Assembly: GCA_029267335.1 (NCBI GenBank) | Contig: JAJUJC010000006.1 | Span: forward strand, 62,001-126,000 | Length of the DNA: 64,000 nt | Direction: 5' to 3' | DNA from: Intestinibacillus massiliensis | GTDB taxonomy: Bacteria > Bacillota > Clostridia > Oscillospirales > Butyricicoccaceae | Part shown: one piece after another, positions 1 to 64,000 of the stretch | Numbering within the stretch: the first letter of the stretch is position 1 | Layout of the letters: every line of letters begins with the position of its first letter | The notes under the pieces: generated by a model | The model's input: the letters and a program-made list of their open reading frames with translations, nothing else | Told to the model about the DNA's origin: nothing | The model's database searches: none | Position numbers and translations under genes: made by a program

Positions 1-1
1 G

Positions 2-1006
2 CCCATCATGTTCTCCGCGATGAGCTACGGCTCGATCTCCTACAACGCGCATGCGTCGCTTGCGCGCGCGGCAGTCGAGCTTGGCACCTACTATAATACC
101 GGCGAAGGCGGTCTGCATCAGGACTTTTATCAGTACGGCGCACATACCATCGTGCAGGTCGCGTCGGGACGCTTCGGCGTGCACAAGGACTATCTCGAAG
201 CGGGTGCTGCGATCGAGATCAAGATGGGTCAGGGCGCAAAGCCCGGCATCGGCGGTCATCTTCCCGGACTCAAGGTCGGCCCCGACATTTCCAAGACCCG
301 CATGATCCCGGAGGGCACGGACGCAATCTCCCCCGCTCCCCATCACGATATTTACTCGATCGAGGATCTGCGTCAGCTTGTCTACTCGCTCAAGGAAGCG
401 ACCGACTACAAAAAACCGGTCATGGTCAAGATCGCAGCCGTACATAATGTCGCGGCGATCGCATCGGGTGTTGCGCGCTCGGGTGCGGACGTCATCTGCA
501 TCGACGGCTATCGCGGCGGCACGGGCGCTGCACCGACCCGCATCCGAGACAACGTCGGCATCCCGATCGAGCTTGCTCTCGCAGCGGTCGACCAGCGCCT
601 GCGCGACGAGGGCATCCGCGACCAGGTATCGGTGGTCGTGGGCGGTTCGATCCGCAACTCCGCCGATCTGCTCAAGGCGATCGCGCTCGGCGCCGATGCG
701 TGCTATATCGCGACCTCTGCGTTGCTCGCGCTCGGCTGTCATCTGTGCCGTACCTGCCAAACCGGTAAGTGCAACTGGGGCATTGCGACCCAGCGCCCCG
801 ACCTCGTCAAGCGTCTGAACCCCGACATCGGCTCGCAGCGTCTGGTCAATCTGGTCACCGCATGGGATCACGAGCTCAAGGAAATGATGGGTGGCATGGG
901 CATCAACTCGATTGAAGCGCTGCGCGGCAACCGCCTGATGCTGCGTGGATTGGGGCTGACCCAAAAGGAACTGGACATCCTCGGCATCATGCACGCGGGT
1001 GAATAA
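2..1006 (+). CDS. Glutamate synthase FMN-binding domain protein, 5' truncated by window
   Basis: This is the C-terminal part of a stand-alone glutamate synthase central/FMN domain, the (beta/alpha)8 barrel that reduces 2-iminoglutarate to glutamate. The frame is open to the window edge, so the true start lies upstream. Visible family signatures are GEGG near residue 34, GQGAKPGIGGHLPG, the FMN/phosphate region IDGYRGGTGAAPTRI, and the Cys-rich LGCHLCRTCQTGKC, which ligates a 3Fe-4S cluster in the family. It is followed by a ferredoxin, an FAD/NAD oxidoreductase and a GXGXG protein. The enzyme is therefore built from separate polypeptides, as in archaea and some Clostridia, rather than one 1500-residue GltB. 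Identification is firm; electron-donor details are inferred. Confidence 0.9.
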   Translation, partial: PIMFSAMSYGSISYNAHASLARAAVELGTYYNTGEGGLHQDFYQYGAHTIVQVASGRFGVHKDYLEAGAAIEIKMGQGAKPGIGGHLPGLKVGPDISKTRMIPEGTDAISPAPHHDIYSIEDLRQLVYSLKEATDYKKPVMVKIAAVHNVAAIASGVARSGADVICIDGYRGGTGAAPTRIRDNVGIPIELALAAVDQRLRDEGIRDQVSVVVGGSIRNSADLLKAIALGADACYIATSALLALGCHLCRTCQTGKCNWGIATQRPDLVKRLNPDIGSQRLVNLVTAWDHELKEMMGGMGINSIEALRGNRLMLRGLGLTQKELDILGIMHAGE

Positions 1007-1054
1007 ACGCCGAAAAAGGCTACCGATTTATCGTGAAATGAGGTATACTACAAG

Positions 1055-1483
1055 ATGAAACGAGTTTATGTCAACGAGAAATGGTGTCTCGGTTGTCATC
1101 TCTGCGAATATTATTGCGCATTCGCGAACTCCGGCAAGAGCAGCATGGCGAAAGCGCTCAAAGATCATCACATCGCGCCGCGCATCCAGATTGAGGAGCG
1201 CAACAACATCTCCTTCGCGGTGTCCTGCCGCCATTGTGAAGAACCGCTGTGCGTCAAGGGCTGCATCTCCGGCGCGCTGACCCGTGTAGACGGCGTCATC
1301 GAGATCGACACCGACAAGTGCGTCGGCTGCTACACCTGTATCCTGTCCTGCCCCTACGGCGCGCTCAGTCATGACGATCATGGCGCGATGCAGAAATGCG
1401 AACTGTGTGTCAAGAACGCGGACGGCACGCCCCAGTGCGTACAGGGCTGCCCCAACAAAGCGATCGTATTTGAAGAGAGGTGA
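1055..1483 (+). CDS. 4Fe-4S ferredoxin subunit of split glutamate synthase
   Basis: A 142-residue iron-sulfur protein with four cysteine clusters: CLGCHLCEYYC near residue 11, CRHCEEPLCVKGC, CVGCYTCILSCPYG, and CELC...CVQGC at the end. The pattern is that of four-cluster DmsB/HycB-like electron-transfer subunits. No signal peptide is seen, so it is cytoplasmic. It lies 48 bases after the FMN-domain gene and its stop overlaps the RBS of the oxidoreductase gene, so it probably passes electrons between the flavoprotein at 1492-2748 and the FMN domain. The Shine-Dalgarno upstream of ATG 1055 is weak (TGAGGT). Partner assignment comes from gene order only. Confidence 0.85.
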   Translation: MKRVYVNEKWCLGCHLCEYYCAFANSGKSSMAKALKDHHIAPRIQIEERNNISFAVSCRHCEEPLCVKGCISGALTRVDGVIEIDTDKCVGCYTCILSCPYGALSHDDHGAMQKCELCVKNADGTPQCVQGCPNKAIVFEER

Positions 1484-1491
1484 GCACGAAG

Positions 1492-2748
1492 ATGTTAAAC
1501 AGCAACACGCATTACGTCATCCTCGGCAACGGCACGGCAGCGGTCGGCGTCATTGAGGGCATCCGCGAAGTCGACAAGACCGGACGCATTACTGTCATTT
1601 CGTCCGAACCCTATCGCGTTTACGGCCGTCCGCTCATCTCCTATCTGCTGCTCGGCAGAACAACCGAGGAAAAGATGGTGCAATACCGTCCCAAGAGCTT
1701 CTACGAGGACAATGAGGTCACCCTGATGGCGGGCTACACCGTCACCGGCATCGACGCATTCACAAAGACGCTCAATCTGGACGACGGGAGCACAGTCGGC
1801 TACGACAAGCTGTGTTTCTGCACCGGCTCTCGTCCGTTCGTCCCCCCGATGGAGGGATTGGACGCCGTCACGCACAAAACGAGCTTTATGACGCTCGACG
1901 ATGCTAAGCGCCTGTCCGACCTGCTCGGAGAGGACGGTACGAAGGACGTACTCATCGTGGGCGCGGGTCTGATCGGTCTCAAGTGCGCGGAGGGCATTTT
2001 AAACCGTGCAAAGTCCATCACGGTCGTCGATCTCGCGCCGCGCATCCTGCCGAACGTGCTCGACGAGCGCGGCTCGGCGCTCATACAGCAGCACATCGCA
2101 TCCAAGGGCGTTACCTTTTATCTGAACAACTCGGTGACGCACTTCGAGCCGCACCACGCAACGCTCCAAACCGGCGAAACGCTCGACTTCGACATTCTGG
2201 TCGTCGCGGTCGGCGTGCGTCCGAACACCGAGCTTGCCGCGGAAGCAGGCTGCAAGGTGGAGCGCGGCATCGTCATCGACCATGCCGGCCGCACGGGCGT
2301 GACCGACCTGTATGCCGCGGGCGACTGCACGGTATCGCACGACATCTCGGCGGACACCGACCGCATCCTCGCCATCCTGCCCAACGCGTATCTGCAAGGT
2401 GAGACCGCGGGCATCACGATGGGCGGCGGCAACCGTCCGTTCGATAAGGCCATCCCGATGAACGCTTCGGGCTTCATGGGACTGCACATGATCACCGCCG
2501 GCTCGTATGACGGTGACACCTATGTGGAGGACGAGGGCGACGGCAATTACAAAAAGCTGTTCTGGAAGGACGATCGTCTGCGTGGCTTCATCCTGATCGG
2601 CAACGTCGACCGGGCAGGCATCTACACGAGCCTGATCCGCGAGCGCACGCCGCTGTCGTCGATTGACTTCGATCTCATCAAGGAACGCCCGCAGCTCATG
2701 GCATTCTCACGCGCAGATCGCGCAAAAAAGCTGGGAGGGGTACACTAA
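1492..2748 (+). CDS. NAD(P)/FAD-dependent oxidoreductase (glutamate synthase small-subunit-like)
   Basis: Pyridine-nucleotide disulfide-oxidoreductase fold flavoprotein of about 418 residues. It has an N-terminal dinucleotide-binding segment (VILGNGTAAVGVIEG), a second Rossmann motif in the middle (VLIVGAGLIGLKCAEG) for NAD(P)H, and a C-terminal FAD-binding YAAGDCTV motif. It likely oxidises NAD(P)H and feeds electrons to the ferredoxin and FMN-domain proteins. I chose ATG 1492 rather than the in-frame GTG 1480, because GAGGTGA at 1477-1483 is a near-perfect Shine-Dalgarno 8 bases before 1492. The stop overlaps the next start by one base, so translation is coupled. It could be an NADH oxidase-type enzyme elsewhere; context favours glutamate synthase. 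Confidence 0.85.
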   Translation: MLNSNTHYVILGNGTAAVGVIEGIREVDKTGRITVISSEPYRVYGRPLISYLLLGRTTEEKMVQYRPKSFYEDNEVTLMAGYTVTGIDAFTKTLNLDDGSTVGYDKLCFCTGSRPFVPPMEGLDAVTHKTSFMTLDDAKRLSDLLGEDGTKDVLIVGAGLIGLKCAEGILNRAKSITVVDLAPRILPNVLDERGSALIQQHIASKGVTFYLNNSVTHFEPHHATLQTGETLDFDILVVAVGVRPNTELAAEAGCKVERGIVIDHAGRTGVTDLYAAGDCTVSHDISADTDRILAILPNAYLQGETAGITMGGGNRPFDKAIPMNASGFMGLHMITAGSYDGDTYVEDEGDGNYKKLFWKDDRLRGFILIGNVDRAGIYTSLIRERTPLSSIDFDLIKERPQLMAFSRADRAKKLGGVH

Positions 2749-3470
2749 TGGAAATCACAGCGAATCTGACCCATTTTCAGGCACTGAACGAAAGCATCAA
2801 GGCGAGCACGGACACTGAGGTGACCATTCGCGACTGCATCGGTCAGCGTTACATTGCAAGCGGCATGTCAGGCAAGTCCATTCAAATTTACGGCACGCCC
2901 GGCAACGCGCTCGGCGCATATCTCAACGGCTCGTCGGTCGAGGTGTTCGGCAACGCGCAGGACGCGGTCGGGGACACGATGAACGACGGTGAAATCATCA
3001 TCCACGGCAACTGCGGCGACGGCACAGGCTACGGCATGCGCGGCGGTAAAATCTTTGTCGAGGGCGACTGCGGCTATCGCGGCGGCATCCACATGAAGTC
3101 CTATCAGGACAAATTCCCCGTGCTCGTCATCGGCGGCAAGGCGGGTTCGTTCCTTGGGGAGTATCAGGCGGGCGGCATCATCCTTGTGCTCGGCAGGAAC
3201 GGGGACGGCAAAGCGCCGGTCGGCAACTTCTGCGGCACGGGCATGCACGGCGGATGCATCTTGCTGCGCTGCAACGAAGCGCCGCAGGGTCTGCCGCCGC
3301 AGGTGCTGATCACCGAAGCAAACGAATCCGAAAAGATCCATCTGCGTCCCTATATTGAGGAGTACTGCGCGCATTTCGGCGGCGACCCCGACACACTGCT
3401 CGCAGACCGGTTCTATATGCTCACCCCCAACCCCGAAGCGGGCTACAAGCAGCTTTATACCTTTAACTGA
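2748..3470 (+). CDS. GXGXG domain protein (glutamate synthase alpha C-terminal domain)
   Basis: A 240-residue right-handed beta-helix protein with repeated glycine turns (IHGNCGDGTGYGMRGG, EGDCGYRGG, VIGGKAGSFLGEYQAGG, GTGMHGG), the hallmark of the GXGXG domain that ends GltB and also occurs in formylmethanofuran dehydrogenase subunit C. In glutamate synthase it is structural, packing the amidotransferase against the FMN barrel. Its ATG overlaps the stop of the flavoprotein gene (TAATG). The class II amidotransferase domain is not in the window and is presumably encoded upstream of position 1. The next gene is glutamine synthetase, which supplies the substrate glutamine. Confidence 0.85.
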   Translation: MEITANLTHFQALNESIKASTDTEVTIRDCIGQRYIASGMSGKSIQIYGTPGNALGAYLNGSSVEVFGNAQDAVGDTMNDGEIIIHGNCGDGTGYGMRGGKIFVEGDCGYRGGIHMKSYQDKFPVLVIGGKAGSFLGEYQAGGIILVLGRNGDGKAPVGNFCGTGMHGGCILLRCNEAPQGLPPQVLITEANESEKIHLRPYIEEYCAHFGGDPDTLLADRFYMLTPNPEAGYKQLYTFN

Positions 3471-3475
3471 CACAA

Positions 3476-3506
3476 ACAGGGACGGTGCAAAACGCGCCGC
3501 CCCTGT
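3476..3506 (+). promoter_or_regulatory. Imperfect hairpin between the GXGXG gene and glnA
   Basis: Positions 3476-3488 pair with 3494-3506 apart from one A-C mismatch and one G-T pair, leaving an AAAAC loop. It sits in the 76-base gap between the glutamate synthase module and glnA, without a following T-run, so it is a poor intrinsic terminator. It may be an mRNA processing or attenuation structure that sets the ratio of the two enzymes. The function is inference. Confidence 0.4.
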
Positions 3507-3546
3507 CGCGGTATTTACATTCCACTGAGAAGGAGAGGTGTTCTGC

Positions 3547-4866
3547 ATGAATGATACGATGAACGAGGTCGTACAATTCATTGAAGAAAACGATGTAAAA
3601 TTCATCCGTCTGGCATTTTGCAGTATTTTCGGCATTCAGAAAAACATTTCCATCATGCCCGGAGAGCTGACCCGCGCCTTTACGGACGGTATTTCGTTCG
3701 ACGCGGCGGGACTGCCTGGCTTCACGAACGTCGAGGAGTCTGACCTGCTGCTCTTCCCCGACCCGACCACGCTGTCGGTGCTGCCGTGGCGGCCGCAGCA
3801 GGGGCGCGTCGTGCGCTTTTACTGCGACATCAAGTACCCCGACGGTACGCCGTTCGAGGGCGACGGGCGGCATCTGCTCAAGCGCGCGGTCGCCCGTGCG
3901 CGCGACATGCAGCTCACCTGCGCCTTCGGCACGGAATGCGAATTTTACCTGTTCGAGCGCGACGAAAACGGCGAGCCCACGCTGCGCCCGCACGATCATG
4001 CAAGCTATTGCGACATTGCGCCGCTCGACCGCGGGGAAAACGTGCGCCGACAGATCTGTCTGACGCTTGAGGAAATGGGCATTCAGCCCGAAAGCTCGCA
4101 TCACGAGTACGGTCCGGGGCAAAACGAAATTGATTTCAAGTATTCCGGCGCGCTCGAAGCCGCGGACAACCTGACCACGTTCCGCTCGGTCGTCAAGACG
4201 ATGGCGGCGGGCGCGGGGCTGTTCGCGTCCTTCCTGCCAAAGCCCATCGCGGGCAAATCGGGCAGCGGTCTGCATCTGCACATTTCGCTGTTCCAGAACG
4301 GCAAAAATTTACTAGAGGTCGGTCCGGAACGCCACAACCGCGTGAGCGAAGCGTTCATTGCGGGCGTTATGGCGCGCGCGGCGGAGCTGACGCTGTTTTT
4401 AAACCCGCTGACCAACTCCTACACGCGCTTCGGGGAGTTTGAAGCGCCCAAATACATCAGTTGGTCGCATCAGAACCGCTCCCCTCTCGTGCGCATCCCC
4501 TCGGCGCGTGGTGAATTTTCGCGCATGGAGCTGCGCTCACCCGACTGCGCGGCGAACCCCTATCTCGCGTTCACGCTGCTCATCCACGCCGGACTGGACG
4601 GCATCGAGCAGGAGCTTTCCCTGCCTGCCCCCTGCGACGAAAATCTCTTCAAGGCATCCGACGAGGTACTCGCCCGTTATGCTGCCCTGCCTGCTGATCT
4701 CGGCAAAGCGGTCGCACTCGCACGCGGCAGCGAATTCATCGCGCGCCGTCTGCCGGAGCGCATCCTGACCAATTACCTTTCCGCCAAGCAAAGCGAATGG
4801 GAGCGTTATGTCTCCGCCGACGACAAACTCGCCGTCGAGCGCGATATGTATTTCCGCCACTACTGA
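3547..4866 (+). CDS. glnA: Glutamine synthetase, type I
   Basis: Makes glutamine from glutamate, ammonia and ATP in the cytoplasm. The 439-residue length and motifs fit GSI: an N-terminal beta-grasp segment (VKFIRLAFCSIFGIQKNI), the metal site FGTECEFYLF, HHEYGPGQNEIDFK with the catalytic glutamate, the ATP site GKSGSGLHLHISL, and NSYTRFGEFEAPKY near the glutamate flap. Start ATG 3547 is preferred over in-frame GTG 3538 because GAGGTG (3535-3540) lies 6 bases upstream. No Tyr adenylylation loop was recognised, which is normal for Firmicutes. It sits with glutamate synthase and just before an ANTAR regulator, so the operon is a GS-GOGAT unit. Confidence 0.95.
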   Translation: MNDTMNEVVQFIEENDVKFIRLAFCSIFGIQKNISIMPGELTRAFTDGISFDAAGLPGFTNVEESDLLLFPDPTTLSVLPWRPQQGRVVRFYCDIKYPDGTPFEGDGRHLLKRAVARARDMQLTCAFGTECEFYLFERDENGEPTLRPHDHASYCDIAPLDRGENVRRQICLTLEEMGIQPESSHHEYGPGQNEIDFKYSGALEAADNLTTFRSVVKTMAAGAGLFASFLPKPIAGKSGSGLHLHISLFQNGKNLLEVGPERHNRVSEAFIAGVMARAAELTLFLNPLTNSYTRFGEFEAPKYISWSHQNRSPLVRIPSARGEFSRMELRSPDCAANPYLAFTLLIHAGLDGIEQELSLPAPCDENLFKASDEVLARYAALPADLGKAVALARGSEFIARRLPERILTNYLSAKQSEWERYVSADDKLAVERDMYFRHY

Positions 4867-4902
4867 TGCCTACCGTTTGACCGGAAAGGGGGGACAGCCG
4901 TT

Positions 4903-5475
4903 TTGGAACGCGTACTCATTGTCACCGCGACCGCGAAAAGCGGCACCATGCTCGCGCAATTTCTGCGTTCCGTCGAGCCGACCGACGCGGTCGAGACCGC
5001 GCTGTCCGGCGGCGAGGCACGCCGACTGCTGCTCGAATACGAATATGATCTTGTGCTCATCAACGTACCGCTGCCCGATGAGTTCGGGCACGAGCTTGCC
5101 GCCCTCGCGGCGCACGATACGACCGCGGGCGTCATGCTCGTCGTGCGAGAGGAGCAGGCGGACGAAGTATCCGCGCGCGTAGAGAGCGACGGCGTGTTCG
5201 TCGTGGCAAAGCCGCTCAATAAAGCGCTGTTTTATCAGGCGCTGCGGGTGCTGCTCGCCGCGCGGCGGCGTTTGTGCGGACTGCAAAGCGAAAACCGCAA
5301 ATTGCAGCGTAAAATCGAGGATATCCGCATCATCGACCGCGCGAAATGCCTGCTCATCGAGCTGCGCGGCATGACCGAACCGGAAGCGCACGCCTACATC
5401 GAAAAGCAGGCAATGGATCGGCGCATGACACGGCGCGACATCGCACAGGACATTTTGCAGATCGAAGGCTTTTGA
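4903..5475 (+). CDS. ANTAR-domain response regulator / RNA antiterminator
   Basis: A 190-residue protein with a receiver-like N-terminal half (residues 1-115, MERVLIVTATAKSG...) and a C-terminal coiled-coil plus ANTAR domain (about 120-185: KCLLIELRGMTEPEAHAYIEKQ, MDRRMTRRDIAQDIL). ANTAR proteins bind paired hairpins in mRNA leaders and block termination. The receiver is degenerate: the usual phospho-Asp region reads LVLINVPLPDEFG, with Asn where Asp is expected, so control may not be by phosphorylation. The start is TTG 4903 behind a GGGGGG-rich Shine-Dalgarno. It is 36 bases after glnA, so nitrogen status is the obvious input, as for the glnA-linked ANTAR regulators of Clostridia. No target hairpin pair was identified in the window. 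Confidence 0.85.
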   Translation: MERVLIVTATAKSGTMLAQFLRSVEPTDAVETALSGGEARRLLLEYEYDLVLINVPLPDEFGHELAALAAHDTTAGVMLVVREEQADEVSARVESDGVFVVAKPLNKALFYQALRVLLAARRRLCGLQSENRKLQRKIEDIRIIDRAKCLLIELRGMTEPEAHAYIEKQAMDRRMTRRDIAQDILQIEGF

Positions 5476-5543
5476 CCACAGCGCCGCACGGCGTGCACGT
5501 TCGTCCGCCGCGCCGCGCGGCACTGTCAAGCCTGTGCAAAAAT

Positions 5544-5566
5544 AGGGCAAAAAAGCCCTGTATTTT
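5544..5566 (+). terminator. Probable terminator after the ANTAR gene
   Basis: AGGGC (5544-5548) and GCCCT (5555-5559) flank an A6 loop and are followed by GTATTTTC. The stem is short (5 bp) and the T-run modest, so termination here is likely but not certain. It separates the nitrogen operon from the dapF promoter. Confidence 0.4.
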
Positions 5567-5589
5567 CTCTTGTCCGCGCGTAAAATTGT

Positions 5590-5620
5590 ATGACAAATTT
5601 TGCGCTGAATATGGTATACT
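5590..5620 (+). promoter_or_regulatory. Sigma-A promoter for dapF-pyrG-dapL
   Basis: ATGACA at 5590-5595 and TATACT at 5615-5620 are 19 bases apart, with an extended -10 TGG directly before TATACT. The region is AT-rich against GC-rich surroundings and lies about 90 bases before the dapF start. Confidence 0.65.
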
Positions 5621-5708
5621 TATGGTGTATGATTTTTGCCCGAAGGAAAAAACGGGCAGGCATGCGCCATTTTGTTTTTCGGAAACATAAAGAAGGAGTG
5701 GACGGACC

Positions 5709-6554
5709 TTGAAATTGCCCTTCACAAAAATGCATGGCTGCGGCAACGACTATATCTATTTTAACTGCTTTGCGCACGACGTACCGGACCCCGAAGGGCT
5801 GAGCATCCGGCTGTCGGATCACCACTTCGGCATCGGCGGCGACGGCATCATCCTCATCTGCCCGTCGGATGTCGCGGATGCGCGCATGCGCATGTTCAAC
5901 GCCGACGGCAGCGAGGGCAAGATGTGCGGCAACGGCATCCGCTGCGTAGGAAAATACCTCTACGACAACGGCATGACAAACGGCCGCGAGAGCATCACGA
6001 TCGAAACGCTGTCCGGCATTAAAACGCTCACGCTTTATCCGGAAAATGGCGCGGTCCAGATGGTACGGGTCGAAATGGGTGCCGCGCGTCTTGCACCGCA
6101 GGACATCCCGGCATACCTCGACGGCAACCGTGTGGTCAGTGTACCGCTCGTCGTGGACGAGCGCGTGTATCACATCACCTGCGTTTCCATGGGCAATCCG
6201 CACTGCGTGATCTTTTGCAAGGAGGACGTCGATCTGCTCGACCTTGAGCATCTCGGACCGAAGTTCGAGAACAATCCGCTCTTCCCCGAGCGCATCAACA
6301 CCGAGTTTATCAACGTGCTCGGCGCATCGGAACTGAAAATGCGTGTGTGGGAACGTGGCAGCGGCGAAACCTGGGCATGCGGCACGGGTGCGTGCGCATC
6401 GGGCGTCGCGGCATGCCTGAACGGTCTGTGTGAAAAGAACCATGACATTACGATCCATCTGCGCGGCGGCGATCTTGTTGTCAATTACACGGACGAGACC
6501 GTTTGGATGACCGGCAGCGCGACCAAAGTATTTGAGGGGGTTATTGAAATATGA
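5709..6554 (+). CDS. dapF: Diaminopimelate epimerase
   Basis: Converts LL- to meso-diaminopimelate for lysine and peptidoglycan synthesis, without a cofactor. The 281-residue length is typical. The two catalytic cysteines lie in the family motifs KMCGNGIRC (Cys73) and [10 protein letters not shown]. The N-terminus [13 protein letters not shown] is the usual substrate-loop start. The start codon is TTG 5709 behind AAGGAGTG. Its stop overlaps the pyrG start (ATGA). It works with DapL, encoded two genes downstream, which makes the LL-isomer it epimerises; dapF and dapL in one transcript is metabolically coherent. Confidence 0.95.
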
Positions 6555-8158
6555 CAAAGTATATTTTCGTGACCGGTGGCGTTGTCTCCGGTCTTGGTAA
6601 AGGCATCACGGCGGCATCGCTCGGCCGACTGCTCAAGAGCCGCGGACTCAAGGTCGCGGCACAGAAGCTCGACCCGTATATCAACGTCGATCCGGGCACG
6701 ATGAGCCCGTTCCAGCACGGCGAAGTGTTCGTCACCGAGGACGGCGCGGAAACCGACCTCGACCTCGGTCACTACGAGCGCTTCATTGACGAAGACCTCA
6801 ACAAGTTTTCCAACCTGACGACGGGTAAGGTCTACTGGAATGTGCTCAATAAGGAGCGCGCGGGCGAGTATCTCGGTGAGACCGTGCAGGTCATCCCGCA
6901 CATCACGAATGAGATCAAGTCGTTCATCTATTCCGTCGGTCAAAAGACGCAGGCGGACATCGTCATTACCGAGATCGGCGGCACCACCGGCGACATCGAG
7001 TCTCAGCCCTTCCTCGAGGCGATCCGTCAGGTCGCGTCCGAGGTCGGCCGCCGCAACTGCCTGTTCCTGCATGTCACGCTCGTGCCGTTCATCTCCGGTT
7101 CGGACGAGCCGAAGTCCAAGCCCACGCAGCACTCTGTCAAGGAACTGCGCGGTCTGGGCATCCAGCCCGACATCATCGTCGCGCGCGTCGACCGCCCGCT
7201 CGATGAGGACATCAAGCGCAAGATCTCGCTCTTCTGCAACGTCGCACCCGACTGCGTCATCGAAAACCGCACACTTCCGGTGCTGTATCAGGCGCCGCTC
7301 ATGCTTGAGGAGAGCCATCTGTCCGACATCGTGTGCCGCGAGCTGTCCATCGGCGCGCCCAAGGGCGATATGTCCGGTTGGCACGAAATGCTCGACCGCA
7401 TCGCAAACCGCAAGGGCCGCGTCAAGATCGCGCTCGTCGGTAAATATGTCAAGCTGCACGACGCGTATCTGTCGGTCGCGGAGGCATTGCAGCACGGCGG
7501 CTATGAAAACGGCGTGTTTGTCGACATCGACTGGGTCGATTCCGAGGAGATCAACGAAGCGACCGCAGACAAGCTGCTGTCCGACTGTGACGGCATCATC
7601 CTGCCGGGCGGCTTTGGCGAGCGCGGCATCGAGGGCATGGTCTATGCTGCAAATTATGCGCGCATCCGCCACATTCCGTATTTCGGCATCTGTCTCGGCA
7701 TGCAGATCGCGGTCATGAGCTTCGCGCGTAATGTCGTGGGCTTTGCCGACGCAAACTCGAGCGAATTTGACGCAAACTGTGAGCACGCGGTCATCGACCT
7801 GATGGAGAGCCAGCAGAGCGTTTCCAAGAAGGGCGGCACGATGCGTCTGGGCACCTACCCGTGCAAGATCCGTCCGGGCACCCAGATGGCGGCAGCTTAC
7901 GGCACGGAGTTGATCTCCGAGCGTCACCGCCACCGTTATGAATTCAACAACCGCTTCCGCGAGGACATCGAAAACGCCGGCATGGTGATTTCGGGTACCT
8001 CGCCCTCCGGCGAACTGGTCGAGACGGTCGAAATCCCCGACAACGATTTCTATGTGGGCGTACAGTACCATCCCGAGTTCAAGTCTCGCCCGAACCACGC
8101 GCACCCGCTGTTTAGGGCATTTATCGGTGCAGCTATGAAAAGGAGCAATCACGAATGA
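6551..8158 (+). CDS. pyrG: CTP synthase
   Basis: Makes CTP from UTP, ATP and glutamine. The 535 residues cover both domains: an N-terminal synthetase domain beginning [17 protein letters not shown] with the P-loop, conserved [13 protein letters not shown] and [11 protein letters not shown], and a C-terminal class I glutamine amidotransferase with [11 protein letters not shown], the nucleophile Cys in FGICLGMQ, and the YHPEF His-Glu pair near the end. Both its start and stop overlap its neighbours by 4 bases. Placement between two lysine genes looks like simple co-transcription rather than pathway logic. Confidence 0.97.
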
Positions 8159-9336
8159 ACCTCAATACAAACTTTCAGAACATCGCGGACAGCTATCTGT
8201 TTTCGACCATTGCTCACAAGGTCGCGGCGTTTGGCGAGTCTCATCCGGGCGCGCCAATCATCCGTCTGGGCATCGGTGATGTAACCCTGCCGCTCGCGCC
8301 GGTCGTCATCGAGGCGATGCAGCAGGCGCTGTGCGAAATGAGCGTACAGAAGAGCTTCAAGGGCTACGGTCCGGAGCAGGGCTATCTGTTCCTCAAGGAA
8401 GCCATTCACAACTACTACGGTGAGCGCAAGATCTGCCTGAACGTTGACGAAATCTTCATTTCCGACGGCGCAAAGAGCGATCTTGGCAACATTCTCGACC
8501 TGTTCTCGGTCGATAACACCGTGCTCGTGCCCGATCCGGTCTACCCGGTCTATGTCGACACCAACACGATGGCAGGCCGCAAAATTCTGTTCATGGATGC
8601 GAACGAGGACAACGGCTTCCTGCCGCTGCCCGATCCGTCGATCAAGGCAGACGTTATCTACCTGTGCTCCCCGAACAATCCGACCGGTGCGGTCTATGAC
8701 CGTGCCGGACTCAAGGCATGGGTCGATTACGCGAACGAAAATCACGCGGTCATCCTATTTGACGCGGCATACGAGTGCTTCATCGAGGACGAAAATCTGC
8801 CCCGCTCGATCTTTGAGATCGAAGGCGCGCAGACCTGCGCGATCGAGTTCTGCTCGTTCTCCAAGATGGCAGGCTTCACCGGCACACGCTGCGGCTGGAC
8901 GATCGTGCCTCTCGCACTGCAGAGCGAGGGCATGAGCCTGAACAAGATGTGGCTCCGCCGCCAAACCACCAAGTTCAACGGTGTGCCCTATGTCGTGCAG
9001 AAGGGCGCTGCCGCGGTCTTCAGCGCGCAGGGTCAGCGGCAGATCGAGGAAAGCCTTGCCTACTACAAGGAGAATGCACAGGTGCTCGCACGCACGCTTG
9101 ACGAGCTGGGCATCTGGTACACCGGCGGCAAGAATTCTCCGTATCTGTGGCTCAAGTGCCCGAACGATATGGATAGCTGGGATTTCTTTGACTATCTGCT
9201 CGAGAAGGCAAATCTGGTCGGCACGCCGGGCGCAGGCTTCGGCAAGAACGGTAATAAGTTCTTCCGTCTGACCGCATTCGGCGACAAGGCGGCGACGCGT
9301 GAAGCCGCAGGTCGTCTCAAGAAACTGCTTGGTTAG
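8155..9336 (+). CDS. dapL: LL-diaminopimelate aminotransferase
   Basis: A PLP-dependent class I/II aminotransferase that converts tetrahydrodipicolinate directly to LL-diaminopimelate, bypassing DapD/C/E. The 393 residues include [10 protein letters not shown] (PLP phosphate contact), [10 protein letters not shown], and the Schiff-base lysine K237 in [15 protein letters not shown], which is characteristic of DapL. The Arg that binds the substrate carboxylate appears in [10 protein letters not shown]. The ATG lies inside the end of pyrG (4-base overlap). Together with dapF it implies the aminotransferase route to meso-DAP in this organism. Confidence 0.93.
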
Positions 9337-9349
9337 AGTTCCATTTAAA

Positions 9350-9385
9350 AAGCCGGTTCCAACAGGAACCGGCTTGCCTTTATTT
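9350..9385 (+). terminator. Intrinsic terminator of dapF-pyrG-dapL
   Basis: A perfect 11-bp stem (9350-9360 with 9365-9375), loop AACA, followed by GCCTTTATTT. It starts 13 bases after the dapL stop. Confidence 0.85.
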
Positions 9386-9425
9386 GCGCAGAAAATGTAA
9401 CGAGACTGTTAAAAAATTTGATTCC

Positions 9426-9454
9426 TTGCACTTTTTCTGCAATCGCTTTATAAT
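9426..9454 (+). promoter_or_regulatory. Sigma-A promoter for the apbE operon
   Basis: TTGCAC at 9426-9431 and TATAAT at 9449-9454 with exactly 17 bases between. The predicted start of transcription (about 9461) lies upstream of ATG 9496, which rules out the in-frame ATG at 9460 as the apbE start. Confidence 0.85.
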
Positions 9455-9495
9455 GTTGTATGGTTACAGCAATGAATAGAAACGGAGAATCACGA

Positions 9496-10488
9496 ATGAA
9501 GCGAACCAGACTGGCGGCACTGCTCCTGCCGCTGCTTTTTCTCAGTGCATGCGGGGATCAGACGAGCGAAAAGGATTTTTTTGCGATGGATACCGCTATG
9601 CAGTTCAAAATCACCGGTGCAAAAGCGGAAGAACTCGCGGTTTCCTGCGAACAATATATAAACTCTCTCGATACCCTGCTCTCGCGCACCAACGCGGACA
9701 GCGTCATCTGGAAGCTCAACCACGGGGAGCAAACCGCGACAGACGAAATCTATCCCTATGTGTCCAAGGCATACGAAATGTCGCAAAAGACCGAGGGCGC
9801 ATATGATCCGACGGTCGCGCCGCTCACCGATCTGTGGGGCATCGGTACGGATAACGCGCATGTGCCCGCGCAGCGCGAGATCGACGCAGCGCTTGCCAAG
9901 ACCGGACTGGATAAAATGACGCTCGATGACGCGGCAAAGAGCATCAAACTCGCCGCGGGCACGGAGATCGACCTCGGCGGCATCGCAAAGGGTGAAGCCG
10001 CCGACCGCTGCGCGGCGATCGTGCGCGAGGGCGGCGCAAGCGGTCTGCTCGCGCTCGGCGGCAATATTTACGCGGTCGGCACCAATGAGGGTAAACCGTG
10101 GAAAATTGGCATTGCCGATCCCGACAACAGCACGTCTTATGTAGCCACCGTCGCACTGACCGATCTCTCCGCGGTCACCACCGGCGACTATGAACGTTAC
10201 TTTGAACAAAATGGCGTGCGCTATCATCATGTATTTGATCCTGCGACTGGCTATCCCGCACAGACCGATGTACGCAGCGTGACCATTCTAGGCGACATCT
10301 CGGCAGAGTGCGATGCCTATTCGACTGCATTGTTCGTTATGGGACGCGAAAAGGGGCTGGAATACAGCAACGCCCATGGCATTGCCGCGATTTTTATCAC
10401 GAAGGACAAGAAGATTTACGCGAGCCACACCGTCGCTTCCCTGACGGATCTGCAAGTCACGGGCGAGGGATACGGCTATGTGCAGTAA
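9496..10488 (+). CDS. apbE: FAD:protein FMN transferase lipoprotein
   Basis: ApbE-family flavin transferase that attaches FMN through a phosphodiester bond to Thr/Ser of extracytoplasmic redox proteins. It has an N-terminal signal with lipobox LSAC (Cys19), so it is a membrane-anchored lipoprotein outside the cell. Family motifs are FFAMDTAM, DPTVAPLTDLWG, the metal/FAD site IDLGGIAKGEAADRC, LLALGGNIYAVG, TTGDYERYF and FDPATGYPA. Start ATG 9496 follows ACGGAGA and the promoter position. The next two genes (NusG-II protein and Gx transporter) are common ApbE partners in Firmicutes. No obvious flavinylated acceptor such as RnfG or an FMN-binding-domain protein is present here, so its substrate must be encoded elsewhere. 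Confidence 0.93.
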   Translation: MKRTRLAALLLPLLFLSACGDQTSEKDFFAMDTAMQFKITGAKAEELAVSCEQYINSLDTLLSRTNADSVIWKLNHGEQTATDEIYPYVSKAYEMSQKTEGAYDPTVAPLTDLWGIGTDNAHVPAQREIDAALAKTGLDKMTLDDAAKSIKLAAGTEIDLGGIAKGEAADRCAAIVREGGASGLLALGGNIYAVGTNEGKPWKIGIADPDNSTSYVATVALTDLSAVTTGDYERYFEQNGVRYHHVFDPATGYPAQTDVRSVTILGDISAECDAYSTALFVMGREKGLEYSNAHGIAAIFITKDKKIYASHTVASLTDLQVTGEGYGYVQ

Positions 10489-10873
10489 GGTGCTGCGCAT
10501 CGGTGATTTTATCATCATCACGCTCGTGCTGCTGCTCGCGGGTGTCGTCGCGGCGCCGTTTGTGCTTGCACCGTCAAACGCGCTCTATTGCGAGATCCAT
10601 CGAGACGGCGCGCTTGTACAGCGCATCCGACTTGCGGAAGGTTATACCAATGTCATTCGTGTCGAGGGTGAACACGGCTACGATCTCGTACAGATAGACA
10701 GCAAGCGCGTCGCGATTATCGAGGCCGATTGTCCGGATCAGGTGTGCGTGCAGACCGGGTGGCTGACGCGCGCGGGTCAAAGCGCGGTCTGTCTGCCCAA
10801 TCGCGTCATCGTCAAGCTGACCGGTACGGCAGACACAAACGAGGTCGACGCGATCGTTGGATCCGTGGGGTAA
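10478..10873 (+). CDS. NusG domain II-type membrane-anchored protein
   Basis: A 131-residue protein with one N-terminal membrane segment (about residues 8-28) and an extracytoplasmic beta domain of the NusG domain II type. The conserved central block ADCPDQVCVQTGWL followed by SAVCLPNRVIVKL, with paired cysteines, is typical of this family. Its function is unknown; family members regularly sit between apbE and Gx-transporter genes and are presumed to belong to extracytoplasmic flavin or redox systems. Its start lies inside the end of apbE (11-base overlap), so translation is coupled. Confidence 0.8.
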   Translation: MCSKVLRIGDFIIITLVLLLAGVVAAPFVLAPSNALYCEIHRDGALVQRIRLAEGYTNVIRVEGEHGYDLVQIDSKRVAIIEADCPDQVCVQTGWLTRAGQSAVCLPNRVIVKLTGTADTNEVDAIVGSVG

Positions 10874-10883
10874 GGAGGCGCGC

Positions 10884-11408
10884 ATGAAAACCAAACATTT
10901 GACCCTGTGCGCGTTCCTAACCGCGCTCGCGCTCGTGTTGTCCATCGCGGAAAAGTGGATTCCGCTCGGGCTGATCGTGCCTGTACCGGGCATCAAGCTC
11001 GGGCTTGCGAACGTTGTCACGCTGTTTGCGCTGACGACACTGCGCAAGCGCGAAGCGATCGCCATTTTGCTGTGCCGCGTCACGCTCGCCTCGCTGTTTG
11101 CGGGCAGCGTGACGGGTTTCCTGTTCAGCCTGTTCGGTGGTATGCTCGCACTCCTCGTGATGGCGCTGCTGCTGCGCGGCGAGGGGCGCTGGTTTTCGTT
11201 GCTCGGCATCAGCGTGGCGGGCGCGGCGGCGCACAACATCGGACAAATCGGCGCGGCGATGCTATGGCTCGGCACGACCGATGTACTCGGCTATCTGCCG
11301 TTGCTGCTCGTGTCATCCGTTCCAATGGGACTGCTCACCGGAATCGTGTGCCGCAGTGTACTCGGTCATTTAAATAAAATTCAAATTTTGCGGCAAAACG
11401 CGGCATAA
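10884..11408 (+). CDS. Gx transporter family membrane protein
   Basis: A 174-residue hydrophobic protein with about five transmembrane segments, matching the family often labelled heptaprenyl diphosphate synthase component I / Gx transporter. Characteristic is the N-terminal stretch with PLGLIVPVPGIKLGLANVVTLFAL, including glycine-rich turns. Substrate is unknown; ECF-like and quinone/isoprenoid roles have been proposed for relatives. ATG 10884 follows a perfect AAGGAGG (10872-10878), better than the upstream in-frame TTG. It ends the apbE operon, and the neighbourhood suggests a role in an extracytoplasmic redox system. Confidence 0.75.
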   Translation: MKTKHLTLCAFLTALALVLSIAEKWIPLGLIVPVPGIKLGLANVVTLFALTTLRKREAIAILLCRVTLASLFAGSVTGFLFSLFGGMLALLVMALLLRGEGRWFSLLGISVAGAAAHNIGQIGAAMLWLGTTDVLGYLPLLLVSSVPMGLLTGIVCRSVLGHLNKIQILRQNAA

Positions 11409-11432
11409 AACGCCGTCCTCCTTGTCATACTA
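11403..11432 (+). promoter_or_regulatory. Candidate forespore (sigma-G/F) promoter of the lipoprotein gene
   Basis: GCATA at 11403-11407, an 18-base gap, and CATACTA at 11426-11432. This fits the sigma-G/F pattern (GnATR and CATNHTA) fully and does not look like sigma-A. Transcripts would start near 11440, just before the ribosome site. Confidence 0.5.
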
Positions 11433-11451
11433 AGCGTAAATTACAAGGAGG
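11417..11451 (+). promoter_or_regulatory. Hairpin that would hide the lipoprotein ribosome site
   Basis: CCTCCTTGT (11417-11425) is the exact complement of ACAAGGAGG (11443-11451), which contains the Shine-Dalgarno of the gene at 11459. A transcript reading through from the Gx transporter would form this 9-bp stem and block translation, while one starting near 11440 would not. Confidence 0.5.
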
Positions 11452-11458
11452 TAAAGTC

Positions 11459-11791
11459 ATGAAAAAGTTTCTTTCACTGGCGATGGCGTGTGCACTGACC
11501 GCGTCGCTGCTGGCAGGCTGCGGCACCACCAATAATGCGCCGATGGAAAATGACAAAACCAATACGCCGGCATCTGACAATAACGGTGCGACAGGCAATA
11601 CTGTCACAGGCGACGGCAACAATATGGATGGCAACGCCAATACGACTGCACCGTCTGCTCCAAACGACGGTGTCGTCGGAAATAATGCTGCCGGCGTGCC
11701 GGACACGGGAACGACGAACAACAATTCGGCAACCGACAAGGGCGCGGTCACCACACCCCCGACCGAAAACGTTCCTAACGCGAAGCCGTAA
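11459..11791 (+). CDS. Small Asn/Thr-rich lipoprotein
   Basis: A 110-residue predicted lipoprotein: signal peptide MKKFLSLAMACALTASLLAGC with a clean lipobox LAGC (Cys21), then about 90 residues of low-complexity N, T, G, P and D with no recognisable domain. It is probably an unstructured surface tether. It has its own strong Shine-Dalgarno (AAGGAGG) and a candidate sporulation promoter, so it may be expressed in the forespore rather than with the apbE genes. No function can be assigned. Confidence 0.75.
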   Translation: MKKFLSLAMACALTASLLAGCGTTNNAPMENDKTNTPASDNNGATGNTVTGDGNNMDGNANTTAPSAPNDGVVGNNAAGVPDTGTTNNNSATDKGAVTTPPTENVPNAKP

Positions 11792-11830
11792 CAAAAAGCG
11801 TCTGAAAGTTCCCTTTCAGACGCTTTTTGT
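11791..11830. terminator. Bidirectional terminator between convergent genes
   Basis: A perfect 18-bp inverted repeat (11791-11808 with 11813-11830, loop TTCC) with an A-run on one side and a T-run on the other. It serves the lipoprotein gene on + and the DUF1015 gene on -. Confidence 0.9.
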
Positions 11831-13141
11831 TTACTTGATGATGGTCTTGCTTTCCATATAATAGCGTTTTTCGTGTGCTTCACCCATCGAGAAGGTCTTG
11901 CGCGGCAGCACGCCGTCAATGACAACGCCGCGGAACAGATCGTTCTTTTCGATATCCGGCAGCAGGAAGCCCATATTACCCGCCTGCGTACCAAGCGACT
12001 CCACGACCGCGTCGCCGTGAATGTAGTCGATCTTTGCCTGCGGATGCGCGGCCAGATACTCGTCGAGGAAAGCTTGCAGCGATGCGAGCGGCAGCGCATA
12101 GGGCGAACCCTCGACTGTCAGCACACCGCGCTTCTCCCCTGCGAAGAACGGGAACACCTGCGCCTGCGTGTCCGCCGGTGCGCTGTCCGCCACGGTCGCA
12201 GTGCAGCCGAGCTGCGCAAAATACGCGGTCGCAGCGGTCAGCAGCTCCTCGGCATCCACGCCGAACATCACGCGATGAATCGGTTCAATCACCAGGCTCT
12301 CGTCATGCACATTAACGACCTCGACGAGGGCGAAGCGTGCGGGGTGGTCGACCTGTTCCTGCGCAGGCAGCGTCTTTTTGAGGTCTTCCCAGTACGCTTT
12401 TGCGGTCGCCATCGAATGGTTGCCGTCGCCTACCGCGAAGGGCAGCAGCGCGAGATCCTCGGTCAGACCGTATTTATTGTTAAAGGTCTCGCGATCGCAC
12501 AGTGCCTCAAGCGCGGTCTCGATCGCGTCGGTCTGCGCGCTTTCCGGAATAAACCAACCCGTGATGTGTCCGCCGTCCAACATGAGATCGGTGTCATAGA
12601 CCTTTTGCAGCTGCTCGGTCTGTGCGAACAGGGGCTCGATGACCGTGCGTGCGGGATCGTCGATCAGCAGCATGATGTGTGGCAGCTCGATGGACGCGCC
12701 CTGACGTACTTTGAGGCGGGGCGGGATGCGCTCGACAACGGTTTTTTCGGTCGGACGAATGAGCGACTGCGAGCCGGGCTTATATTCATACGCTTCGAGA
12801 TCGACTGCAAGCATCAGACCGCGGCGCGGGGTGGTACCGCCCGACCACCGCTCGGTTAGAATCATGCCGGCGGGCAGTTCGACTAGGGTCCCATCGGAAA
12901 GGTAACGCGTCATTGTGCTGTGGATGTCCGTGATGCGCTTTTCAACGTCTGCATCCTCGAGATAGACCTCGGGCAGCGTCACGCGCAGCGTGGATGGCGC
13001 ACCGCCGACCAGTGTGTCGGCATTCGACCAGTAATCGGGCTGAGAGGTGTACTGATCGCAGGCGACGACCGCCCATTTGGAAAGATCGACACCGCTTTTC
13101 GGCATCAGAATGTGGGGCACACGGGTGCAGCGGTTGGACAT
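11831..13141 (-). CDS. DUF1015 family protein
   Basis: A 436-residue protein that I recognise as DUF1015, a conserved cytoplasmic family found mostly in Clostridia and related anaerobes. Recognisable blocks are VVACDQYTSQPDYW near the N-terminus, AVGDGNHSMATAKAYWE in the middle, and NVHDESLVIEPIHRV. No function is established; in some genomes it neighbours serine/phosphoglycerate metabolism genes, but nothing here supports that. Start ATG 13141 follows GGAGGG; an upstream in-frame extension to 13207 would run through the promoter. Confidence 0.75.
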   Translation of the reverse strand: MSNRCTRVPHILMPKSGVDLSKWAVVACDQYTSQPDYWSNADTLVGGAPSTLRVTLPEVYLEDADVEKRITDIHSTMTRYLSDGTLVELPAGMILTERWSGGTTPRRGLMLAVDLEAYEYKPGSQSLIRPTEKTVVERIPPRLKVRQGASIELPHIMLLIDDPARTVIEPLFAQTEQLQKVYDTDLMLDGGHITGWFIPESAQTDAIETALEALCDRETFNNKYGLTEDLALLPFAVGDGNHSMATAKAYWEDLKKTLPAQEQVDHPARFALVEVVNVHDESLVIEPIHRVMFGVDAEELLTAATAYFAQLGCTATVADSAPADTQAQVFPFFAGEKRGVLTVEGSPYALPLASLQAFLDEYLAAHPQAKIDYIHGDAVVESLGTQAGNMGFLLPDIEKNDLFRGVVIDGVLPRKTFSMGEAHEKRYYMESKTIIK

Positions 13142-13177
13142 AAGGATTCCCTCCATCGGTTTTAAAATATTGTTTAT

Positions 13178-13207
13178 AGTATAACAGAAAAAAACGTCGA
13201 AGTACAA
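13178..13207 (-). promoter_or_regulatory. Sigma-A promoter for the DUF1015 gene
   Basis: Reading leftwards: TTGTAC (13207-13202), 18 bases, TATACT (13183-13178) with an extended TGT just before. It lies about 40 bases before the start codon. Confidence 0.7.
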
Positions 13208-13387
13208 CCGCCGCCGCGCATTTCATTTTATGTAAAACGGCGAAAACATATGGTTTGCGCATTCCCCAAGAATCTCCCATCTTCCGCATAAATTGCATGT
13301 CATATTCATTTTTTTTCGGCACACAATACTAACAGCAAAACCCCACAGGGAAAAACAAACACAAAAACACAAAGGAGAGAAAAGATT

Positions 13388-13606
13388 ATGACGAACTCTA
13401 ACAAAACCGGTAGCAATCAGATGGTAGTTCCGGAGGCTCGTGCGGCCATGGATCGCTTCAAGATGGAAGCGGCGCAGGAAGTCGGCGTCAACCTCAAGGA
13501 AGGCTACAACGGCGATCTGACCTCTCGTGAGGCAGGCTCCGTCGGCGGTCAGATGGTCAAGAAAATGATCCAGTCCTACGAGCAGGGTCTGGCATCGCGC
13601 GGCTAA
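13388..13606 (+). CDS. Alpha/beta-type small acid-soluble spore protein
   Basis: A 72-residue spore DNA-binding protein. The diagnostic motifs are present: the N-terminal helix NQMVVPEARAAMDRFKMEAAQEVG and the second block GDLTSREAGSVGGQMVKKMIQ. SASPs coat forespore DNA and protect it; the germination protease normally cleaves at an E-[IFV]-[AG] site, here in the region of AQEVGVN. A strong AAAGGAGAG precedes the start. No convincing sigma-G promoter was found in 13208-13387. Its presence shows the organism forms spores or descends from spore formers. Confidence 0.95.
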   Translation: MTNSNKTGSNQMVVPEARAAMDRFKMEAAQEVGVNLKEGYNGDLTSREAGSVGGQMVKKMIQSYEQGLASRG

Positions 13607-13640
13607 TCAGCTGAGCAAACGGGTTTGACCCGATAAAGAG

Positions 13641-13679
13641 AAGACCGTTCAAAGCCTGTCGGTTTTGAACGGTCTTTTT
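13641..13679 (+). terminator. Terminator of the spore protein gene
   Basis: A 13-bp stem (13641-13653 with 13664-13676) and a 10-base loop, followed by TTTC. It also lies at the 3' end of the convergent WYL gene. Confidence 0.85.
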
Positions 13680-13683
13680 CTGC

Positions 13684-14682
13684 TTATGGTGTGGACTGTG
13701 CACGCAGTGCGGCCGTCAAATGTGCGCAATACCCCTGCACAGCGGTATCCGGCGCAAGGATGGCAATCTCCTCGCCCAGACCGCACAACCATCCATAAAA
13801 TTGCGGACTCACAGCGACTGAAACCGACACACGGCAGCAGTCCGGTGTGACATCCGGTCGCACCGTCAGCTCGTCCCCAAAGCGGTCGTACAGCACGCCC
13901 ACGATATGGCGCGTGCAACGCAGCGTGACAAGCTGCTGCTCGCCCTGAAACATCCCGAACAGTCTGCGTGCATATGCCGCGGCGCCGCGCTCCTCAAAGG
14001 TGCGCGCACCCTGCCGCTTGTGCTCAGTCATCGCGATGCGATCCATTTTGTCGACCCGATAATGCTTGAGCTGTTCTGTCTGTGCATCATAGCCCACCAG
14101 ATAATAGTTTTCGTTGTCCCAGAGCAGCGCCCATGGGCTCACCTCATATGCGGCACCGTCACGGCGATAGTGTCGGGTGATGTGCATACCATCCACGGTT
14201 TCCCAGTGAAAGTAGCGAAAGCAGATCGTGCGGTCCCGTGCGATCGCGGTGTGGATGCCGTCAACATTGTAGTAAATGCTTTCATTGGCCGCCTTGACCG
14301 GCTCGGAAACATACACTTGGCGCCGCAGCAGCTTTGCCAGATGCACACTGGTCAGCCCTTCGAGTTTTGCGATCAGGCTGTCCGATTTGCGGCGCGTAAT
14401 AAAGCGCGAGGACTGTACCGCATCGACGAGCAACTTGAGCTCGGCAAGCTCAAAATCGCGGCTCGCGAGAGCGTAGCCTTGTGCGTTGTGTATAATATCC
14501 ACGCCGCAGGCGCGCAGCGCGTCCATATCGCTGTAAATGGTCTTGCGCTCGGCAGTAATGTCATATGCCGCCAGTCGCGTCAGCAGTTCCGCGCTGTGCA
14601 GTCCATGCTCTTCATCGGTCTCCTGTGATAAAATGCGGTGCAAGATGAGCAGCCTTTGCTTCTGGTTGGGTCGTTTCGGCAT
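13684..14682 (-). CDS. WYL-domain transcriptional regulator
   Basis: A 332-residue YafY/PafC-like regulator: a winged HTH at about 1-70 (KRPNQKQRLLILHRIL, LAAYDITAERKTIYSDMDAL) and a central WYL domain (PWALLWDNENYYLVGYDAQ, with YYL in the WYL position, then HYRVDKMDRI), followed by the WCX tail. WYL proteins sense ligands, often nucleotides or ssDNA. The ATG at 14682 has AAGGAG 7 bases upstream and is preferred over GTG 14685. WYL regulators sometimes control CRISPR loci, but this one is 2.3 kb from the array with a transporter between, so no link is claimed. Confidence 0.85.
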   Translation of the reverse strand: MPKRPNQKQRLLILHRILSQETDEEHGLHSAELLTRLAAYDITAERKTIYSDMDALRACGVDIIHNAQGYALASRDFELAELKLLVDAVQSSRFITRRKSDSLIAKLEGLTSVHLAKLLRRQVYVSEPVKAANESIYYNVDGIHTAIARDRTICFRYFHWETVDGMHITRHYRRDGAAYEVSPWALLWDNENYYLVGYDAQTEQLKHYRVDKMDRIAMTEHKRQGARTFEERGAAAYARRLFGMFQGEQQLVTLRCTRHIVGVLYDRFGDELTVRPDVTPDCCRVSVSVAVSPQFYGWLCGLGEEIAILAPDTAVQGYCAHLTAALRAQSTP

Positions 14683-14753
14683 CACGATTCTCCTTTGACG
14701 TTCTTTCTTTCAGTATACGTCCTGTGCGCCGCCGCGTCAAATCCCGTGTGCAC

Positions 14754-14790
14754 GCAAAAGCCCCGTTCCAAACCGGAACGGGGCTTTTGC
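14754..14790 (-). terminator. Terminator of the NSS transporter gene
   Basis: A perfect 16-bp inverted repeat (14754-14769 with 14775-14790), loop of 5. Read leftwards it ends in a TTTTGC tract. It lies 4 bases past the transporter stop. Confidence 0.85.
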
Positions 14791-14794
14791 GCCG

Positions 14795-16183
14795 TTAAAT
14801 TTTGATAACGCCAAAGAATTTCAGCAACTCGCCGCCGAGGATGGCGAGCAGCAGGATCGGCGCGACCCAACGGATCATAACGCGATGCAGCTTCTCGCGG
14901 CGGAAAATACCGTTTTCGGACTTGACCTCGTCTGCAATGACCTTTGTACCCACCACATGACCAATGAGGATACAGGTCAGGAATGCGACGATCGGCATCA
15001 TGACCGAGTTGGAAATGAAATCGAAGAAGTCGAGGAATGCCATACCGAGCGGCTTGATCGCTGCAAAGCTCTCGCTGTAGCCGAGGCAGGACAGCATGCC
15101 CATCGCAAGCAGCAGCACGGTGACTGCAAGTGTCGCGGGAACGCGCTTCCAGTGCAGCTTGTCCTGTACGATCGACACGACAGTCTCCATCAGAGAGATC
15201 GACGAGGTCAGCGCAGCAAACAATACCAGTAGGAAGAATGCCGCACCGATAAAGCCGCCCCACTGCATTGCCTCAAATACACGAGGCAGTACCACAAACA
15301 TCAGACCGGGACCTGCGCTCTGCTGTGCGAGCGTCGGGTCGCCGCCGTTGAACGCCACGACCGCCGGAATGATCATCAGTCCCGCAATCAGTGCGATACC
15401 GGTATCGAAAATTTCGATCTGTGCTACGGAGCGCTCCATCAAGTTTTCCTTCTGCATATAGGAGCCGTAGGTGATCATGATGCCCATTGCAAGCGACATC
15501 GAATAGAACATCTGCCCCATTGCGCCCAGAACGGTCGCGGTGGAGAACTTGCTGAAGTCCGGCATCAGGTAGTATTTCAGTCCTGCGAGCGCACCCGGCA
15601 TCGTCAGCGAGAACACGGCAACCAGGATGGACAGTACGACCAGCACCGGCATCATGATGCGGCTGACCTTTTCGATGCCCTTTTCTACGCCGCCGAGCAC
15701 GACGACCATGGTCAGCAGCGCAAAAAGAATGAACCACGGCACCGGTGTGCTGAAAAATCCGCCCGCCGAATCACTGATGAACGAGGTAAAGTACTGATCT
15801 GCATTCGCCGCGACCAGCTTGCCGCGTCCTGCGACAAATTCCGCGAAATACTTGAGCACCCAACCGCCGATGACGCAATAATACGGTACGATGATGACAG
15901 GTACGAGCGCAGCAAGCCAACCGAGAAAACCGAACCGCTTGTCGAGCGCACGATAAGCGCCGATGCACGACAGGCGTGTTTTACGACCGATCGCGATTTC
16001 GGTAATCATCAGGGCAAAACCAAAGGTAATGGCAAGCACAATATAGACGAGCAGAAAAATACCCCCGCCATATTTTGCTGCGAGATAAGGAAACCGCCAC
16101 AGGTTGCCCAGACCGACCGCAGAGCCTGCGGCGGCGAGCACGAAACCGATGCGGCTGCCAAAGCTGCTTCTGTTTTCTTTCAT
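14795..16183 (-). CDS. Sodium-dependent transporter, NSS (SNF) family
   Basis: A 462-residue, roughly 11-12 TM LeuT-fold symporter in the cytoplasmic membrane. The N-terminus SSFGSRIGFVLAAAGSAVGLGNLWRFPYLAAKYGGG is the conserved TM1 of the family, carrying the Na+ and substrate-binding unwound region and the WRFPY gate. Substrates of bacterial members are amino acids (Leu, Trp, Tyr, Met). The gene is monocistronic between its own promoter-like sequence and terminator. A Cys-x-Tyr at PYYCVIGGW corresponds to TM3. The exact substrate cannot be read from sequence. Confidence 0.92.
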   Translation of the reverse strand: MKENRSSFGSRIGFVLAAAGSAVGLGNLWRFPYLAAKYGGGIFLLVYIVLAITFGFALMITEIAIGRKTRLSCIGAYRALDKRFGFLGWLAALVPVIIVPYYCVIGGWVLKYFAEFVAGRGKLVAANADQYFTSFISDSAGGFFSTPVPWFILFALLTMVVVLGGVEKGIEKVSRIMMPVLVVLSILVAVFSLTMPGALAGLKYYLMPDFSKFSTATVLGAMGQMFYSMSLAMGIMITYGSYMQKENLMERSVAQIEIFDTGIALIAGLMIIPAVVAFNGGDPTLAQQSAGPGLMFVVLPRVFEAMQWGGFIGAAFFLLVLFAALTSSISLMETVVSIVQDKLHWKRVPATLAVTVLLLAMGMLSCLGYSESFAAIKPLGMAFLDFFDFISNSVMMPIVAFLTCILIGHVVGTKVIADEVKSENGIFRREKLHRVMIRWVAPILLLAILGGELLKFFGVIKI

Positions 16184-16294
16184 AGTGTCCCTCCGTTATA
16201 CCGGAACGCTTCCGGCATGTATACTTTTTTGGGTGCTGCCACCCAGTTGCAAGTTCCACGCTCCCTTTACGCGGCAAAAAATCGCAACTTTAAT

Positions 16295-16303
16295 AGTATA
16301 GCA
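16295..16303 (-). promoter_or_regulatory. Extended -10 element for the transporter gene
   Basis: Read leftwards, TGC-TATACT (16303-16295) sits about 110 bases before the start codon. No good -35 is visible, consistent with an extended -10 promoter. Confidence 0.4.
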
Positions 16304-16399
16304 TATTCTGACTGGAAAATCGACGGTAATCGTAATTTTTTTCTGTTTTTCTGCGTTTTTTCCGGATTGCTTCCTCACACCGTGTCTTGTTCCTGTGCA

Positions 16400-16588
16400 A
16401 AATACCCGCGATCCGTGCGCCGTGAGAGCGCGCAGCAGCGTCAACTTGCCCGAACCGCTTGCCCCGATCAACCCGATACGATCCCCTGCTATAATTTCCA
16501 AGTGCTCTATTTCAAGCAACAACTGCGTGCGATTTTCTTGGATGAGTTGTTTTATCCCTAATAATTGGATTAAAAATCCCTCCCGCAT
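16400..16588 (-). pseudogene. ABC-F ATPase N-terminal remnant
   Basis: About 60 residues resemble the first Walker-A region of an ABC-F/ribosome-protection ATPase: a lead-in IEHLEIIAGDRIGLIGASGSGK followed by LTLLRAL. The P-loop is altered (GKL instead of GKS/T), and the match stops soon after, with no Q-loop, signature or second domain. It is therefore a truncated dead gene. It could be a leftover of an antibiotic-resistance-type ABC-F gene (Msr/Lsa-like); that finer placement is a guess. Confidence 0.55.
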
Positions 16589-17028
16589 ACTCTGTTCGGG
16601 AGGGATGTGTGCACAGCAAATAAAGCAAACCGGTATTTGCACCGTTTTCTACACATGTGCAGTCACAACGTCAAATTGACACGACCGAACCGAGCAAGCA
16701 CCTTGTTCTTGCCCTTTTTGCTGACTTCGATCGTTTGCTGGTGCATGTTCCTGCGCACACGTCTTTTCATTCTATACCGGTTTTTATTGTAATCCTGCCC
16801 GCCGTGCTTGTCAAACGTATCTTTTAATGGAAAATTTCCTTGGAAATCACCGCGATCGGTCGCCCTGCATCGTCGTTGATCGCCTAGTCTCACTCCATAA
16901 AGTTGCCGCTTACCTGCCAGCCCATGCAGGTGAGCCGAAATGATGGATGCAAAAAAGTCAAATCCTTACGCACTTCACCGATCTCACACGCACCCACCCA
17001 CAGCGCAAAACGCGGCAGCAGCGTCAGG
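16589..17028. other. Gene-free stretch before the CRISPR array
   Basis: About 440 bases with no reading frame I can relate to a family on either strand and no clear promoter. It is the leader-distal side of the array, where decayed DNA is common. Confidence 0.4.
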
Positions 17029-19159
17029 ATTTCTTCTCACGCCCCTGCGAGAGGGGCGACCATTGCCAGCGTGCCGGCACTCACGAGGAATACATTTCAA
17101 TTCACGCCCCTGCGAGAGGGGCGACTCAATTCGCTGACGACGGTCAACGGGCAGACGCTATTTCAATTCACGCCCCTGCGAGAGGGGCGACGTTCGTATC
17201 GTCCTTGTTGATCGCGTCGACTGTGATTTCAATTCACGCCCCTGCGAGAGGGGCGACCGGACTGCTCTGCCGTTTTGGTGGTGACGGTCGTATTTCAATT
17301 CACGCCCCTGCGAGAGGGGCGACATATTTTATTTTTATTTTGAAAAAGTGTTGACTTATTTCAATTCACGCCCCTGCGAGAGGGGCGACACAAAACTTAT
17401 CTAATAAGTTTAGACGAGATAGCTTATTTCAATTCACGCCCCTGCGAGAGGGGCGACTACTGCTTGCCATTTACGCACCTCCTGCAAACTTATTTCAATT
17501 CACGCCCCTGCGAGAGGGGCGACCGCATGCCGCTTATGCCGCCCGCGGCGAGCACGGATTTCAATTCACGCCCCTGCGAGAGGGGCGACGACGGCGACAC
17601 CGTGCGCGCATGAGGGAGCCCATATTTCAATTCACGCCCCTGCGAGAGGGGCGACACTTTTGCCATTTTAATCTACGCTCAAGCTGTAATTTCAATTCAC
17701 GCCCCTGCGAGAGGGGCGACATTGCTCGACAAATAAGAAAAAGGCTCTAATGTATTTCAATTCACGCCCCTGCGAGAGGGGCGACAACAAGCTGAAAGAA
17801 ACAAATGGCAACGTCATTATATTTCAATTCACGCCCCTGCGAGAGGGGCGACGTGCAGTTTGCCGCGACCGCGACCGTGGCGGTTATTTCAATTCACGCC
17901 CCTGCGAGAGGGGCGACGGGCTGAGCCCTGCATAGCAGGGCGGGGAAACGATTTCAATTCACGCCCCTGCGAGAGGGGCGACGGTCTGTGCGGCACAGGG
18001 AAACTACTGGGCATTCATTTCAATTCACGCCCCTGCGAGAGGGGCGACCGCAACGCAACGCACCTGCATTTCCTGATGACGATTTCAATTCACGCCCCTG
18101 CGAGAGGGGCGACGATATACCCCCCTCCAAACAACGCATAATTACCATTTCAATTCACGCCCCTGCGAGAGGGGCGACCACGCGCCACAGGTATATCAAT
18201 TGCAACGTCGAATTTCAATTCACGCCCCTGCGAGAGGGGCGACCTTTTGAATTATCAGGCAAAGCCAAAGTACGTTCTTTCAATTCACGCCCCTGCGAGA
18301 GGGGCGACCGTTTATTCTTAACTGGCTGCTTGCTCAACAAATTTCAATTCACGCCCCTGCGAGAGGGGCGACAGCCATATTTTCAGCCCTCCAGTCTTAT
18401 CATCAAAATTTCAATTCACGCCCCTGCGAGAGGGGCGACCTTTTATCTTAATGCTTTTATCTTCTCCTTTAAATTGCAATTCACGCCCCTGCGAGAGGGG
18501 CGACGCCACGGAAAATGCGGGCGGGCAGTCAAAAATATTTCAATTCACGCCCCTGCGAGAGGGGCGACAGAGAAGAGGGGCGACCTCAACGCCACGCAAT
18601 ACGATTTCAATTCACGCCCCTGCGAGAGGGGCGACCGGACTTGCCATTCTGGCTCCTTGGCTGAAAGGATTTCAATTCACGCCCCTGCGAGAGGGGCGAC
18701 AGATCTCTGATGCTATGGTAAATGGGCATCGGTAATTTCAATTCACGCCCCTGCGAGAGGGGCGACGTATCCAAGGATTTTCCTGAAACGCTGCTTTCAT
18801 TTCAATTCACGCCCCTGCGAGAGGGGCGACGCGGGTTCAGCATCCAGCGCGGTGACTGCGGTTTTATTTCAATTCACGCCCCTGCGAGAGGGGCGACTGC
18901 CTCCCAGGCGGAAGGATGATTGAAGTTGGGATTTCAATTCACGCCCCTGCGAGAGGGGCGACACGCCGCCCCGCCCCTATACATATCGCGCCCTACAATT
19001 TCAATTCACGCCCCTGCGAGAGGGGCGACGCGTGCATAGCGTGATCATGGGGGGAGGCGAGCATTTCAATTCACGCCCCTGCGAGAGGGGCGACAGGCTA
19101 TGAAGCCCATGTTGTTCCGCGTAGCTCATTTCAATTCACGCCCCTGCGAGAGGGGCGAC
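17029..19159 (-). CRISPR. Type I-C CRISPR array, 33 repeats and 32 spacers
   Basis: Repeat of 32 bases, in + orientation ATTTCAATTCAC then GCCCCTGCGAGAGGGGCGAC, every 64-68 bases; spacers are 32-36 bases. Read on the - strand the repeat has a CGCCCC/GGGGCG stem and ends TGAATTGAAAT, the 11-base 5' handle expected for Cas5c processing. Orientation is set by the cas genes and by decay at the left end: the 17029 repeat carries changes in its handle (TTCTTCTC), as leader-distal repeats do. Internal variants are at 18277 (first base C) and 18473 (T to G at base 4). The newest spacers are therefore those near 19100. Confidence 0.98.
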
Positions 19160-19337
19160 AGCAAAAATGCACAGCTTTCGCTGCTATTTTTGTTGTATGC
19201 GATCAATAATCGTTTCATTTTTTTAAATAACAACTACTGACGATCAATATCTATGCCATCTTAGGGGCACAATATCATCATTTTTCCTGCGCCTACCTAT
19301 CAGGAGTTCTTGTACGGAACAGGTAGGCGCAAGGGGT
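19160..19337 (-). promoter_or_regulatory. CRISPR leader
   Basis: A 178-base AT-rich stretch between the cas2 stop and the first repeat, in the expected leader position. It holds two inverted repeats: an 11-bp perfect one (19288-19298 with 19321-19331), and, abutting the first repeat (19162-19194), an imperfect one which on the transcribed strand reads CAGC-GAAA-GCTG flanked by CAAAAAT/ATTTTTG. No confident sigma-A promoter could be named in it. Confidence 0.7.
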
Positions 19338-19628
19338 TCAGAGCAGCATCGGCTGGCCTGCTTGTATCGGCACCGTTCTACCCATCGTTTCAATTTTATG
19401 CTCATAGGAATTTCCCAACCGGTAAAAGCGGATGGAATCCAGATTGGGGTCGATCGCCTTTTGCAGTCTTTCTTTGAGCACTGCGAGCTGTGCCGCATCG
19501 ACAAGCACTTCAAACACAGAGTTTTGCACGCGCATGCCATAGCGTTCGCATATTTTCGCAACATTTCTCAGACGTTTAGCGCCTGCCGCCTGCGTCACAT
19601 TGACATCATAGGTCAAGACGAGCAGCAT
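19338..19628 (-). CDS. cas2: CRISPR-associated endoribonuclease Cas2
   Basis: A 96-residue ferredoxin-fold protein that bridges two Cas1 dimers during spacer integration. The start MLLVLTYDVN carries the conserved first-strand Asp (Asp8); the rest (RLRNVAKICERYGMRVQNSVFEVLV) is typical. Its Shine-Dalgarno GGAGGTGA lies within the last codons of cas1, 4 bases separating stop and start. It ends directly at the leader. Confidence 0.97.
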   Translation of the reverse strand: MLLVLTYDVNVTQAAGAKRLRNVAKICERYGMRVQNSVFEVLVDAAQLAVLKERLQKAIDPNLDSIRFYRLGNSYEHKIETMGRTVPIQAGQPMLL

Positions 19629-19632
19629 CCTC

Positions 19633-20658
19633 TCACCTCCATATAAACGGGGGATATCGATCCAAATCGCCTCTTAAAACACGCGCAAACAGCATCGCCT
19701 GCGCATATGGGATCATACCTAGCGGTATCTTTTCCTGCAAAAAAGGATGCAGCAGTTCTTCTCCTTTGCGCTTTTGCCAGCTTTCGAGCACGGTTTTCCT
19801 GCCTTTGTCACTGAGATACACTGCAAGCGAATCCCGTTCAAAGTCTTTTTCGGAAAACTGTCCGCGATGAAACAGGGACAAGACAAAGCGATCACAAAGC
19901 GGTGCACGCAGCTCTTCCATCAAATCCAGTGCAAATGACATGCGTCCCGGTCTGAGCGTATGCAAATACCCCGCAGCAGGGTCTAAACCGACTGTCTCTA
20001 GTGCTGCCTGCACCCCTCGTGTGAGCATCATGTACACAAATGACAGTCCCGCATTGACCTCATTGCGCGGCGGACGTCTGCTGCGCACATCGAAGCAAAA
20101 ACCGTTCGCGCTGCTTTGCAGCATCGTGTCAAACTGCGAGAAATAAACGGTTGCCGCGGCGCCCTCGATCCCGCGCATGGAATCCACACTCGGGCAGTCC
20201 CCCAGTTGCTTTGCAAACCCCGCCAACTGTTCGGATGCTTTGTGCAGAACATCCGCCGCAGGCGCATCCATGTGTCGCGCATAGCGCAGCAGCACCGTTC
20301 TGCTGTTACGGAGCTTTCCATACAGAAAATCGCGCACGGTTTTGTGTGCAAACGCGGTATCGCTCAGACTTTCGTACTGTTTTTTGCGCAGCATAACATT
20401 TCCGCTGACCGGACCGCAGATACGCGCGTAAAATCTGCCCCGTTCCGATACAAACGTGAGGGATATGTCGCGTTCCGCGCAAAACCCGATGAGCGGCGTA
20501 GAAACCGTATTCTGCCCAAAACACACGATACCATCAATGGTATGTGAGGGCACGGATGCTTTTTCTTCGCCGCCGATGCGCACGCAAACCGTTTCGTTTC
20601 GCAGATACAGATAGCTGTCGGGCGTCAGGATATACAGTGTGTTAAGCAATTTTTTCAT
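19633..20658 (-). CDS. cas1: CRISPR-associated endonuclease Cas1, type I-C
   Basis: Integrase of the adaptation complex. The 341 residues match subtype I-C Cas1. The metal-binding triad is visible: Glu165 in MRGIEGAAA, His233 in YLHTLRPGR and Asp245 in FALDLMEE. Its start overlaps the end of cas4 by 4 bases, fitting the Cas4-Cas1 complex that selects PAM-adjacent prespacers in I-C systems. No damage is seen, so adaptation should be functional. Confidence 0.98.
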   Translation of the reverse strand: MKKLLNTLYILTPDSYLYLRNETVCVRIGGEEKASVPSHTIDGIVCFGQNTVSTPLIGFCAERDISLTFVSERGRFYARICGPVSGNVMLRKKQYESLSDTAFAHKTVRDFLYGKLRNSRTVLLRYARHMDAPAADVLHKASEQLAGFAKQLGDCPSVDSMRGIEGAAATVYFSQFDTMLQSSANGFCFDVRSRRPPRNEVNAGLSFVYMMLTRGVQAALETVGLDPAAGYLHTLRPGRMSFALDLMEELRAPLCDRFVLSLFHRGQFSEKDFERDSLAVYLSDKGRKTVLESWQKRKGEELLHPFLQEKIPLGMIPYAQAMLFARVLRGDLDRYPPFIWR

Positions 20659-21314
20659 AGGGTTTCCTGTGCCTCCGCCGCCAGCGCGTCACAATAGGCT
20701 TGTGCCGAGGTCTTGACCTGCGGCATACAGTAGTCGCGCAGCGAACAGCGGCGGCACTTGGCGCTGTACTGCGCGTCCGGAATGGTAAGCGTGTCGCGCA
20801 CTGCCCGCAAAGCCTGCGCGGTGCGGCGCACGCTGTCCCGCAACTGCGGCGTAAACGCGACAGGCAGCCGTTTATGCGCGGAAATATAAAAAAGTGCGCC
20901 CTCCGCGATCGACGTATGATACATTTCTTCCAGACACATCGCCTGTGCACATAGCTGTATTTCATATTCCGATTCCCGGCGCACACTTCCGTGCTTATAT
21001 TCGATGGGATACAGCGTGACCGGAAAATCCGCCGCCGGCATCCTGCTTCCGGTTTCATCCCGCTGTGCCTCGATGCAATCGCACTTGCCGCTCAGCCCCA
21101 GTTCCTCGCAAAATACGGGGTATTCGTAAAGTTTTAGTTGTGCTCCCCGACGCTCGATGCGCTCGGTATGCACGCGCTCGTGCTCAAGCCGTCCCTTTGC
21201 GGTATCCGCACTTTCCACCCAAACCCGTTCATTGAGCAGCAGCGCCGCACGCCGCAGGCAGTAATCTGCCTGCGACAGCGACGAAAGCGGGAGATATTCC
21301 CGGTCATCATCCAT
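20655..21314 (-). CDS. cas4: CRISPR-associated exonuclease Cas4
   Basis: A RecB-fold 4Fe-4S nuclease that trims prespacers and fixes PAM orientation. The 219 residues contain the four cluster cysteines, Cys19 (ADYCLRRA) and Cys186/189/195 (KCRRCSLRDYC), and the nuclease core with GKCDCIEAQ and YPIEYKHG. I chose ATG 21314 (MDDDREYLPLS) because residues upstream of it lie within the cas7 reading region and do not match the family; this start overlaps cas7 by 8 bases. Confidence 0.95.
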   Translation of the reverse strand: MDDDREYLPLSSLSQADYCLRRAALLLNERVWVESADTAKGRLEHERVHTERIERRGAQLKLYEYPVFCEELGLSGKCDCIEAQRDETGSRMPAADFPVTLYPIEYKHGSVRRESEYEIQLCAQAMCLEEMYHTSIAEGALFYISAHKRLPVAFTPQLRDSVRRTAQALRAVRDTLTIPDAQYSAKCRRCSLRDYCMPQVKTSAQAYCDALAAEAQETL

Positions 21315-22302
21315 GATGGAACCAGGTTTCGGATTCCGGCAGCGCGCCCCACGAAATCGTTCCGAACGCATCGCTCTGGAAGCCGATCTGCACACCGCTC
21401 GGCACGCGATCGAGCGCGACGCGCGCGTCATAATCCCGATAGCTGCGCGGGCAGTCTACCTCGGGCTTTTTGCTGACCGTGACCAACTCAAACAGCTTGT
21501 GGGCAGGCGCACAGCCGAGCTTTGCCTGCTTGATACGCTGCTGTTCGTCGGTATCCGTACCAACATGCTTGAAGAGAATGAGCGGCGACACAACCTCCAT
21601 CTGTCCCTTGCTTGCCGAACGGTCATGCTCGTACATATTGAGGATCGCCTCAAACAGAATCTTGAGATCCTCCTCATCAAAACCGGTCTCCGCGGCGAGA
21701 TTGGCGCTGATAAAGCCGCGCACCTCATACAGTCCGAACGGAATGAGCTGCTTACGTCCCATCGTGCGCAGCTTGTCCTCAGGAGTCTCCTGTTCGCTTT
21801 TCAGATACGCTTCTACCGTCCCTTCCTTGTTTGTCTCCGCTGCCGCCATGCGCGTGATCGCAATATCCATCGGCAGCACGGGATCCAGGCTTTTGCCGAA
21901 CGTGATCTGCACCGGACCGCGTACCTGTCCTGCGTTCGGACCGGTGGACATGACCGCACCAAAGGCGCGCACATCATAGAACATTTCGCATGCCTTTTTG
22001 CGCCCTGCATAGACCGCTTCCTTGGTCTTGGCGCAATCCTCCACGCCCGCGTTGCGCTTTGCCTGCGCAATATGACGGTTGATATTGGTCGACTGCTCGA
22101 TGATGAGATTCATGCCCGGCTCTTCGCCGTGCGCGAGCGTGACATAGTTGCGGATACGGCGCTTGGTCGCCACATCGGTGATCAGCCCCTGCATGGTCTG
22201 CGGGTCGACGCGCGGCGTATTTCCCATATCGGGGTCGCCGTTCGCGTTGCCGTTCGTGCATGCCACATAGTACATAAATTCATATCTGTTCTGAATCGCC
22301 AT
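21307..22302 (-). CDS. cas7: Type I-C Cascade backbone Cas7 (Csd2)
   Basis: RAMP-fold protein that polymerises along the crRNA spacer. The N-terminus AIQNRYEFMYYVACTNGNANGDPDMGNTPR is the conserved Csd2/Csh2 signature (NGNPNGDP). The 331-residue length is slightly above the usual 280-300. ATG 22302 has AAGGAG upstream and sits one base after the cas8c stop. Upstream in-frame sequence to 22434 overlaps cas8c and is not part of the protein. Confidence 0.95.
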   Translation of the reverse strand: MAIQNRYEFMYYVACTNGNANGDPDMGNTPRVDPQTMQGLITDVATKRRIRNYVTLAHGEEPGMNLIIEQSTNINRHIAQAKRNAGVEDCAKTKEAVYAGRKKACEMFYDVRAFGAVMSTGPNAGQVRGPVQITFGKSLDPVLPMDIAITRMAAAETNKEGTVEAYLKSEQETPEDKLRTMGRKQLIPFGLYEVRGFISANLAAETGFDEEDLKILFEAILNMYEHDRSASKGQMEVVSPLILFKHVGTDTDEQQRIKQAKLGCAPAHKLFELVTVSKKPEVDCPRSYRDYDARVALDRVPSGVQIGFQSDAFGTISWGALPESETWFHHG

Positions 22303-22303
22303 T

Positions 22304-22741
22304 TTACTGCTCCTTTTCCCCGTCGTCCTCGGTGTGTGTTTCGTCATTCCCCTGCTGTTTGTCCTTGTATTCCGCGTTTCGGCTGCGCTGCTCCGCTTGG
22401 ATCTGCGCCCACATCTGGCGGTAGCCCAATGCAAAGTAGGACTGCCCTTCCAGATCGAGCGTGACCGGAATGACCGTTCCCATCGCTACCGAAATCTGCG
22501 ACAGCATGTCCTGATACCAGTGCAACCAGCGCTGGTTTTCGATCTTCGCGAGATGATAATTGGATAATCTGGAAAGCTGCCCGAGCACGAGCGCGGGGGT
22601 CTGGCTCGCCGCGGCATAATAGCGCTGAATCACGCCGGCGTTTACGTCGGGCATCGCCTTTCTCTGGATCGCACCATAAACTGCCATGAGCGCGCCGCAA
22701 TGATAGGCGCTGCTCGGATGATTTTCCGAATAATACGGCAT
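22304..22741 (-). CDS. cas11: Internal small subunit Cas11c within cas8c
   Basis: In type I-C systems the small subunit is made from an internal start in cas8c. Here the codon for Met469 of Cas8c (ATG 22741-22739, MPYYSENHPSSAYHC) is preceded by a perfect AGGAGG (22755-22750) with 8-base spacing, which is stronger than needed by chance inside a coding region. The product would be 145 residues, mostly helical, matching the Cas8c C-terminal helical bundle. What is seen is the RBS and the frame; the role follows from the known biology of I-C Cascade. Confidence 0.8.
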   Translation of the reverse strand: MPYYSENHPSSAYHCGALMAVYGAIQRKAMPDVNAGVIQRYYAAASQTPALVLGQLSRLSNYHLAKIENQRWLHWYQDMLSQISVAMGTVIPVTLDLEGQSYFALGYRQMWAQIQAEQRSRNAEYKDKQQGNDETHTEDDGEKEQ

Positions 22742-24145
22742 CAAAATTTCCTCCTCTGTTCTGGGTTTCCGCCGTGTCAGCCAGACCTTGAGCCACTGGC
22801 ACGCCATGTCGTCGGGCACGGGCACCTCACTGCGTTCGTCGTCCTGACCGAGCATTTTGGAGCGAATATAGGCAAGTGCACGCGCCGCGACCGTATCCGG
22901 CAGCGGCGCACCGGTCATAATGGCAGTCAGCACCGCAGGCGTGACGCCGGAAAGCTCCTTATCCATGCGTTCCCAGATTTTTTGATCGCTTTTCTGATAT
23001 TTCATCAGGCGGATCAGCGCAGGGAACAGCTTAAACTGCTTCATGACACCTGTGCCGAACGAATTGACCAGTGTCAGCTCCTGCTGCCACCGCTCCACGT
23101 TGCTTTGCAGCTCCTCGTAAGACCCACGCAGATAGCGCCGGATCATCACTCTGCCGTTTACGCCGGAGAGCATCAGAATATAATAGGTATTCGTGAATTT
23201 CGGAACGTGCTCTCCGGTCGATACGCTGTGAACGAGCTTGTCCGCCTGCTGCAATGCGGACTGTTCTTCCATCTGCGTGCTGACGGCTGTGTCCTCGGGC
23301 TCGTCGTCCTCCTCCGGTTCCTCGATGGCGAATGCCGGCATGCCCATCAGCTCCACCGGATCGTCTTTCGGGGGGACGGGCTGATCGTACCAGTGCACGA
23401 ACTTCATGCCCGCCAAGGTCGGGGCGCGGGCGATCAGCGCATCGAGCGCCGCCTTCACCGAAGCGTACGCCTGCTCCGACACCGGCGCATTTGCCGATTT
23501 CTCCAGCCCATAGGAACAAAACGCCGATTTGTCGAAGCAAATGAGTGCGTCGCCGCTGCTGTGACCACCTACGGATCGCAATCCTGTTGTTTTCGGCACG
23601 GTCGCCATCGGCTCGGTCAGTTCCCCTGTGATGAGACAAGGTACGCGCGGCGCATCCGTATCCTTTGCCAAAAGCACGCCCCGGTAAGCGCTCCACCATT
23701 CCTTGGTGCGCGCGCTTTCGAGCAGCGACACATCGCCCACTTTGAACGACACGCGGTCGGAATCCTTGATCTTAGCGCGTGTAAGCTCCGCCCCGATGTC
23801 CGCCAGATTGTGTTCGTCCTGCATTGCAGCCGCGCAGAGCGCCATATGCGGCTCGACCGCGCCGCCCTCCCGCATCGCCTGATAGAAAAAAGCGCTTTTT
23901 ACATTGGGCTGCGCGGGCACTACGATCGACTTTTTCTCCACGATCACATTGCTCTTATCCTTGCTGTTCGCCAGACTGCCTATATCCGGACAGGGCACGG
24001 CGATTTGCGGGGTTGGAAGCTCCAACCCCACAAATTTACCGTCCTCAGAAAAGACCAGATAGGCTTTGATGGTTTTTTTGATATATCCGGGCGGCAGCGC
24101 AAGATTTTCGCGCTGCGCATAACGATAAAGTGCGTTTAACATCAT
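22304..24145 (-). CDS. cas8c: Type I-C large subunit Cas8c (Csd1)
   Basis: PAM-recognising large subunit of the I-C Cascade, 613 residues. It begins MMLNALYRYAQRENLALPPGY like other Csd1 proteins and has the conserved CLITGE...PKTTGLRSVGG and SGDALICFDKSAFCSYGLEKSANAPVS blocks in the N-terminal half. It starts by ATGA overlap with cas5. The last 145 codons carry their own ribosome site and are annotated separately as cas11. Confidence 0.95.
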   Translation of the reverse strand: MMLNALYRYAQRENLALPPGYIKKTIKAYLVFSEDGKFVGLELPTPQIAVPCPDIGSLANSKDKSNVIVEKKSIVVPAQPNVKSAFFYQAMREGGAVEPHMALCAAAMQDEHNLADIGAELTRAKIKDSDRVSFKVGDVSLLESARTKEWWSAYRGVLLAKDTDAPRVPCLITGELTEPMATVPKTTGLRSVGGHSSGDALICFDKSAFCSYGLEKSANAPVSEQAYASVKAALDALIARAPTLAGMKFVHWYDQPVPPKDDPVELMGMPAFAIEEPEEDDEPEDTAVSTQMEEQSALQQADKLVHSVSTGEHVPKFTNTYYILMLSGVNGRVMIRRYLRGSYEELQSNVERWQQELTLVNSFGTGVMKQFKLFPALIRLMKYQKSDQKIWERMDKELSGVTPAVLTAIMTGAPLPDTVAARALAYIRSKMLGQDDERSEVPVPDDMACQWLKVWLTRRKPRTEEEILMPYYSENHPSSAYHCGALMAVYGAIQRKAMPDVNAGVIQRYYAAASQTPALVLGQLSRLSNYHLAKIENQRWLHWYQDMLSQISVAMGTVIPVTLDLEGQSYFALGYRQMWAQIQAEQRSRNAEYKDKQQGNDETHTEDDGEKEQ

Positions 24146-24783
24146 TCATCCCCCTTAATGACCTCGGGGCTGTCGTAAGGCGGCACCTCGATCACGCCCT
24201 GTTTCATGACTGCATGATAGAGGGAAAGCCGCGTTTTGGTCTTTTTGCGCACGCTAAAGTCGTGCAAATCGAAAATGTCGTACACGCAAAGTCCGCCGTC
24301 CAGATCGACCGGGATCGGCGGACGCATCCCGTCGCTCTCTTCAAAATAAGCGACAAACTCGCGTGCACCCAGTGCGGGCTGCATAAAGCATTTTCCGGTG
24401 CGGATCCGCCGGAGCGCCTGCTCGTACAGCTGCTGTTTGCTCCCCGTAAAGGTGGGGCGCGGGCAAATGGACGCGGTAACACGGTACCGTACATCGCGCA
24501 GCGCAACGGTTTGACGCTGCGTGCGGTCCTCGTCTGCCACGATCGGCTTGTCGCCGCGCGTGGTGGATTTCAGCTCATTGCGTTTGAAGCTGATGTAAGA
24601 GATCGGGTTCAACACCTCGATCTTCTGAACCTGCCAATAGAATTCCACGGGCTTGCTGTACACGGCGGACAGCATCCCCCGCACCGCAGAGGGTGTGGGA
24701 AATGGCGCGGATACACGTTCGACCTTTGCGAATGGCGGGGAGAATACCGCAAAGTCTCCCCAAAATTCAACTGTGATGGACAA
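24142..24783 (-). CDS. cas5: Type I-C crRNA endonuclease Cas5c (Cas5d)
   Basis: In subtype I-C, Cas5 processes pre-crRNA in place of Cas6 and stays on the 5' handle. The 213 residues begin SITVEFWGDFAVFSPPFAKVERVSAPFPTPSAVRGML, the typical Cas5d start. The start codon is TTG 24783 behind GGAGGTGA (24795-24788). It overlaps cas8c by 4 bases and is the first gene after the promoter at 24979-25007. Confidence 0.95.
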   Translation of the reverse strand: MSITVEFWGDFAVFSPPFAKVERVSAPFPTPSAVRGMLSAVYSKPVEFYWQVQKIEVLNPISYISFKRNELKSTTRGDKPIVADEDRTQRQTVALRDVRYRVTASICPRPTFTGSKQQLYEQALRRIRTGKCFMQPALGAREFVAYFEESDGMRPPIPVDLDGGLCVYDIFDLHDFSVRKKTKTRLSLYHAVMKQGVIEVPPYDSPEVIKGDE

Positions 24784-24787
24784 TTTG

Positions 24788-24909
24788 TCACCTCCGATTG
24801 ATTTTGTGTGGTCATTCCTCGTGTGGTTGTCCTTGACATTTTAATTGTCAAGGACAACTGCACAGCCATGACAACCAATATATTTCGATTCACCTCCGAT
24901 TGATTCTGT
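24788..24909 (-). promoter_or_regulatory. Long structured 5' UTR of the cas5 operon
   Basis: A 20-base element that includes the cas5 Shine-Dalgarno occurs twice, at 24788-24807 and 24890-24909, with one mismatch. Between the copies is a perfect 13-bp inverted repeat (24826-24838 with 24846-24858, loop of 7). The layout suggests attenuation or translational control of the Cascade genes; no protein-coding role for the first copy is convincing. Confidence 0.5.
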
Positions 24910-24978
24910 AAGCACCTGCTACTCAGCATCCCGGAGTTTGAGGTTATATTAGTTGTTATATATCACCTCGTTGAAAGT

Positions 24979-25007
24979 AGTATAGCACTGGATGTATTCC
25001 CGTGCAA
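24979..25007 (-). promoter_or_regulatory. Strong promoter for cas5-cas8c-cas7-cas4-cas1-cas2
   Basis: Read leftwards: TTGCAC (25007-25002), 17 bases, TATACT (24984-24979) with extended TGC. It is just downstream of the cas3 stop, so the effector and adaptation genes can be transcribed apart from cas3. Confidence 0.75.
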
Positions 25008-25046
25008 GCCCATTTTAACCAAATTCTTCATTTTATCCTCTTTTTG

Positions 25047-27275
25047 TTAAATTCCAACAAAACCCATCTTCATGCTTTGTGGAAACTGAAGCCCCTCTTC
25101 CTCGGTGTATCGAAATTCCTCCTGCCTGCACAGCACATACCATCCGCTTTCGCCCGCGAGCTTGCCTTTTCTGCCCGCAAAGCACAGCGGCTCTGTATAG
25201 TCCGCCAGATCTTTTTGGAACGTGGTCACGGTGATCGCAGCAGCCTGTTTCATGAGCGCCGGTGTCAGTCCCTGTACGAGCGCCTGCTCGCGTACGCGCT
25301 CGTACAGCTCTCTTTGCGCCGCAAAGGGCACGATGACGCGCACGCCCTGATTGTCAATCAGTTTATATTCCGCTGCGGTCGCGGTATAGTTACGCTGCTC
25401 GATGGCATCGCTGAGCGCGCGCTTGTCCTCTGCGCTGCGGAAAAGCATTTGATAATACCGCTCAATGTCCTGCGGGTCGTGGATGTCGATCTCGCGCTCC
25501 TGAGACATTATCTTGACGATCAGCGCGGCATTTCCGTACCAGTTGTCAGGATACAGCCCGCCGTCCTCGTCCGGCACAAAGACCGTCACCCACCCCTGTT
25601 GCGGGTTTTTACCGTTGCGGTTGCAGCGTCCCGCCGCCTGAATGATGGCATCGAGCGGCGCAAGTGCGCGATACATGCTGTCAAAATCCAAATCGACGCC
25701 CGCTTCGATGCATTGCGTCGCGACCACCCGACACGGCAGCGAAGCCGCCTGCCGCGCATGGATGCGCGCGATCATCGCGCTGCGGTGCGCCGGACACAGG
25801 TCAGTCGTCAGGAAGAATACCGTATCCGCGGGACAGTGCTGCCGAAGCGCGCGGTATAGCTTAACGGCGTGCCTGCGCAGATTAACGATCGTGCAGGTGC
25901 TATCCTGCTGCGCCATCTCCTGCGCAATATCGGTAAGCGGCGTTTGACGCGCGATGTCCCATTTGACGGCGGTGCGCCGCATCGCGTGAAACATCGCTGC
26001 GTTGTTCGGCAAAATTTCCGTCGGCTGCCACTCCATTTTGGGCAGATAACGAAATGCAGGCTGCGTTGCCGAGGAAAAGACCATCGTGCACTGATACCGT
26101 GTGCACAGCGCCTTGACCGCATGCAGCGTCGCGGCGGTCAGCTCCGCCGGCAGACTTTGCGACTCGTCAAACAGGATGACGCTGTCCGCAAGGTGATGCA
26201 GCTTGCGGCAGTCGGTCGGACGATCCGCAAACAGAGATTCAAAAAAGCGCACCGATGTGGTGATGATACACGGCGCATTCCATCGTGCCGCATGCTCACG
26301 CGCGACGTCGTCCAAATTGCTCTGGCTGTGATCCTCCAGTACCTCAGGCAGGATCTGTCGATAGATCGCCGTGCTCTGCTCCGCAAGCGTGAGAAACGGC
26401 AGTACGATGATAATGCGTTTTTTACCTGTCTCAATGCAATGACGCAGTGCAAAATGCAGCAGCGCGAGCGTTTTTCCCGTACCTGTCGGAGCAGTCAGCG
26501 TGAACAGTCCGCTTTCCCGCTCCCCCATTTCCCCGCACTGTTCAAACAGTCGATCGCGCATGGCATTGAGCTGCCCATCGGCATCCGACTCCCAGCGCAG
26601 CTTATTGCGATATGAAAGCAGCTTCGCAAGCGCGCCCTTGGCATCGAGCGGAGGCAGTTCCTGCGCAGCGAGATACCCCGGATGTTCCCATTCCGCAGAC
26701 GCACTGTAGTCGGCATCCACCAGACAGGAAAACAGCATCCGTGTTGTGAGCATGCTCACAAGCTGCGCCGCCTCAGGATCGTCCGGTTCTTTGCGAAAGC
26801 TCGGAAATTGGAAGTGCGGAAAATCCGATAAAAATGCGCAGCTAGCAGTCGAAAATTCCTCGCCCGACAGCGCACTCTCCTTTCCCTTGTTGCACCGCAC
26901 TGCCGTACACATGCATTCTTTCAGATACGGTTTGAGCTGCGGCATGCCCATCAAACCCGCATGATGTCCGTTGATCGCCTCTATGACCGGAATATTGCGT
27001 GCTAACCCACTCGCTTGCTTTTCGAAGGTACGATAAGTGAGCGCTGCGCCGCAAATTGCATGGTCAATGCCCTGATGTGTTCCCCTGAGCACGCCCTGAA
27101 ACTTTTCACTGTACTTTCCGAAATCGTGTAGCAGTCCGCACAGTTTCGCTTGCTTGTACAGCCCGAGCGGCTCTCCATATGTTGCCGCCAAACTTGACAC
27201 CTGCTCCAAGTGCTCCCGCACAGACTGTTTCCGTCCGTCCGCATTCGCCGACTTCGCCCAATAGTCCGTTCCCAT
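25047..27275 (-). CDS. cas3: CRISPR-associated helicase-nuclease Cas3
   Basis: Degrades target DNA recruited by Cascade. The 742 residues show an N-terminal HD nuclease (His50-Asp51 in GLLHDFGKYSEKF, plus NGHHAG near 103-107) and an SF2 helicase with Walker A TAPTGTGKT at 261-269, a DExH-like FDESQSLP, SSATQPAF (motif III) and QAAGRCNRNG (motif VI). All key residues are intact. Start ATG 27275 follows AGGAG. The upstream flank is a transposase scar, so its promoter may have been altered by insertion; none is obvious. Confidence 0.97.
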   Translation of the reverse strand: MGTDYWAKSANADGRKQSVREHLEQVSSLAATYGEPLGLYKQAKLCGLLHDFGKYSEKFQGVLRGTHQGIDHAICGAALTYRTFEKQASGLARNIPVIEAINGHHAGLMGMPQLKPYLKECMCTAVRCNKGKESALSGEEFSTASCAFLSDFPHFQFPSFRKEPDDPEAAQLVSMLTTRMLFSCLVDADYSASAEWEHPGYLAAQELPPLDAKGALAKLLSYRNKLRWESDADGQLNAMRDRLFEQCGEMGERESGLFTLTAPTGTGKTLALLHFALRHCIETGKKRIIIVLPFLTLAEQSTAIYRQILPEVLEDHSQSNLDDVAREHAARWNAPCIITTSVRFFESLFADRPTDCRKLHHLADSVILFDESQSLPAELTAATLHAVKALCTRYQCTMVFSSATQPAFRYLPKMEWQPTEILPNNAAMFHAMRRTAVKWDIARQTPLTDIAQEMAQQDSTCTIVNLRRHAVKLYRALRQHCPADTVFFLTTDLCPAHRSAMIARIHARQAASLPCRVVATQCIEAGVDLDFDSMYRALAPLDAIIQAAGRCNRNGKNPQQGWVTVFVPDEDGGLYPDNWYGNAALIVKIMSQEREIDIHDPQDIERYYQMLFRSAEDKRALSDAIEQRNYTATAAEYKLIDNQGVRVIVPFAAQRELYERVREQALVQGLTPALMKQAAAITVTTFQKDLADYTEPLCFAGRKGKLAGESGWYVLCRQEEFRYTEEEGLQFPQSMKMGFVGI

Positions 27276-27357
27276 TTCCTTTCTCCTCTCGTTTTGCTCC
27301 CATTTTTTATTTTTCGCCTATGCTTTCGGTATTGATTCCGTTGAATGAAAAGGAGAA

Positions 27358-27549
27358 TCATAATATGCACTGTCCGCCTTGCATTTTCTGCTGCGCTGGC
27401 AGACAATGCAGACATATGACTGTAGTACGGTTTTGGAAAATCCCCAGAGATACATATCTTGGACTTTTTTGAATTTTCTTTCCGATCTTCTTCAAACTCA
27501 ATTTCGCATAGATCCCGGCTTCAATCGCCGTGCTTTCAGATAATGTCAT
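27358..27549 (-). pseudogene. Transposase N-terminal remnant, IS30-like
   Basis: About 60 residues start with a helix-turn-helix of the type found in IS30-family transposases (TLSESTAIEAGIYAKLSLKK then IGKKIQKSPRYVS), followed by a degenerate Cys-containing region (VICLHCLPAQQKMQGGQC) and a stop. The DDE catalytic core is absent. It lies just upstream of cas3 and marks the edge of the mobile-element scar zone. Family assignment rests on the HTH pattern alone. Confidence 0.5.
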
Positions 27550-27725
27550 TCCATAGTTTCCTGCTTTCCGCAGAGTGTGACCGCATCCATATTACCACAT
27601 CCTCCGTTGCAGCGGCGAACATCAGGTGAATCGCCTTTTTTGCCACAAAAATGTGATCTTCACTTTTGCAATCAACGTTCCGTATAATTCTATTATAACA
27701 TAGCACATGTCCTATATTTCGGACT

Positions 27726-28308
27726 TTGTTTAAAATATTGGAAAAAGCCACCAATATCACCAGCGTGGATACTCCGTCTGAAGCTCTCGCCGTTTCCATT
27801 TTCGAAAAAGCAAAGGTAGATTTGTCTTTTATGGCAGAGCTGACAGGGCTATCGGAAGAAGAAATTGCGGTACAGCTTAAAGGGGTGATCTTCCGTGTTC
27901 TCGAGCTATATCACACCGATGCACCGCCCCGTTATGTAACAGCAGACGAATACCTTTCCGGCAATGTCCATGAAAAACTCCGCACCGCCGAGCTTGCCGC
28001 CTATGCTACCTACGGCACAGACAGAGCCAACGCATACAAGATATTCGAAGATACCCTCAATCTGCGAGATGTGCGTATCTATGATACCAAAACCGAGCCG
28101 GACGGTAAGGAAATCCGTGTACTCAATATCAATGCCACACAGCTTGCACAGCAAAAACAGCAGCTTATCAAGGACGCATTTAAGGACTGGATTGTCCGAG
28201 ATGCAGACAGACCGCACACCCTTATGAAGCTCTACAACGAGCGTTTTAACTCCGTAAGACGGTGAGAGTATGACGGCAGCCACATCAATTTTGTTTGTGA
28301 AAAAAAAA
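27726..28308 (+). pseudogene. Fragment of a large integrative-element helicase/methylase
   Basis: The phrase YVTADEYLSGNVHEKLRTAE, and further on MKLYNERFNSVRR-stop-EYDGSHINF, are characteristic of the very large DEAD/SNF2-like helicase encoded by Tn1549-type integrative elements. Only the segment upstream of the helicase motor is present. An in-frame TGA (28264-28266, where CGA is expected) interrupts it, and homology stops at an A9 run near 28300. Both ends are lost. A promoter-like TATAAT lies just upstream but probably serves nothing now. Confidence 0.65.
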
Positions 28309-28712
28309 TCTCTAATATCTTCATTAATGAAAGACATAGAGATTTTTCCTTGTGGGGAGCCCGACACTCCTCCAAAAGCTATTCATTTTAATTTTCCGGT
28401 CTATACAGCTGTTGATATGTTTTGTGGCACAACGCGGGATAAAAGTACGCAGTCTCAACGTTTCTTGAGGCGACATTTCTGATGCTCGCAAGACCTACCG
28501 GCTCCTTGGCGGAGATATATTTTTCTTAAAAACGGAGCATTCAAATCCGCTTTTTTGAAACCAATCTTCGCGCTTAGTAGATTAAGTGGCATCATCTTTG
28601 GTCTAGACATTGTAGTGCTGCTGCCACTTTACCAGTCAGTAAAAATTGTGCGCAATAAAACTTTCAAACTTATAGTGGTTTGGCAGCTTTATTCTGAACA
28701 ATTATTCAACTG
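28309..28712. other. Unassigned scar between two gene fragments
   Basis: About 400 bases without a recognisable gene. An 11-bp inverted repeat (28304-28314 with 28337-28347) with A/T-rich flanks lies at the left edge and could act as a terminator. Otherwise nothing could be assigned. Confidence 0.4.
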
Positions 28713-29200
28713 TCATGATAAAGTCTTTTCCATTGTTAAGCCAGATTTAAAGTGAACCGTTGCAGTTTTTTCATCCTCAATCACAATTCTGTCAATTACC
28801 TTATTCAGTAATTGCTTTGTTCTATCGACTTCTTCAAATTTTCTTTTGTTTTCATTTTTTACCCTAAGGGCTGCCTTTGTTTTGATTAGGTACACTGTCG
28901 CCTCAGCTGGATCAGCTTTTATAATTGTATTAAATAGCTCAATCAATAAATTTATCATTCCTGATTCCGGTATTGTTGCTGACTGTTTACAATGAATAGC
29001 TCCAGTTTTGTTCAGCCCAATTTTTCTTGTGTAGTAGGCTATCTGTGCTTGATAACTGTTTTCCTACTGTGCAAATCTTGTACTTACCCGGCAATATGCA
29101 GCTACATTTAGTATCTTGTTCTCGATCCTAATATGCTTGTCATACTTTGGGTCCGGCGAAGCACTGTAATATCTTTTAATTTTTGCACTTTCATCCTCTC
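28713..29200 (-). pseudogene. Serine recombinase pseudogene with internal deletion
   Basis: The N-terminal catalytic start is readable (IENKILNVAAYCRVSTRFAQ, stop, ENSYQAQIAYYT), close to the recombinase at 47254-48687, but a frameshift near the start and an in-frame TAG break it. The frame then jumps within a few codons to the C-terminal coiled coil and tail (KRKFEEVDRTKQLLNKVIDR, VHFKSGLTMEK). The entire DNA-binding middle, over 300 residues in relatives, is missing. This is a dead copy of an integrative-element recombinase. Confidence 0.75.
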
Positions 29201-29332
29201 CTTTGTTAATGTGATTTCGACTTTTATATTATACAAAATCACACAAAACAAATGAAAAAATGTTCTTGATGCGTCCAACATTTCTCAAGTTAGCTTTTTT
29301 TATTTCCGGAATTCTTCATATTGATTTTTTTA

Positions 29333-29773
29333 TCAGTTCATCTCATGCAGTATACTAAGAATAAAAATCATATGTCTTTTTTCCCAAAAAACCAATTTTG
29401 AAAAAGTCTTTTCAAAATTCTCTTCTATATTGGAATATGAAGCCAGCTTTTCATATAATTCAGCTGAATTTTCTTCAATCTGAAGTGCGAATTTAAAGAA
29501 CTCTTTTTGAGAAGGATTTTTAGATATACCTTCTTTTAAATGTACTTTTTGAGATTCCAAACATTTAACAATTTCTTCATTCAAAACATAATCCAAGAGT
29601 TCTTTTTTTTCTAACAAATCAAGAAGAAACTCTCTATGCTTTAACTCCTCACTAGAAAGTCTCTTCATCACTGGCTTAAATCTTTCGTCTGCTTCAGAGA
29701 CCTCTCTATCATATAGTATAGATGCATTCTCTTCCATTTTAATTAATTCATTAATACAATCCTTCAAAATCAT
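29333..29773 (-). CDS. Ferritin-like / rubrerythrin-type diiron protein
   Basis: A 146-residue four-helix protein with two E-x6-Y...E-x-x-H half-sites: Glu14/15 and Tyr21 with Glu43-x-x-His46, then Glu101/102 and Tyr108 with Glu132-x-x-His135. This spacing is that of a rubrerythrin-like diiron bundle; the rubredoxin domain is absent. Such proteins detoxify peroxide or store iron. It ends the putative exopolysaccharide operon (3 bases after the GT2 stop), which is an unusual place for it. Low GC content matches its neighbours, not the core genome. Confidence 0.7.
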   Translation of the reverse strand: MILKDCINELIKMEENASILYDREVSEADERFKPVMKRLSSEELKHREFLLDLLEKKELLDYVLNEEIVKCLESQKVHLKEGISKNPSQKEFFKFALQIEENSAELYEKLASYSNIEENFEKTFSKLVFWEKRHMIFILSILHEMN

Positions 29774-29776
29774 TAG

Positions 29777-31165
29777 TTAATCCTCCTTTTCATAAAAGGC
29801 ATTCCTCTTTATGGTTCCCCATTTTTTGCTTCCTTTTTTATAATTGATAAATGAGATCACTCGCCAATACACAGTTAGCTGCCTATAAAGGAACTGTTCA
29901 AAAAACGAGTAAATAATAAGTCTTGTTACTTCCCTAATTCCACTATATCGTTTATAAGACATCGCTTCAAATAAGATAGCCGAAAGAGAAAACGTTAAGC
30001 CATACATAAATGCCAACAAAAAAACAAAAACAAAAAATTTAGAAAGCGAAGATGTAATAATAAGAATAATTAACATAATATAACCGATCATCTCAATAAT
30101 CGGTCCCAACATTTCAACCAAAACGAAATATGGTACAGACAACATCCCTACGGTTCCATAGCGAGGATTAAAAATCATTTTTTTATGTAACATGAGCGAG
30201 TCAGTTAGCCCTCTATGCCATCTTATTCTCTGGCTTTTCAGTCCCTTTATTGTATTTGGTGCCTGAGTCCAACAAACAGCATCTGATGCAAAGTCTATCT
30301 TATAAGGGATTTTATTTTTTCGATAATATTCATGCAATCTCAATGTGAGTTCCATATCTTCACCTATCGTTTTGCTGTACCCGCCTACCTTAATAACGGA
30401 AGATTTTTTAAATACACCAAAAGCTCCTGATATGATCAGTAGGGCATTTATTTTCTCCCATCCAATACGGCTAGTTAAAAATGCTCTGAAGTACTCGATA
30501 ATCTGAAATATGACAAATTTCTCTTTCGGCAACTTTGCTTCAATTAATTTACCATTCTTAATTATACACCCATTTGCAATTCTTACAATTCCACCTACCG
30601 CAATGGTATCTTCATTCTTAAGAAACGGTTTAACAATTCTAATTAAAGCACTTTTTTCAAGAATGCAATCTGCATCTATTCCACAAAAAAGTGGATACCG
30701 TGACAGATTAATGCCTGCATTTAAAGCATCCGCCTTTCCACCGTTAAGCTTATCTACAATTACGAGATTCGGAATATTAAAAGATCCGTATACGCCTTTT
30801 ATTTCAGCAGACTGAACCTGCGCATTTATCTCCACATCAATTTTTCTGAGTTGAAAATAATCAATAATTTTTTGCAGCGTATTATCCTTAGAACCATCAT
30901 TAACTACAATTATTTCAAATTCCGGATAATTAAGCTGTAATAACGAAAGAATGTTATCAATAATCGTTTCTTCCTCATTGTATGCTGGAACAATTACTGA
31001 AATAGGCTTTGTATAACTGCCAATAATATTTACCTCGTTTTTAATAACATTTACAAATTCCATCAATTTGCCTGAAGAGATTAAAATCAGAATTATGTAA
31101 AATACACTGATCAACAGAAAATATGAGAATATAATTTTGCTATAAATTGTGATTATGTTCAGCAT
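29777..31165 (-). CDS. Processive glycosyltransferase family 2, membrane-bound
   Basis: A 462-residue polysaccharide synthase of the BcsA/PgaC type. It has two N-terminal TM stretches (about 10-31) and a GT-A domain with PAYNE (60-64), VNDGS (88-92), DAD (164-166), GED (268-270) and the processivity motif Q312-R-I-R-W316. Three or four TM helices follow after residue 335. It should polymerise a UDP-sugar and extrude the chain. No PilZ domain is attached, so any c-di-GMP control would be indirect. It follows a HEAT-repeat protein by 3 bases in an operon that also holds a secreted glycoside hydrolase, so exopolysaccharide export is the likely role. Sugar unknown. Confidence 0.85.
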   Translation of the reverse strand: MLNIITIYSKIIFSYFLLISVFYIILILISSGKLMEFVNVIKNEVNIIGSYTKPISVIVPAYNEEETIIDNILSLLQLNYPEFEIIVVNDGSKDNTLQKIIDYFQLRKIDVEINAQVQSAEIKGVYGSFNIPNLVIVDKLNGGKADALNAGINLSRYPLFCGIDADCILEKSALIRIVKPFLKNEDTIAVGGIVRIANGCIIKNGKLIEAKLPKEKFVIFQIIEYFRAFLTSRIGWEKINALLIISGAFGVFKKSSVIKVGGYSKTIGEDMELTLRLHEYYRKNKIPYKIDFASDAVCWTQAPNTIKGLKSQRIRWHRGLTDSLMLHKKMIFNPRYGTVGMLSVPYFVLVEMLGPIIEMIGYIMLIILIITSSLSKFFVFVFLLAFMYGLTFSLSAILFEAMSYKRYSGIREVTRLIIYSFFEQFLYRQLTVYWRVISFINYKKGSKKWGTIKRNAFYEKED

Positions 31166-31168
31166 TAT

Positions 31169-32254
31169 TCATACCTCGACAGTCTTTACTGTGTTGTAAA
31201 CTTCTTGATTAGCATTTAAGAAATAGTACGCAAGATCTGCTATATTCTTGTCTTCATTAAGGGACAATTCAACCAATGTGAATAACCCTTCTGAACCCAT
31301 GGATACAATGGTTTTGATCGCATTATAGCGAACCCACCATTCCTTATCCCTAGTCATTTTCTGTAAGAGATCTTTTGTGAGACTATAGCTAAAATGGCTC
31401 AGCCCTTTTGCAATCGATACTCGAACTTCCCAACTTTCTTCCATTTCATACAATTTGGATAAAAAGTCAATATATTTATCATTTCTGCTGCTACAAATAG
31501 CTAAAACAGCCGCTACTCGTACCTCTTTGTCATCTTTAAAATATTCTAACAAACTATCGGAATAATCTTGTGTTTTGAGTTGTTCTTTATCTATAAGGTT
31601 TCTCAGGAAAATCACTTTCCCTTCAGAGGAGGTTTGCTTTTTCAAAAGTTTAAAAAATTCATCAAAAGAAACTTTAAACTGACTAATTACTTCAATTTTC
31701 CTATCTATAGCAATATTTGTATTAACAAGCGCCTGAATCGCTTCTTCTTTTTTTCTGTTAGGAAGTTCAATCATCGATAATCCGATAAAACATAGGTATG
31801 ATAAATCAAAGTCGTCCGATAGCGCCGTTTTCATTAGAAAGGAATACGCTCTTCGAGATCTCATAAATGCAAGTTTTCTAAGATATTTAATATCCATCTT
31901 TTGTTGAAGTTTTTGTATCATTGCATTATCTAATTCTAGCTCAATAAATTTCTCACTAATATCTACTTCATTCTTTTCTGAATACTCAATCATGATGTCA
32001 ATAGCTACTTGCTTTCGAAAATTGTCTTTTATAGCTTTCTTTACTTCCTCAATTCTATCCCCTGTTTGGATATACTGAATAATTTGATCAGAGATTGCCA
32101 CTTTTTGAGCTTTATATTTTTTGTCCATTCTTTTACTTTTAAATAGAATAAAGTAAATTAAAAGTATCATAACAATGTCAATAATAATCAGCAGATAAAT
32201 ATTCATCATTATAAATGACTTAAGATTACTTGAAAACATTTTTCCCTCACTCAA
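31169..32254 (-). CDS. Membrane-anchored HEAT-repeat protein
   Basis: A 361-residue protein with one N-terminal TM helix (about 12-38), a basic stop-transfer segment (KSKRMDKKYKAQK) and then a cytoplasmic all-helical region. The second half shows HEAT-like repeats (DKEVRVAAVLAICSSRN, ESWEVRVSIAKGLSHFSY, EWWVRYNAIKTIVSMG). HEAT scaffolds bring proteins together at the membrane; next to a GT2 synthase it may act as its co-factor or regulatory subunit. Its start overlaps the upstream gene by 4 bases. Confidence 0.7.
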   Translation of the reverse strand: MSEGKMFSSNLKSFIMMNIYLLIIIDIVMILLIYFILFKSKRMDKKYKAQKVAISDQIIQYIQTGDRIEEVKKAIKDNFRKQVAIDIMIEYSEKNEVDISEKFIELELDNAMIQKLQQKMDIKYLRKLAFMRSRRAYSFLMKTALSDDFDLSYLCFIGLSMIELPNRKKEEAIQALVNTNIAIDRKIEVISQFKVSFDEFFKLLKKQTSSEGKVIFLRNLIDKEQLKTQDYSDSLLEYFKDDKEVRVAAVLAICSSRNDKYIDFLSKLYEMEESWEVRVSIAKGLSHFSYSLTKDLLQKMTRDKEWWVRYNAIKTIVSMGSEGLFTLVELSLNEDKNIADLAYYFLNANQEVYNTVKTVEV

Positions 32255-33366
32255 TTTATTTGTTCAATAATTGTTTTAATCAAAGGATAATATACATTCC
32301 AGTAAAAATAATTTTGATTTGTGTCTTCATCAAATGTAGTGATTTTATTTAAAAATCTTATACCATATGCTTGATAAATCTTCGGTGTCATGTTGTTGTC
32401 TGCAAAGTCTCCACAGAAATAGTAGCTTGTATATCCACTCTTTTTCAAAAGAACTGCTGGGAATTCGCTAGGCAGATTAAATTCTTCCATCACTTTTTTG
32501 CCTTTTTCCGTGAGGTCTATCTTGTAATTTGCCAATATTTCTGTATCCTTTTCGGGTTTACATACTTCAAACCAGTAATAATATTTTACATTATTCTTCA
32601 CAGTAAACTGTTTCACGGCTTTTGGAGTAAATTTTATCGTATTTAAGCCCTTCCCAAGCTCCGTCCCTTCTCTCAAAACAACTATTTTATCTCCCAATCC
32701 TACAAATACAATACCCGGTCCTTCAAATCCCCATTTAACTCCATATTGCATAGCGTAATTTGTTTTTATCCATTTAGGTATTTCTTCATTATTATCTGAA
32801 AGATCGGAAAAATACCGACCAATCCAGCCGCTCCATGTCAGACCAAAGATATCCTCCATCTGGTTTCGTTCCTGATCTTCCGTTGGAGATGCTAAAGTGT
32901 TAAATTCTGCTATAATGACATTCTCGTTTAGCAGCTTTTTTATAACTTCAACTTCGCTCTCACTTGCTCCTCCATAAATCAATTCTGACCGGTTGCCATA
33001 AATATTTTTCTTATAGAATTCTTCGTTATATACACCATAAGTGTCCGTAATATAAATCATGTCAGCCGTTTTCAAATTGTACGGAAGCTCTTTCGTTTTA
33101 TACTTCTGATCTTCCATCGGAATAAAACCATAATAATCTTTGCTATATGCAAAGGCACTATTTTGATTTTTAATCTTGAGATTATTGAGTATCCACATGA
33201 ATCCCTTGTGTTCCCGGTAAGTCATATCGGGAACTGTCTTATCCATAATGATTACATCCAAATTTTTTGCTGGTTGGATCTGCCATAGAATAAATGGAAG
33301 TGCAACTATTGTCACAATTAAAATGATAAATATACTTATAATCCTTTTTTTCGTTTTCTTTTCCAT
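32251..33366 (-). CDS. Membrane-anchored extracytoplasmic protein of unknown function
   Basis: A 371-residue protein with an N-terminal signal-anchor (about 8-30) and a mixed alpha/beta outer domain. The middle (YIYDTYG-like ITDTYGVYNEEF, IIAEFNTLASPTEDQERN, FGLTWSGWIGRYFSDL) resembles proteins found beside GT2 synthases in Firmicutes, but I cannot name a family. It lacks cysteines in pairs and obvious catalytic motifs. Gene order (hydrolase, this, HEAT, GT2) suggests a secretion or anchoring factor for the polymer. Confidence 0.55.
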   Translation of the reverse strand: MEKKTKKRIISIFIILIVTIVALPFILWQIQPAKNLDVIIMDKTVPDMTYREHKGFMWILNNLKIKNQNSAFAYSKDYYGFIPMEDQKYKTKELPYNLKTADMIYITDTYGVYNEEFYKKNIYGNRSELIYGGASESEVEVIKKLLNENVIIAEFNTLASPTEDQERNQMEDIFGLTWSGWIGRYFSDLSDNNEEIPKWIKTNYAMQYGVKWGFEGPGIVFVGLGDKIVVLREGTELGKGLNTIKFTPKAVKQFTVKNNVKYYYWFEVCKPEKDTEILANYKIDLTEKGKKVMEEFNLPSEFPAVLLKKSGYTSYYFCGDFADNNMTPKIYQAYGIRFLNKITTFDEDTNQNYFYWNVYYPLIKTIIEQIN

Positions 33367-33376
33367 TCAAGTATCC

Positions 33377-35506
33377 TCAACTGTATTTTGCAAAGGCCTC
33401 TTTCATAATATAATAGGAGGGCTTCAGCCGTTCATGATAAACGGGCATGTCCCATGGGTTCCAAGTGTATAAATTCATTTTCAACTTGTCCGTAGTCGCA
33501 TTTTTATCAGTTAGTCCTACACCAACGTATATTCCCTGTATTTTTGTTGCTTTAATACCATCTATATGTAAGTCATCCACAACAGATAATGTGGATGGGT
33601 CCATGATATTAAGAAGCTGCCAAGGAATTCTAATTTCCAAAGTATCCTCTTTAGCACAAAAATCAGATAGAGAATCATATTCACCGCTACTAGGATTCGC
33701 ATTTCCATAGTGCAATGCCCCGGTTTCATATTTTTGAAACGGAATCGTTATTTTGTCTTGCGGTAAGACAAGTGATTTATTTGTACATAGATACATTGGT
33801 ACAAATTCTCCGCTATTTTTCTTGTTGAAATTTGTTGCTGCAGGTATCATACCCAGCTTCTCTCCATATAGATATTGAAAAGTATCATAATATGGGTCAA
33901 CGAGAATTCTAGAATTACTACGCCCGTCAATTAAAATAACAAAATCAGCATTCCGTTCAAACAGCATTTTCCAATAAGATACATTACCCTGGCCCTGTAT
34001 TGTATCTATTGGTATCAATAACGGTCCATCTGTATCAAGACGATAGTTCTTAATCATAAAATAGACATATGCCTCATCAGACTTTATAAAAAGTTCTTGT
34101 TTTCTATTCGTCAACAAGGGAGCTTCATTCGACCAGTCTTGCGTAGATCCATCTACATAACAACTGCTTTTACTTTGACCTGAGTCAAAAGCAAGGAGTC
34201 CGAAGTGTTGTTCATTGGTCTGTTGATTATTCCAGTATGCCCGCCGATCTGCAATATCAAAGTCCATCGTATTCCATGTTCTTTTGAACCACTCATCTTG
34301 GAAACTGAAAATAAGCCCGCCAGCATAACCTTCTACATAAATATCCTCAAGCATAGCTGCATCCATTTGTCCTTGTTGCTTTTCGGAAATATTCCCTTGA
34401 TTATAACCAAGATATAGGCTATCATGAGCTTTTCCACGTGCTGATGGAACACCAAATTCACCTACCAGTACCGGCATCGTATGATTTTTTTTCAAATCCC
34501 GTAGGTAAGCACGATAGGTATTTGTTTTACCCTCCGAATCCTTAAAGTTAATATAATCTTTTTGGTAATTCATCGAGTCTGGGTAATATGGATAAATATG
34601 ATAGGATGCAAAAATACCTGGTTTAAAATCTTCTTTCGTCTTGATATGCTCCAAATTAACCGAAACGAGGTCCTCATTCGAAAGAGGCTCATTGGGGTGA
34701 TTCAACATATCTGTAGTAACCCAGTTCGTAAAACTAATCGTTGATTGTGTATTATAGTTTTTTGTTTCATACCGAATACAAGAATCACCCACCTCACACA
34801 GAAAGTTTTCAAACGGTGAAGCATTTTTCGTATACAAATAAGTTCCATCATATTGTGTTGCGTTTTGATTGCTTTTATTTGTATTAATTACAAAATCAGG
34901 GTCCCACTCAATTCCTAATATATAGCCAAGAACATACGGCGAAACATCACTGTTATAAATACCATAGGCCATTCCTGGTTTTTGCGTAACTACTTTATTG
35001 CCATGTAATACATCAATAACAGTATCTATATCCGATTTGAAACTGTCTTTAATCAATGGATTGTAGGCATTTTTATATTTTGCTATGTACTCTTCGTTGA
35101 TCCAGACTCCTTGAAGCAAATACAAAGGATTGTCGGCTCTTGAATTAAACTCATAGAGGGCGTCATAAAAATCCGGCTTTAAAATCGTATAGACTCTTAT
35201 GGTATTGGCATTCATGTCACTTATATATTGAAACCACCTCAAATAATCCTCCTTTGTAATACCAAATTCTCCCGGAAAATATCCTGGTTTAGTGGCTCCA
35301 AGATTAACACCTTTTATAAAAACCTTATTCCATTCATCATTTTTATAAATATAAAAACTATTATTCTCTGCTTTTGACATATATGCAATGGAATCTTTAT
35401 CTCGGTATATACTTGCTTTGTGCTCAATTCCACCAATATCTATTTTATATGATACTACTCCTATGATAAAAATACACAGAACACTAATTGAAATTATTTT
35501 TTTCAT
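33377..35506 (-). CDS. Secreted clan GH-A-like glycoside hydrolase
   Basis: A 709-residue exported protein: signal peptide or anchor at 1-20, then a TIM-barrel region (VFIKGVNLGATKPGYFPGEF, MNANTIRVYTI) like the GH2/GH5 barrel, with candidate acid/base Glu200 (GYILGIEWDPD) and nucleophile Glu350 (MPVLVGEFGVPSARG). From about 450 on there is a beta-rich domain of the kind that binds carbohydrate (SSCYVDGSTQDWSNEAPL, then VYFMIKNYRLDTDGPLLI). Hydrolases encoded with polysaccharide synthases usually trim the chain or release it. It is the first gene of the cluster. The assignment to clan GH-A is firm in outline; the exact family is not. Confidence 0.7.
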   Translation of the reverse strand: MKKIISISVLCIFIIGVVSYKIDIGGIEHKASIYRDKDSIAYMSKAENNSFYIYKNDEWNKVFIKGVNLGATKPGYFPGEFGITKEDYLRWFQYISDMNANTIRVYTILKPDFYDALYEFNSRADNPLYLLQGVWINEEYIAKYKNAYNPLIKDSFKSDIDTVIDVLHGNKVVTQKPGMAYGIYNSDVSPYVLGYILGIEWDPDFVINTNKSNQNATQYDGTYLYTKNASPFENFLCEVGDSCIRYETKNYNTQSTISFTNWVTTDMLNHPNEPLSNEDLVSVNLEHIKTKEDFKPGIFASYHIYPYYPDSMNYQKDYINFKDSEGKTNTYRAYLRDLKKNHTMPVLVGEFGVPSARGKAHDSLYLGYNQGNISEKQQGQMDAAMLEDIYVEGYAGGLIFSFQDEWFKRTWNTMDFDIADRRAYWNNQQTNEQHFGLLAFDSGQSKSSCYVDGSTQDWSNEAPLLTNRKQELFIKSDEAYVYFMIKNYRLDTDGPLLIPIDTIQGQGNVSYWKMLFERNADFVILIDGRSNSRILVDPYYDTFQYLYGEKLGMIPAATNFNKKNSGEFVPMYLCTNKSLVLPQDKITIPFQKYETGALHYGNANPSSGEYDSLSDFCAKEDTLEIRIPWQLLNIMDPSTLSVVDDLHIDGIKATKIQGIYVGVGLTDKNATTDKLKMNLYTWNPWDMPVYHERLKPSYYIMKEAFAKYS

Positions 35507-35589
35507 TGGATTCTCCTTTAAAAGCGAACTGCAGCCGCTAACAATAAAATAATAACTGTTCTCTTAATTATTACCAGCACAAACACAGA

Positions 35590-36330
35590 ACATAAGAGTC
35601 CTCCAAAACCATTGAAACGGGATTATCAATGTCATTAACAAGCTCTCCGTTTTTCTGAGTTCTTTCAATAATGGATACAATATACCAGCTTCCGTCCCCA
35701 AGAGTAATTTGTTGATCATGCGTGCTCACTTTATCAGCGTTGAACTTATGCTTAAAACAACCGGTGTAGCTGTAATCCGTCCCTCATCCGTAGTAAATTG
35801 AGACTTGTTTTAAGCAATCGACTTCCACTCATTTGGAAATTCCTGCTCAAAAGTTTTTTCTCATCAAACATAAAGTTCCAATCATTCTCAGCGTTTGACG
35901 ATGACAACCTGTACCCATTTGCATTTAGCAGAATGATTTCGTCTTGACTATTTTTCGCCAAATTTTTAAATGCGGATAAGATATAATCTGCAAGATAATG
36001 CAACACAATGATACCTTGTAGGTTCCCTTTCTCGTCATAAATTGGCGTTGAAAGGCGTATCCTGGAATCTCTATTTTACCTTGCTCAACATTCAAATCAA
36101 GTGGGAAAACATAAACACTTTCCTCATTGAGTTTTATCGTTTCTGTAAAATAGTATCGATCCTTCTTATTTTTGCGAATTTTTTCATCATAGTATTGCTT
36201 TTGTTATGACCAATATCACCATCCAACACCAGCATCTCTTTTCTTCCTGCTTTATAGACAACAAATTATTTATTTCATTCCAAGTTTGAGTAAATAGTGT
36301 TTATACATGAAATCAGTTGTTATGATAGGC
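35590..36330 (-). pseudogene. Decayed Cache-domain sensor
   Basis: Reading leftwards in shifting frames one recovers successive pieces of a double-Cache extracellular sensor: NKKDRYYFTETIKLNEESVY and FPLDLNVEQGKIE, then STPIYDEKGNLQGIIVLHYL, then ILLNANGYRLSSSNAENDWN, then NKSQFTTDEGRITATPV and LGDGSWYIVSIIE. At least four frameshifts and one stop interrupt it, and no kinase or GGDEF output domain remains. Such sensors often top diguanylate cyclases or histidine kinases. It lies directly upstream of the exopolysaccharide cluster and may once have controlled it. Confidence 0.65.
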
Positions 36331-36539
36331 TTGACCACCCATTGAACAATTTTTGCAAGCAGTTCTTTTAAAAACATCTTCTGATTGTCATCATTGTCAC
36401 TATGATTGCTTACTAAGTCATTCATTTGATTACCAATTTCAAGCAATCTCTTATGTTAATCATCAATCGAGCTTATATCTAACTCAAATTCCTTTTTCCA
36501 TAAAAACATACTTAATATCAATGTTTCCATTTTGATCAT
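36331..36539 (-). pseudogene. Bacteriohemerythrin N-terminal remnant
   Basis: After ATG 36539 the frame reads FLWKKEFELDISSIDD, stop (TAA 36458-36456, where CAA is expected), HKRLLEIGNQMNDLV. This is the start of a bacteriohemerythrin oxygen-binding domain (W...I-D-x-Q-H-K-x-L). The frame continues into Cache-like sequence, so the locus may have been a hemerythrin-Cache sensor or two genes. It is non-functional. Confidence 0.55.
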
Positions 36540-36549
36540 CCCAATCCAA

Positions 36550-36880
36550 GGCCCCAGAGAAATAGAGCTGCATCTGAAACGATTCGCGAGAAATGAAATC
36601 GACAATGGTGCTTTGCTGTATTTACATCAAATACTCCCTGTGCCCCTTCTCTGTAATGGCGTAAATTTTCCGGTCTACCGTTTCTCCCTTTTTCTGTTCC
36701 TTGAGCTCCACCAGCCCGACCTTACAAAGCTGTTTCAAGGTCCGATAAATCTGTGATTGGTTGCAGGCCAGAAATATGCAGCGGACGTGTCAAATAGCTT
36801 TTTGATGTCATAAACGGACAAGGGCTTCATTGCTAAAAATCCCATAATACCCTGTTTTAGAGATATGCAGACCTGCTCAA
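36550..36880 (-). pseudogene. PadR-family regulator pseudogene
   Basis: Pieces match a PadR repressor: ISLKQGIMGFLAMKPLSVYD-IKKLFDTSAAYFWPA, a frameshift, then NQSQIYRTLKQLCKVGLVEL and DRKIYAITEKGHREYLM followed by a stop at 36622-36624, with C-terminal-like residues (FISRESFQMQLYFSG) beyond it. The winged-helix DNA-binding region is split, so it cannot be functional. Confidence 0.65.
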
Positions 36881-36978
36881 ACAGTCACTCCAAATTGTGG
36901 AACAAAGAATGTTACTTGTATTATATCTAACAAGCGAAGAAAAAGGAAGTATTAATATAGTAAATTTCGCCCAATATA

Positions 36979-37068
36979 TTAGTTTGTACCCCTCTCATTT
37001 GATCCCAAGCCAATAACGGAGAACATGGTAGCTACGGCTGCGATTAATATATAAACTTGCGAATTCAT
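36979..37068 (-). CDS. Small hydrophobic peptide, 29 residues
   Basis: A short frame MNSQVYILIAAVATMFSVIG then LGSNERGTN, with one probable transmembrane helix (residues 5-21) and a ribosome site AAAGGAAGTG before ATG 37068. It lies alone among pseudogenes. It may be a genuine small membrane protein or chance; the RBS and the clean hydrophobic profile support the former. Confidence 0.35.
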   Translation of the reverse strand: MNSQVYILIAAVATMFSVIGLGSNERGTN

Positions 37069-37407
37069 TTTTCACTTCCTTTCACTACAATGAGTCACAG
37101 GAATTCACATACTCATTTGATCATACCATTTTAAAAACTGCTATTTGTGCCAGTTTTTTCCCATGCAGATCAAGCTGAATTGTGGCTTTCAAGAGTGCTA
37201 ACGCTACGTCGAGGTACTCATTAGCACCGTTCGCCTTTTCTGTTTCGCCTATGATTGCTACTGGCTTTTCAATTTTAGAAAACAGTTCAACTTCTTCTGT
37301 GCGCTTTGGATCCCAACGGCTCCTATTTTGATAAGTCCGGAACTGCTTAATCCGAACCGATGTGATTCTTCCATAAATTCCTATCTTTCTGATTTTAGCT
37401 ATAAAAA
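37069..37407. other. Unassigned AT-rich stretch
   Basis: On the - strand one can read ELFSKIEKPVAIIGETEKAN and DVALALLKATIQLDLHGKKL, which looks protein-like, but I cannot relate it to a family and there is no ribosome site. It is probably another gene remnant. Confidence 0.3.
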
Positions 37408-37455
37408 AGAGGCAGAGTCTATAGGTCATTTAAGTTGACCTATAACTCTGCCTCT
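37402..37455 (-). terminator. Leftward intrinsic terminator
   Basis: An imperfect 20-bp stem (37408-37428 with 37436-37455) followed, reading leftwards, by CTTTTTTAT. It lies just past the phospholipase-D fragment, whose gene it presumably once terminated. Confidence 0.65.
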
Positions 37456-37470
37456 GAATTTCTGTTTTAA

Positions 37471-37613
37471 CTACTTGTTTTCATTGTATATTCTTAGGAA
37501 TTCATCTGCAAACTTCTTTACAAAATCCCTATCTAGCACTGTCTCCAATGTCTCATCGTTATTTCTAGCATTTATGCTCCAATTGTAGTGCGCTTCTGTC
37601 AAATTGCCACCTC
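37471..37613 (-). pseudogene. Phospholipase D-like C-terminal fragment
   Basis: About 47 codons ending in TAG (37473-37471) read TEAHYNWSINARNNDETLET then VLDRDFVKKFADEFLRIYNE-NK. This matches the tail of PLD-like nucleases/phosphodiesterases (the N-N-E strand after the second HKD motif). Both HKD motifs are missing, so it is only the 3' end of a lost gene, cut off close to the rlmD-derived attachment region. Confidence 0.55.
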
Positions 37614-37759
37614 GTCACCTTTACCCTGTGTCATCTATATTTTTGCCTTTTTTAGGGGTCAAAAACGTCATTTTTTTTGCTGTTTTTCAGCTCCAAAATT
37701 GCTCCCAAACCACTACATGTTGTGGTTTAACCCTCGTTTTTTGCCTCATCACCACAATA

Positions 37760-37786
37760 CGTCATCAGAATTATCGCTTCTACGTG
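37760..37786. repeat. attL-like repeat with displaced rlmD tail
   Basis: Shares 26 of 27 bases with 54029-54055. On the - strand it encodes HVEAIILM of RlmD, and the frame continues leftwards as TYCGDEAKNEG-stop. Another 130 bases to the left resemble the sequence at 53890-54028, including an ACCAC...GTGGT palindrome (37708-37727 against 53976-53995). Confidence 0.7.
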
Positions 37787-37955
37787 CCTTGAACGGTCAA
37801 AAAAGATGCCGCTTGAACCTGGTGGGGCCTTAGCGGCAGACTATATTTCCCAAAAAATATATCATTTTTACGCTTTACTATCTCAAATCATTTTCTGAAC
37901 CATCTACTTTACTTACATAGGTTTTAACTTATATTGTTCTAAGTGTTCAATTTTA

Positions 37956-39237
37956 CTATTGCATATAATTATCAAACTTCTGTTGAACCAAATAATTATC
38001 AAATTTTGCATAATTCGTATCTCCATATAATTCTTTTCCATCGTCATTATTTATCTTTGGTCTATAGTATATTTCATTCCTATATTTATAATATACATCA
38101 TAAATATAAGAGCCTGAATTGTACTGCTGATCATCACTTCGATTAAGAAAAGAATAATATTCTACTGGTTTTGTTAATGAAAACAAATTGCATATATTGC
38201 CATAACCCAAATTTAATCTTTCTTTATAAACTGGTATAACAATATTAACACCTATCTGAAATTGTAAATCATGTTCCATAAATTTTGATATACATATGTA
38301 ATTCCATCAATATCTAATTCTTTTAGACATCTCATCACAAGTTCTGGAATTATATATTCAGTCTTTTCTGCTTCTTGATGATTTTTGATTTTAAATGATG
38401 TTGCAAATACAAGTGGCCATAGTATAATTAATTTTTTTTGTAGCTCTTTATTTCGGAATTTTCCCCCATCTATAAATGGATTATAAAATCCATTTATCAT
38501 TTCTTCTGTAACAATTAAATTCAATATTTTCAGCTTTTTACCTTCTTCGTTGGCTTTAAAAGCAGAAACATAAAAACTATTTTTACTTTTGCCCGTTTCC
38601 AACCAACATGTATAGGAAGTAGCAGCAAGATATAAAGCTGGCATCTCATTACAAGTGAATCTCTGCTGAGATATTTTTTCATTAGATTTATATGGTCTAT
38701 GTACCATGCTTTTACGGCTTGTTAAAATCTCATCGCTCGATATCCTGCTTCTGAATAATGTCAATTCATGTTCATTCATATTTTCATAATAAGAAGGGGC
38801 ATTTGTTTGCAATTCTTTAAACGGAGCAACCTGTCGTAATGCATAAGATTTATCCAAATCAGAAACAAAAAAAGGATCATTAATAAAACGCGAAATAATA
38901 TTTTTATACATATAATTGCTTCCCGTTCATTTCCTAAGTTGTAAAAACTCAAAGATTTCTTTATATTTATTATTGTGTCTTCTATTCCCTGGAGTAACTG
39001 GACATTTGCATTAAAAGCCATCTTCCTTTTAAAATAATCCTTATATTTCGCCAAGATATCAAACAATGTATCGCTCATAATTACTTCAGAATCAAGTTTA
39101 CAAATTGATGGGTAACCATTCAAATTAGTATGATTTATCTCATAATTATAATTTATTAACTGCTTCAACTCTTCGGGAAATACTCTATCAATAAAGTCCA
39201 CTTGCTCAGATATTGATGTAAACTTATTTCCGCTCAT
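37956..39237 (-). pseudogene. RES-domain protein, broken by two frameshifts
   Basis: Three overlapping frames make one protein of about 425 residues. Frame 1 (39237-38900) starts MSGNKFTSISEQVDFIDRVF; it shifts at an A5 run near 38905 into frame 2, which holds the RES core: LFRSRISSDE, RFTCNEMPALYLAATSYTC-WLE with the conserved Arg, Arg and Glu. This shifts again at an A4 run near 38268 into frame 3 (HDLQFQIGVNIVIPVYKERL). RES proteins are NAD-consuming or ADP-ribosylating toxins. One base added to each A-run restores the gene, so this may be sequencing error, phase variation or decay. It is the last gene of the operon starting at 47122, a plausible toxic effector. Confidence 0.6.
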
Positions 39238-39431
39238 ATTCTTTTTTAGACTTCTCCAATAAGTTTTTTCAGAAATAACTGTATATGAAACTCCATCTTT
39301 TTCTTCATATTATTTTTTTAACTCTAATATAGTATTCAAATTAGCTCTGAGTATTTTGAATTAAAGCTTTTATCAAACAAAAACACAGGTTTATTGTTAT
39401 TTGCATTAATAATAAAATACATTTCATCCAT
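39238..39431 (-). pseudogene. Decayed short gene upstream of the RES gene
   Basis: From ATG 39431 one reads MDEMYFIINANNNKPVFLFD then KSFNSKYSEL, a frameshift, ANLNTILELKK, a stop, then YEEKDGVSYTVISEKTYWRS running into the RES start. It would be a small protein of about 65 residues, in the position of an antitoxin for the RES protein. It resembles no family I know. The breaks again involve A/T runs. Confidence 0.4.
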
Positions 39432-39567
39432 AACAAACGCTCCTTGAATCAGGGCTTACTGAATTATGATTATACACGATATGTGAATAAATTCAGTAAG
39501 TCCTACATGGTACCCGATGTAGGACAACATCTTATTAATTTCAGTATCATAACTTTTATCAATATTA

Positions 39568-39999
39568 CTATGGTTTCATACTTAATGCACGATCAATACC
39601 ATTAAAATACTTTTCAATTAATGACAAAAGTTCTTCTTTGGTCGCTCTCGTTTTAGCTTCTGTAGAATAAACTTTAGTATACATCAGTTTTAATTCCTCG
39701 AGCGAAATGTTTTTTAAGCAATTTTCTTTTGCTCCTGCTTCATCCTTATTGTATGTCAAATGTTCAATATAAAATTTTTTCGCCATATCTTCATTAGTAA
39801 TTAGTTTGATTTCATCCCGTATAATTGGATTTTTAGCAGCTGTACTTTCGCCCGTACTGTTTATAATTTTTTTGATTAATTCTTCAACCTCATCAACAGA
39901 ATATTTAAAATATCCCTTGCGAAAGATTTCACTAGAGCCATAAAAATCTTTGTAAATTTTCGTCAAGTGATTAAGTATATCTTTATCTTTTACGGTCAT
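39568..39999 (-). CDS. Small charged helical protein of the island operon
   Basis: A 143-residue, Lys/Glu-rich, predicted all-helical protein (TVKDKDILNHLTKIYKDFYG at the start; ISLEELKLMYTKVYSTEAKT and RATKEELLSLIEKYF at the end). No domain is recognised. It follows the ParA-type gene by 32 bases, the position where a ParB-like or other partner of ParA is often encoded. The C-terminal helix pair resembles short DNA-binding or SAP-like hairpins, but this is only an impression. Confidence 0.5.
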   Translation of the reverse strand: MTVKDKDILNHLTKIYKDFYGSSEIFRKGYFKYSVDEVEELIKKIINSTGESTAAKNPIIRDEIKLITNEDMAKKFYIEHLTYNKDEAGAKENCLKNISLEELKLMYTKVYSTEAKTRATKEELLSLIEKYFNGIDRALSMKP

Positions 40000-40031
40000 A
40001 TGGTAGCCTCGCTTTCTATGCTCAAATCATA

Positions 40032-41015
40032 TCAGCTTAATATTTCAATAATATATTTAGTTATTGTATCGTATTCACTGTGAATATTACCATTGCTGAG
40101 TGTAATTGGTATTCCATAATTTGAAGGAGTACTTCTATTATCAAGATGTCTTATATAAATATTGAATATATGATTTAACTTATCATAAACATATTTTGTT
40201 CCAGTAATCATTGATCTTGGTTTCACTGAAGTAATTGCTCTATCTAAAGCTGTCAAAACATCCATATTTCCTCCTGAACTACGATTTTTATATAATGTCT
40301 CAAGCACACCAATAAATTGGGGCCTTTCACCAAAATAATCCTTTAGTATGACTCCTCCTATATTATTATCATAAGCATATTTTAAATATGTACTTTCGAT
40401 CTCTGTTATATAATCTGCAACACCATCTGTACTTATCTCATCTCCTACAGTCGGTATTAAGTAATAATCGCATGCTAAAAATACACTCTGAATAATTAGA
40501 TTACTTGTTGGCGGACAATCAATCATTATAAAATCATAGTTTTTATCGCTGTTTTGTATATCAAAAAGAAGTCTAGATATAACCATTATATTTTTTGTAT
40601 CTTTAGAAAATCTATCGGCAATATCATTTATTCTGCTGTTTTTCATGTCTAGAACAGTGGGAATGAAATCTAAGAAACCATTGTTTTTCGAATGTTTTGG
40701 AATGTTTTTTACAGAATTTTTGATTTTTTCAAAATTCGTATATATATTTCCTTCTAGAATATTTAATCGAGTAGTCTGAGAAATATATTCTCCATACAAT
40801 TCCAAAGCATAATTTAGAGTGTTGTTAACAGCTAGTGCTGATAATTTTATATTAGTACAATCTTCGCAAATTTTGCTTAACGAACACTGTGGATCTAAAT
40901 CAATTAGTAAAACCTTTTTGTGATATTTGGTAGCAAGTTGCGCAGCAATTTCAAAAACTGTCGTTGTTTTTCCAACCCCGCCTTTATAATTCCCAAAGAA
41001 TATTTTTTTAGCCAC
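40032..41015 (-). CDS. ParA-family ATPase
   Basis: A 327-residue deviant Walker ATPase: Walker A K11-GGVGKTT, A' LLIDLDPQCSLS, and B FIMIDCPPTSNLI. ParA/MinD proteins position DNA or protein cargo. No parS-like repeats or ParB gene are seen, and the gene is embedded in the methyltransferase/kinase operon (11 bases after the receiver gene), so it more likely serves that system than plasmid partition. The C-terminal 60 residues (YIRHLDNRSTPSNYGIPITL) are extra to the ParA core. Confidence 0.8.
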   Translation of the reverse strand: MAKKIFFGNYKGGVGKTTTVFEIAAQLATKYHKKVLLIDLDPQCSLSKICEDCTNIKLSALAVNNTLNYALELYGEYISQTTRLNILEGNIYTNFEKIKNSVKNIPKHSKNNGFLDFIPTVLDMKNSRINDIADRFSKDTKNIMVISRLLFDIQNSDKNYDFIMIDCPPTSNLIIQSVFLACDYYLIPTVGDEISTDGVADYITEIESTYLKYAYDNNIGGVILKDYFGERPQFIGVLETLYKNRSSGGNMDVLTALDRAITSVKPRSMITGTKYVYDKLNHIFNIYIRHLDNRSTPSNYGIPITLSNGNIHSEYDTITKYIIEILS

Positions 41016-41026
41016 ATCAATACCCC

Positions 41027-43081
41027 CTATTTCAATTTAACTATTTCTATCTTCACTTCTGGTTTACTTTTTTTAACTATCTTTAATGCTTGTCCATTTT
41101 CTAAATCTATACGAGTTTCCTCAGACTCTAAAAGTATATGATCTTTTTTATTCGTAGGTGCTGCCTCAATACTAAATTTCGAGAGCACCCTTAGTATTTC
41201 AGCTCTCGATACTTCCCATGGTAATTTTGCAGGTTTGGAATTTGCATTCCTATCTCCTGAAAGAATAACCTGAATGCTAATTTCTCCAGAAATTATAGAA
41301 TCTGCTATAGGGATATCAAGAGTCTGGCACCGAGCTAAATTGATAGTATTATACGGCTGCCTTCCCCTATACTCAAGATATAGCTTGTATAAATAAAGTA
41401 TATAGGTTTCTGTTAATCTGCAAATTCTTCGCAACGGATAAGATAATTTATTTGCAGATTCTTCCTCATACTTATGTACAGATATAAGTCTTGGGGCATA
41501 AGTATTATCTAAGAATATATCAAAAGCTTCTCCTGCTTGAGATTTTAATGTTTTTATCGAATTATAGTACTTCTGCAACTCACCATAATAGTCAATAAGA
41601 TATGGCATCATAATATTAGCTCTATCTTCTGGCAATACCGCGTCGAGATCAATACAACATTGTCCATCTGGAGTATATGTACACAAATTAATCAACTCAT
41701 TCTCCAAGTAAACTCTTTTTGTATAATCTATCTTTAAGCAACTTGATGTATCTTCAGGACTTTTTCTAAAGTTGTTAATCATCATATAACTAAGATTATT
41801 CTTCAATTTGAACGTTTCTGTCTGTGATACGATTTGTGCCGGTATCAATTCAGAAATAGCATTTCTTCTTTTTCTGGTTTCGCTCATCATAATATCACAG
41901 TCTTGTCCAACCAAAATGTAGATTTTCCCATCATTATCTATGAAAACATCACCTGCTGCCGGAGGCTGATAAAACTTATTTACATTATAATCAAATGCTT
42001 CAAAAGTATTAAGCATATTTAAATCATCAGAAATTTCATAATCTCCAATTTCAACCTGATTGATTAGATTAGTTAATCTCACGATATAAAGAATTACATT
42101 ACTTTTAGATAATTCATAATCACACATGGTACTAATCCAAGTATTAATGATTTGGTAATTTGCAACTCCTTCATATACAGCCATTTGCGACAGGTAGAAT
42201 GCAATATTCCTGTTGATGGTCGCTTTCGAAAAAGTATCAAAAAGCCCTTTTATCACTTCATCTTTTAACTTACTTATTGCATAATTATATGTACTTCTGA
42301 GTAGTGCTGATTGTAAATTACTTTGAGCTACGGACTTATTAACATATTCAAGGAAAACATGTTCATCTATATTTTCAGTTTTTTCATGCGAAGTGACTAT
42401 GGCTCCAATAATACTATTTCGCTTATCAGTATTAAAACTTCTTATTTCGTCAATAATATTTTTAGCCCTTTTTTCACCGGAAAGCTCATTATCGATTATG
42501 CAGCAGAGGCAAGTAAATTCATTGGTTGTATTTTTATAGAACTTTTGTAAATCGTCCTTAAATGACCTGCTGTTTTCAGCATCAAAACTTGCATATATCC
42601 TAAACGGTTTCCATCTATTTTCAGATAGCAGATAATCATCGAATATTCTTTGATAACAAGGTGGAATGTTAATGCAAAGCCCATACTTTAATAATAGCTT
42701 CGCCAAATAGTCTACATTAGGCAGTTCAATAGCATTATATAAACCACTCAGGCTATCATACTGTGCTGATTCCCGTACTCTTATAATATCCATAGCGGAT
42801 TCGATATCATCCCTTATGACCTCTTCATTCCAACTTTCTATAAGGGGAAATAATTTATCCATACATTCGGAATAGCTTTTTAAAGATAATGCAAAATCGT
42901 TATGATCTTTTTCCAGTTCTGAAATAAAGTTCTTTCTGCTCTCTACATCCATCCTCGAAATAGAATAAAGAAATTTAGATTTATCTATTTCCGCATCTGC
43001 AAGAGAAAAATCATCTTCAAGAAAAACTATCATGGCACAGTCAACATTGTTAAAAAATATTTTATAATCAATTTGCTCCAT
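41027..43081 (-). CDS. Receiver-domain protein partnered with the GHKL kinase-like ATPase
   Basis: A 684-residue protein with no overall family I recognise. Residues about 158-260 have a receiver fold: FRIYASFDAENSRSFKDDLQ, then CLCCIIDNELSG with the phospho-acceptor Asp197, GAIVTSHE with Thr230/Ser231, and YVNKS with Lys249, i.e. the D-T/S-K triad of response regulators. The rest is helical; residues 375-400 (FYQPPAAGDVFIDNDGKIYI) and LVGQDCDIMMSE suggest a beta domain. Its start overlaps the stop of the kinase-like gene by one base, so the two are made together. It looks like the regulated arm of a two-component-style signal. Confidence 0.65.
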   Translation of the reverse strand: MEQIDYKIFFNNVDCAMIVFLEDDFSLADAEIDKSKFLYSISRMDVESRKNFISELEKDHNDFALSLKSYSECMDKLFPLIESWNEEVIRDDIESAMDIIRVRESAQYDSLSGLYNAIELPNVDYLAKLLLKYGLCINIPPCYQRIFDDYLLSENRWKPFRIYASFDAENSRSFKDDLQKFYKNTTNEFTCLCCIIDNELSGEKRAKNIIDEIRSFNTDKRNSIIGAIVTSHEKTENIDEHVFLEYVNKSVAQSNLQSALLRSTYNYAISKLKDEVIKGLFDTFSKATINRNIAFYLSQMAVYEGVANYQIINTWISTMCDYELSKSNVILYIVRLTNLINQVEIGDYEISDDLNMLNTFEAFDYNVNKFYQPPAAGDVFIDNDGKIYILVGQDCDIMMSETRKRRNAISELIPAQIVSQTETFKLKNNLSYMMINNFRKSPEDTSSCLKIDYTKRVYLENELINLCTYTPDGQCCIDLDAVLPEDRANIMMPYLIDYYGELQKYYNSIKTLKSQAGEAFDIFLDNTYAPRLISVHKYEEESANKLSYPLRRICRLTETYILYLYKLYLEYRGRQPYNTINLARCQTLDIPIADSIISGEISIQVILSGDRNANSKPAKLPWEVSRAEILRVLSKFSIEAAPTNKKDHILLESEETRIDLENGQALKIVKKSKPEVKIEIVKLK

Positions 43082-45717
43082 TACAGTTCCTCCGCTTTAT
43101 CTGTTGTGAGTAAAAATTTATAGCGATTACCAAACTCATTTAGATCAGGCAATAAGATAATGTCTCCATTAAATGAATTCATTAACTTCTTTACAATATA
43201 TAGTCCCATGCCACGACCTTCATTATATGGTTTTCCCGATTGAAGCGGTTCAAAAAGTATATCCTGCATGTTAGGTGTAACCCCTGTACCAGTGTCTGAA
43301 ACAACTAATCCATCGGCCCCAAGCGGTTCTACTATAATCTGATCGTCTCCGCTATATGCATAAGCAGAATCTTTTTCTGCTCTTTTACGACGTATATCAA
43401 TCCAGTATCTAGAATTACTAAATAAATTATAAAAGACATGGACCAAAACACCTTTTGGGACAAACCAGCTTAAATCATTTGTTTCGCACACCAGGTCTAT
43501 CTTGCTGGATTTTGATGCCTTCATCAAATTAGCATATACTTGCCCTGCAAGTTCTTTAATATTCTGTTCAATAAACTCATCATATGTTCCTTTTTTAATA
43601 AACGTTTTTTCAAGGAATGAATACATATCTCCTATTCGGAGTATTTTATTTGAAATTACATTATAACTATTTTTTATCGGATAAACATGTGAGTTGTATA
43701 CTTTAGCTTCCTTATTCTCAGAAAAATAATTTTTTAGAGATTCAAAATGCCCATCAACTTGATTATCAATATTAGTTGTACTTAACGAATGCAGTTCATG
43801 AGTTATAGTTTCTGTAATTAAACCATTTGCCATCAACTTGTAATTATTGTAAGATTCCACTTCAATAATTTTCAATTGTTGATCCGCTTCTGCTAATAAA
43901 TTCGCAGCTTCAGAGTGTGTATCCTGATCTTCTATAAAGTGCTCATTTATATCATCAATAACTTTTGTAACAAATTCATATGTTGTTTTGGGCATACTTG
44001 CAGAAGCACCATCTATCACGACCTTTTTCTCCAGCGTTCGTGAGACTTCTTGAATGGTGCTCATCATTTTTTTGTTTTTCTTAATCATTTGTTGAACTAA
44101 GTCAACATTTTTCTTTACACGTTTTGTTAAAGGCTCACCAAGTAGTCCCGTCTCCTCCAGAATGACTTTTACTATGCCATTTGCTTTCTGATTTAGTTCA
44201 TAAAACAATCTATTAAATACAATATAAATTAAGTTTTTGAAAGCTTCAGAAACATAGTTCTGGCTTATATCCAAACGTGAGCTTATCTCTTTAATTTTTT
44301 CTTGGTGAGGATCGTTAAGTGAAACATAGCCAACAGTGTTCCCTAAATCAAATCTAAACCATTGTTGTCCTTTAGTTCTATATTGCTGTAGTTTAATCCA
44401 GTCGCTTTCTTTATTTCCTAAAAAGCCAATTCGATAGCTTCCTCTATATAACTTAATCCCATTATAATTATCAAGGAATTGCTTCAGTTTTTTCAAATCA
44501 ACGTTTTGGATTTTGTCGCTTTTGTTTCTTTGCTTAACTGATTCAATAATAATATTATCTCCAATTGCTGCATTCTGCTTGAAACTATATATTTCACCAG
44601 AAATAGGCGCAATTTCACATAGCCTGCTTACCATTTTTAAGGCTTCATCATAAAAGTATTTTTGAATAGTTTCTTTATTATTTTTATTTATTAAATTTGG
44701 ATAAACATCCTCATAAAATGATGCTATTCGTTCACATAATTCCTCTTGGTTTATTGTAAATGTTAATGCTTGATCAATTCTTGAAGTGTTTTCGTTTAAT
44801 AATTCTTGGTAAAAATCATGAGGCTTTTTTAAGCGTGTAAAAGCATCAGCCTTTACTAAAGCGCGATGAATACGTTCAATATACCATGGTTGTAATTTCA
44901 ATCCATAGTTTAATGAGATATCATTATTGCTGTTGTTAAATGAAAAGTAATGTATGCTCTCTGATAATTCTAGCATTTCTCCCGGAAAGCGAGTCTCCAA
45001 AGGCTTATCATTAAAATACATATTAATTACTGCTGACGGCCTTGCAGAATTAAACGGTGAAACCAAAAAATTTAAAGCAGATTGCAAATCCCGATTAATA
45101 TTAGTTATTTCATTTGTAGAATCTAGACTCAATTGCACAGGATATTCTAGTAACTCTTCGAAGTTAACATTAAATATCCATAATCTAGTGTAGCTATCAG
45201 GTGATCCAGTTATCTGATCATATGGAACAACCTCTTCTCCCTTTACTATTTTATTCCAATCTAGATATGTTAACGATATAAAATCTTCACTTTCTGATGC
45301 AGTCTCAACAATAAGTGCCTCTCCGAGACGTTGAGCCGCCAACCTACCGATGCCTTTTTCGCCAAGAATTATGTCATCACCTGTTTTATTTGATTTTATA
45401 TCCGTTCCTATTTTTAAAAATCCATCTTCCAATTGGGCAGTGGACATTCCGAAACCTTTATCTTCAACAATAAGAACAGATGATCTTTTCAAATTCTCCG
45501 GAACAAAATTTAAAACCTCCTTAGGAAGAGCAGTAAGAAAATTCTTGCATTTAGTAATTTTTTCAAATTGTTCAAATAAATGGATATTAACTGTTTTCGA
45601 TTTTGCATCAATCGAGTTTTTAATAAGTTCAATAATCGCTACATCTGGAGAAGTGATAAGATCCCGCCCCAGATGCTGTATTATTCTCGGATCAATAACT
45701 ATTTTCTTTTCACCCAT
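43081..45717 (-). CDS. Dual GHKL ATPase: MORC/Hsp90-like plus histidine-kinase-like
   Basis: An 878-residue protein with two ATP-binding GHKL domains. The N-terminal one is MORC/MutL/Hsp90-like: E30-LIKN-S-ID37, VEDKGFGMS (86-92) and GEKGIGRLAAQRLG (119-132). The C-terminal one is histidine-kinase-like: an H-box LITETITHELHSL with His640, N-box NLFSNSR at 764, G1 DTGTG at 808 and G2 GRGMGLYIVKKL at 834. Residues 500-620 are helical/coiled coil. It overlaps both neighbours, the cytosine methyltransferase (8 bases) and the receiver protein (1 base). GHKL ATPases of this type have been described beside methyltransferases in restriction-modification-like loci; the present gene set was not one I could match. 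Confidence 0.8.
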   Translation of the reverse strand: MGEKKIVIDPRIIQHLGRDLITSPDVAIIELIKNSIDAKSKTVNIHLFEQFEKITKCKNFLTALPKEVLNFVPENLKRSSVLIVEDKGFGMSTAQLEDGFLKIGTDIKSNKTGDDIILGEKGIGRLAAQRLGEALIVETASESEDFISLTYLDWNKIVKGEEVVPYDQITGSPDSYTRLWIFNVNFEELLEYPVQLSLDSTNEITNINRDLQSALNFLVSPFNSARPSAVINMYFNDKPLETRFPGEMLELSESIHYFSFNNSNNDISLNYGLKLQPWYIERIHRALVKADAFTRLKKPHDFYQELLNENTSRIDQALTFTINQEELCERIASFYEDVYPNLINKNNKETIQKYFYDEALKMVSRLCEIAPISGEIYSFKQNAAIGDNIIIESVKQRNKSDKIQNVDLKKLKQFLDNYNGIKLYRGSYRIGFLGNKESDWIKLQQYRTKGQQWFRFDLGNTVGYVSLNDPHQEKIKEISSRLDISQNYVSEAFKNLIYIVFNRLFYELNQKANGIVKVILEETGLLGEPLTKRVKKNVDLVQQMIKKNKKMMSTIQEVSRTLEKKVVIDGASASMPKTTYEFVTKVIDDINEHFIEDQDTHSEAANLLAEADQQLKIIEVESYNNYKLMANGLITETITHELHSLSTTNIDNQVDGHFESLKNYFSENKEAKVYNSHVYPIKNSYNVISNKILRIGDMYSFLEKTFIKKGTYDEFIEQNIKELAGQVYANLMKASKSSKIDLVCETNDLSWFVPKGVLVHVFYNLFSNSRYWIDIRRKRAEKDSAYAYSGDDQIIVEPLGADGLVVSDTGTGVTPNMQDILFEPLQSGKPYNEGRGMGLYIVKKLMNSFNGDIILLPDLNEFGNRYKFLLTTDKAEEL

Positions 45718-46852
45718 TAAAGTTCACCTCATCAAATATTTGATTTAGGAATTCATTAACTGTCCGTGCAATCCCCAAGGCCATAAGATATGGAACACCG
45801 TTTCCTATTACTTTAAATTTGTGAGTTAAAGGCATGTCATCTGGTAAACAGAACCATGTCGGTAATGATTGTATTGCCATTGCTTCTGCTACACTTAATC
45901 TTCTCGTTTTATATGGGTGGAGATGCACTTCATTATTTCCATATGCAGCAGTCGGTGAATACCTCCAGCGATGCAGCCTTTTAAATGACTTTCTACTTGT
46001 ATCTCCTTCTGGAATTTGCAACATTTTTGTTCGACCAGCTTTTACCTGAAATGTATCCCTACCATTGGGATGATTTCTAACGTTATTATTTGCAAACCAA
46101 TGTTCCACTGTAAGAACCTCTGGCACAGGATAACGAAAAATCCGGCGACTGTTTTCTCTATATGGTTGTTCTGTTGGCCATGGTAGATGTTTAATAGCAT
46201 CTGCATCAAATTCAGCAAATTGTAGCCATGGGAAATCAAGTGTATTGTCATCCTGTATTGGTATCGCTCTCTCAGGATTATTATTTAGAACACCTATCAT
46301 AATTACTCTATCTCTATCCTGAGGAACCCCAAAACTTAAGGAATTTAGTATAGTGTCTGAAGTTGTATAGCCTGCATTAGCTAAAGCATGTTTCAACTCA
46401 TCAAAATACTCTCTATGCTTAGCAGTTTTGACCAATCCACGAACATTTTCGAAAATAAAAAAATCAGGCTGTTGCGCAATTATTAAATCAACATAACTCT
46501 GTGCTAATATACCGTTTTCTCCGTCCCTCCCAAGATTTTTACCGCCTACTGAGAAATCCGGGCATGGAGGACCGCCTATAAATCCAACTATATTATCTAA
46601 GTCATGTTGCTCTTGTAAATATCCTTGTAAGATAAGTGCATTGTCAGCAATCAAAAAATCATTTATATCTCTGCAATGATATCCATATATCGGTTGCTGG
46701 ATGTTATGATGTTGCCTAGTATAAATGTATGCGTTTAAAAAAGATTCTTTATATTCGTTTACAAATACTATATTATAATCCAAATCATTATCTTCAAAGC
46801 CAAGATCCAATAGTCCTGCTCCAGAAAAAAATGAAAAAAGTGAAATCGCCAT
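45710..46852 (-). CDS. DNA (cytosine-5) methyltransferase
   Basis: A 380-residue C5 methyltransferase with all core motifs in order: I (FSFFSGAGLLDLGFE), IV with the catalytic cysteine (GGPPCPDFSVGGKN), VI (FFIFENVRGL), VIII (QDRDRVIMIGV), a target-recognition region about 195-300, and IX/X (RRLSVAEAMAIQSLP, VIGNGVPYLMA). It marks host DNA, implying a self/non-self role for the operon; no restriction endonuclease gene is adjacent. The HTH regulator lies 57 bases upstream; an 8-bp hairpin (46873-46880 with 46892-46899) sits between them. Confidence 0.93.
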   Translation of the reverse strand: MAISLFSFFSGAGLLDLGFEDNDLDYNIVFVNEYKESFLNAYIYTRQHHNIQQPIYGYHCRDINDFLIADNALILQGYLQEQHDLDNIVGFIGGPPCPDFSVGGKNLGRDGENGILAQSYVDLIIAQQPDFFIFENVRGLVKTAKHREYFDELKHALANAGYTTSDTILNSLSFGVPQDRDRVIMIGVLNNNPERAIPIQDDNTLDFPWLQFAEFDADAIKHLPWPTEQPYRENSRRIFRYPVPEVLTVEHWFANNNVRNHPNGRDTFQVKAGRTKMLQIPEGDTSRKSFKRLHRWRYSPTAAYGNNEVHLHPYKTRRLSVAEAMAIQSLPTWFCLPDDMPLTHKFKVIGNGVPYLMALGIARTVNEFLNQIFDEVNFNG

Positions 46853-46909
46853 AAATCTCCTCGCCTAATCAATATGGTGAAAACTTAAGAGTCACCATAA
46901 TTATATTTT

Positions 46910-47122
46910 TTATTTTTGACTCTCATTAATAAATTCTACGATATCTCCTATATCACATGAAAGTGCAGTACAAATGCGCATTAAAATATCCATAGATACT
47001 GTTTCATTTCTTCCAAGCTTAGCTAAAGTACCGGCGCTAATACTCGCCGCTAATTGCAAGTCTATCTTTTTCATATTTTTATCAATTAATAATTTCCATA
47101 GTTTCTTATAACTTACTTGCAA
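46910..47122 (-). CDS. Cro/C1-type HTH regulator of the methyltransferase operon
   Basis: A 70-residue single-domain HTH protein (LWKLLIDKNMKKIDLQLAAS, ISAGTLAKLGRNETVSMDIL, ICTALSCDIGDIVEF), the size and type of restriction-modification controller proteins. The start is TTG 47122 with GAGGTG 7 bases upstream. Two identical palindromes overlap its own promoter (47164-47234), so it probably represses or tunes its own operon to delay or balance the downstream genes. Confidence 0.85.
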   Translation of the reverse strand: MQVSYKKLWKLLIDKNMKKIDLQLAASISAGTLAKLGRNETVSMDILMRICTALSCDIGDIVEFINESQK

Positions 47123-47163
47123 AATTTTACACCTCGCGACTATATTTATTTATACACTCTATT

Positions 47164-47234
47164 AGAATAGCATTAATTTCGTCAACAATCAAGAGATAAT
47201 CTCTACACATGTAGAGATTATCTCTTGATTGTTG
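47164..47234 (-). promoter_or_regulatory. Promoter with twin palindromic operators
   Basis: Read leftwards: -35 TTGATT (47192-47187), 17 bases, extended -10 TGC-TATTCT (47169-47164). The -35 lies in a 52-base near-perfect palindrome (25-bp arms 47183-47207 and 47210-47234) which itself contains two copies of AGAGATWATCTCT centred at 47198 and 47219, 21 bp apart, i.e. two helical turns. That is the expected geometry for co-operative binding of two repressor dimers. Confidence 0.75.
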
Positions 47235-47253
47235 GTTGTATCATAATTGGGCT

Positions 47254-48687
47254 TCATAATTCATAATTTTTTATTACATCAGAATTGTGCAGCCACTCAA
47301 GTGATTTCAATCGAACTTCTAATTTCCCCGATTCATGTATTTTTACACTTTCTATCAGTAAATAAACTAAGCTGTCACTATACTCAAGAATGTTGAAAAT
47401 ACCAATTTCTTTCTGCAATCTGTCATTGATAGCATCCACAATAACTCTATGTAAAACACCCTCATCTATAGAAGGCGAGTTCTTGCATGCTTTTGGTCCA
47501 TTCTTCAACCTGTTCTTGCATCTCCACACGGCTTTTACTTTGCCAGGCTTTTTCCACAGCACCCTGCAGTAAGGATATCCGCATTCACCGCAAAATAGGA
47601 CATTGGATAGCGCATACTTGGAACTGTATCTCTTTTTTACAGAACCATTCTCATAAGACATTCCGTTTCTTTTTGATCTTTCCCGCTGTACCTGCTCAAA
47701 TTCGTCTATAGAGACGATGGCTTCATGATTTCCCTTGACAAAATATTGCGGAACGTACCCCTTATTAATAACCCGTTTTTTTGTCAGGAAATCAACCGTG
47801 CTTGTTTTCTGGAGCAGCACATCACCCATATATTTTTCATTGCTTAACATGTTCAGGACTACGCTGGAATGCCACTTTTCCTTGCCTGTGACAGTTTTTA
47901 TTCCTGCGGCTTCAAGTGATCGGCATATTTGATGACTGCTTTGTCCCTGCAGATATAAATCAAAAATCATTTTAACAACTTTCGCTTCCTCTGGAACGAT
48001 AACCAGCCTGCAGTTTTCATCTTTGATATAGCCCATAAATTTTTTATGATTAACCAGAACATATCCTTTTTCAAACTTACGTATAATACCCCAGCGTGTG
48101 TTTTCACTAAGATTTCGGCTTTCTTCCTGTGCTTGGCTGCTTAAGATTGTTAGCAGAAGCTCTCCTGAGTTCTCCAGGGTATTAATCCCTTCCTTTTCAA
48201 CTATGACACCGATATTTTTATCTTTGAGCTTTCGAATGTACTGCAGTGAATCCACTGTATTTCTGGCAAATCGGCTGACCGATTTTGTGATTACCAGATC
48301 AATCTTTCCTAGCATACAATCGTTGAGCATTGCTTTGAAATCATCACGCTTCTTTATATTTGTTGCACTTTTTCCGTCATCGGCATAAATACCAGCCAGT
48401 GTCCATTTATCATTTTTTCTAATTTTTTCTGTATAATATGCTACCTGCGCTTCATAACTGTTTTCCTGCTTCTCCTGACTTGTACTCACCCGGCAGTAAG
48501 CTGCTACCCGCAGTCTCTTTAATCCCGGTCTGATAAGCTTGTTATATTCTTCTTTTGCCGGAATAATAATTACCTCTTTTTCTTCCTCATTCATATTAAT
48601 ATACCTTTTATCATAACTATCATGTTTTTTGAAACCTACCAATAGGCGGCTATAACCACTGGTTACTGCCGCCTTGTTGTCAGCCAT
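47254..48687 (-). CDS. Large serine recombinase, C-terminally shortened
   Basis: A 477-residue recombinase: N-terminal catalytic resolvase domain (RVAAYCRVSTSQ, nucleophile Ser68; RFARNTVDSLQYIRKL), a recombinase domain (GYIKDENCRLVIVPEEAKVV), and a zinc-ribbon (LFCGECGYPYCRVLW...CKN). The tail after DAINDRL lacks the long coiled coil of relatives (about 60 residues missing) and joins directly to a C-terminal strand. Such proteins integrate Tn4451/Tn1549-like elements. The loss of the coiled coil may disable synapsis. It begins 8 bases inside the end of the SLH-recombinase chimera. Confidence 0.85.
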   Translation of the reverse strand: MADNKAAVTSGYSRLLVGFKKHDSYDKRYINMNEEEKEVIIIPAKEEYNKLIRPGLKRLRVAAYCRVSTSQEKQENSYEAQVAYYTEKIRKNDKWTLAGIYADDGKSATNIKKRDDFKAMLNDCMLGKIDLVITKSVSRFARNTVDSLQYIRKLKDKNIGVIVEKEGINTLENSGELLLTILSSQAQEESRNLSENTRWGIIRKFEKGYVLVNHKKFMGYIKDENCRLVIVPEEAKVVKMIFDLYLQGQSSHQICRSLEAAGIKTVTGKEKWHSSVVLNMLSNEKYMGDVLLQKTSTVDFLTKKRVINKGYVPQYFVKGNHEAIVSIDEFEQVQRERSKRNGMSYENGSVKKRYSSKYALSNVLFCGECGYPYCRVLWKKPGKVKAVWRCKNRLKNGPKACKNSPSIDEGVLHRVIVDAINDRLQKEIGIFNILEYSDSLVYLLIESVKIHESGKLEVRLKSLEWLHNSDVIKNYEL

Positions 48688-50023
48688 AATAAGAAACCCT
48701 TTGCTTCATCACAATTCCAGACTTGAATTGTATCTCAAGCGTATCCTCGCTTATAACCTTGATACTCTGAAGCAGTCTCCGCACCAGATCATTATCAAAT
48801 TCCCGCACCTCGCAGGACACCTTTTTCAGGCAGGTATCCATGTCATTGACCCTCTGCTGAAAATTCGTAGCCTGCTTTTGTTCTCTGATGATATCCAGCT
48901 TCTTTTGATTAAGCCCTTTGATCTGCTCAGCAATTTTTTGATACTGTTCATCAAAATCCTCGGTAACAGAACCTTTTTGAGCGTTTTCCTCAATCAAAGC
49001 CAGCATATCACCTTGAAGCCTTGTGATCTGTTCGTCGTATTCGGTAGGTACATTTTTCGTCGAGTAGCTGCCGATGACCTGAATTACATTCTCTCTGAAG
49101 GCTCCTACAAAATCACCGCGGTTTTCAACGACACTGTTGATTGCGGTCATGACCGCTTCATTTAGTACTTCCTCTTTAAGCGTATATTTCCACACGGGCA
49201 TCACCTTTATCTCAGTATCGGTGTGTGCAGTTTCGGGCAGGTCAAACCGCACCTGCGCATCCGGGACATAACAGGAACCACCGCCTGAACTACCGCCCGG
49301 CGTGGGTGTCGACGTCGGTGTTGGAGACGGTGTCGTTGTCGGCTGTTCCTTATCCGGGTCGGTAGGCGTCGGTGTGGACTGTCCATCCTTCGGCGCTGTC
49401 GGAGACTGAGTTGGTGCGGTGGAGTCGGTTGCCGAGGATGTCGGGGACGGCGTTGGAGTAGCCGGCGTTGGGATCGTCTTATCGATCAGATCATTGGCTT
49501 CTCCTTTGGTCATCGGGTCGTTCGGATGGAGCTTATTGTCCTCCGTATCTCCGATGATGCCATCCTCCTTTCCTACGATAACATAGCCCTTATCATCGTC
49601 TGCAATATCCGACTGGTCATCGTAGCCGCTGTGTCCCTGGGTGTTTTTCGCTTCCTCGTCCTGGCCCTTGGCCCGCACAATCATTTTGATGATCTCGGCG
49701 CGGGTGATGGGCTCGTCTGGCTTGAAGCCGTCTTGGTAATCGGCTGGATCAATGATGCCTGCATCAACGAGGGCCTCAATATACTTCTCTGCCCAATGCC
49801 CGTCGATTTCGGAGAAGCTGGGCGTGTCCTTGTCTGATTTTGAGGTATCCAAATCAAGCTCCTTTGCCAGCTCCGCAGCAAATTCCCCGCGGGTGATGAT
49901 GTCGTTCTTCCCGACGAAATTCTCTGGATGCAGACGGTAGGCTGTGTAAATACCGCCGCAGACCAATACCACCAGCAGAAGAGCTAAAAGAAGGATACCT
50001 TTCTTTTTGCCTTTTATGTTCAT
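48680..50023 (-). CDS. Chimera: SLH-domain surface protein fused to a recombinase tail
   Basis: Residues 1-30 from ATG 50023 form a signal-anchor; 40-180 carry S-layer-homology repeats (DIITRGEFAAELAKELDL, EIDGHWAEKYIEALVDAGII, PITRAEIIKMIVRAKG); then a Pro/Thr-rich spacer and VRFDLPETAHTDTEIKVMPV. Near base 49178 the sequence changes, within the phrase YTL-KEEVLNEAVMTAIN, to the coiled coil and tail of a serine recombinase (MTAINSVVENRGDFVGAF, IVMKQRVSYYG). The SLH protein is a usual cargo gene of these elements; the fusion must come from a deletion joining it to a tandem recombinase. It is in frame and could be expressed, but no function is likely. Confidence 0.75.
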   Translation of the reverse strand: MNIKGKKKGILLLALLLVVLVCGGIYTAYRLHPENFVGKNDIITRGEFAAELAKELDLDTSKSDKDTPSFSEIDGHWAEKYIEALVDAGIIDPADYQDGFKPDEPITRAEIIKMIVRAKGQDEEAKNTQGHSGYDDQSDIADDDKGYVIVGKEDGIIGDTEDNKLHPNDPMTKGEANDLIDKTIPTPATPTPSPTSSATDSTAPTQSPTAPKDGQSTPTPTDPDKEQPTTTPSPTPTSTPTPGGSSGGGSCYVPDAQVRFDLPETAHTDTEIKVMPVWKYTLKEEVLNEAVMTAINSVVENRGDFVGAFRENVIQVIGSYSTKNVPTEYDEQITRLQGDMLALIEENAQKGSVTEDFDEQYQKIAEQIKGLNQKKLDIIREQKQATNFQQRVNDMDTCLKKVSCEVREFDNDLVRRLLQSIKVISEDTLEIQFKSGIVMKQRVSYYG

Positions 50024-50114
50024 ATAATTTTCATTCCTCTCTTTCCTCATAAATTTGATTGTGACAAGACCGGAATCAGCACATACTGACTCCGGCCTTA
50101 AATCCTGACATACT

Positions 50115-50699
50115 TCACAGCTTCATCTCCATACCGCCCGGCTCCTGATCCCCCCGGTGTGTATCCAGGATGTCCTGTGTTGGATAGAGAAGCTTGCCTT
50201 CCTCCATTTCAAAAACGCAGAAGTCATCCCGGTCACAAATCATGATCCTGTGCTGGTAGTCCCTTTGCATTTCGATGTAATCCTGTACCTCCTTAGGGCT
50301 GCACAACCACACTCCAGAGGTATAGCGACCGTCAGGCAGGTAGCAGTAGCCCGAGTATTGCGGCTCGTTTTCCTTTAAATCCAAGGCACCAACCGGCCGA
50401 ATTTGGGAAAGTTGAAGACGAGCCTTTTCAGAAAGGATTTCCGGTTTTGCGATGCCGAGGACATCGCTCCGGTTCCAGCGGATGTTTTCGCCATCTGCTA
50501 GAGAGACAGTAAAAATTGAACGTCCGATGGGGTTCGGATTGCTACCGTTACCTCCAGTACAGAAATAGAGCTGGCAATCCGCGCTCTGATATTCCTCAGG
50601 CAGTGCCGAAGAATGAAGCACAATGACCTTACCTGCAATAGACATATCATATCCGATCGACTGACAGTCCTCTTTTGTCAGTAATAACCCTTCACTCAT
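50115..50699 (-). CDS. Conserved integrative-element protein, unknown function
   Basis: A 194-residue soluble protein, MSEGLLLTKEDCQSIGYDMS at the start and YFCTGGNGSNPNPIGRSIFT in the middle. Proteins of this type recur between AbrB and SLH genes in Tn1549-like elements; function unknown. ATG 50699 follows AGGAG with 8 bases and overlaps the AbrB gene stop, so it is translated with it. Confidence 0.65.
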   Translation of the reverse strand: MSEGLLLTKEDCQSIGYDMSIAGKVIVLHSSALPEEYQSADCQLYFCTGGNGSNPNPIGRSIFTVSLADGENIRWNRSDVLGIAKPEILSEKARLQLSQIRPVGALDLKENEPQYSGYCYLPDGRYTSGVWLCSPKEVQDYIEMQRDYQHRIMICDRDDFCVFEMEEGKLLYPTQDILDTHRGDQEPGGMEMKL

Positions 50700-50982
50700 G
50701 CCGCGGCTCCTTTCTTTCAATCAGCTCCAAAAGTCTGGCCGCAATGGAAATCTGTTTATCCTGCGGCATATCTCGAATAGCTGCATGAATGAAGGCTTCC
50801 ACCGCCTCTGGGGACTGGTCGCCCACCTCAATGAGATCAACCTTCTTCACGCTTACCGTTCCTTGGCTGATGCCGACCTTCACGATATCACCGTAGTCCA
50901 TCCCGGATACGTCGCGAAGCTCCTTGGGGATGAGGACGCGCCCTTTGCCATCCATGATTTTATAAATTGGTTTTGCTTTCAT
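50692..50982 (-). CDS. AbrB-family DNA-binding protein
   Basis: A 96-residue transition-state-type regulator. The N-terminal swapped-hairpin domain reads IYKIMDGKGRVLIPKELRDV-SGMDYGDIVKV, typical SpoVT/AbrB; the C-terminal half is helical (PEAVEAFIHAAIRDMPQDKQ). Such proteins control accessory modules on these elements. It overlaps the AbrB-like gene upstream by 4 bases. Confidence 0.85.
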   Translation of the reverse strand: MKAKPIYKIMDGKGRVLIPKELRDVSGMDYGDIVKVGISQGTVSVKKVDLIEVGDQSPEAVEAFIHAAIRDMPQDKQISIAARLLELIERKEPRHE

Positions 50983-51419
50983 ACAAAATAGCCCTCCTTT
51001 TTCATGACCTCACGCACAGTTTCAGGATAGATGCCGAAGGATTGAAATAGAGTCTTAAGATCATCCGGCAGCTTGTTCAGAACATCTGACTCCTTGATAA
51101 TGATGGCACCTGACACGCAGGTGACGTCCAGATCACTGTCGATAGGAATTCCAGCGGCGTTCAAAAGCTCATGAGGCAGCGCGAAGTCATCTTCTATTTC
51201 TTCATTTGTATCCTTATCGTCGTCCGGAGCAAAGGCAAAAACAGCAGAATCGTCAGGTGAAACAAACATTACCGGGCAGGGTATCACCCCTTCCTCAAAA
51301 ATCGCCAGGGTCACGGTTATCTCAGAGCCGGGTTGAAGAGCCGTTGCGTTAATAAACTCTATGGGTAACAACAGGCGGCCTTACTCGTCTATGCGGATAT
51401 GTTTTTCAATCAGTTTCAT
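50979..51419 (-). pseudogene. AbrB-like gene interrupted by a nonsense codon
   Basis: From ATG 51419 (with AGAGGA upstream) the frame reads MKLIEKHIRIDE, TAA (51383-51381), GRLLLPIEFINATALQPGSE and on to GYFV. The expected codon at the stop is Gln (CAA; Asp-Glu-Gln-Gly-Arg in the swapped hairpin), so one base change killed the first strand. The remaining 130 residues are intact and a TTG at 51371 could restart translation without the first DNA-binding strand. Confidence 0.7.
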
Positions 51420-51453
51420 AATGGTTATCCTCTTTAATATGATTTTTGAATAG

Positions 51454-52386
51454 TTATTCCTTTCCATTAAAACCGGCAAGGTCAAAGAGTCCCAGCTGAG
51501 TTGGCATATCCCGAAGTCGTTCGCCAGTGTCGTAGTTAGAGATAAGAACTTCGGCATATTCGCAACCGTTGTCATACCGTTGGGCGAGATTGTTCAGGCG
51601 GCTGACAGATTCGATCCGGAAATCTTGATACAACTCACGTATGAATTCACGGTCATTGTAGCTGACCAGCCATTTCCCCTGACAAGCTACCAGTGTATCC
51701 CGCAAGCGGTAGTGATCTTCCTTGAGGAACTCCACTGCATAGTGGCCTTCCGTCATGTAATACGGCGGGTCACAGTAGATGAATGCGTTTTCTCGGTCGT
51801 ACTGTTTAATCAGATATTCAAAGTCCTTGTTCTCGATAACCGTATCCTTTAATCTGCGGCTGCCCTGCCAGAGAAGGTTGAATGTTTTGCGTATATCAAA
51901 GGGCTGGCATCCATAGCTGGTGCAGCCGCTTCCGTAACTGTAACGAATAATTTTGAAGAAAACAGCCGCACGTTTTATGTCATTCATTTGTGCTCTATCC
52001 AGAAGAATTGGCTTGATTTCATCAAGCTGTGGTTGGGTGAGATATTGCTCTGCAATCTCCAGCTCCTCTTGCAGGTATTCGTTTGTGAAAGCCTCCTTCT
52101 CTAAATATTTTTTAAGTACAGAAAATTCATCCCGGCCGTTTAGGGGTAAAAAATTTAGTTCCTTTAAAAGTGCCATTGGACGATCACGGACACAGCGAAA
52201 AAGATTTACGAGATCCGAATTGAAATCGTTATATACCTCCATTGACGTATCCGGAGGGCGGCCGAACAATATCCATCCTCCGCAACCAAAAACCTCAATG
52301 TACCTGCCAAACTCCTTGGGCATTCTTTGGTAAATGAGATCCCGCAGGGCTTTCTTACCTCCCACCCAGCTGATAATGCTGTTCAT
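51454..52386 (-). CDS. DNA adenine methylase (Dam/D12 class)
   Basis: A 310-residue N6-adenine methyltransferase. It begins ISWVGGKKALRDLIYQRMP (SAM-binding motif I region), has YIEVFGCGGWILFGRPPD, EVYNDFNSDLVNLFRCVRD, and catalytic motif IV CDPPYY (in AFIYCDPPYYMTEGHYAVEF). Orphan Dam-like enzymes are usual cargo of Tn1549-type elements, protecting them against restriction or setting expression. It is translated right after a small Cys protein gene (4 bases gap). Confidence 0.92.
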   Translation of the reverse strand: MNSIISWVGGKKALRDLIYQRMPKEFGRYIEVFGCGGWILFGRPPDTSMEVYNDFNSDLVNLFRCVRDRPMALLKELNFLPLNGRDEFSVLKKYLEKEAFTNEYLQEELEIAEQYLTQPQLDEIKPILLDRAQMNDIKRAAVFFKIIRYSYGSGCTSYGCQPFDIRKTFNLLWQGSRRLKDTVIENKDFEYLIKQYDRENAFIYCDPPYYMTEGHYAVEFLKEDHYRLRDTLVACQGKWLVSYNDREFIRELYQDFRIESVSRLNNLAQRYDNGCEYAEVLISNYDTGERLRDMPTQLGLFDLAGFNGKE

Positions 52387-52390
52387 CCCA

Positions 52391-52594
52391 TCACCTGCCT
52401 TTCTTCTTACCGTGCATCCGATCCAGATCGGTTTTCAGACAAGAGCCGTCAGGACTCCAGCAAATAAAGCCAACGCCTGGATAGGGACAGCCCTCGCAAC
52501 GGGAAAGCTCCTGTGGTGATGGCACGGTATATTTTTTCGGAGGACCGGTGATCTCTGCAGCTGTCTTTTTTTCTGTTGTAACATCATGGTTCAT
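52391..52594 (-). CDS. Small cysteine-containing element protein
   Basis: A 67-residue protein with CEGCPYPGVGFICWSPDGSC, four cysteines that could bind zinc or a cluster. ATG 52594 has AAAGGAG 8 bases upstream and is preferred over an upstream in-frame start whose codons would lie in the terminator hairpin. It is a known type of companion to the dam gene in these elements, with no assigned function. Confidence 0.6.
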   Translation of the reverse strand: MNHDVTTEKKTAAEITGPPKKYTVPSPQELSRCEGCPYPGVGFICWSPDGSCLKTDLDRMHGKKKGR

Positions 52595-52616
52595 GGAACA
52601 TACTCCTTTCTCGGAA

Positions 52617-52643
52617 AAACAAAAAGGCGCTGCCTTTTTGTTT
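52617..52643. terminator. Symmetric hairpin upstream of the small Cys gene
   Basis: A perfect 12-bp stem (52617-52628 with 52632-52643) and a GCT loop, with A5/T5 runs inside the arms. It would end leftward transcripts from the gene at 52750-53253 and works in both directions. Confidence 0.6.
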
Positions 52644-52749
52644 AAAGACAACGCCTTCTTGGTTTTATATTAGTTGTATAGATCACAGCAATTTGCTGTA
52701 ACAAAAAAACGCACTTCAGAGAGTGCTATTTGTCCGTTCAGTTTTTCAT

Positions 52750-53253
52750 TCAACCCATAGCCTGACCTCCGTATCCGAGGTCAGGCGAGCTATTTTTCAA
52801 CTCCTGCTCAAGCTTTAAGGAATAGTTTTCGTGATTCCAGAAGCTGACGTAGATATCTCCGTCCAGCGTTTTGATGGGTCGCTGTTCAAGCCCTTCACCG
52901 TACCCGTCAGCGTTCTGACAGCACACATAATTAATAAGTGCAGCAGTTTTTTCTCCTGAGAGCGATTCCCTCAGTCCTGCGGTCATGACTCCCCACAGAT
53001 CACCGTCGACGATTTCCACTGAAGGGTGTAGGCTATATACCTTCTCTTTGAGAATTTCATCATGAATATACTCGGCAAGACCTCGATCATTTTCAAAGTG
53101 CCGGTTCTTTTTTGCGATTGCCGCAAGTATTTGATCCTCATACGCCACCGCCTCCCTGGGTGGGATATACTCACGCTCATCCTCCGAGCAATCATACTGA
53201 GGATAGGTGAAAATCTTCAGAGGGAAAAAGATACGCATTGTATCGTTTGCCAT
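52750..53253 (-). CDS. Conserved integrative-element protein, unknown function
   Basis: A 167-residue acidic soluble protein (MRIFFPLKIFTYPQYDCSED at the start; LHPSVEIVDGDLWGVMTAGL in the middle; NYSLKLEQELKNSSPDLGYG at the end). It recurs near dam genes in Tn1549-like elements as far as I recall; no catalytic motifs visible. Start ATG 53253 follows GGAGG. It is closed by the hairpin at 52617. Confidence 0.6.
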   Translation of the reverse strand: MANDTMRIFFPLKIFTYPQYDCSEDEREYIPPREAVAYEDQILAAIAKKNRHFENDRGLAEYIHDEILKEKVYSLHPSVEIVDGDLWGVMTAGLRESLSGEKTAALINYVCCQNADGYGEGLEQRPIKTLDGDIYVSFWNHENYSLKLEQELKNSSPDLGYGGQAMG

Positions 53254-53390
53254 TTGTTTTCCTCCATTCTTTTATTTGTACCCTTAAAAAAGGCATAAAA
53301 AAAGCAGGGGTATCTTTGTTTAAAAATACTCCCCGCTGATTTCCTAAATTCATTTGATATTTGATTTATAAATAAATCGAAATTTTTACT

Positions 53391-53513
53391 TCATACCAAG
53401 ATATGATTAGTGCAAACTTTCTCATATTGCATCTGTAATTTATATAAATCGCACTCGCTCAAATCCCGTATTGTTTGTACCAATTCATTTAACTTTTTAT
53501 CATCTAGTGGCAT
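53391..53513 (-). CDS. Short coupled protein, 40 residues
   Basis: From ATG 53513 the frame reads MPLDDKKLNELVQTIRDLSE then CDLYKLQMQYEKVCTNHILV and stops. It overlaps the end of the upstream gene (53504-53863) by 10 bases, the arrangement of translational coupling. Composition (Leu heptads, charged) suggests a short coiled coil. Too short to place in a family. Confidence 0.4.
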   Translation of the reverse strand: MPLDDKKLNELVQTIRDLSECDLYKLQMQYEKVCTNHILV

Positions 53514-53863
53514 TCAATATTCGTTGTCATCATCTTTGTTTGAGCATCACTTAAAGAATAATTGCCTACATAAGCATAAATTCCGATTCTATCCATAAGT
53601 ATATGCAGATTGCCTGTCCTAGGATCTCTATCAAATGTTTGCAGTGAAACGATAAAATTCACACCATTTCTTTTGACACAAACCCACATCCAATTACGTA
53701 AATCGTGTTTTTCCTTCAGCCTTCCGCCAGAGTTATAATTCTTATCACCAGCTTGAGCATATGGCTTCTCAAAATCATCTTGCGTACGAAAAAAGCTCGA
53801 AATTTTATTTCGCTCTTTTTTTCTCTCCTCATTATACATATTTTTTATCGCTGAAAAATCCAA
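53504..53863 (-). CDS. Hypothetical protein at the right end of the island
   Basis: A 119-residue protein with a helical basic N-terminus (MDFSAIKNMYNEERKKERNK) and a beta-rich C-terminus (NWMWVCVKRNGVNFIVSLQT, FDRDPRTGNLHILMDRIGIY). The start is TTG 53863 with GGAGG 9 bases upstream. It is the first gene inside the right attachment repeat. Not recognised. By position it could be an excision or control factor. Confidence 0.45.
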   Translation of the reverse strand: MDFSAIKNMYNEERKKERNKISSFFRTQDDFEKPYAQAGDKNYNSGGRLKEKHDLRNWMWVCVKRNGVNFIVSLQTFDRDPRTGNLHILMDRIGIYAYVGNYSLSDAQTKMMTTNIECH

Positions 53864-54001
53864 TGTACTTCGCCTCCAAACTTCTGTTGGACTTTATGTC
53901 ATCTATAAAAACGGCCAAAAAATCGGGCCGAAATTTGCACTTTTCGGTCTCGATTTTCGCCCTTTTTTCGTTCTCAAACCACAACATCTTGTGGTCAAAG
54001 T

Positions 54002-55378
54002 CTATTTTTTGTCCTCCGAACTACATTTCGTCATCAGAATTATCGCTTCAACGTGTGGCGTTCTCGGGAAGAGGTCGAACGCTTTGCAGCGCGTGGCGTG
54101 ATAACCGTGCTCCTCGAGCAGCTTTACGTCGCGCGCGAGTGTGGCGGGGTCGCACGACACATACACAATGCGGGCGGGCGACAGCGCGGCTGCCGCGTCG
54201 ATCGCGGTCTCGTCTAGTCCCTTGCGCGGCGGGTCGACGACGAGCACCTCGGGCCGCTCGCCGCGCTGCGCGAGCATGACCGCCGCTTGTCCGGCGTCGG
54301 CGCATAAAAACTCGACGTTGGACAGGCCGTTGCGTTGTGCATTTTCTTTTGCGTTCTCGACCGCCTCGGGCACAGTTTCCACGCCGATGACGCGCCCTGC
54401 GCGGCGTGCAAGTGCAAGCGTAATTGTTCCCGCACCACAGTACAGGTCGACAACGGCCTCCTCGCCGGACAAACCGGCAAAATCGAGCGCACAGTCATAC
54501 AGCCGCTCCGCCTGCGCGTGATTGACCTGATAAAATGCATGTGGAGACAGAAAAAAGACATTGCCGCACAGCGTATCCTCGAGCGTCGCTTCCCCCCATA
54601 ACGTGACGGTTTTTGCGCCCAGAATGACGTTGCCGGGCTTGTGGTTGATGTTCAGCGTCAGGCTGACGAGCGACGGGATGCCCTCGGTGAGTGCTTTGAT
54701 GAGTTTGTCCTGCGCGGGCAAACGGCGCGCCGCCGACACCACGCAGACCTGGGTCTGTCCACTCACCGCGCCCACGCGCACATAGACATGGCGCACGATG
54801 CCCTGCCCTGTCGCTTCCTCATACGGTGCAACCTGATTTTCCTCCATCCAGCGCCGCACAAGCGCGGCCGCGGCATCCGCCTTGGGCGACTGGATGAGAC
54901 AGCGATCGAGCGCGACCAGATCGTGGCTGCGCGGACGATAAAAGCCCGTGATCGGATGTCCGTCTGCATCGCTGCCGACCGGATACTGCGCCTTGTTGCG
55001 ATAGCCCTCGGTGCTGGGTGCGCCCACGATCTCCTCGACTTCGAGCGACAGTCCGCCGATGCGGGTCAATGCATCCTGCACCTTTTTGCGTTTTGCGCGC
55101 AGTTCTTCGGTGTAGGTGATATGCTGCCAGCAGCAGCCGCCGCAGCGCGCGGCATAGGGACAGGCAGGGTCAATGCGTTCCTTAGAGCGCACCACAAAAT
55201 TTTCGATGCGTCCAAACGCCATTTTGCGGTTGACCTTGACGATTTTGATATCACACTGATCGCCCACTGCGCCGCCCGGCACAAAGACCGCAATGCCGCC
55301 GATGCGCGCGACCGCCGCTCCCTCCGCCGTATAGTCGACAAGCTCTGCGCGATAAATTTTATTTTTTACAAGTTCCAT
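54002..55378 (-). CDS. rlmD: 23S rRNA (uracil-5-)-methyltransferase RlmD/TrmA family
   Basis: A 458-residue SAM-dependent RNA m5U methyltransferase. N-terminal TRAM domain (1-60, LVDYTAEGAAVARIGGIAVF), 4Fe-4S cysteines in CPYAARCGGCCWQH, SAM site VVDLYCGAGTITLALARRAG, and catalytic VSCDPATLARD with VVDPPRKGLDETAID. ATG 55378 follows AAGGAACGG. An upstream in-frame extension to 55615 runs over the oppositely oriented gene's start and is rejected. Its last seven codons come from the integrated island (see 54029). Confidence 0.93.
   Translation of the reverse strand: MELVKNKIYRAELVDYTAEGAAVARIGGIAVFVPGGAVGDQCDIKIVKVNRKMAFGRIENFVVRSKERIDPACPYAARCGGCCWQHITYTEELRAKRKKVQDALTRIGGLSLEVEEIVGAPSTEGYRNKAQYPVGSDADGHPITGFYRPRSHDLVALDRCLIQSPKADAAAALVRRWMEENQVAPYEEATGQGIVRHVYVRVGAVSGQTQVCVVSAARRLPAQDKLIKALTEGIPSLVSLTLNINHKPGNVILGAKTVTLWGEATLEDTLCGNVFFLSPHAFYQVNHAQAERLYDCALDFAGLSGEEAVVDLYCGAGTITLALARRAGRVIGVETVPEAVENAKENAQRNGLSNVEFLCADAGQAAVMLAQRGERPEVLVVDPPRKGLDETAIDAAAALSPARIVYVSCDPATLARDVKLLEEHGYHATRCKAFDLFPRTPHVEAIILMTKCSSEDKK
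54029..54055. repeat. attR-like repeat within rlmD
   Basis: Matches 37760-37786 at 26 of 27 bases. It is part of rlmD (codons for HVEAIILM). The last codons of rlmD to its left (KCSSEDKK) are element-derived, so integration kept the gene open. Confidence 0.7.
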
Positions 55379-55461
55379 GACTGTTCCGTTCCTTTTCCTG
55401 CTTTCGTGCGGCAGGATGCCGCATACTGACGTAAATGTTAGATTCATTGTATCATATCGCG

Positions 55462-55491
55462 GTATCGAATTCCACCTTTTCACACATACTA
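55462..55491 (+). promoter_or_regulatory. Candidate forespore promoter
   Basis: GTATC (55462-55466), 18 bases, CATACTA (55485-55491). The -10 equals that before the lipoprotein gene at 11426-11432 and fits sigma-G/F; the -35 differs from the pattern at its last base. Confidence 0.4.
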
Positions 55492-55516
55492 GGCGCAAAC
55501 GAAAGGAGTGAACTAT

Positions 55517-55753
55517 ATGGATTCTCCGAGATCGCAGGAGGAAATGCCGGTGGGGCTGATGATGCGCATGGCGCATGATACCCGCGCGATGGACGGTTTT
55601 TTCTCGATGCCACATGATCGTCAGCAGCAGATGCTCGATTACATCCGCTGCGCTCCGACCGGTACCGCCGCGAAAAGCCGCATTGAAGAAGCAATCGGTG
55701 CGCTACAGGACGGCAGCGAATTTTCTCAATTTTCCCATGTTGATCGCGTGTAA
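55517..55753 (+). CDS. Small conserved hypothetical protein
   Basis: A 78-residue soluble protein, MDSPRSQEEMPVGLMMRMAH then DTRAMDGFFSMPHDRQQQML. The start ATG 55517 has AAAGGAG 9 bases upstream. The sequence resembles short helical proteins of Clostridia with an N-terminal YmfF-like or spore-associated character, but I cannot name it. The candidate sigma-G/F promoter suggests expression late in sporulation. Confidence 0.6.
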   Translation: MDSPRSQEEMPVGLMMRMAHDTRAMDGFFSMPHDRQQQMLDYIRCAPTGTAAKSRIEEAIGALQDGSEFSQFSHVDRV

Positions 55754-55797
55754 AAAAACTGCGGGCTGCACCCAAAATGCAGTCCGCAGTTTTTTTA
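55751..55797. terminator. Bidirectional terminator
   Basis: A 20-bp stem (55751-55770 with 55778-55797; one G-T pair) with A7 and T7 runs at its ends. It ends the + gene and the convergent - gene. Confidence 0.9.
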
Positions 55798-56322
55798 CAT
55801 GTTCGGCAGCAGTTCCTGCTCGATTGCCATGTCCACGCTCATTACACCGTTTGCGACCGTCGCGAACGCGTCAATGAAGCGCGTAATGCTCGCAAGCACG
55901 AGCGACAGGTTATCCGCCATAAACGTGATGACCTTTTCCAGCTCCTCGCCTGTGTTTACCAGTGTATTGTGCTTGAGATAGAGCTGATGCGCGGGTGTAA
56001 AATACCCAAACGAGCCGAGTGCGCAGTAATCGTTGCAATGTTCGCAGCAGCGCTTGACTTCGCGCGCGTTCTCCTCCGGCAGACCGGTGAACAGCGTCGC
56101 GTAGTATTGCAGCAGACCCATATCCTCCCCCGGCATGGGCATCGGGATGAAGCACATCTCGATCAGAATATCTTGCATGATCTTGCCCGTGCGCGGGTGC
56201 TCAATGCGCAGCAGGGTCGGGTGCGTGGGGTCGTCCGACTGTACCGCCTCGGCGCGGAAGCCGTTTTCCTTGAGTACAGCCGCCATACAGTCAAAAATCT
56301 GCATTGCTTTTTCGTTATTCAT
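55795..56322 (-). CDS. Conserved hypothetical protein
   Basis: A 175-residue soluble protein: IFDCMAAVLKENGFRAEAVQ, IEMCFIPMPMPGEDMGLLQY, CCEHCNDYCALGSFGYFTPA. The alternation of a short alpha/beta N-terminal domain and a helical tail recalls YbjN/type III chaperone folds, but the similarity is weak. It follows purD by 21 bases in the same direction and may be transcribed with the purine operon. RBS AGAGG before ATG 56322. Confidence 0.6.
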   Translation of the reverse strand: MNNEKAMQIFDCMAAVLKENGFRAEAVQSDDPTHPTLLRIEHPRTGKIMQDILIEMCFIPMPMPGEDMGLLQYYATLFTGLPEENAREVKRCCEHCNDYCALGSFGYFTPAHQLYLKHNTLVNTGEELEKVITFMADNLSLVLASITRFIDAFATVANGVMSVDMAIEQELLPNM

Positions 56323-56343
56323 TGTAAAACCTCTTAAATTTGC

Positions 56344-57594
56344 TTATTTTACACCAATATCGGTGCGATAATGCGCCTTTTCAAACGAGATGCGATGCAC
56401 ATCGGCATACGCCTTCGCAATCGCCTCATCGAGAGTCGGCGCAGTAGCGGTCACGCCAAGAACACGTCCGCCGCTCGTGACGAGCTTGTTGTCACGCAGT
56501 GTCGTACCCGCATGAAACACATAGCTGTCCTGCACAGCGTCCAGTCCTTCAATGATCTTGCCCTTTTCGTAAGACTTGGGGTAGCCGCCCGACGCCATGC
56601 ACACACAACATGCCGCGTTATCCGCCCAGCGGATGTCGATCTCATCGAGCTTTTCGTCGATGACCGCGCCGAAAATATCGAACAGGTCGCTGTCCAGACG
56701 GCTGAGCACCGCCTGTGTCTCGGGGTCACCGAAGCGCGCGTTGTATTCGATGACCTTGGGGCCCTTAGGCGTGAGCATCAGACCGAAATAGAGCACGCCC
56801 TTGAACGGACGGCCCTCCGCTGCCATCGCCGCGACTGTGGGCTTGAAGATGGTCTCCATGCACTCGGCGGCGATTTCCTCGGTATAGAAGCGCGAGGGCG
56901 AAAACGCGCCCATGCCGCCGGTATTGGGACCTTCGTCGTGGTCGTATGCGCGCTTGTGATCCTGCGCGGACGGCATGGTCTTGAGGGTCTTGCCATCGAC
57001 GAACGCGAGTACGGAAACCTCGGGACCGGTCAGAAATTCCTCAATGACCACGCGCGCACCCGCACCGCCGAACGCGCCGCCGTCGATCGCGTCGCGCACC
57101 GCTTCGATCGCCTCATCTTCGGTCATCGCGACGGTCACACCCTTGCCGAGTGCCAATCCATCTGCTTTGATGACGATGGGTGCGCCCTGCTCCCGGATAT
57201 AGGCAATCGCGTCCGCCGAGTTTTCAAACACGGCATAGCCCGCGGTCGGGATGTGGTACTTGCGCATGAGCTCCTTGGCAAAGGACTTAGAGCCTTCGAT
57301 GATCGCCGCATTCTTGTGCGGGCCAAAGGCACGAATGCCCGCCGTCTCGAGCGCGTCTACCATACCAAGTGCAAGCGGATCATCGGGCGCGACCATGACA
57401 AGGTCGGGGTGGTTCGCCTGCGCGAACGCGACGATACCGTCGATGTCGGTCGCTTGGAGGTCAACACACTCCGCATCCTGCGCGATGCCGCCGTTGCCGG
57501 GCGCGCACCAGATATGATCGACCTTTGGACTTTTCTTCAAAGTATGGCAAATGGCGTGCTCCCGCCCGCCGCCGCCGATGACTAAAACTTTCAT
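56344..57594 (-). CDS. purD: Phosphoribosylamine-glycine ligase
   Basis: GAR synthetase, second step of IMP synthesis. The 416 residues have the N-domain start MKVLVIGGGGREHAICHTLK, ATP-grasp core (IVIKADGLALGKGVTVAMTE, FLTGPEVSVLAFVDG), PSAQDHKRAYDHDEGPNTGG and VIEYNARFGDPETQ. The start overlaps the upstream membrane-protein gene (ATGA), and GGAGG lies in that gene's last codons. It is the last purine gene of the operon. Confidence 0.97.
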   Translation of the reverse strand: MKVLVIGGGGREHAICHTLKKSPKVDHIWCAPGNGGIAQDAECVDLQATDIDGIVAFAQANHPDLVMVAPDDPLALGMVDALETAGIRAFGPHKNAAIIEGSKSFAKELMRKYHIPTAGYAVFENSADAIAYIREQGAPIVIKADGLALGKGVTVAMTEDEAIEAVRDAIDGGAFGGAGARVVIEEFLTGPEVSVLAFVDGKTLKTMPSAQDHKRAYDHDEGPNTGGMGAFSPSRFYTEEIAAECMETIFKPTVAAMAAEGRPFKGVLYFGLMLTPKGPKVIEYNARFGDPETQAVLSRLDSDLFDIFGAVIDEKLDEIDIRWADNAACCVCMASGGYPKSYEKGKIIEGLDAVQDSYVFHAGTTLRDNKLVTSGGRVLGVTATAPTLDEAIAKAYADVHRISFEKAHYRTDIGVK

Positions 57595-58229
57595 AGCTTT
57601 CCTCCGCTGATATGAATGAAATACCGCCGTGCGGCAAGCAAAAACCGGATGCCGATGACAAGCGCACTCACCATGAACGCAAATCCCGCAAACAGCAGGC
57701 AAAGCTGCACGAGCACCTGCGCATGCGCGGACAGCGGCAGCTTTGTCACGCCGTAAGAGCCCGTTGCGCTCAGCGCGATGGCAAGCGCCGTGAAGCCCGT
57801 CCAGTGTTTTCCGCGCGAGGCGAGGGCCTCGGGTGCGCCGGCAGAACGCAAATGCATGCGTAGCGCACAGTTAAGCTCCGCAAAATTCCAGACTGTCACG
57901 CCGCCCGTGATGAGGAGAAACACCGCTTGGAACAGGACTTCCGATGAAATGCCAACCAACTGATACGTCCCCTGCATCATTTGCTGTGCAAGTACTGTGC
58001 AACCGCCCGCAAGCAACGCGCCCAGTGCGCCCTTGTAGTGCTTGTCATAGGGAAGCAGCAGCACAACGCCCGCCGCGCCGAGCACATAGCCCGCCGCCGA
58101 CACCAACCAATACAGTTCGATGCCATTCATCGCCATCGCGCTCGCGGCAAAGCTGCCCGCAACCGTGAACAGCACGCTCGCAAGCACAAGTGTCACGCCG
58201 CGCACCGCGCGCTGTGCGTCATTTTTCAT
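57591..58229 (-). CDS. Integral membrane protein within the purine operon
   Basis: A 212-residue protein with about six hydrophobic helices (LVLASVLFTVAGSFAASAMA; LYWLVSAAGYVLGAAGVVLL; VLFQAVFLLITGGVTVWNFA; LCLLFAGFAFMVSALVIGIR). Function unknown. Both ends overlap neighbours by 4 bases (the 74-residue gene before and purD after), so it belongs to the operon. It might be a nucleobase- or metabolite-related membrane protein; that is only a guess from context. Confidence 0.6.
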   Translation of the reverse strand: MKNDAQRAVRGVTLVLASVLFTVAGSFAASAMAMNGIELYWLVSAAGYVLGAAGVVLLLPYDKHYKGALGALLAGGCTVLAQQMMQGTYQLVGISSEVLFQAVFLLITGGVTVWNFAELNCALRMHLRSAGAPEALASRGKHWTGFTALAIALSATGSYGVTKLPLSAHAQVLVQLCLLFAGFAFMVSALVIGIRFLLAARRYFIHISGGKL

Positions 58230-58450
58230 GTGCAGATACCCCTTTTCCCATCCGTAAATGCTGTACGCGCAGCAAATCGAGCAGCATGGTCAAACCGGGA
58301 GCATACATCAGGATATGATTCCGTGCCACAGACTTTGCATACACGCTCGCGGGGAACCGCAAAGAACCCATCCTGCTCGAAAAACGCCGCTAAAATCAGC
58401 CTGACCGCGAGCATCCGATCGCTGAACCAGCGTTTTGTCTGCGCGTTCAT
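58226..58450 (-). CDS. Small CxxC protein within the purine operon
   Basis: A 74-residue protein with one CxxC motif (ERVCKVCGTESYPDVCS) preceded by a helical segment. ATG 58450 is 2 bases after the stop of the AICAR transformylase gene without a clear Shine-Dalgarno, which fits coupled translation. It overlaps the membrane protein gene by 4 bases. Not recognised; the motif could hold zinc. It may be an artefact, but the tight coupling on both sides argues for a gene. Confidence 0.45.
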   Translation of the reverse strand: MNAQTKRWFSDRMLAVRLILAAFFEQDGFFAVPRERVCKVCGTESYPDVCSRFDHAARFAARTAFTDGKRGICT

Positions 58451-58452
58451 GG

Positions 58453-59622
58453 TTAATGATGGAACAGGCGAATGCCGGTGAACGACATGACCATGCCGTA
58501 TTTGTTGCAGGTGGAAATAACATGGTCGTCCCGAATCGAGCCGCCCGGCTGCACGATATACTGCACGCCGGACTTGCGCGCGCGCTCGACATTATCGCCA
58601 AACGGGAAGAACGCGTCCGAGCCGCAGGTCACGCCGGTCTGCGTGGCGAGCCAATCGCGCTTTTCCTGCGCGGTAAGCGGTGCGGGGCACACCTTGAAGG
58701 TATTCTGCCACACGCCGTCCGCGAGCACATCCTCCCACTCGTCGGACAGGTAAATGTCGATCGCGTTGTCGCGGTCGGGGCGGCGGATATTGTCGACGAA
58801 CTGCAGCGCGAGCGTCTTGGGATGCTGCCGCAGATACCAGTTATCCGCCTTGCTGCCCGCCAGACGGGTGCAGTGGATGCGCGACTGCTGTCCCGCACCC
58901 ACGCCGATGGTCTGTCCGTTTTTGACATAGCACACCGAGTTCGACTGCGTATACTTGAGTGTGATGAGCGATACCATCATATCGCGCTTGGCGTCCTCGG
59001 TCAATGCCTGATTTTGCGTGACAATATTCGTAAGCATGTTTTCGTCGATCTCGAGGAAGTTATGTCCCTGCTCAAAGGTCACGCCGAAGATGTCACGGCG
59101 CTCAAGGGGCTTCGGTACATAGTCTGCGTCGACCTTGACAACGTTATAACCGCCCTTGCGCTTGGTTTTGAGGATTTCGAGTGCCTCGTCCGTAAAGCCG
59201 GGCGCGATCACGCCGTCGGACACCTCAAGTGCGAGATAATGCGCGGTATCCGCATCGCACACGTCGGACAGTGCGGCCCAGTCGCCGTAGGAGCACAGAC
59301 GATCTGCGCCGCGTGCACGCACATACGCGCTCGCGATCGGAGACAGCCCCTCAGGCGCGAAGTAGATTGCACGCTCGATGTCGGTCAGCGGCGTGCCGAG
59401 CGCCGCGCCCGCGGGCGAAACGTGCTTGAACGAAGCCGCGGCGGGCAGTCCGGTCGCCTGCTTCAGCTCGCGCACGAGCTGCCACGAATTGAACGCGTCC
59501 ATGAAGTTGATATAGCCCGGACGACCGTTCAGCACCTCGATCGGCAGCTCGCCCTGCTCCATGAAGATGCGGGACGGTTTCTGGTTGGGGTTACAGCCGT
59601 ATTTGAGTTCCAATTCCTGCAT
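58453..59622 (-). CDS. purH: AICAR transformylase, stand-alone (PurH C-terminal domain type)
   Basis: Formylates AICAR to FAICAR with 10-formyl-THF. Bacterial PurH is normally bifunctional with an N-terminal IMP cyclohydrolase (about 200 residues); this 389-residue protein begins directly with the AICARFT domain (ELKYGCNPNQKPSRIF; ASFKHVSPAGAALGTP; SDAFFPFGDNVERARKSGVQ; IVQPGGSIRDDHVI). The cyclohydrolase step is supplied by the neighbouring PurO-like gene. Separate AICARFT (PurV-type) plus PurO is known from some anaerobes and archaea. Confidence 0.92.
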   Translation of the reverse strand: MQELELKYGCNPNQKPSRIFMEQGELPIEVLNGRPGYINFMDAFNSWQLVRELKQATGLPAAASFKHVSPAGAALGTPLTDIERAIYFAPEGLSPIASAYVRARGADRLCSYGDWAALSDVCDADTAHYLALEVSDGVIAPGFTDEALEILKTKRKGGYNVVKVDADYVPKPLERRDIFGVTFEQGHNFLEIDENMLTNIVTQNQALTEDAKRDMMVSLITLKYTQSNSVCYVKNGQTIGVGAGQQSRIHCTRLAGSKADNWYLRQHPKTLALQFVDNIRRPDRDNAIDIYLSDEWEDVLADGVWQNTFKVCPAPLTAQEKRDWLATQTGVTCGSDAFFPFGDNVERARKSGVQYIVQPGGSIRDDHVISTCNKYGMVMSFTGIRLFHH

Positions 59623-59643
59623 GAAAATACTCCTTTCGGACGT

Positions 59644-60348
59644 TCACTGGTTCTTGTTGCGGATGATTTGTGTGCATGCGCCGGTCGCAAGATCGGTGTA
59701 GCGCACATAGAGTGAAACCTTGTTCTCGGGGTTCAGATATTCCCACAGCATATCCGCGAGCGCCTGCGCGTCGCCCTCGATGCGCACGGTCTTAGGCTCG
59801 CCCTCGAAGGAGGGCAGCGGATCGCCGTCGCACTGATAGGTGTGGATGAAATGTCCCAGCCCCGCGACCGGCTTGTCATACTCGAAGAAAAACCGCTTGC
59901 AGCACGCCGGATCGCCCTCGAAGCTCTTGAGGATGGAAAGCTGATATGCGCCATCGCGCTCAATGACGCCGGAAATGCGCGGCGTGTAGTTCGGTTCATC
60001 CGGCTCAAATTCACGGGTGCGCAGCGCGGCCTCGGGTGCTTCGCCCCGTTTCATCCCCTCCCAGATCGTGTCGGTTTGGTCGCCGTTCGTCACAATCAGG
60101 CGACCGTCGTACAGGCGTACCGGATGATAAATAATGAGCGACGGATCGACCATCTTCGACGGATCGAATGCCTCGGTGCGGATGCCGTCCTCGGTCTGCG
60201 CAAAGATGCGGTTGCGGCTGTTGCCGCTGCGCCCCATGATGAAATACGCCGCGACTGCGCTTTTGCCGTCCGCGCTGCGACCGAGCAGGATACCGCGCCC
60301 CGGATAGGCGTTGCCGCGCAATTCTTCCCCAATATTCAAAATCTTCAT
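59644..60348 (-). CDS. purO: IMP cyclohydrolase, PurO type
   Basis: Closes FAICAR to IMP, the last purine step. The 234 residues match the archaeal PurO family, an N-terminal-nucleophile-like fold unrelated to PurH: GNAYPGRGILLGRSADGKSA, AYFIMGRSGNSRNRIFAQTE, DPSLIIYHPVRLYDGRLIVT, NGDQTDTIW, EPDEPNYTPRISGVI. ATG 60348 has AAGGAG upstream and overlaps purN by 4 bases. With the separate transformylase it replaces bifunctional PurH. Confidence 0.9.
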   Translation of the reverse strand: MKILNIGEELRGNAYPGRGILLGRSADGKSAVAAYFIMGRSGNSRNRIFAQTEDGIRTEAFDPSKMVDPSLIIYHPVRLYDGRLIVTNGDQTDTIWEGMKRGEAPEAALRTREFEPDEPNYTPRISGVIERDGAYQLSILKSFEGDPACCKRFFFEYDKPVAGLGHFIHTYQCDGDPLPSFEGEPKTVRIEGDAQALADMLWEYLNPENKVSLYVRYTDLATGACTQIIRNKNQ

Positions 60349-60971
60349 GCTTTTCTCCTTACGATACCGTTTGCCACTGTCAGGCGACCCGCGCAGAAAT
60401 CCGCGACCGCGCGCGGCAGCAGCTTCCACTCCGCCTCGACCATCACACGCTTTTGCAGCGTTTCAGGCGTGTCATCCTCCGCGATGTCGACTGCGTGCTG
60501 TGCGATAATCGGCCCGCCGTCGACCTCGCCGCATACGAAATGCACGGTTGCGCCCGTCACCTTGACGCCCTTTTGCAGTGCCGCTTCGTGAACATGCAGT
60601 CCGTAGAAGCCCTCGCCGCAGAACGACGGGATGAGCGACGGATGCACGTTCATGATGCGATTTTCATAGTGCGCGCAAAACGCGTCGGGCAGTACGGTCA
60701 TAAAGCCCGCGAGCACGATGAGCCCGATGCCGCGGGTGTCGAGCAGTTCCGTCATTTTTGCGGTGTATGCCGCATCGTCGGCATAGTCGCGGCGGCGCAC
60801 GACCTCGGTCGGCACGCCCGCGCCTGCCGCGCGCTCGAGCGCGTATGCCTTCGGGTTCGAGGACACGACGAGCGCGATCTCGCCGTCCGGCAGCGCGCCC
60901 GCCGCCTGTGCGTCGAGCAGCGCCTGCAAATTTGTGCCGCCGCCCGAAACCAGTACAGCAATTTTAACCAT
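60345..60971 (-). CDS. purN: Phosphoribosylglycinamide formyltransferase
   Basis: Transfers formyl from 10-formyl-THF to GAR. The 208 residues begin MVKIAVLVSGGGTNLQALLD (phosphate-binding SGxGxN loop), and carry the formyl-transfer residues in NVHPSLIPSFCGEGFYGLHV and GATVHFVCGEVDGGPIIAQH. Start ATG 60971; the further upstream frame has no family match. It overlaps purO by 4 bases. Confidence 0.96.
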   Translation of the reverse strand: MVKIAVLVSGGGTNLQALLDAQAAGALPDGEIALVVSSNPKAYALERAAGAGVPTEVVRRRDYADDAAYTAKMTELLDTRGIGLIVLAGFMTVLPDAFCAHYENRIMNVHPSLIPSFCGEGFYGLHVHEAALQKGVKVTGATVHFVCGEVDGGPIIAQHAVDIAEDDTPETLQKRVMVEAEWKLLPRAVADFCAGRLTVANGIVRRKA

Positions 60972-61045
60972 GTTCTTTTCCCCTGTTCCTGCCGAAAACA
61001 ATGCGGGCGGGCACAAAGACCCGCCCTGCGATCGTTACTTGCGGA

Positions 61046-62083
61046 TTATTTGAGCACAACGCCCTTGTCGCCTGCCACACACTGACCGATGACATACGCC
61101 TTTTCGCCCGCTCCCTCGATTGCGGCGATCGCCTTGTCGGCGTCGTCCTTGGCGACCGCCATGACCAGACCCGCGCCCATGTTGAAGGTATTGTACATGT
61201 CGCGCTCCGGGATCTTGCCGGTCTTTGCAATGAGGTCGAAGATTGCGGGAACAGGCATCGCTGCTTTTTCGATCTCGGCGCACATGCCGTCGCCCAGCAT
61301 ACGCGGCACGTTCTCATAGAAGCCGCCGCCCGTGATGTGGCTCATCGCCTTGACGTCGGCTGCCGCGATTGCGGCATTGATCGCCTTGACGTAGATCTTG
61401 GTCGGGGTGAGCAGCTCCTCGCCGAGTGTTTTGCCGAACTCGTCGATGTAGCGGTGCACCGCCTTTTCCGTGATGCCGAGCGTCTTGCGCACGAGAGAAT
61501 AGCCGTTGGAGTGCACGCCCGACGACGCAACGCCCAGCAGCACATCGCCCGCGGCAAGGCGCGTACCATCGATCATCTTGGTCTTGTCGACAATACCGAC
61601 TGTGAAGCCTGCCATATCGTATTCATTTTCCGGATAGAAGCCCGGCATCTCTGCGGTCTCGCCGCCGATGAGCGCGCAGCCTGCCTGACGGCAGCCCTCC
61701 GCGATGCCGGTGACCATTGCCGCGATCTTTGCCGGATGGTTCTTGCCGACCGCGATATAGTCGAGGAAGAACATCGGCTGCGCACCGCAGCACGCAATGT
61801 CGTTGACGCACATCGCGACGCAGTCGATGCCGACCGTGTCATGCTTGTCCATCAAAAATGCGATCTTCAGCTTGGTACCAACACCGTCGGTTCCGGACAC
61901 GAGGATGGGGTCTGCCATGCCCGCAAATTCGGGGCGGAACAGTCCGCCAAAACCGCCGAGCGAGCCGATCACGCCCTTGGTGAACGTGCTCTCGACGGCG
62001 GGCTTCATCAGCTTGACCGCCTCATATCCTGCGGTAACGTCTACACCTGCTGCCTTGTAGCTTTCAGAACGGCTCTCACTCAT
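61046..62083 (-). CDS. purM: Phosphoribosylformylglycinamidine cyclo-ligase
   Basis: AIR synthetase, ATP-dependent ring closure of FGAM. The 345 residues start with the family N-terminus ([20 protein letters not shown]) and include [54 protein letters not shown] and [14 protein letters not shown]. Its ATG overlaps the purF stop. A 74-base gap separates it from purN. Confidence 0.97.
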
Positions 62084-63543
62084 AATTCGATCTCACTTTC
62101 AAACATATTTTTCTCTGCCTGCTCGGGCACCTTGACGGAATAATTGCCCGAGAAGCATGCATCGCAGAAGCCCAGCTTGCAGCCGAGCGCGATCTTGTGG
62201 GTCGCTTCGAGCGACAGGAAACCGAGGCTGTCCACACCGATGATCTCGCGCATTTCCTCTACGGTGCGGTTGTGCGCGAGCAGCTGCGAACGCTCGGGAA
62301 TGTCCGTGCCAAAGAAGCACGGATGACGGAACGGCGGCGCGGAAATGCGCATGTGCACTTCCTTCGCGCCCGCGTCGCGGATGAGGCTGACCAGACGCGC
62401 GCAGGTCGTGCCACGCACGATGGAGTCGTCGACCATGATGATGCGCTTGCCCGCGACCGCTTCGCGCAGCGCGTTGAGCTTCAAGCGTACCGAACGCTCA
62501 CGCTTTTCCTGTCCGGGTTGGATGAAGGTGCGCCCGATGTAGCGGTTTTTGATGAGACCCACGCCATAGGGGATGCCGGAGCACTTGGCGTAGCCGATCG
62601 CCGCCGGGATGCCGGAGTCCGGCACGCCGATGACGAGATCCGCGCCCACCGGATGCTCGATGGACAGATATTTGCCCGCTTCCTGCCGCGCAAGCTCGAC
62701 ACTCGCACCGTCAATGACCGAGTCCGGACGCGCAAAATAGATATATTCAAATACACACGCCGACGTTGGGCACTCGATGCCGCAGTGCATGGAGCGCAGC
62801 TCGCGGTCCTCGACCACGCACACCTCTCCCGGTGCGACATCGCGTACAAAGGTCGCGCCGAGCGCGTCGAGCGCACAGGTCTCGGAGGCGAAGATCCAGC
62901 CGCCGTTTTCCAGTCTGCCGATGCACAGCGGACGGAAGCCGTGTGGGTCGCGTGCGGCGATCAGCTTACGGGGGGACATGATGACGAGCGAATATGCACC
63001 CTCGATGACCTGCATCGTGCTCACGACCGCTTCCTCGATTGAGCCGCACTTGAGGCGCTCGCGCACGATCGTGTATACGAGCACCTCGGTGTCGTTGGAG
63101 GAGCGGAAAATACCGCCGTTCATCTCGATCTCGCGGCGCAGCTCGCCTGCGTTGACCAGATTGCCGTTGTGTGCGACCGCGAGGTTGCCCTTGACGTGCG
63201 TGATGCACACGGGCTGTGCATTTTCGCGGCTCTGCTTGCCGGTCGTCGAATACCGCACATGACCGACCGCCATTTGGCCCGGCATCGCGTCGAGAATGTC
63301 CTGATCAAACACATCGTTGACCAAACCGACGTCCTTGTGGCAGTGAATGACGCCGCGGTGATTGACCGCGATGCCCGCCGCCTCCTGTCCGCGATGCTGT
63401 AGAGCGAACAGTGCGACATACGCCTCGTGCGCCGCGCTTAGATCGGCGTCTTCGGGCAGTGCGACGCCGAATACGCCGCACTCCTCATGCACCGCGTCGC
63501 CGTCAAAAGGCGTGCGCGGCAGTTTGTTCATTCGATATTTCAT
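62080..63543 (-). CDS. purF: Amidophosphoribosyltransferase
   Basis: Committed step of purine synthesis (PRPP plus glutamine). The 487 residues have an N-terminal propeptide of 21 residues before the catalytic Cys22 ([10 protein letters not shown]), the class II amidotransferase domain ([23 protein letters not shown]), and the PRTase domain with PRPP motif [15 protein letters not shown]. Propeptide and late cysteines ([11 protein letters not shown]) point to the Bacillus-type 4Fe-4S PurF, an oxygen-sensitive enzyme fitting an anaerobe. Confidence 0.97.
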
Positions 63544-63621
63544 TGCTACCTCTATTTCAGAAATTCAAAATCAAACGGGAGGATTTCCCCCGGGCGTATC
63601 CGCAATTTGGAAAGTTGTTTC

Positions 63622-64000
63622 TCACTTGCCCGAGATGCGGCGCATGATCTCGTTGTACGCGTCCTCAACGCCGCCCATGTCGCGGCGGAAACGGTCCTTA
63701 TCGAGTTTTTCCTTGGTGTTCTTATCCCACAGACGGCAGGTGTCGGGAGAGATCTCGTCTGCCAGTACGATGGTACCGTCCGCGATCTTGCCAAACTCGA
63801 GCTTGAAGTCGACGAGGATGACGTTCAGGGAGTCGAAATACTGCTTCATGACCTCATTGACCTTGAATGCCAGGGTCTTAATGCGCTCGATCTCCTCTGC
63901 AGTCGCCAGCTTGAGCGCGAGCGCGTGGTAGTCGTTGATGAGCGGATCGCCGAGATCGTCGTTCTTGTAGGAAAATTCGATGGTCGGCGCGTCGAACACA
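63622..64000 (-). CDS. purC: SAICAR synthetase, 5' end outside the window
   Basis: C-terminal 126 residues of phosphoribosylaminoimidazole-succinocarboxamide synthase: [20 protein letters not shown] (the ATP/substrate loop), [20 protein letters not shown], and [20 protein letters not shown], all hallmark PurC motifs. The gene enters from the right edge, so it is partial. It precedes purF by 78 bases in the same operon. Confidence 0.96.

Follow-up and report, generated by a model that had tools for sequence, protein, structure and literature searches.

Described systems closest to the cluster

Exopolysaccharide operons typically have c-di-GMP riboswitches and c-di-GMP enzymes nearby. In a literature search that lay mostly outside subscription journals, only papers on NELoc-2 and on Pel touched the gene set described here. 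NELoc-2 is a locus of Clostridium perfringens necrotic-enteritis strains whose printed gene list runs VTC, 'tubulin' (226/222 aa), resolvase, VTC, 'tubulin' and CotH (497 aa), and continues with a hypothetical protein of 685 aa, a HEAT protein of 377 aa and a GT2 'chitin synthase' of 466 aa; the excerpted text assigns it no polysaccharide operon function (PMC2879425). Two NELoc-2 genes are listed as lower in vivo in an excerpt of another report (PMC4983038). Gram-positive Pel operons, with the core pelDEADAFG, carry CotH, polyphosphate polymerase and DUF4956 accessory genes in the sections available (PMC7112168). The clostridial cellulose synthase operon ccsZABHI is described in extracts as combining a GT2 synthase, an anchored extracellular partner and a GH5 enzyme (PMC7710045). 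The main text of one survey contains no match for HEAT or CotH (PMC7112194), and a HEAT-GT2 system is not described in the available parts of four further papers (PMC11426533, PMC10374906, PMC8250860, PMC12419801); none of the partial texts found presents the family as a polysaccharide system.

A five-gene cluster within an AT-rich island

The window, a 64,000-nucleotide stretch of an Intestinibacillus massiliensis contig, contains five intact leftward ORFs at 29333-35506, transcribed in the order GH, ANC, HEAT, GT2 and FER with spacings of 10, -4, 3 and 3 bases, which bears out the first-pass annotation of five adjacent genes with small gaps or overlap (Table 1). GH is preceded by a Shine-Dalgarno-like AAAGGAG before its ATG. 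The HEAT ORF begins at a TTG codon; the start of its nearest relative corresponds to the sixth codon of the window gene, a methionine, so the true start probably lies at ~32239, which would turn the ANC-HEAT overlap into a small gap. In a promoter scan, matches were not in excess over shuffled sequences.

Table 1. Features of the cluster and associated recombinase sequences in the window
Feature	Position	Strand	Length	Evidence
GH	33377..35506	-	709 aa	ORF
ANC	32251..33366	-	371 aa	ORF
HEAT	31169..32254	-	361 aa	ORF; Pfam HEAT_2
GT2	29777..31165	-	462 aa	ORF; Pfam Glycos_transf_2
FER	29333..29773	-	146 aa	ORF; Rubrerythrin PF02915 at cut-off
Probable serine recombinase remnant	28713..29144	-		Beside cluster
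Intact large serine recombinase	47254..48687	-		Pfam Resolvase, Recombinase, Zn_ribbon_recom

The G+C profile of the window places the cluster (33-36% G+C) in an AT-rich island between flanks of 51-61%, and the intact serine recombinase lies within the same island. Beside the cluster, positions 29019-29144 align with the 5′ portion of that recombinase gene at 73% identity over 127 aligned columns. The remnant also includes an 81 aa ORF at 28713-28958, which has no Pfam match and by eye resembles a recombinase C-terminal tail. The cluster is a horizontal acquisition, brought into the host genome by a mobile element. The complete five-gene set, in the same order and strand, was also found in a Clostridium MAG (locus L002), at identities of 64.5, 59, 51.5, 77 and 37% for the five genes. 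Since order and strand recur there, the association of the five genes is more than chance.

A putative processive synthase with a candidate extracellular hydrolase and an anchored partner

GT2 matches Pfam Glycos_transf_2 (3e-25) and carries D90, D164xD166, E269-D270 and Q312xxR315W316 together with hydrophobic segments predicted as membrane helices, that is, the membrane-bound D, DxD, ED, QxxRW arrangement of synthase-dependent exopolysaccharide systems; this full motif set agrees with its earlier reading as a putative processive synthase. Residues D90, Q312, R315 and W316 are kept in 63/63 aligned rows and the other four motif residues in 62/63. The best NCBIfam match was the PgaC/IcaA model TIGR03937, at 142.7 bits against a cut-off of 422.3, and scores also fell below cut-off for the XrtG-associated glycosyltransferase model TIGR03111 (105.7 against 363.95) and the cellulose synthase CelA model TIGR03030 (46.6 against 699.1). 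When 398 genomes sampled from the phylum were searched with a GT2 profile, 31 of them, about 1 in 13, proved to have the synthase family.

GH has an N-terminal hydrophobic segment and is predicted to be anchored or secreted. In clan GH-A enzymes, strands 4 and 7 of the shared beta/alpha barrel each carry a glutamate at their end. No Pfam family matched GH; its AlphaFold2 model (mean pLDDT 77.6) comprises a TIM barrel followed by a beta-rich C-terminal half and matches clan GH-A enzymes among PDB structures, the best being GH157 (VIA Z 26.7, 299 aligned residues, 16% identity). The model places a candidate acid/base, E200, at the end of beta4 and a candidate nucleophile, E350, at the end of beta7, so that at the level of the predicted fold the GH-A-like assignment made in the first pass stands, and GH would supply the cluster with a linked extracellular hydrolase or modifying enzyme. 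Across readable homologue rows, E200 is present in 56/70 and E350 in 64/70; polymer degradation was dropped as a general role for GH, several relatives being without the glutamates. A GT2 of the family was also found in 19 of 23 GH-bearing genomes, where ~1.8 would be expected (31 GT2 genomes among 398 sampled).

ANC is a predicted membrane-anchored extracellular protein which, as its first description without a known family had it, matches nothing in Pfam, NCBIfam or PDB. A profile of 17 ANC sequences likewise found nothing in the PDB (best E 0.66), no Pfam family was common to the sequences, and structure prediction from four sequences was of low confidence (pLDDT 39.7). No ANC was found in 59 searched relatives; elsewhere it occurs fused to the GH N-terminus (ANC-GH, many loci) or to the HEAT-GT2 C-terminus. 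N-terminal hydrophobic segments are present in 51/51 GH and 20/21 ANC proteins, mostly with a flank sign opposite to that of HEAT.

FER reaches the Pfam Rubrerythrin cut-off exactly (22.8 bits, cut-off 22.8) and has ExxH motifs at 43 and 131, in keeping with its proposed ferritin-like nature. Judged by the gene content of related loci, it is an accessory gene marking the clade of the window cluster, so the five-gene unit proposed at first holds for GT2, HEAT, GH and ANC, which are conserved together, but not for FER, which lies outside the core. FER may tie the polysaccharide system to iron or oxygen.

HEAT accompanies GT2 almost universally

HEAT matches Pfam HEAT_2 (9.9e-17) and is predicted to have one N-terminal transmembrane helix followed by a cytosolic HEAT-repeat domain; the hydrophobic segment is present in 58/58 HEAT proteins, with a positive flank on its C side in 53. 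A GT2-side search of the 398 genomes, made without reference to GH, returned 33 places, of which 32 were examined after leaving out a second copy in genome G809. In 30 of these 32, HEAT adjoined GT2 or was fused to it, as it adjoins GT2 in the window; GH lay within the locus at 13 and ANC at 8. GH and ANC are therefore not strictly required beside GT2. Among all fetched loci, HEAT adjoined or was fused to 64/64 GT2s of at least 350 bits (62 recognised by the family HMM, two by Pfam); this count takes in loci picked for having GH, whereas the 32-place count is independent of GH, and the HEAT profile itself drew on HEAT proteins from loci selected for GH, with a single addition from L133. Sequences under 350 bits were left out, namely L171, L172, the PgaC-like genes of L102 and L103 and a second L088 fragment. 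At L172, an outlier GT2 of 278 bits, no HEAT neighbour was found; L171 has a broken GT2 gene with a HEAT-like piece of 15.6 bits. The first-pass annotation had staked its case on HEAT and ANC being linked to GT2 in other genomes: for HEAT the linkage is near-universal, the opposite of the outcome that would have undone it, and for ANC it extends to the 8 places counted above.

Gene fusions of the types HEAT-GT2 (L092, L136, L169), HEAT-GT2-ANC (L095), ANC-GH and GH-TM-HEAT (L100) tie the parts together and support GT2, HEAT, GH and ANC as one putative conserved functional unit.

Links to c-di-GMP signalling

Related loci adjoin REC, GGDEF, EAL or HD-GYP genes, and a receiver or GGDEF gene stands directly before HEAT in many of them. 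Among 17 genomes searched, 14 bear EAL genes, and in 10 of these 14 an EAL gene lies in the cluster (0.16 expected); in ten genomes it comes after the operon. A riboswitch search covered 18 genomes, 17 of this type and the window's own, and in 6 of the 16 riboswitch-bearing genomes the operon directly follows the sole c-di-GMP-I riboswitch (0.02 expected). Paenibacillus L041 likewise has a c-di-GMP-I riboswitch upstream of its operon. Because the aptamer is present and placed directly upstream, we infer that c-di-GMP would control expression of these related operons via a dedicated riboswitch. Such control is directly testable, since in several genomes the only riboswitch of this class is aimed at the operon.

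The window gave no Rfam matches, and thus no riboswitch, and its genome none for c-di-GMP-I; the cluster itself contains no signalling gene, and its proteins have no canonical c-di-GMP-binding domain and no PilZ-type match in Pfam or NCBIfam. Rfam scans covered the window and 69 loci, many with only ~1.5 kb of flank, where absence is weak. A PelD-like c-di-GMP receptor is not proposed for L092, L095, L130 and L136, where the GGDEF-like domains encoded upstream of HEAT-GT2 are without the GGDEF motif and, on inspection of the sequence, show no clear I-site.

A proposed HEAT-GT2 polysaccharide machine

Taken together, the cluster is probably a c-di-GMP-linked, synthase-dependent exopolysaccharide machine of a 'HEAT-GT2' family distinct from Bcs, Pga, Pel and Alg, and seems to be a branch of a family that is widespread but has no described function. 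GT2 would use a nucleotide sugar to polymerise and extrude a homopolymer or simple repeat. HEAT would be its regulatory subunit, clamped onto the cytosolic side of GT2 and receiving signals from receiver domains or c-di-GMP enzymes; PilZ or PelD hold this place elsewhere. ANC would guide the emerging chain, and GH would trim or release it, or only bind it where catalytic residues are lost. A role for HEAT in place of the PilZ or GGDEF subunits of other systems would fit the data, given its near-universal pairing, its predicted cytosolic side, its fusion to GT2 and its receiver or GGDEF neighbours. That HEAT forms an unrecognised class of synthase regulator, gating GT2 via phosphorylated receivers or c-di-GMP in replacement of PilZ/PelD, with a product other than cellulose, PNAG, Pel or alginate, is a more tentative proposal that we think rather unlikely.

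HEAT repeats are generic protein-binding modules, and HEAT could be a mere structural scaffold or assembly factor that senses nothing, regulation then acting on expression through riboswitches and response regulators. The riboswitches of some operons agree with this, as do the lack of a PilZ-type match and the location within a repeat of the most conserved HEAT position, the arginine R309 (57/58); the receiver and GGDEF genes directly before HEAT would, from their neighbourhood, argue against it, and we give this alternative somewhat less than an even chance. An envelope glycosylation role, in which the product of GT2 is a glycan linked to lipid or wall (of teichoic type or a glycolipid) and is matured by HEAT, GH and ANC, no free polysaccharide being exported, would suit Gram-positive hosts, the predicted membrane anchoring of all three proteins and the fact that no polymer is known. 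We consider it improbable, as GT2 has processive-synthase motifs and PgaC/IcaA as its best, albeit sub-cut-off, model, c-di-GMP riboswitches and enzymes accompany the operons, and wall-glycan genes were not recognised among the recurrent neighbour families. Chance assembly of GT2 and unrelated neighbours on a mobile element would be in line with the foreign AT-rich island near recombinase sequences and the absence of ANC from the searched relatives, yet it is negligible as an explanation and already refuted for HEAT-GT2 by the pairing and fusions described above, gene set and order recurring in other genera and GH-HEAT-GT2 occurring on plasmids of Deinococcus and Planococcus (a plasmid tblastn with HEAT alone found one record only).

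If the exopolysaccharide reading is true, Gram-positive bacteria would have a further synthase-dependent matrix polymer and a new way of coupling a synthase to signalling.

Comparison with known systems

As noted at the outset of the analysis, the cluster does not follow the bcs, pga, pel or alginate layouts. The likeness to ccsZABHI, as far as the extracts describe it, lies in the joining of a Gram-positive GT2, an anchored extracellular partner and a glycoside hydrolase in one operon; CcsA has a PilZ domain and is a homologue of the synthase of Gram-negative bacteria (PMC7710045), whereas GT2 here has no PilZ match and has a HEAT partner, and the CelA-type synthase with PilZ that defines BcsA/CcsA was not found. 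PgaC/IcaA is the nearest model, yet far from its cut-off, and no deacetylase was seen by Pfam in the cluster, unlike pga/ica. GH resembles GH157 and other clan GH-A hydrolases in its predicted barrel and paired glutamates; on the other side stand the low identity to the best match and the lack of a Pfam family.

By its printed gene list alone, NELoc-2 agrees in gene order and in sizes with the CotH-type operons of this analysis, its 'tubulin' occupying the position of DUF4956; CotH and VTC are present and ANC and FER not listed (PMC2879425). The window cluster lacks CotH, VTC and DUF4956 upstream and so is not of the NELoc-2 type. The view of the cluster as a new exopolysaccharide system is accordingly supported as to the system, but its novelty is lessened by the published NELoc-2 list, to the extent printed (PMC2879425). 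If the reading holds, it would offer a likely function for NELoc-2, a locus tied to poultry necrotic enteritis. The Pel core differs from GH-HEAT-GT2, but the CotH-VTC-DUF4956 module precedes many HEAT-GT2 operons just as, in the sections available, it lies beside Gram-positive Pel (PMC7112168), and the operons that carry it would then be explained as parts of a polysaccharide machine.

Linkage of the synthase to its HEAT partner

Five leftward ORFs had been drawn in the cluster by the first-pass annotation, and all five were confirmed in place with spacings of 10, -4, 3 and 3 bases: a GH-A-fold protein (GH), an anchored protein (ANC), a membrane HEAT protein (HEAT), a processive synthase (GT2) and a ferritin-like protein (FER). 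GT2 and the HEAT repeats matched Pfam families and the rubrerythrin-like protein matched exactly at cut-off, while Pfam and other profile and database searches gave no family match for ANC or GH.

A genome-contig search returned nine loci with GH. L002, from a Clostridium MAG, carries all five genes in identical order and L003 four of the five; a receiver protein takes the place of ANC in L004-L006, and a degenerate GH domain is fused to ANC in L009 and L010. GH-HEAT-GT2 was also found on plasmids of Deinococcus radiophilus and Planococcus maritimus. Within the class, GH was found in 27 of 391 genomes, and within the phylum in 23 of 398; both counts include the genome of the window. A separate search with a GT2 profile identified 33 places in 31 of the 398 phylum genomes, of which 32 were examined. 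The linkage to GT2 anticipated for the HEAT and anchored genes held for HEAT, which was adjacent or fused at 30 of the 32 places, but ANC shared the locus at just 8 (GH at 13). The two exceptions are L171, where the gene is broken and no more than a weak HEAT-like piece is present, and L172, a 278-bit GT2 outlier without HEAT. Taking the window together with every fetched locus, 64 GT2s score at least 350 bits; 62 of them have a HEAT protein by family profile and the remaining two by Pfam, and each of the 62 ORFs that the HEAT profile matched adjoins a GT2. GH and GT2 also co-occur by genome, GT2 being present in 19 of 23 GH-bearing genomes (approximately 1.8 expected by arithmetic from both phylum searches). 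Genomic evidence gives good support to reading the cluster as an exopolysaccharide synthase that is almost always partnered by HEAT.

Fusions and predicted topology

HEAT and GT2 form one chain in L092, L136 and L169, and HEAT-GT2-ANC do so in L095; ANC-GH fusions are frequent. GT2 motifs are nearly invariant over 63 rows. By hydropathy, an N-terminal membrane segment is present in all 58 HEAT proteins. In 53 the more positive flank follows that segment, which predicts that the repeats lie inside the cell. Such a segment is also present in 51/51 GH and 20/21 ANC proteins, which are predicted to be outside since the sign of their flank charge is mostly opposite to that of HEAT. A single protein of L100, in which a transmembrane segment joins GH to HEAT, leads to the same inside/outside prediction. 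A regulatory subunit is a plausible role for HEAT, about evenly balanced against that of a plain scaffold.

Fold and candidate catalytic residues of GH

The structure of GH (709 aa) predicted by AlphaFold2 (alignment of 12 sequences, mean pLDDT 77.6) matched clan GH-A enzymes, with GH157 as top match (Foldseek E 2e-9; VIA Z 26.7; 299 residues aligned, 16% identity), followed by GH2 and GH5. In clan GH-A the glutamates stand at the ends of strands 4 and 7, where the model places E200 and E350, respectively. Both are invariant across the 12-row alignment; in a wider set of 71 homologous GH domains, 56 of 70 readable rows retain E200 and 64 of 70 retain E350. Glutamate-less loci include CotH-type operons (relatives' GH-HEAT-GT2 operons with a CotH, VTC and DUF4956 module), of which L043 and L108 have lost both residues, and the GH domains that follow ANC in the fusions of L009, L010, L078 and L080. 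The fold thus persists even in relatives where catalysis is probably gone.

c-di-GMP and other signalling neighbours

Neighbours in relatives include receiver, REC-GGDEF, GGDEF, HD-GYP and membrane EAL proteins. Any EAL gene was found in 14 of 17 CotH-type genomes, and in 10 of these 14 one lies in the cluster (0.16 expected under random placement, 10-kb window); it is the genome's only EAL gene in four (G077, G210, G228 and G343). Rfam identified c-di-GMP-I riboswitches at L041, L044, L081, L082, L084 and L091, in the last five 33-60 bases ahead of the first ORF, VTC. In these five, the genome's only such riboswitch precedes a VTC-first operon with CotH, GH, HEAT and GT2. One to three copies are carried by 16 of the 18 genomes searched (17 CotH-type and the window's own), and a single copy, the one before this operon, by six (G077, G088, G120, G210, G216 and G343), with 0.02 such placements expected (2-kb window). 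This placement of the sole riboswitch is strong sequence evidence that c-di-GMP would control CotH-type operons. That control does not by itself extend to the window's cluster, because the window gave zero Rfam matches and a genome-wide search found no c-di-GMP-I riboswitch. The genome has 16 GGDEF matches, and in L162 and L163, of the window's GT2 clade, a GGDEF gene directly precedes HEAT.

DivIVA-type domains, standalone or receiver-fused, lie beside the synthase genes of L090, L095 and L097 and could point to polar placement. L105-L107 have a UDP-glucose/GDP-mannose dehydrogenase family gene (Pfam, L107 only) after GT2 and a receiver gene, which may hint that this branch uses a uronic-acid donor.

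FER was found at six loci and no other (the window, L002, L003, L093, L162 and L163). By their GT2 sequences these loci make up a single clade (support 1.0). Five of the six FER proteins keep their ExxH pairs, and that of L003 lacks them. A hemerythrin follows GT2 in L133, and ODP-GGDEF-REC chains, whose ODP-type domain is of a diiron kind, precede the HEAT-GT2 fusion in L092 and L136. Diiron-type proteins recur beside the synthase in other branches too, at most a hint of an oxygen or iron input.

Genomic setting

Features of the window and their positions
Feature	Position	Description
Type I-C CRISPR-Cas region	17037-27275	Repeat array (17.0-18.2 kb and on), Cas8c and Cas3 genes
AT-rich stretch	28-48 kb	G+C 28-37% (2-kb windows); contains the cluster
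Recombinase-like sequence	29019-29144	Adjoins cluster; 73% identity over 127 aligned columns to 5′ part of the intact recombinase
Cluster	29333-35506	Leftward; GH, ANC, HEAT, GT2, FER
Cassette	40032-46852	ParA-like ATPase (by eye), 684 aa protein, 878 aa protein, C5 DNA methyltransferase
Intact serine recombinase	47254-48687	Inside AT-rich stretch of cluster; Pfam
SLH-domain protein	48680-50050	C-terminal end like serine-recombinase tail (by eye)

G+C is 51-62% up to 28 kb and again beyond 54 kb. We infer that the cluster was acquired via a mobile element, because it lies in the AT-rich stretch with recombinase sequences, ANC turned up in the window's genome alone when 60 genomes were searched, L003 has a recombinase ORF immediately upstream of GH, and a resolvase is reported inside NELoc-2, the Clostridium perfringens necrotic-enteritis locus (PMC2879425). 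At the edge of the island, the SLH-domain protein may represent a fusion or a break. The cassette looks defence-like: its 878 aa protein has two HATPase matches, its 684 aa protein no Pfam match, and PADLOC gave a clear name to the methyltransferase only.

Comparison with known systems

Curated cut-offs ruled out GT2 as a CelA, PgaC/IcaA or XrtG-associated type. Where a possible new exopolysaccharide system had been proposed, we regard the cluster as a variant of the synthase-dependent kind, with putative polymer, hydrolase activity and signal. A survey of synthase-dependent operons, which took five known systems as its starting point, gave no match for HEAT in its main text (PMC7112194). In the clostridial ccs operon, as described, a GT2 likewise stands with a GH5 hydrolase and an anchored partner, but that system has PilZ (PMC7710045). 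NELoc-2, judged from its printed gene list alone, agrees with CotH-type operons in order and sizes; that list, published in 2010, gives its HEAT and 'chitin synthase' genes no polysaccharide function (PMC2879425). Gram-positive pel operons are reported with CotH, polyphosphate polymerase and DUF4956 as neighbours (PMC7112168), and since the same genes also precede many HEAT-GT2 operons, this suggests an accessory module common to unrelated synthases.

Follow-up and report, generated by a model that had tools for sequence, protein, structure and literature searches.

A predicted soluble kinase with a MORC-type ATPase half and its receiver-barrel partner in a DNA-methyltransferase operon of Intestinibacillus massiliensis

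The closest described system is a pair of proteins reported by Bellieny-Rabelo et al. in 2021 (PMC8011034). In this arrangement, a protein with the domains HATPase_c_3, HEF_HK and HATPase_c occurs with a Response_reg_2 protein, and the pair lies beside C5 methyltransferases. ATPases of the paraMORC type had been recognised earlier in restriction-modification (R-M) loci, and were proposed to loop DNA (Iyer et al. 2008, PMC2292703). A further system concerns DNA phosphorothioation, where PAPS reductase and DUF4007 are components of Ssp and of type-4 BREX (PMC12839542). No experimental study of the kinase-receiver pair was found in openly licensed PMC text.

The locus described here lies in a stretch of 64,000 nucleotides from Intestinibacillus massiliensis (assembly GCA_029267335.1, contig JAJUJC010000006.1, positions 62,001 to 126,000), called the window below. 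Five genes form an operon in the order methyltransferase, kinase, partner, ParA-family ATPase and 143-residue protein (Table 1). The methyltransferase and kinase genes share 8 bp and the kinase and partner genes 1 bp, while gaps of 11 and 32 bp precede the ParA gene and that of the 143-residue protein. The start codon of the partner, whose gene is translationally coupled to that of the kinase, overlaps the stop codon of the kinase in the sequence TAATG, with GGAGG upstream. In 81 of 82 relatives the gene after the kinase is likewise co-directional and less than 50 bp away, with a median overlap of 4 bp.

Table 1. Features of the operon and its surroundings (window coordinates; residue numbers refer to the encoded protein)
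Feature	Coordinates	Strand	Basis
paraMORC-histidine kinase, 878 aa	43081..45717	-	HATPase_c_3 and HATPase_c (Pfam); model resembles MORC3 and HK853
N-terminal GHKL/Bergerat ATPase domain, residues 7-190	45148..45699	-	Pfam HATPase_c_3; conserved E30/N34/G88/G90/G119-R125
S5/transducer-like domain, about residues 210-480	44278..45090	-	MORC3/Hsp90 structure match spanning 7-513; conservation
Long helical (coiled-coil-like) connector, residues 488-649	43771..44256	-	Secondary structure of the model
DHp helix hairpin, residues 623-707, including H640	43597..43851	-	Alignment, model and structure matches
His640 codon, predicted phospho-acceptor	43798..43800	-	H in 83/83 aligned proteins
Kinase CA (ATP-binding) domain, residues 713-878	43084..43581	-	Pfam HATPase_c; Z ~17 to histidine kinase structures
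Partner, 684 aa: receiver, helical linker, beta-barrel, C-terminal extension	41027..43081	-	ORF, alignment, model, fold matches
Receiver (REC) domain, residues 15-289	42215..43039	-	Invariant D197/K249 (n=45); Z 8-9 to CheY/StyR; profile match to PDB 6ont
MazF/PemK-like beta-barrel, residues 372-576; G377 and C395 invariant, R574 near-invariant	41354..41968	-	Fold match; sequence profile without MazF link
C5-cytosine DNA methyltransferase, 380 aa; overlaps kinase start	45710..46852	-	Pfam DNA_methylase E 1e-47
ParA-family ATPase, downstream of partner	40032..41015	-	Pfam AAA_31 E 3e-29
143-aa protein, downstream of ParA	39568..39999	-	No Pfam match
Serine recombinase, adjoining operon	47254-48687		
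D12 adenine methyltransferase	51454-52386		

The kinase gene is an uninterrupted open reading frame with an ATG start. An earlier note on this DNA had proposed two GHKL ATPase sites in the one polypeptide, a MORC-like site and a kinase-like site with an H-box, joined by coiled coil. Both sites turn out to be complete by Pfam, motifs and conservation. The first matches HATPase_c_3 over residues 23-164 (E 7e-18) and has the motifs E30-L-I-K-N34-S-I-D-A, D86-K-G-F-G-M and G119-E-K-G-I-G-R; the second matches HATPase_c over residues 758-855 (E 8e-11) and has N764-L-F-S-N768, D808-T-G-T-G-V and G834-R-G-M-G-L. The three ATP boxes of the kinase appeared together in none of 20,000 shuffles of the 878-residue sequence. 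The H-box reads THELHS (T639-H640-E641), and the S5/transducer-like domain has a conserved GIKLYR...DW motif (G420, R425, D439, W440).

Two sets of defining features are combined in one chain. GHKL motifs followed by an S5-type transducer are those of MORC and paraMORC proteins, while those of a DHp-CA histidine kinase are the N, G1 and G2 boxes and a His carried on the first helix of the DHp hairpin. The protein had also been described as a kinase without a membrane segment, and a 19-residue hydropathy scan agrees, finding no membrane helix (highest mean 1.06).

The structure of the kinase was predicted with AlphaFold2 from 66 sequences (mean pLDDT 85.6). On structure re-alignment, the best PDB match to residues 7-513 is mouse MORC3 (Z 18.7, rmsd 3.2, 300 residues), and residues 623-877 match HK853 in complex with RR468, as well as other kinases, at Z ~17. 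Foldseek places MORC2 first (E 7e-11) and gives HK853 an E of 9e-9. Because of these fold matches, the first half of the modelled protein is assigned as a MORC ATPase-transducer and the second as the core of a histidine kinase. Long helices link the two sites in the model, much as the predicted coiled coil required. Helix 577-649, with His640 close to its end, and the subsequent helices 652-667 and 675-707 form the DHp hairpin, after which comes the alpha/beta CA domain. Residues 620-660, for which a pair of dimerisation helices had been anticipated, are modelled as part of this antiparallel hairpin, like the DHp domain of HK853.

A seed alignment was used to scan 84,980 species genomes, which yielded at least 518 relatives; 80 loci were fetched. 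Position 640 is H in all 83 aligned full-length kinases, and position 641 is mostly acidic, with 73 E and 6 D. Asn764, Asn768, Asp808, Gly836 and Gly838 are each invariant (83/83). In the N-terminal half E30, K33, N34, G88, G90 and M91 are each found in all 82 rows that cover the positions, and the catalytic residues of the first site in general are invariant or nearly so where rows cover them.

In histidine kinases, the metal is held by the second Asn of the N-box. Asn764 is the first Asn of this box in the 878-residue kinase, and Asn768 is presumably the metal-binding one. The earlier note had singled out His640 and Asn764 as residues whose invariance should be checked. Neither is lost in any homologue of the alignment, but the expected metal ligand is Asn768, which is equally invariant, rather than Asn764.

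One rival explanation does without phosphotransfer. In this model, the protein is an ATP-driven motor of the MutL/MORC kind that loops or clamps DNA, and the second GHKL site with its H-box is a dimerisation relic or an ATP sensor. The top structural match does come from the MORC-type half, and DNA looping has been proposed for paraMORC ATPases in R-M loci (PMC2292703). Against this, His640 and the kinase boxes are kept in the 83 sequences down to ~20% identity, and the partner keeps D197 and K249, which would be needless for a relic. A pure clamp motor is accordingly considered quite unlikely.

The 684-residue neighbour had been called a receiver protein, and this is borne out by its alignment, its predicted fold and its profile matches. 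D197, K249, G377 and C395 are invariant in 45 aligned partners, and D22, D23 and R574 are nearly so. The partner model (pLDDT 83.6) contains a receiver fold whose first strand (residues 15-21) is split from the remainder by a helical insertion of ~130 residues. In structure comparison, known receivers such as CheY and StyR align to this fold with Z 8-9. The features of a receiver are all found: an acid pair after strand 1 (residues 22-24), an Asp after strand 3, a Lys after strand 5 and a (beta-alpha)5 fold. The family profile of the partner matches the PDB receiver 6ont (E 7e-5), and the short partner of a Campylobacter relative (340 residues) matches Response_reg at E 2e-5, just under the Pfam cut-off.

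The partner also contains a beta-barrel, and the nature of this domain matters for what the pair might do. The modelled barrel aligns to S. aureus MazF with Z 8.8 and rmsd 2.6 over 103 of 115 residues, although a Z near 8 may reflect a common arrangement only; the Foldseek E value is only 0.6. In a profile-profile comparison with 24 MazF sequences, the GDIF strand alone was aligned, weakly above shuffled profiles, with a probability of 1.2%. A hmmsearch of the barrel against PDB sequences returned designed knot proteins only (E 0.08).

In a second rival explanation, the pair is an abortive-infection toxin: phosphorylation of the receiver would free the barrel, which would then arrest growth as a ribonuclease of the MazF kind. 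The fold match covers 90% of the MazF chain, and R-M loci are often associated with suicide modules. On the sequence side, none of the 45 partners matches PF02452 (PemK_toxin) at E 0.1, the profile-profile probability is as low as stated above, and the partner in the window has no counterpart of the Arg-Pro that is conserved in MazF ahead of its third strand. The toxin model is thus judged improbable. Homology of the barrel to MazF by sequence was rejected, with the GDIF strand alone aligned and nothing but designed knot proteins matched among PDB sequences. Since the Foldseek and profile scores are weak and PemK_toxin gives no match, the barrel is not called a toxin here; it appears to be MazF-like by predicted fold only, and to form a family of its own with an invariant Cys.

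The barrel profile is found in 63 of 82 downstream genes, although it was built from 45 of the partners against which it was then searched; elsewhere in the loci it occurs only in pieces of partners. About a quarter of the downstream partners have no barrel by this profile, mostly in C5 or unassigned contexts. A fold search of the partner against viral structures gave no significant match, and a tblastn search in plasmids found neither the partner nor the 143-residue protein.

Distances between kinases and distances between partners covary strongly, with a Mantel r of 0.90 compared with a maximum of 0.16 in 1000 permutations, a correlation that simple co-inheritance gives too. This is as expected for proteins that interact, or that are at least inherited together. 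The partner diverges faster than the kinase.

A recognised DNA-modification gene lies near the kinase, within about five genes, in 72 of 85 loci. The modification is of three types: 31 loci have a C5 methyltransferase, 22 an N6/N4 methyltransferase, and 19 a PAPS reductase and/or DUF4007, five of these also with a cysteine desulfurase. The remaining 13 have none of these. Vsr-like endonucleases are present in 16 of the 85 loci. In eight loci (L025, L035-L037, L052, L057, L060 and L066) the pair comes directly after the PAPS-reductase gene, together with DUF4007 and a protein of ~1100-1160 residues; judged by gene content, these may be phosphorothioation-type systems with a two-component module. 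TnsE-like transposition genes occur near the pair in four loci, from Halalkalibacter, Paenibacillus, Colwellia and a gammaproteobacterial MAG (L031, L032, L070 and L076), which suggests that the pair is carried there as cargo of Tn7-like elements.

On a tree of 83 kinases, the modification context changes 9 times, compared with 42.5 times when labels are shuffled. The chemistry is thus mostly kept within kinase clades, yet has switched several times. The window kinase and those of loci L010, L011 and L012 make up a C5 clade with good support; its sister is an N6/N4 branch (SH-aLRT 97), and it stands apart from the main C5 clade, although this is a quick tree whose single branches need caution. 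Among the matches listed, the closest kinases are those of an unclassified bacterial MAG (L011, 52-53% identity), Enterococcus (L010, 49%) and Mucilaginibacter (L012, 34%). The methyltransferases of these three loci are 47-55% identical to that of the window, whereas none from the other loci listed exceeds 28%, which indicates that methyltransferase, kinase and partner travel together. Because one module follows three modification chemistries, its sensor seems to respond to a modification machine being present, or to unmodified DNA of any kind, and not to one chemical mark.

A third rival explanation is purely regulatory. In this model, the two-component system controls the linked modification or restriction enzymes, and the barrel binds protein or nucleic acid without killing the cell. 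The pair occurs with and without recognisable nucleases and with all three chemistries, and a regulatory role was put forward as speculation in PMC8011034. However, none of the classical DNA-binding outputs known from response regulators is detected in the partner by Pfam, and its invariant Cys, accompanied by an Asp and an Arg that hardly vary, is more suggestive of an active site than of a general binding surface. The regulatory model is regarded as unlikely.

Three of 87 genomes of the host family match the kinase at 1e-5, the window's own included, and within the window genome a single further match is weak (E 0.01). Among 391 genomes of the host class, the window genome alone has a member of its clade. 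A scan of viral contigs with the window kinase as sole query found no relative. The PADLOC 2023 library matches neither the kinase nor the partner of the window; some kinase relatives match its REase_II models, probably via the GHKL domain.

Around the operon, from 28 to 48 kb, the GC content drops to 28-37%, within a region that otherwise has 52-61% GC. More broadly, window positions 28000-54000 have 28-47% GC, with the minimum at 38-40 kb, and are likely an acquired island that holds the operon, the serine recombinase and the D12 adenine methyltransferase. The low GC and the adjoining recombinase indicate that the operon is probably a recent acquisition.

The genes that accompany the module vary. 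ParA and the 143-residue protein were rejected as members of the module, neither being matched in related loci; here they are probably co-transcribed with it, as local accessories. Downstream genes differ among close relatives as well, with HNH_2 in L011 and DUF5677 in L010. No restriction nuclease was recognised beside the methyltransferase or the operon within the window.

Two further reading frames lie nearby on the minus strand. The ORF at 48680-50050 (456 residues) has an S-layer homology domain near its start, and by eye its end resembles the tail found at the C-terminus of large serine recombinases; it is possibly a fusion made by the island insertion. The ORF at 38252-38911 (219 residues), downstream of the operon, has a weak RES-domain match (E 0.03) and may encode a RES-type protein that has decayed or diverged.

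The preferred model draws on the domain anatomy, the invariant catalytic residues of both partners, the coupling of their genes, their covariation and the association with modification genes. On balance, the pair is probably a soluble two-component switch in a DNA-modification locus, in which a DNA or ATP clamp controls the output of a kinase to a receiver-effector. The methyltransferase would mark host DNA. The first GHKL site and the S5 domain would act as an ATP-driven dimer clamp of the MORC/MutL type, judging by their fold, and engage DNA or a DNA-bound complex. The long helical connector may then relay the state of the clamp to the DHp helices, with gating presumably in this direction.

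Next, the second GHKL site would phosphorylate His640, and the phosphate would pass to Asp197 of the receiver. Such a relay is supported by the invariance of every required residue in both proteins. The phosphorylated receiver might activate the Cys-containing MazF-fold barrel, or let it recruit a locus-specific nuclease. The trigger could be DNA lacking the mark; the input may be DNA, a nucleotide or the state of the methyltransferase.

A broader version of this model is more tentative. The pair may possibly be an interchangeable module, in which an ATP-gated DNA clamp reads several modification chemistries (5-methylcytosine, N6/N4-methylation and phosphorothioation) and signals by His-Asp phosphotransfer to a new class of catalytic-Cys barrel effector. 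A functioning phosphorelay would mean that a two-component system uses a MORC-type DNA clamp as its input domain, and that the marking of DNA as self or non-self is tied to cytoplasmic His-Asp signalling. In that case the pair would also provide a bacterial test system for what MORC ATPases sense, with phosphorylation as a simple readout.

How does the pair compare with known systems? The earlier note had implied that the architecture is novel. This is not supported, since PMC8011034 already reports the same architecture and partner, and paraMORC ATPases have been placed in R-M loci since PMC2292703. As in the HEF_HK/Response_reg_2 (PF19191/PF19192) pair described there, one soluble protein combines HATPase_c_3, a His-bearing helix domain and HATPase_c, an adjacent receiver-like gene has the conserved Asp and Lys, and a C5 methyltransferase lies upstream. 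Unlike that pair, the window clade falls outside the main C5 clade, beside the N6/N4-methyltransferase branch. At a cut-off as loose as E 10, neither HEF_HK nor Response_reg_2 gives a match in the window genome, despite the receiver-like nature of the partner, and HEF_HK matches 4 of 51 family proteins sampled. The portion of PMC8011034 concerned with the pair does not report the barrel.

The paraMORC GHKL-S5 ATPases (PMC2292703) share the N-terminal GHKL and S5-like domains and a neighbourhood of cytosine methylase, HNH and Vsr nuclease, but the C-terminus here is a histidine kinase rather than a nuclease or TIR domain. Eukaryotic MORC2 and MORC3 have a similar ATPase module, MORC3 being the best structural match, whereas the window protein is fused to a kinase, lies in a bacterial DNA-modification context and has no other MORC domain by Pfam. 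The HK853-RR468 system of Thermotoga maritima has the same DHp-CA fold and a receiver partner. In contrast to HK853, the window kinase has a whole MORC-type ATPase in the position of the membrane sensor, and the receiver of its partner is interrupted by a large insertion and joined to a putative barrel effector. Finally, PAPS reductase, DUF4007 and cysteine desulfurase of type-4 BREX and Ssp (PMC12839542) neighbour one clade of the pair; the window lacks these genes, and the text of that article mentions neither MORC nor a receiver.

The architecture is therefore not a new kind, and the window protein belongs to a divergent, separate clade of four members beyond the published Pfam models. To the known systems, the present analysis adds the assignment of the two halves to MORC3 and HK853 folds, the combination of receiver and barrel in the partner, the range of three chemistries, the covariation of kinase and partner, and the separate clade.
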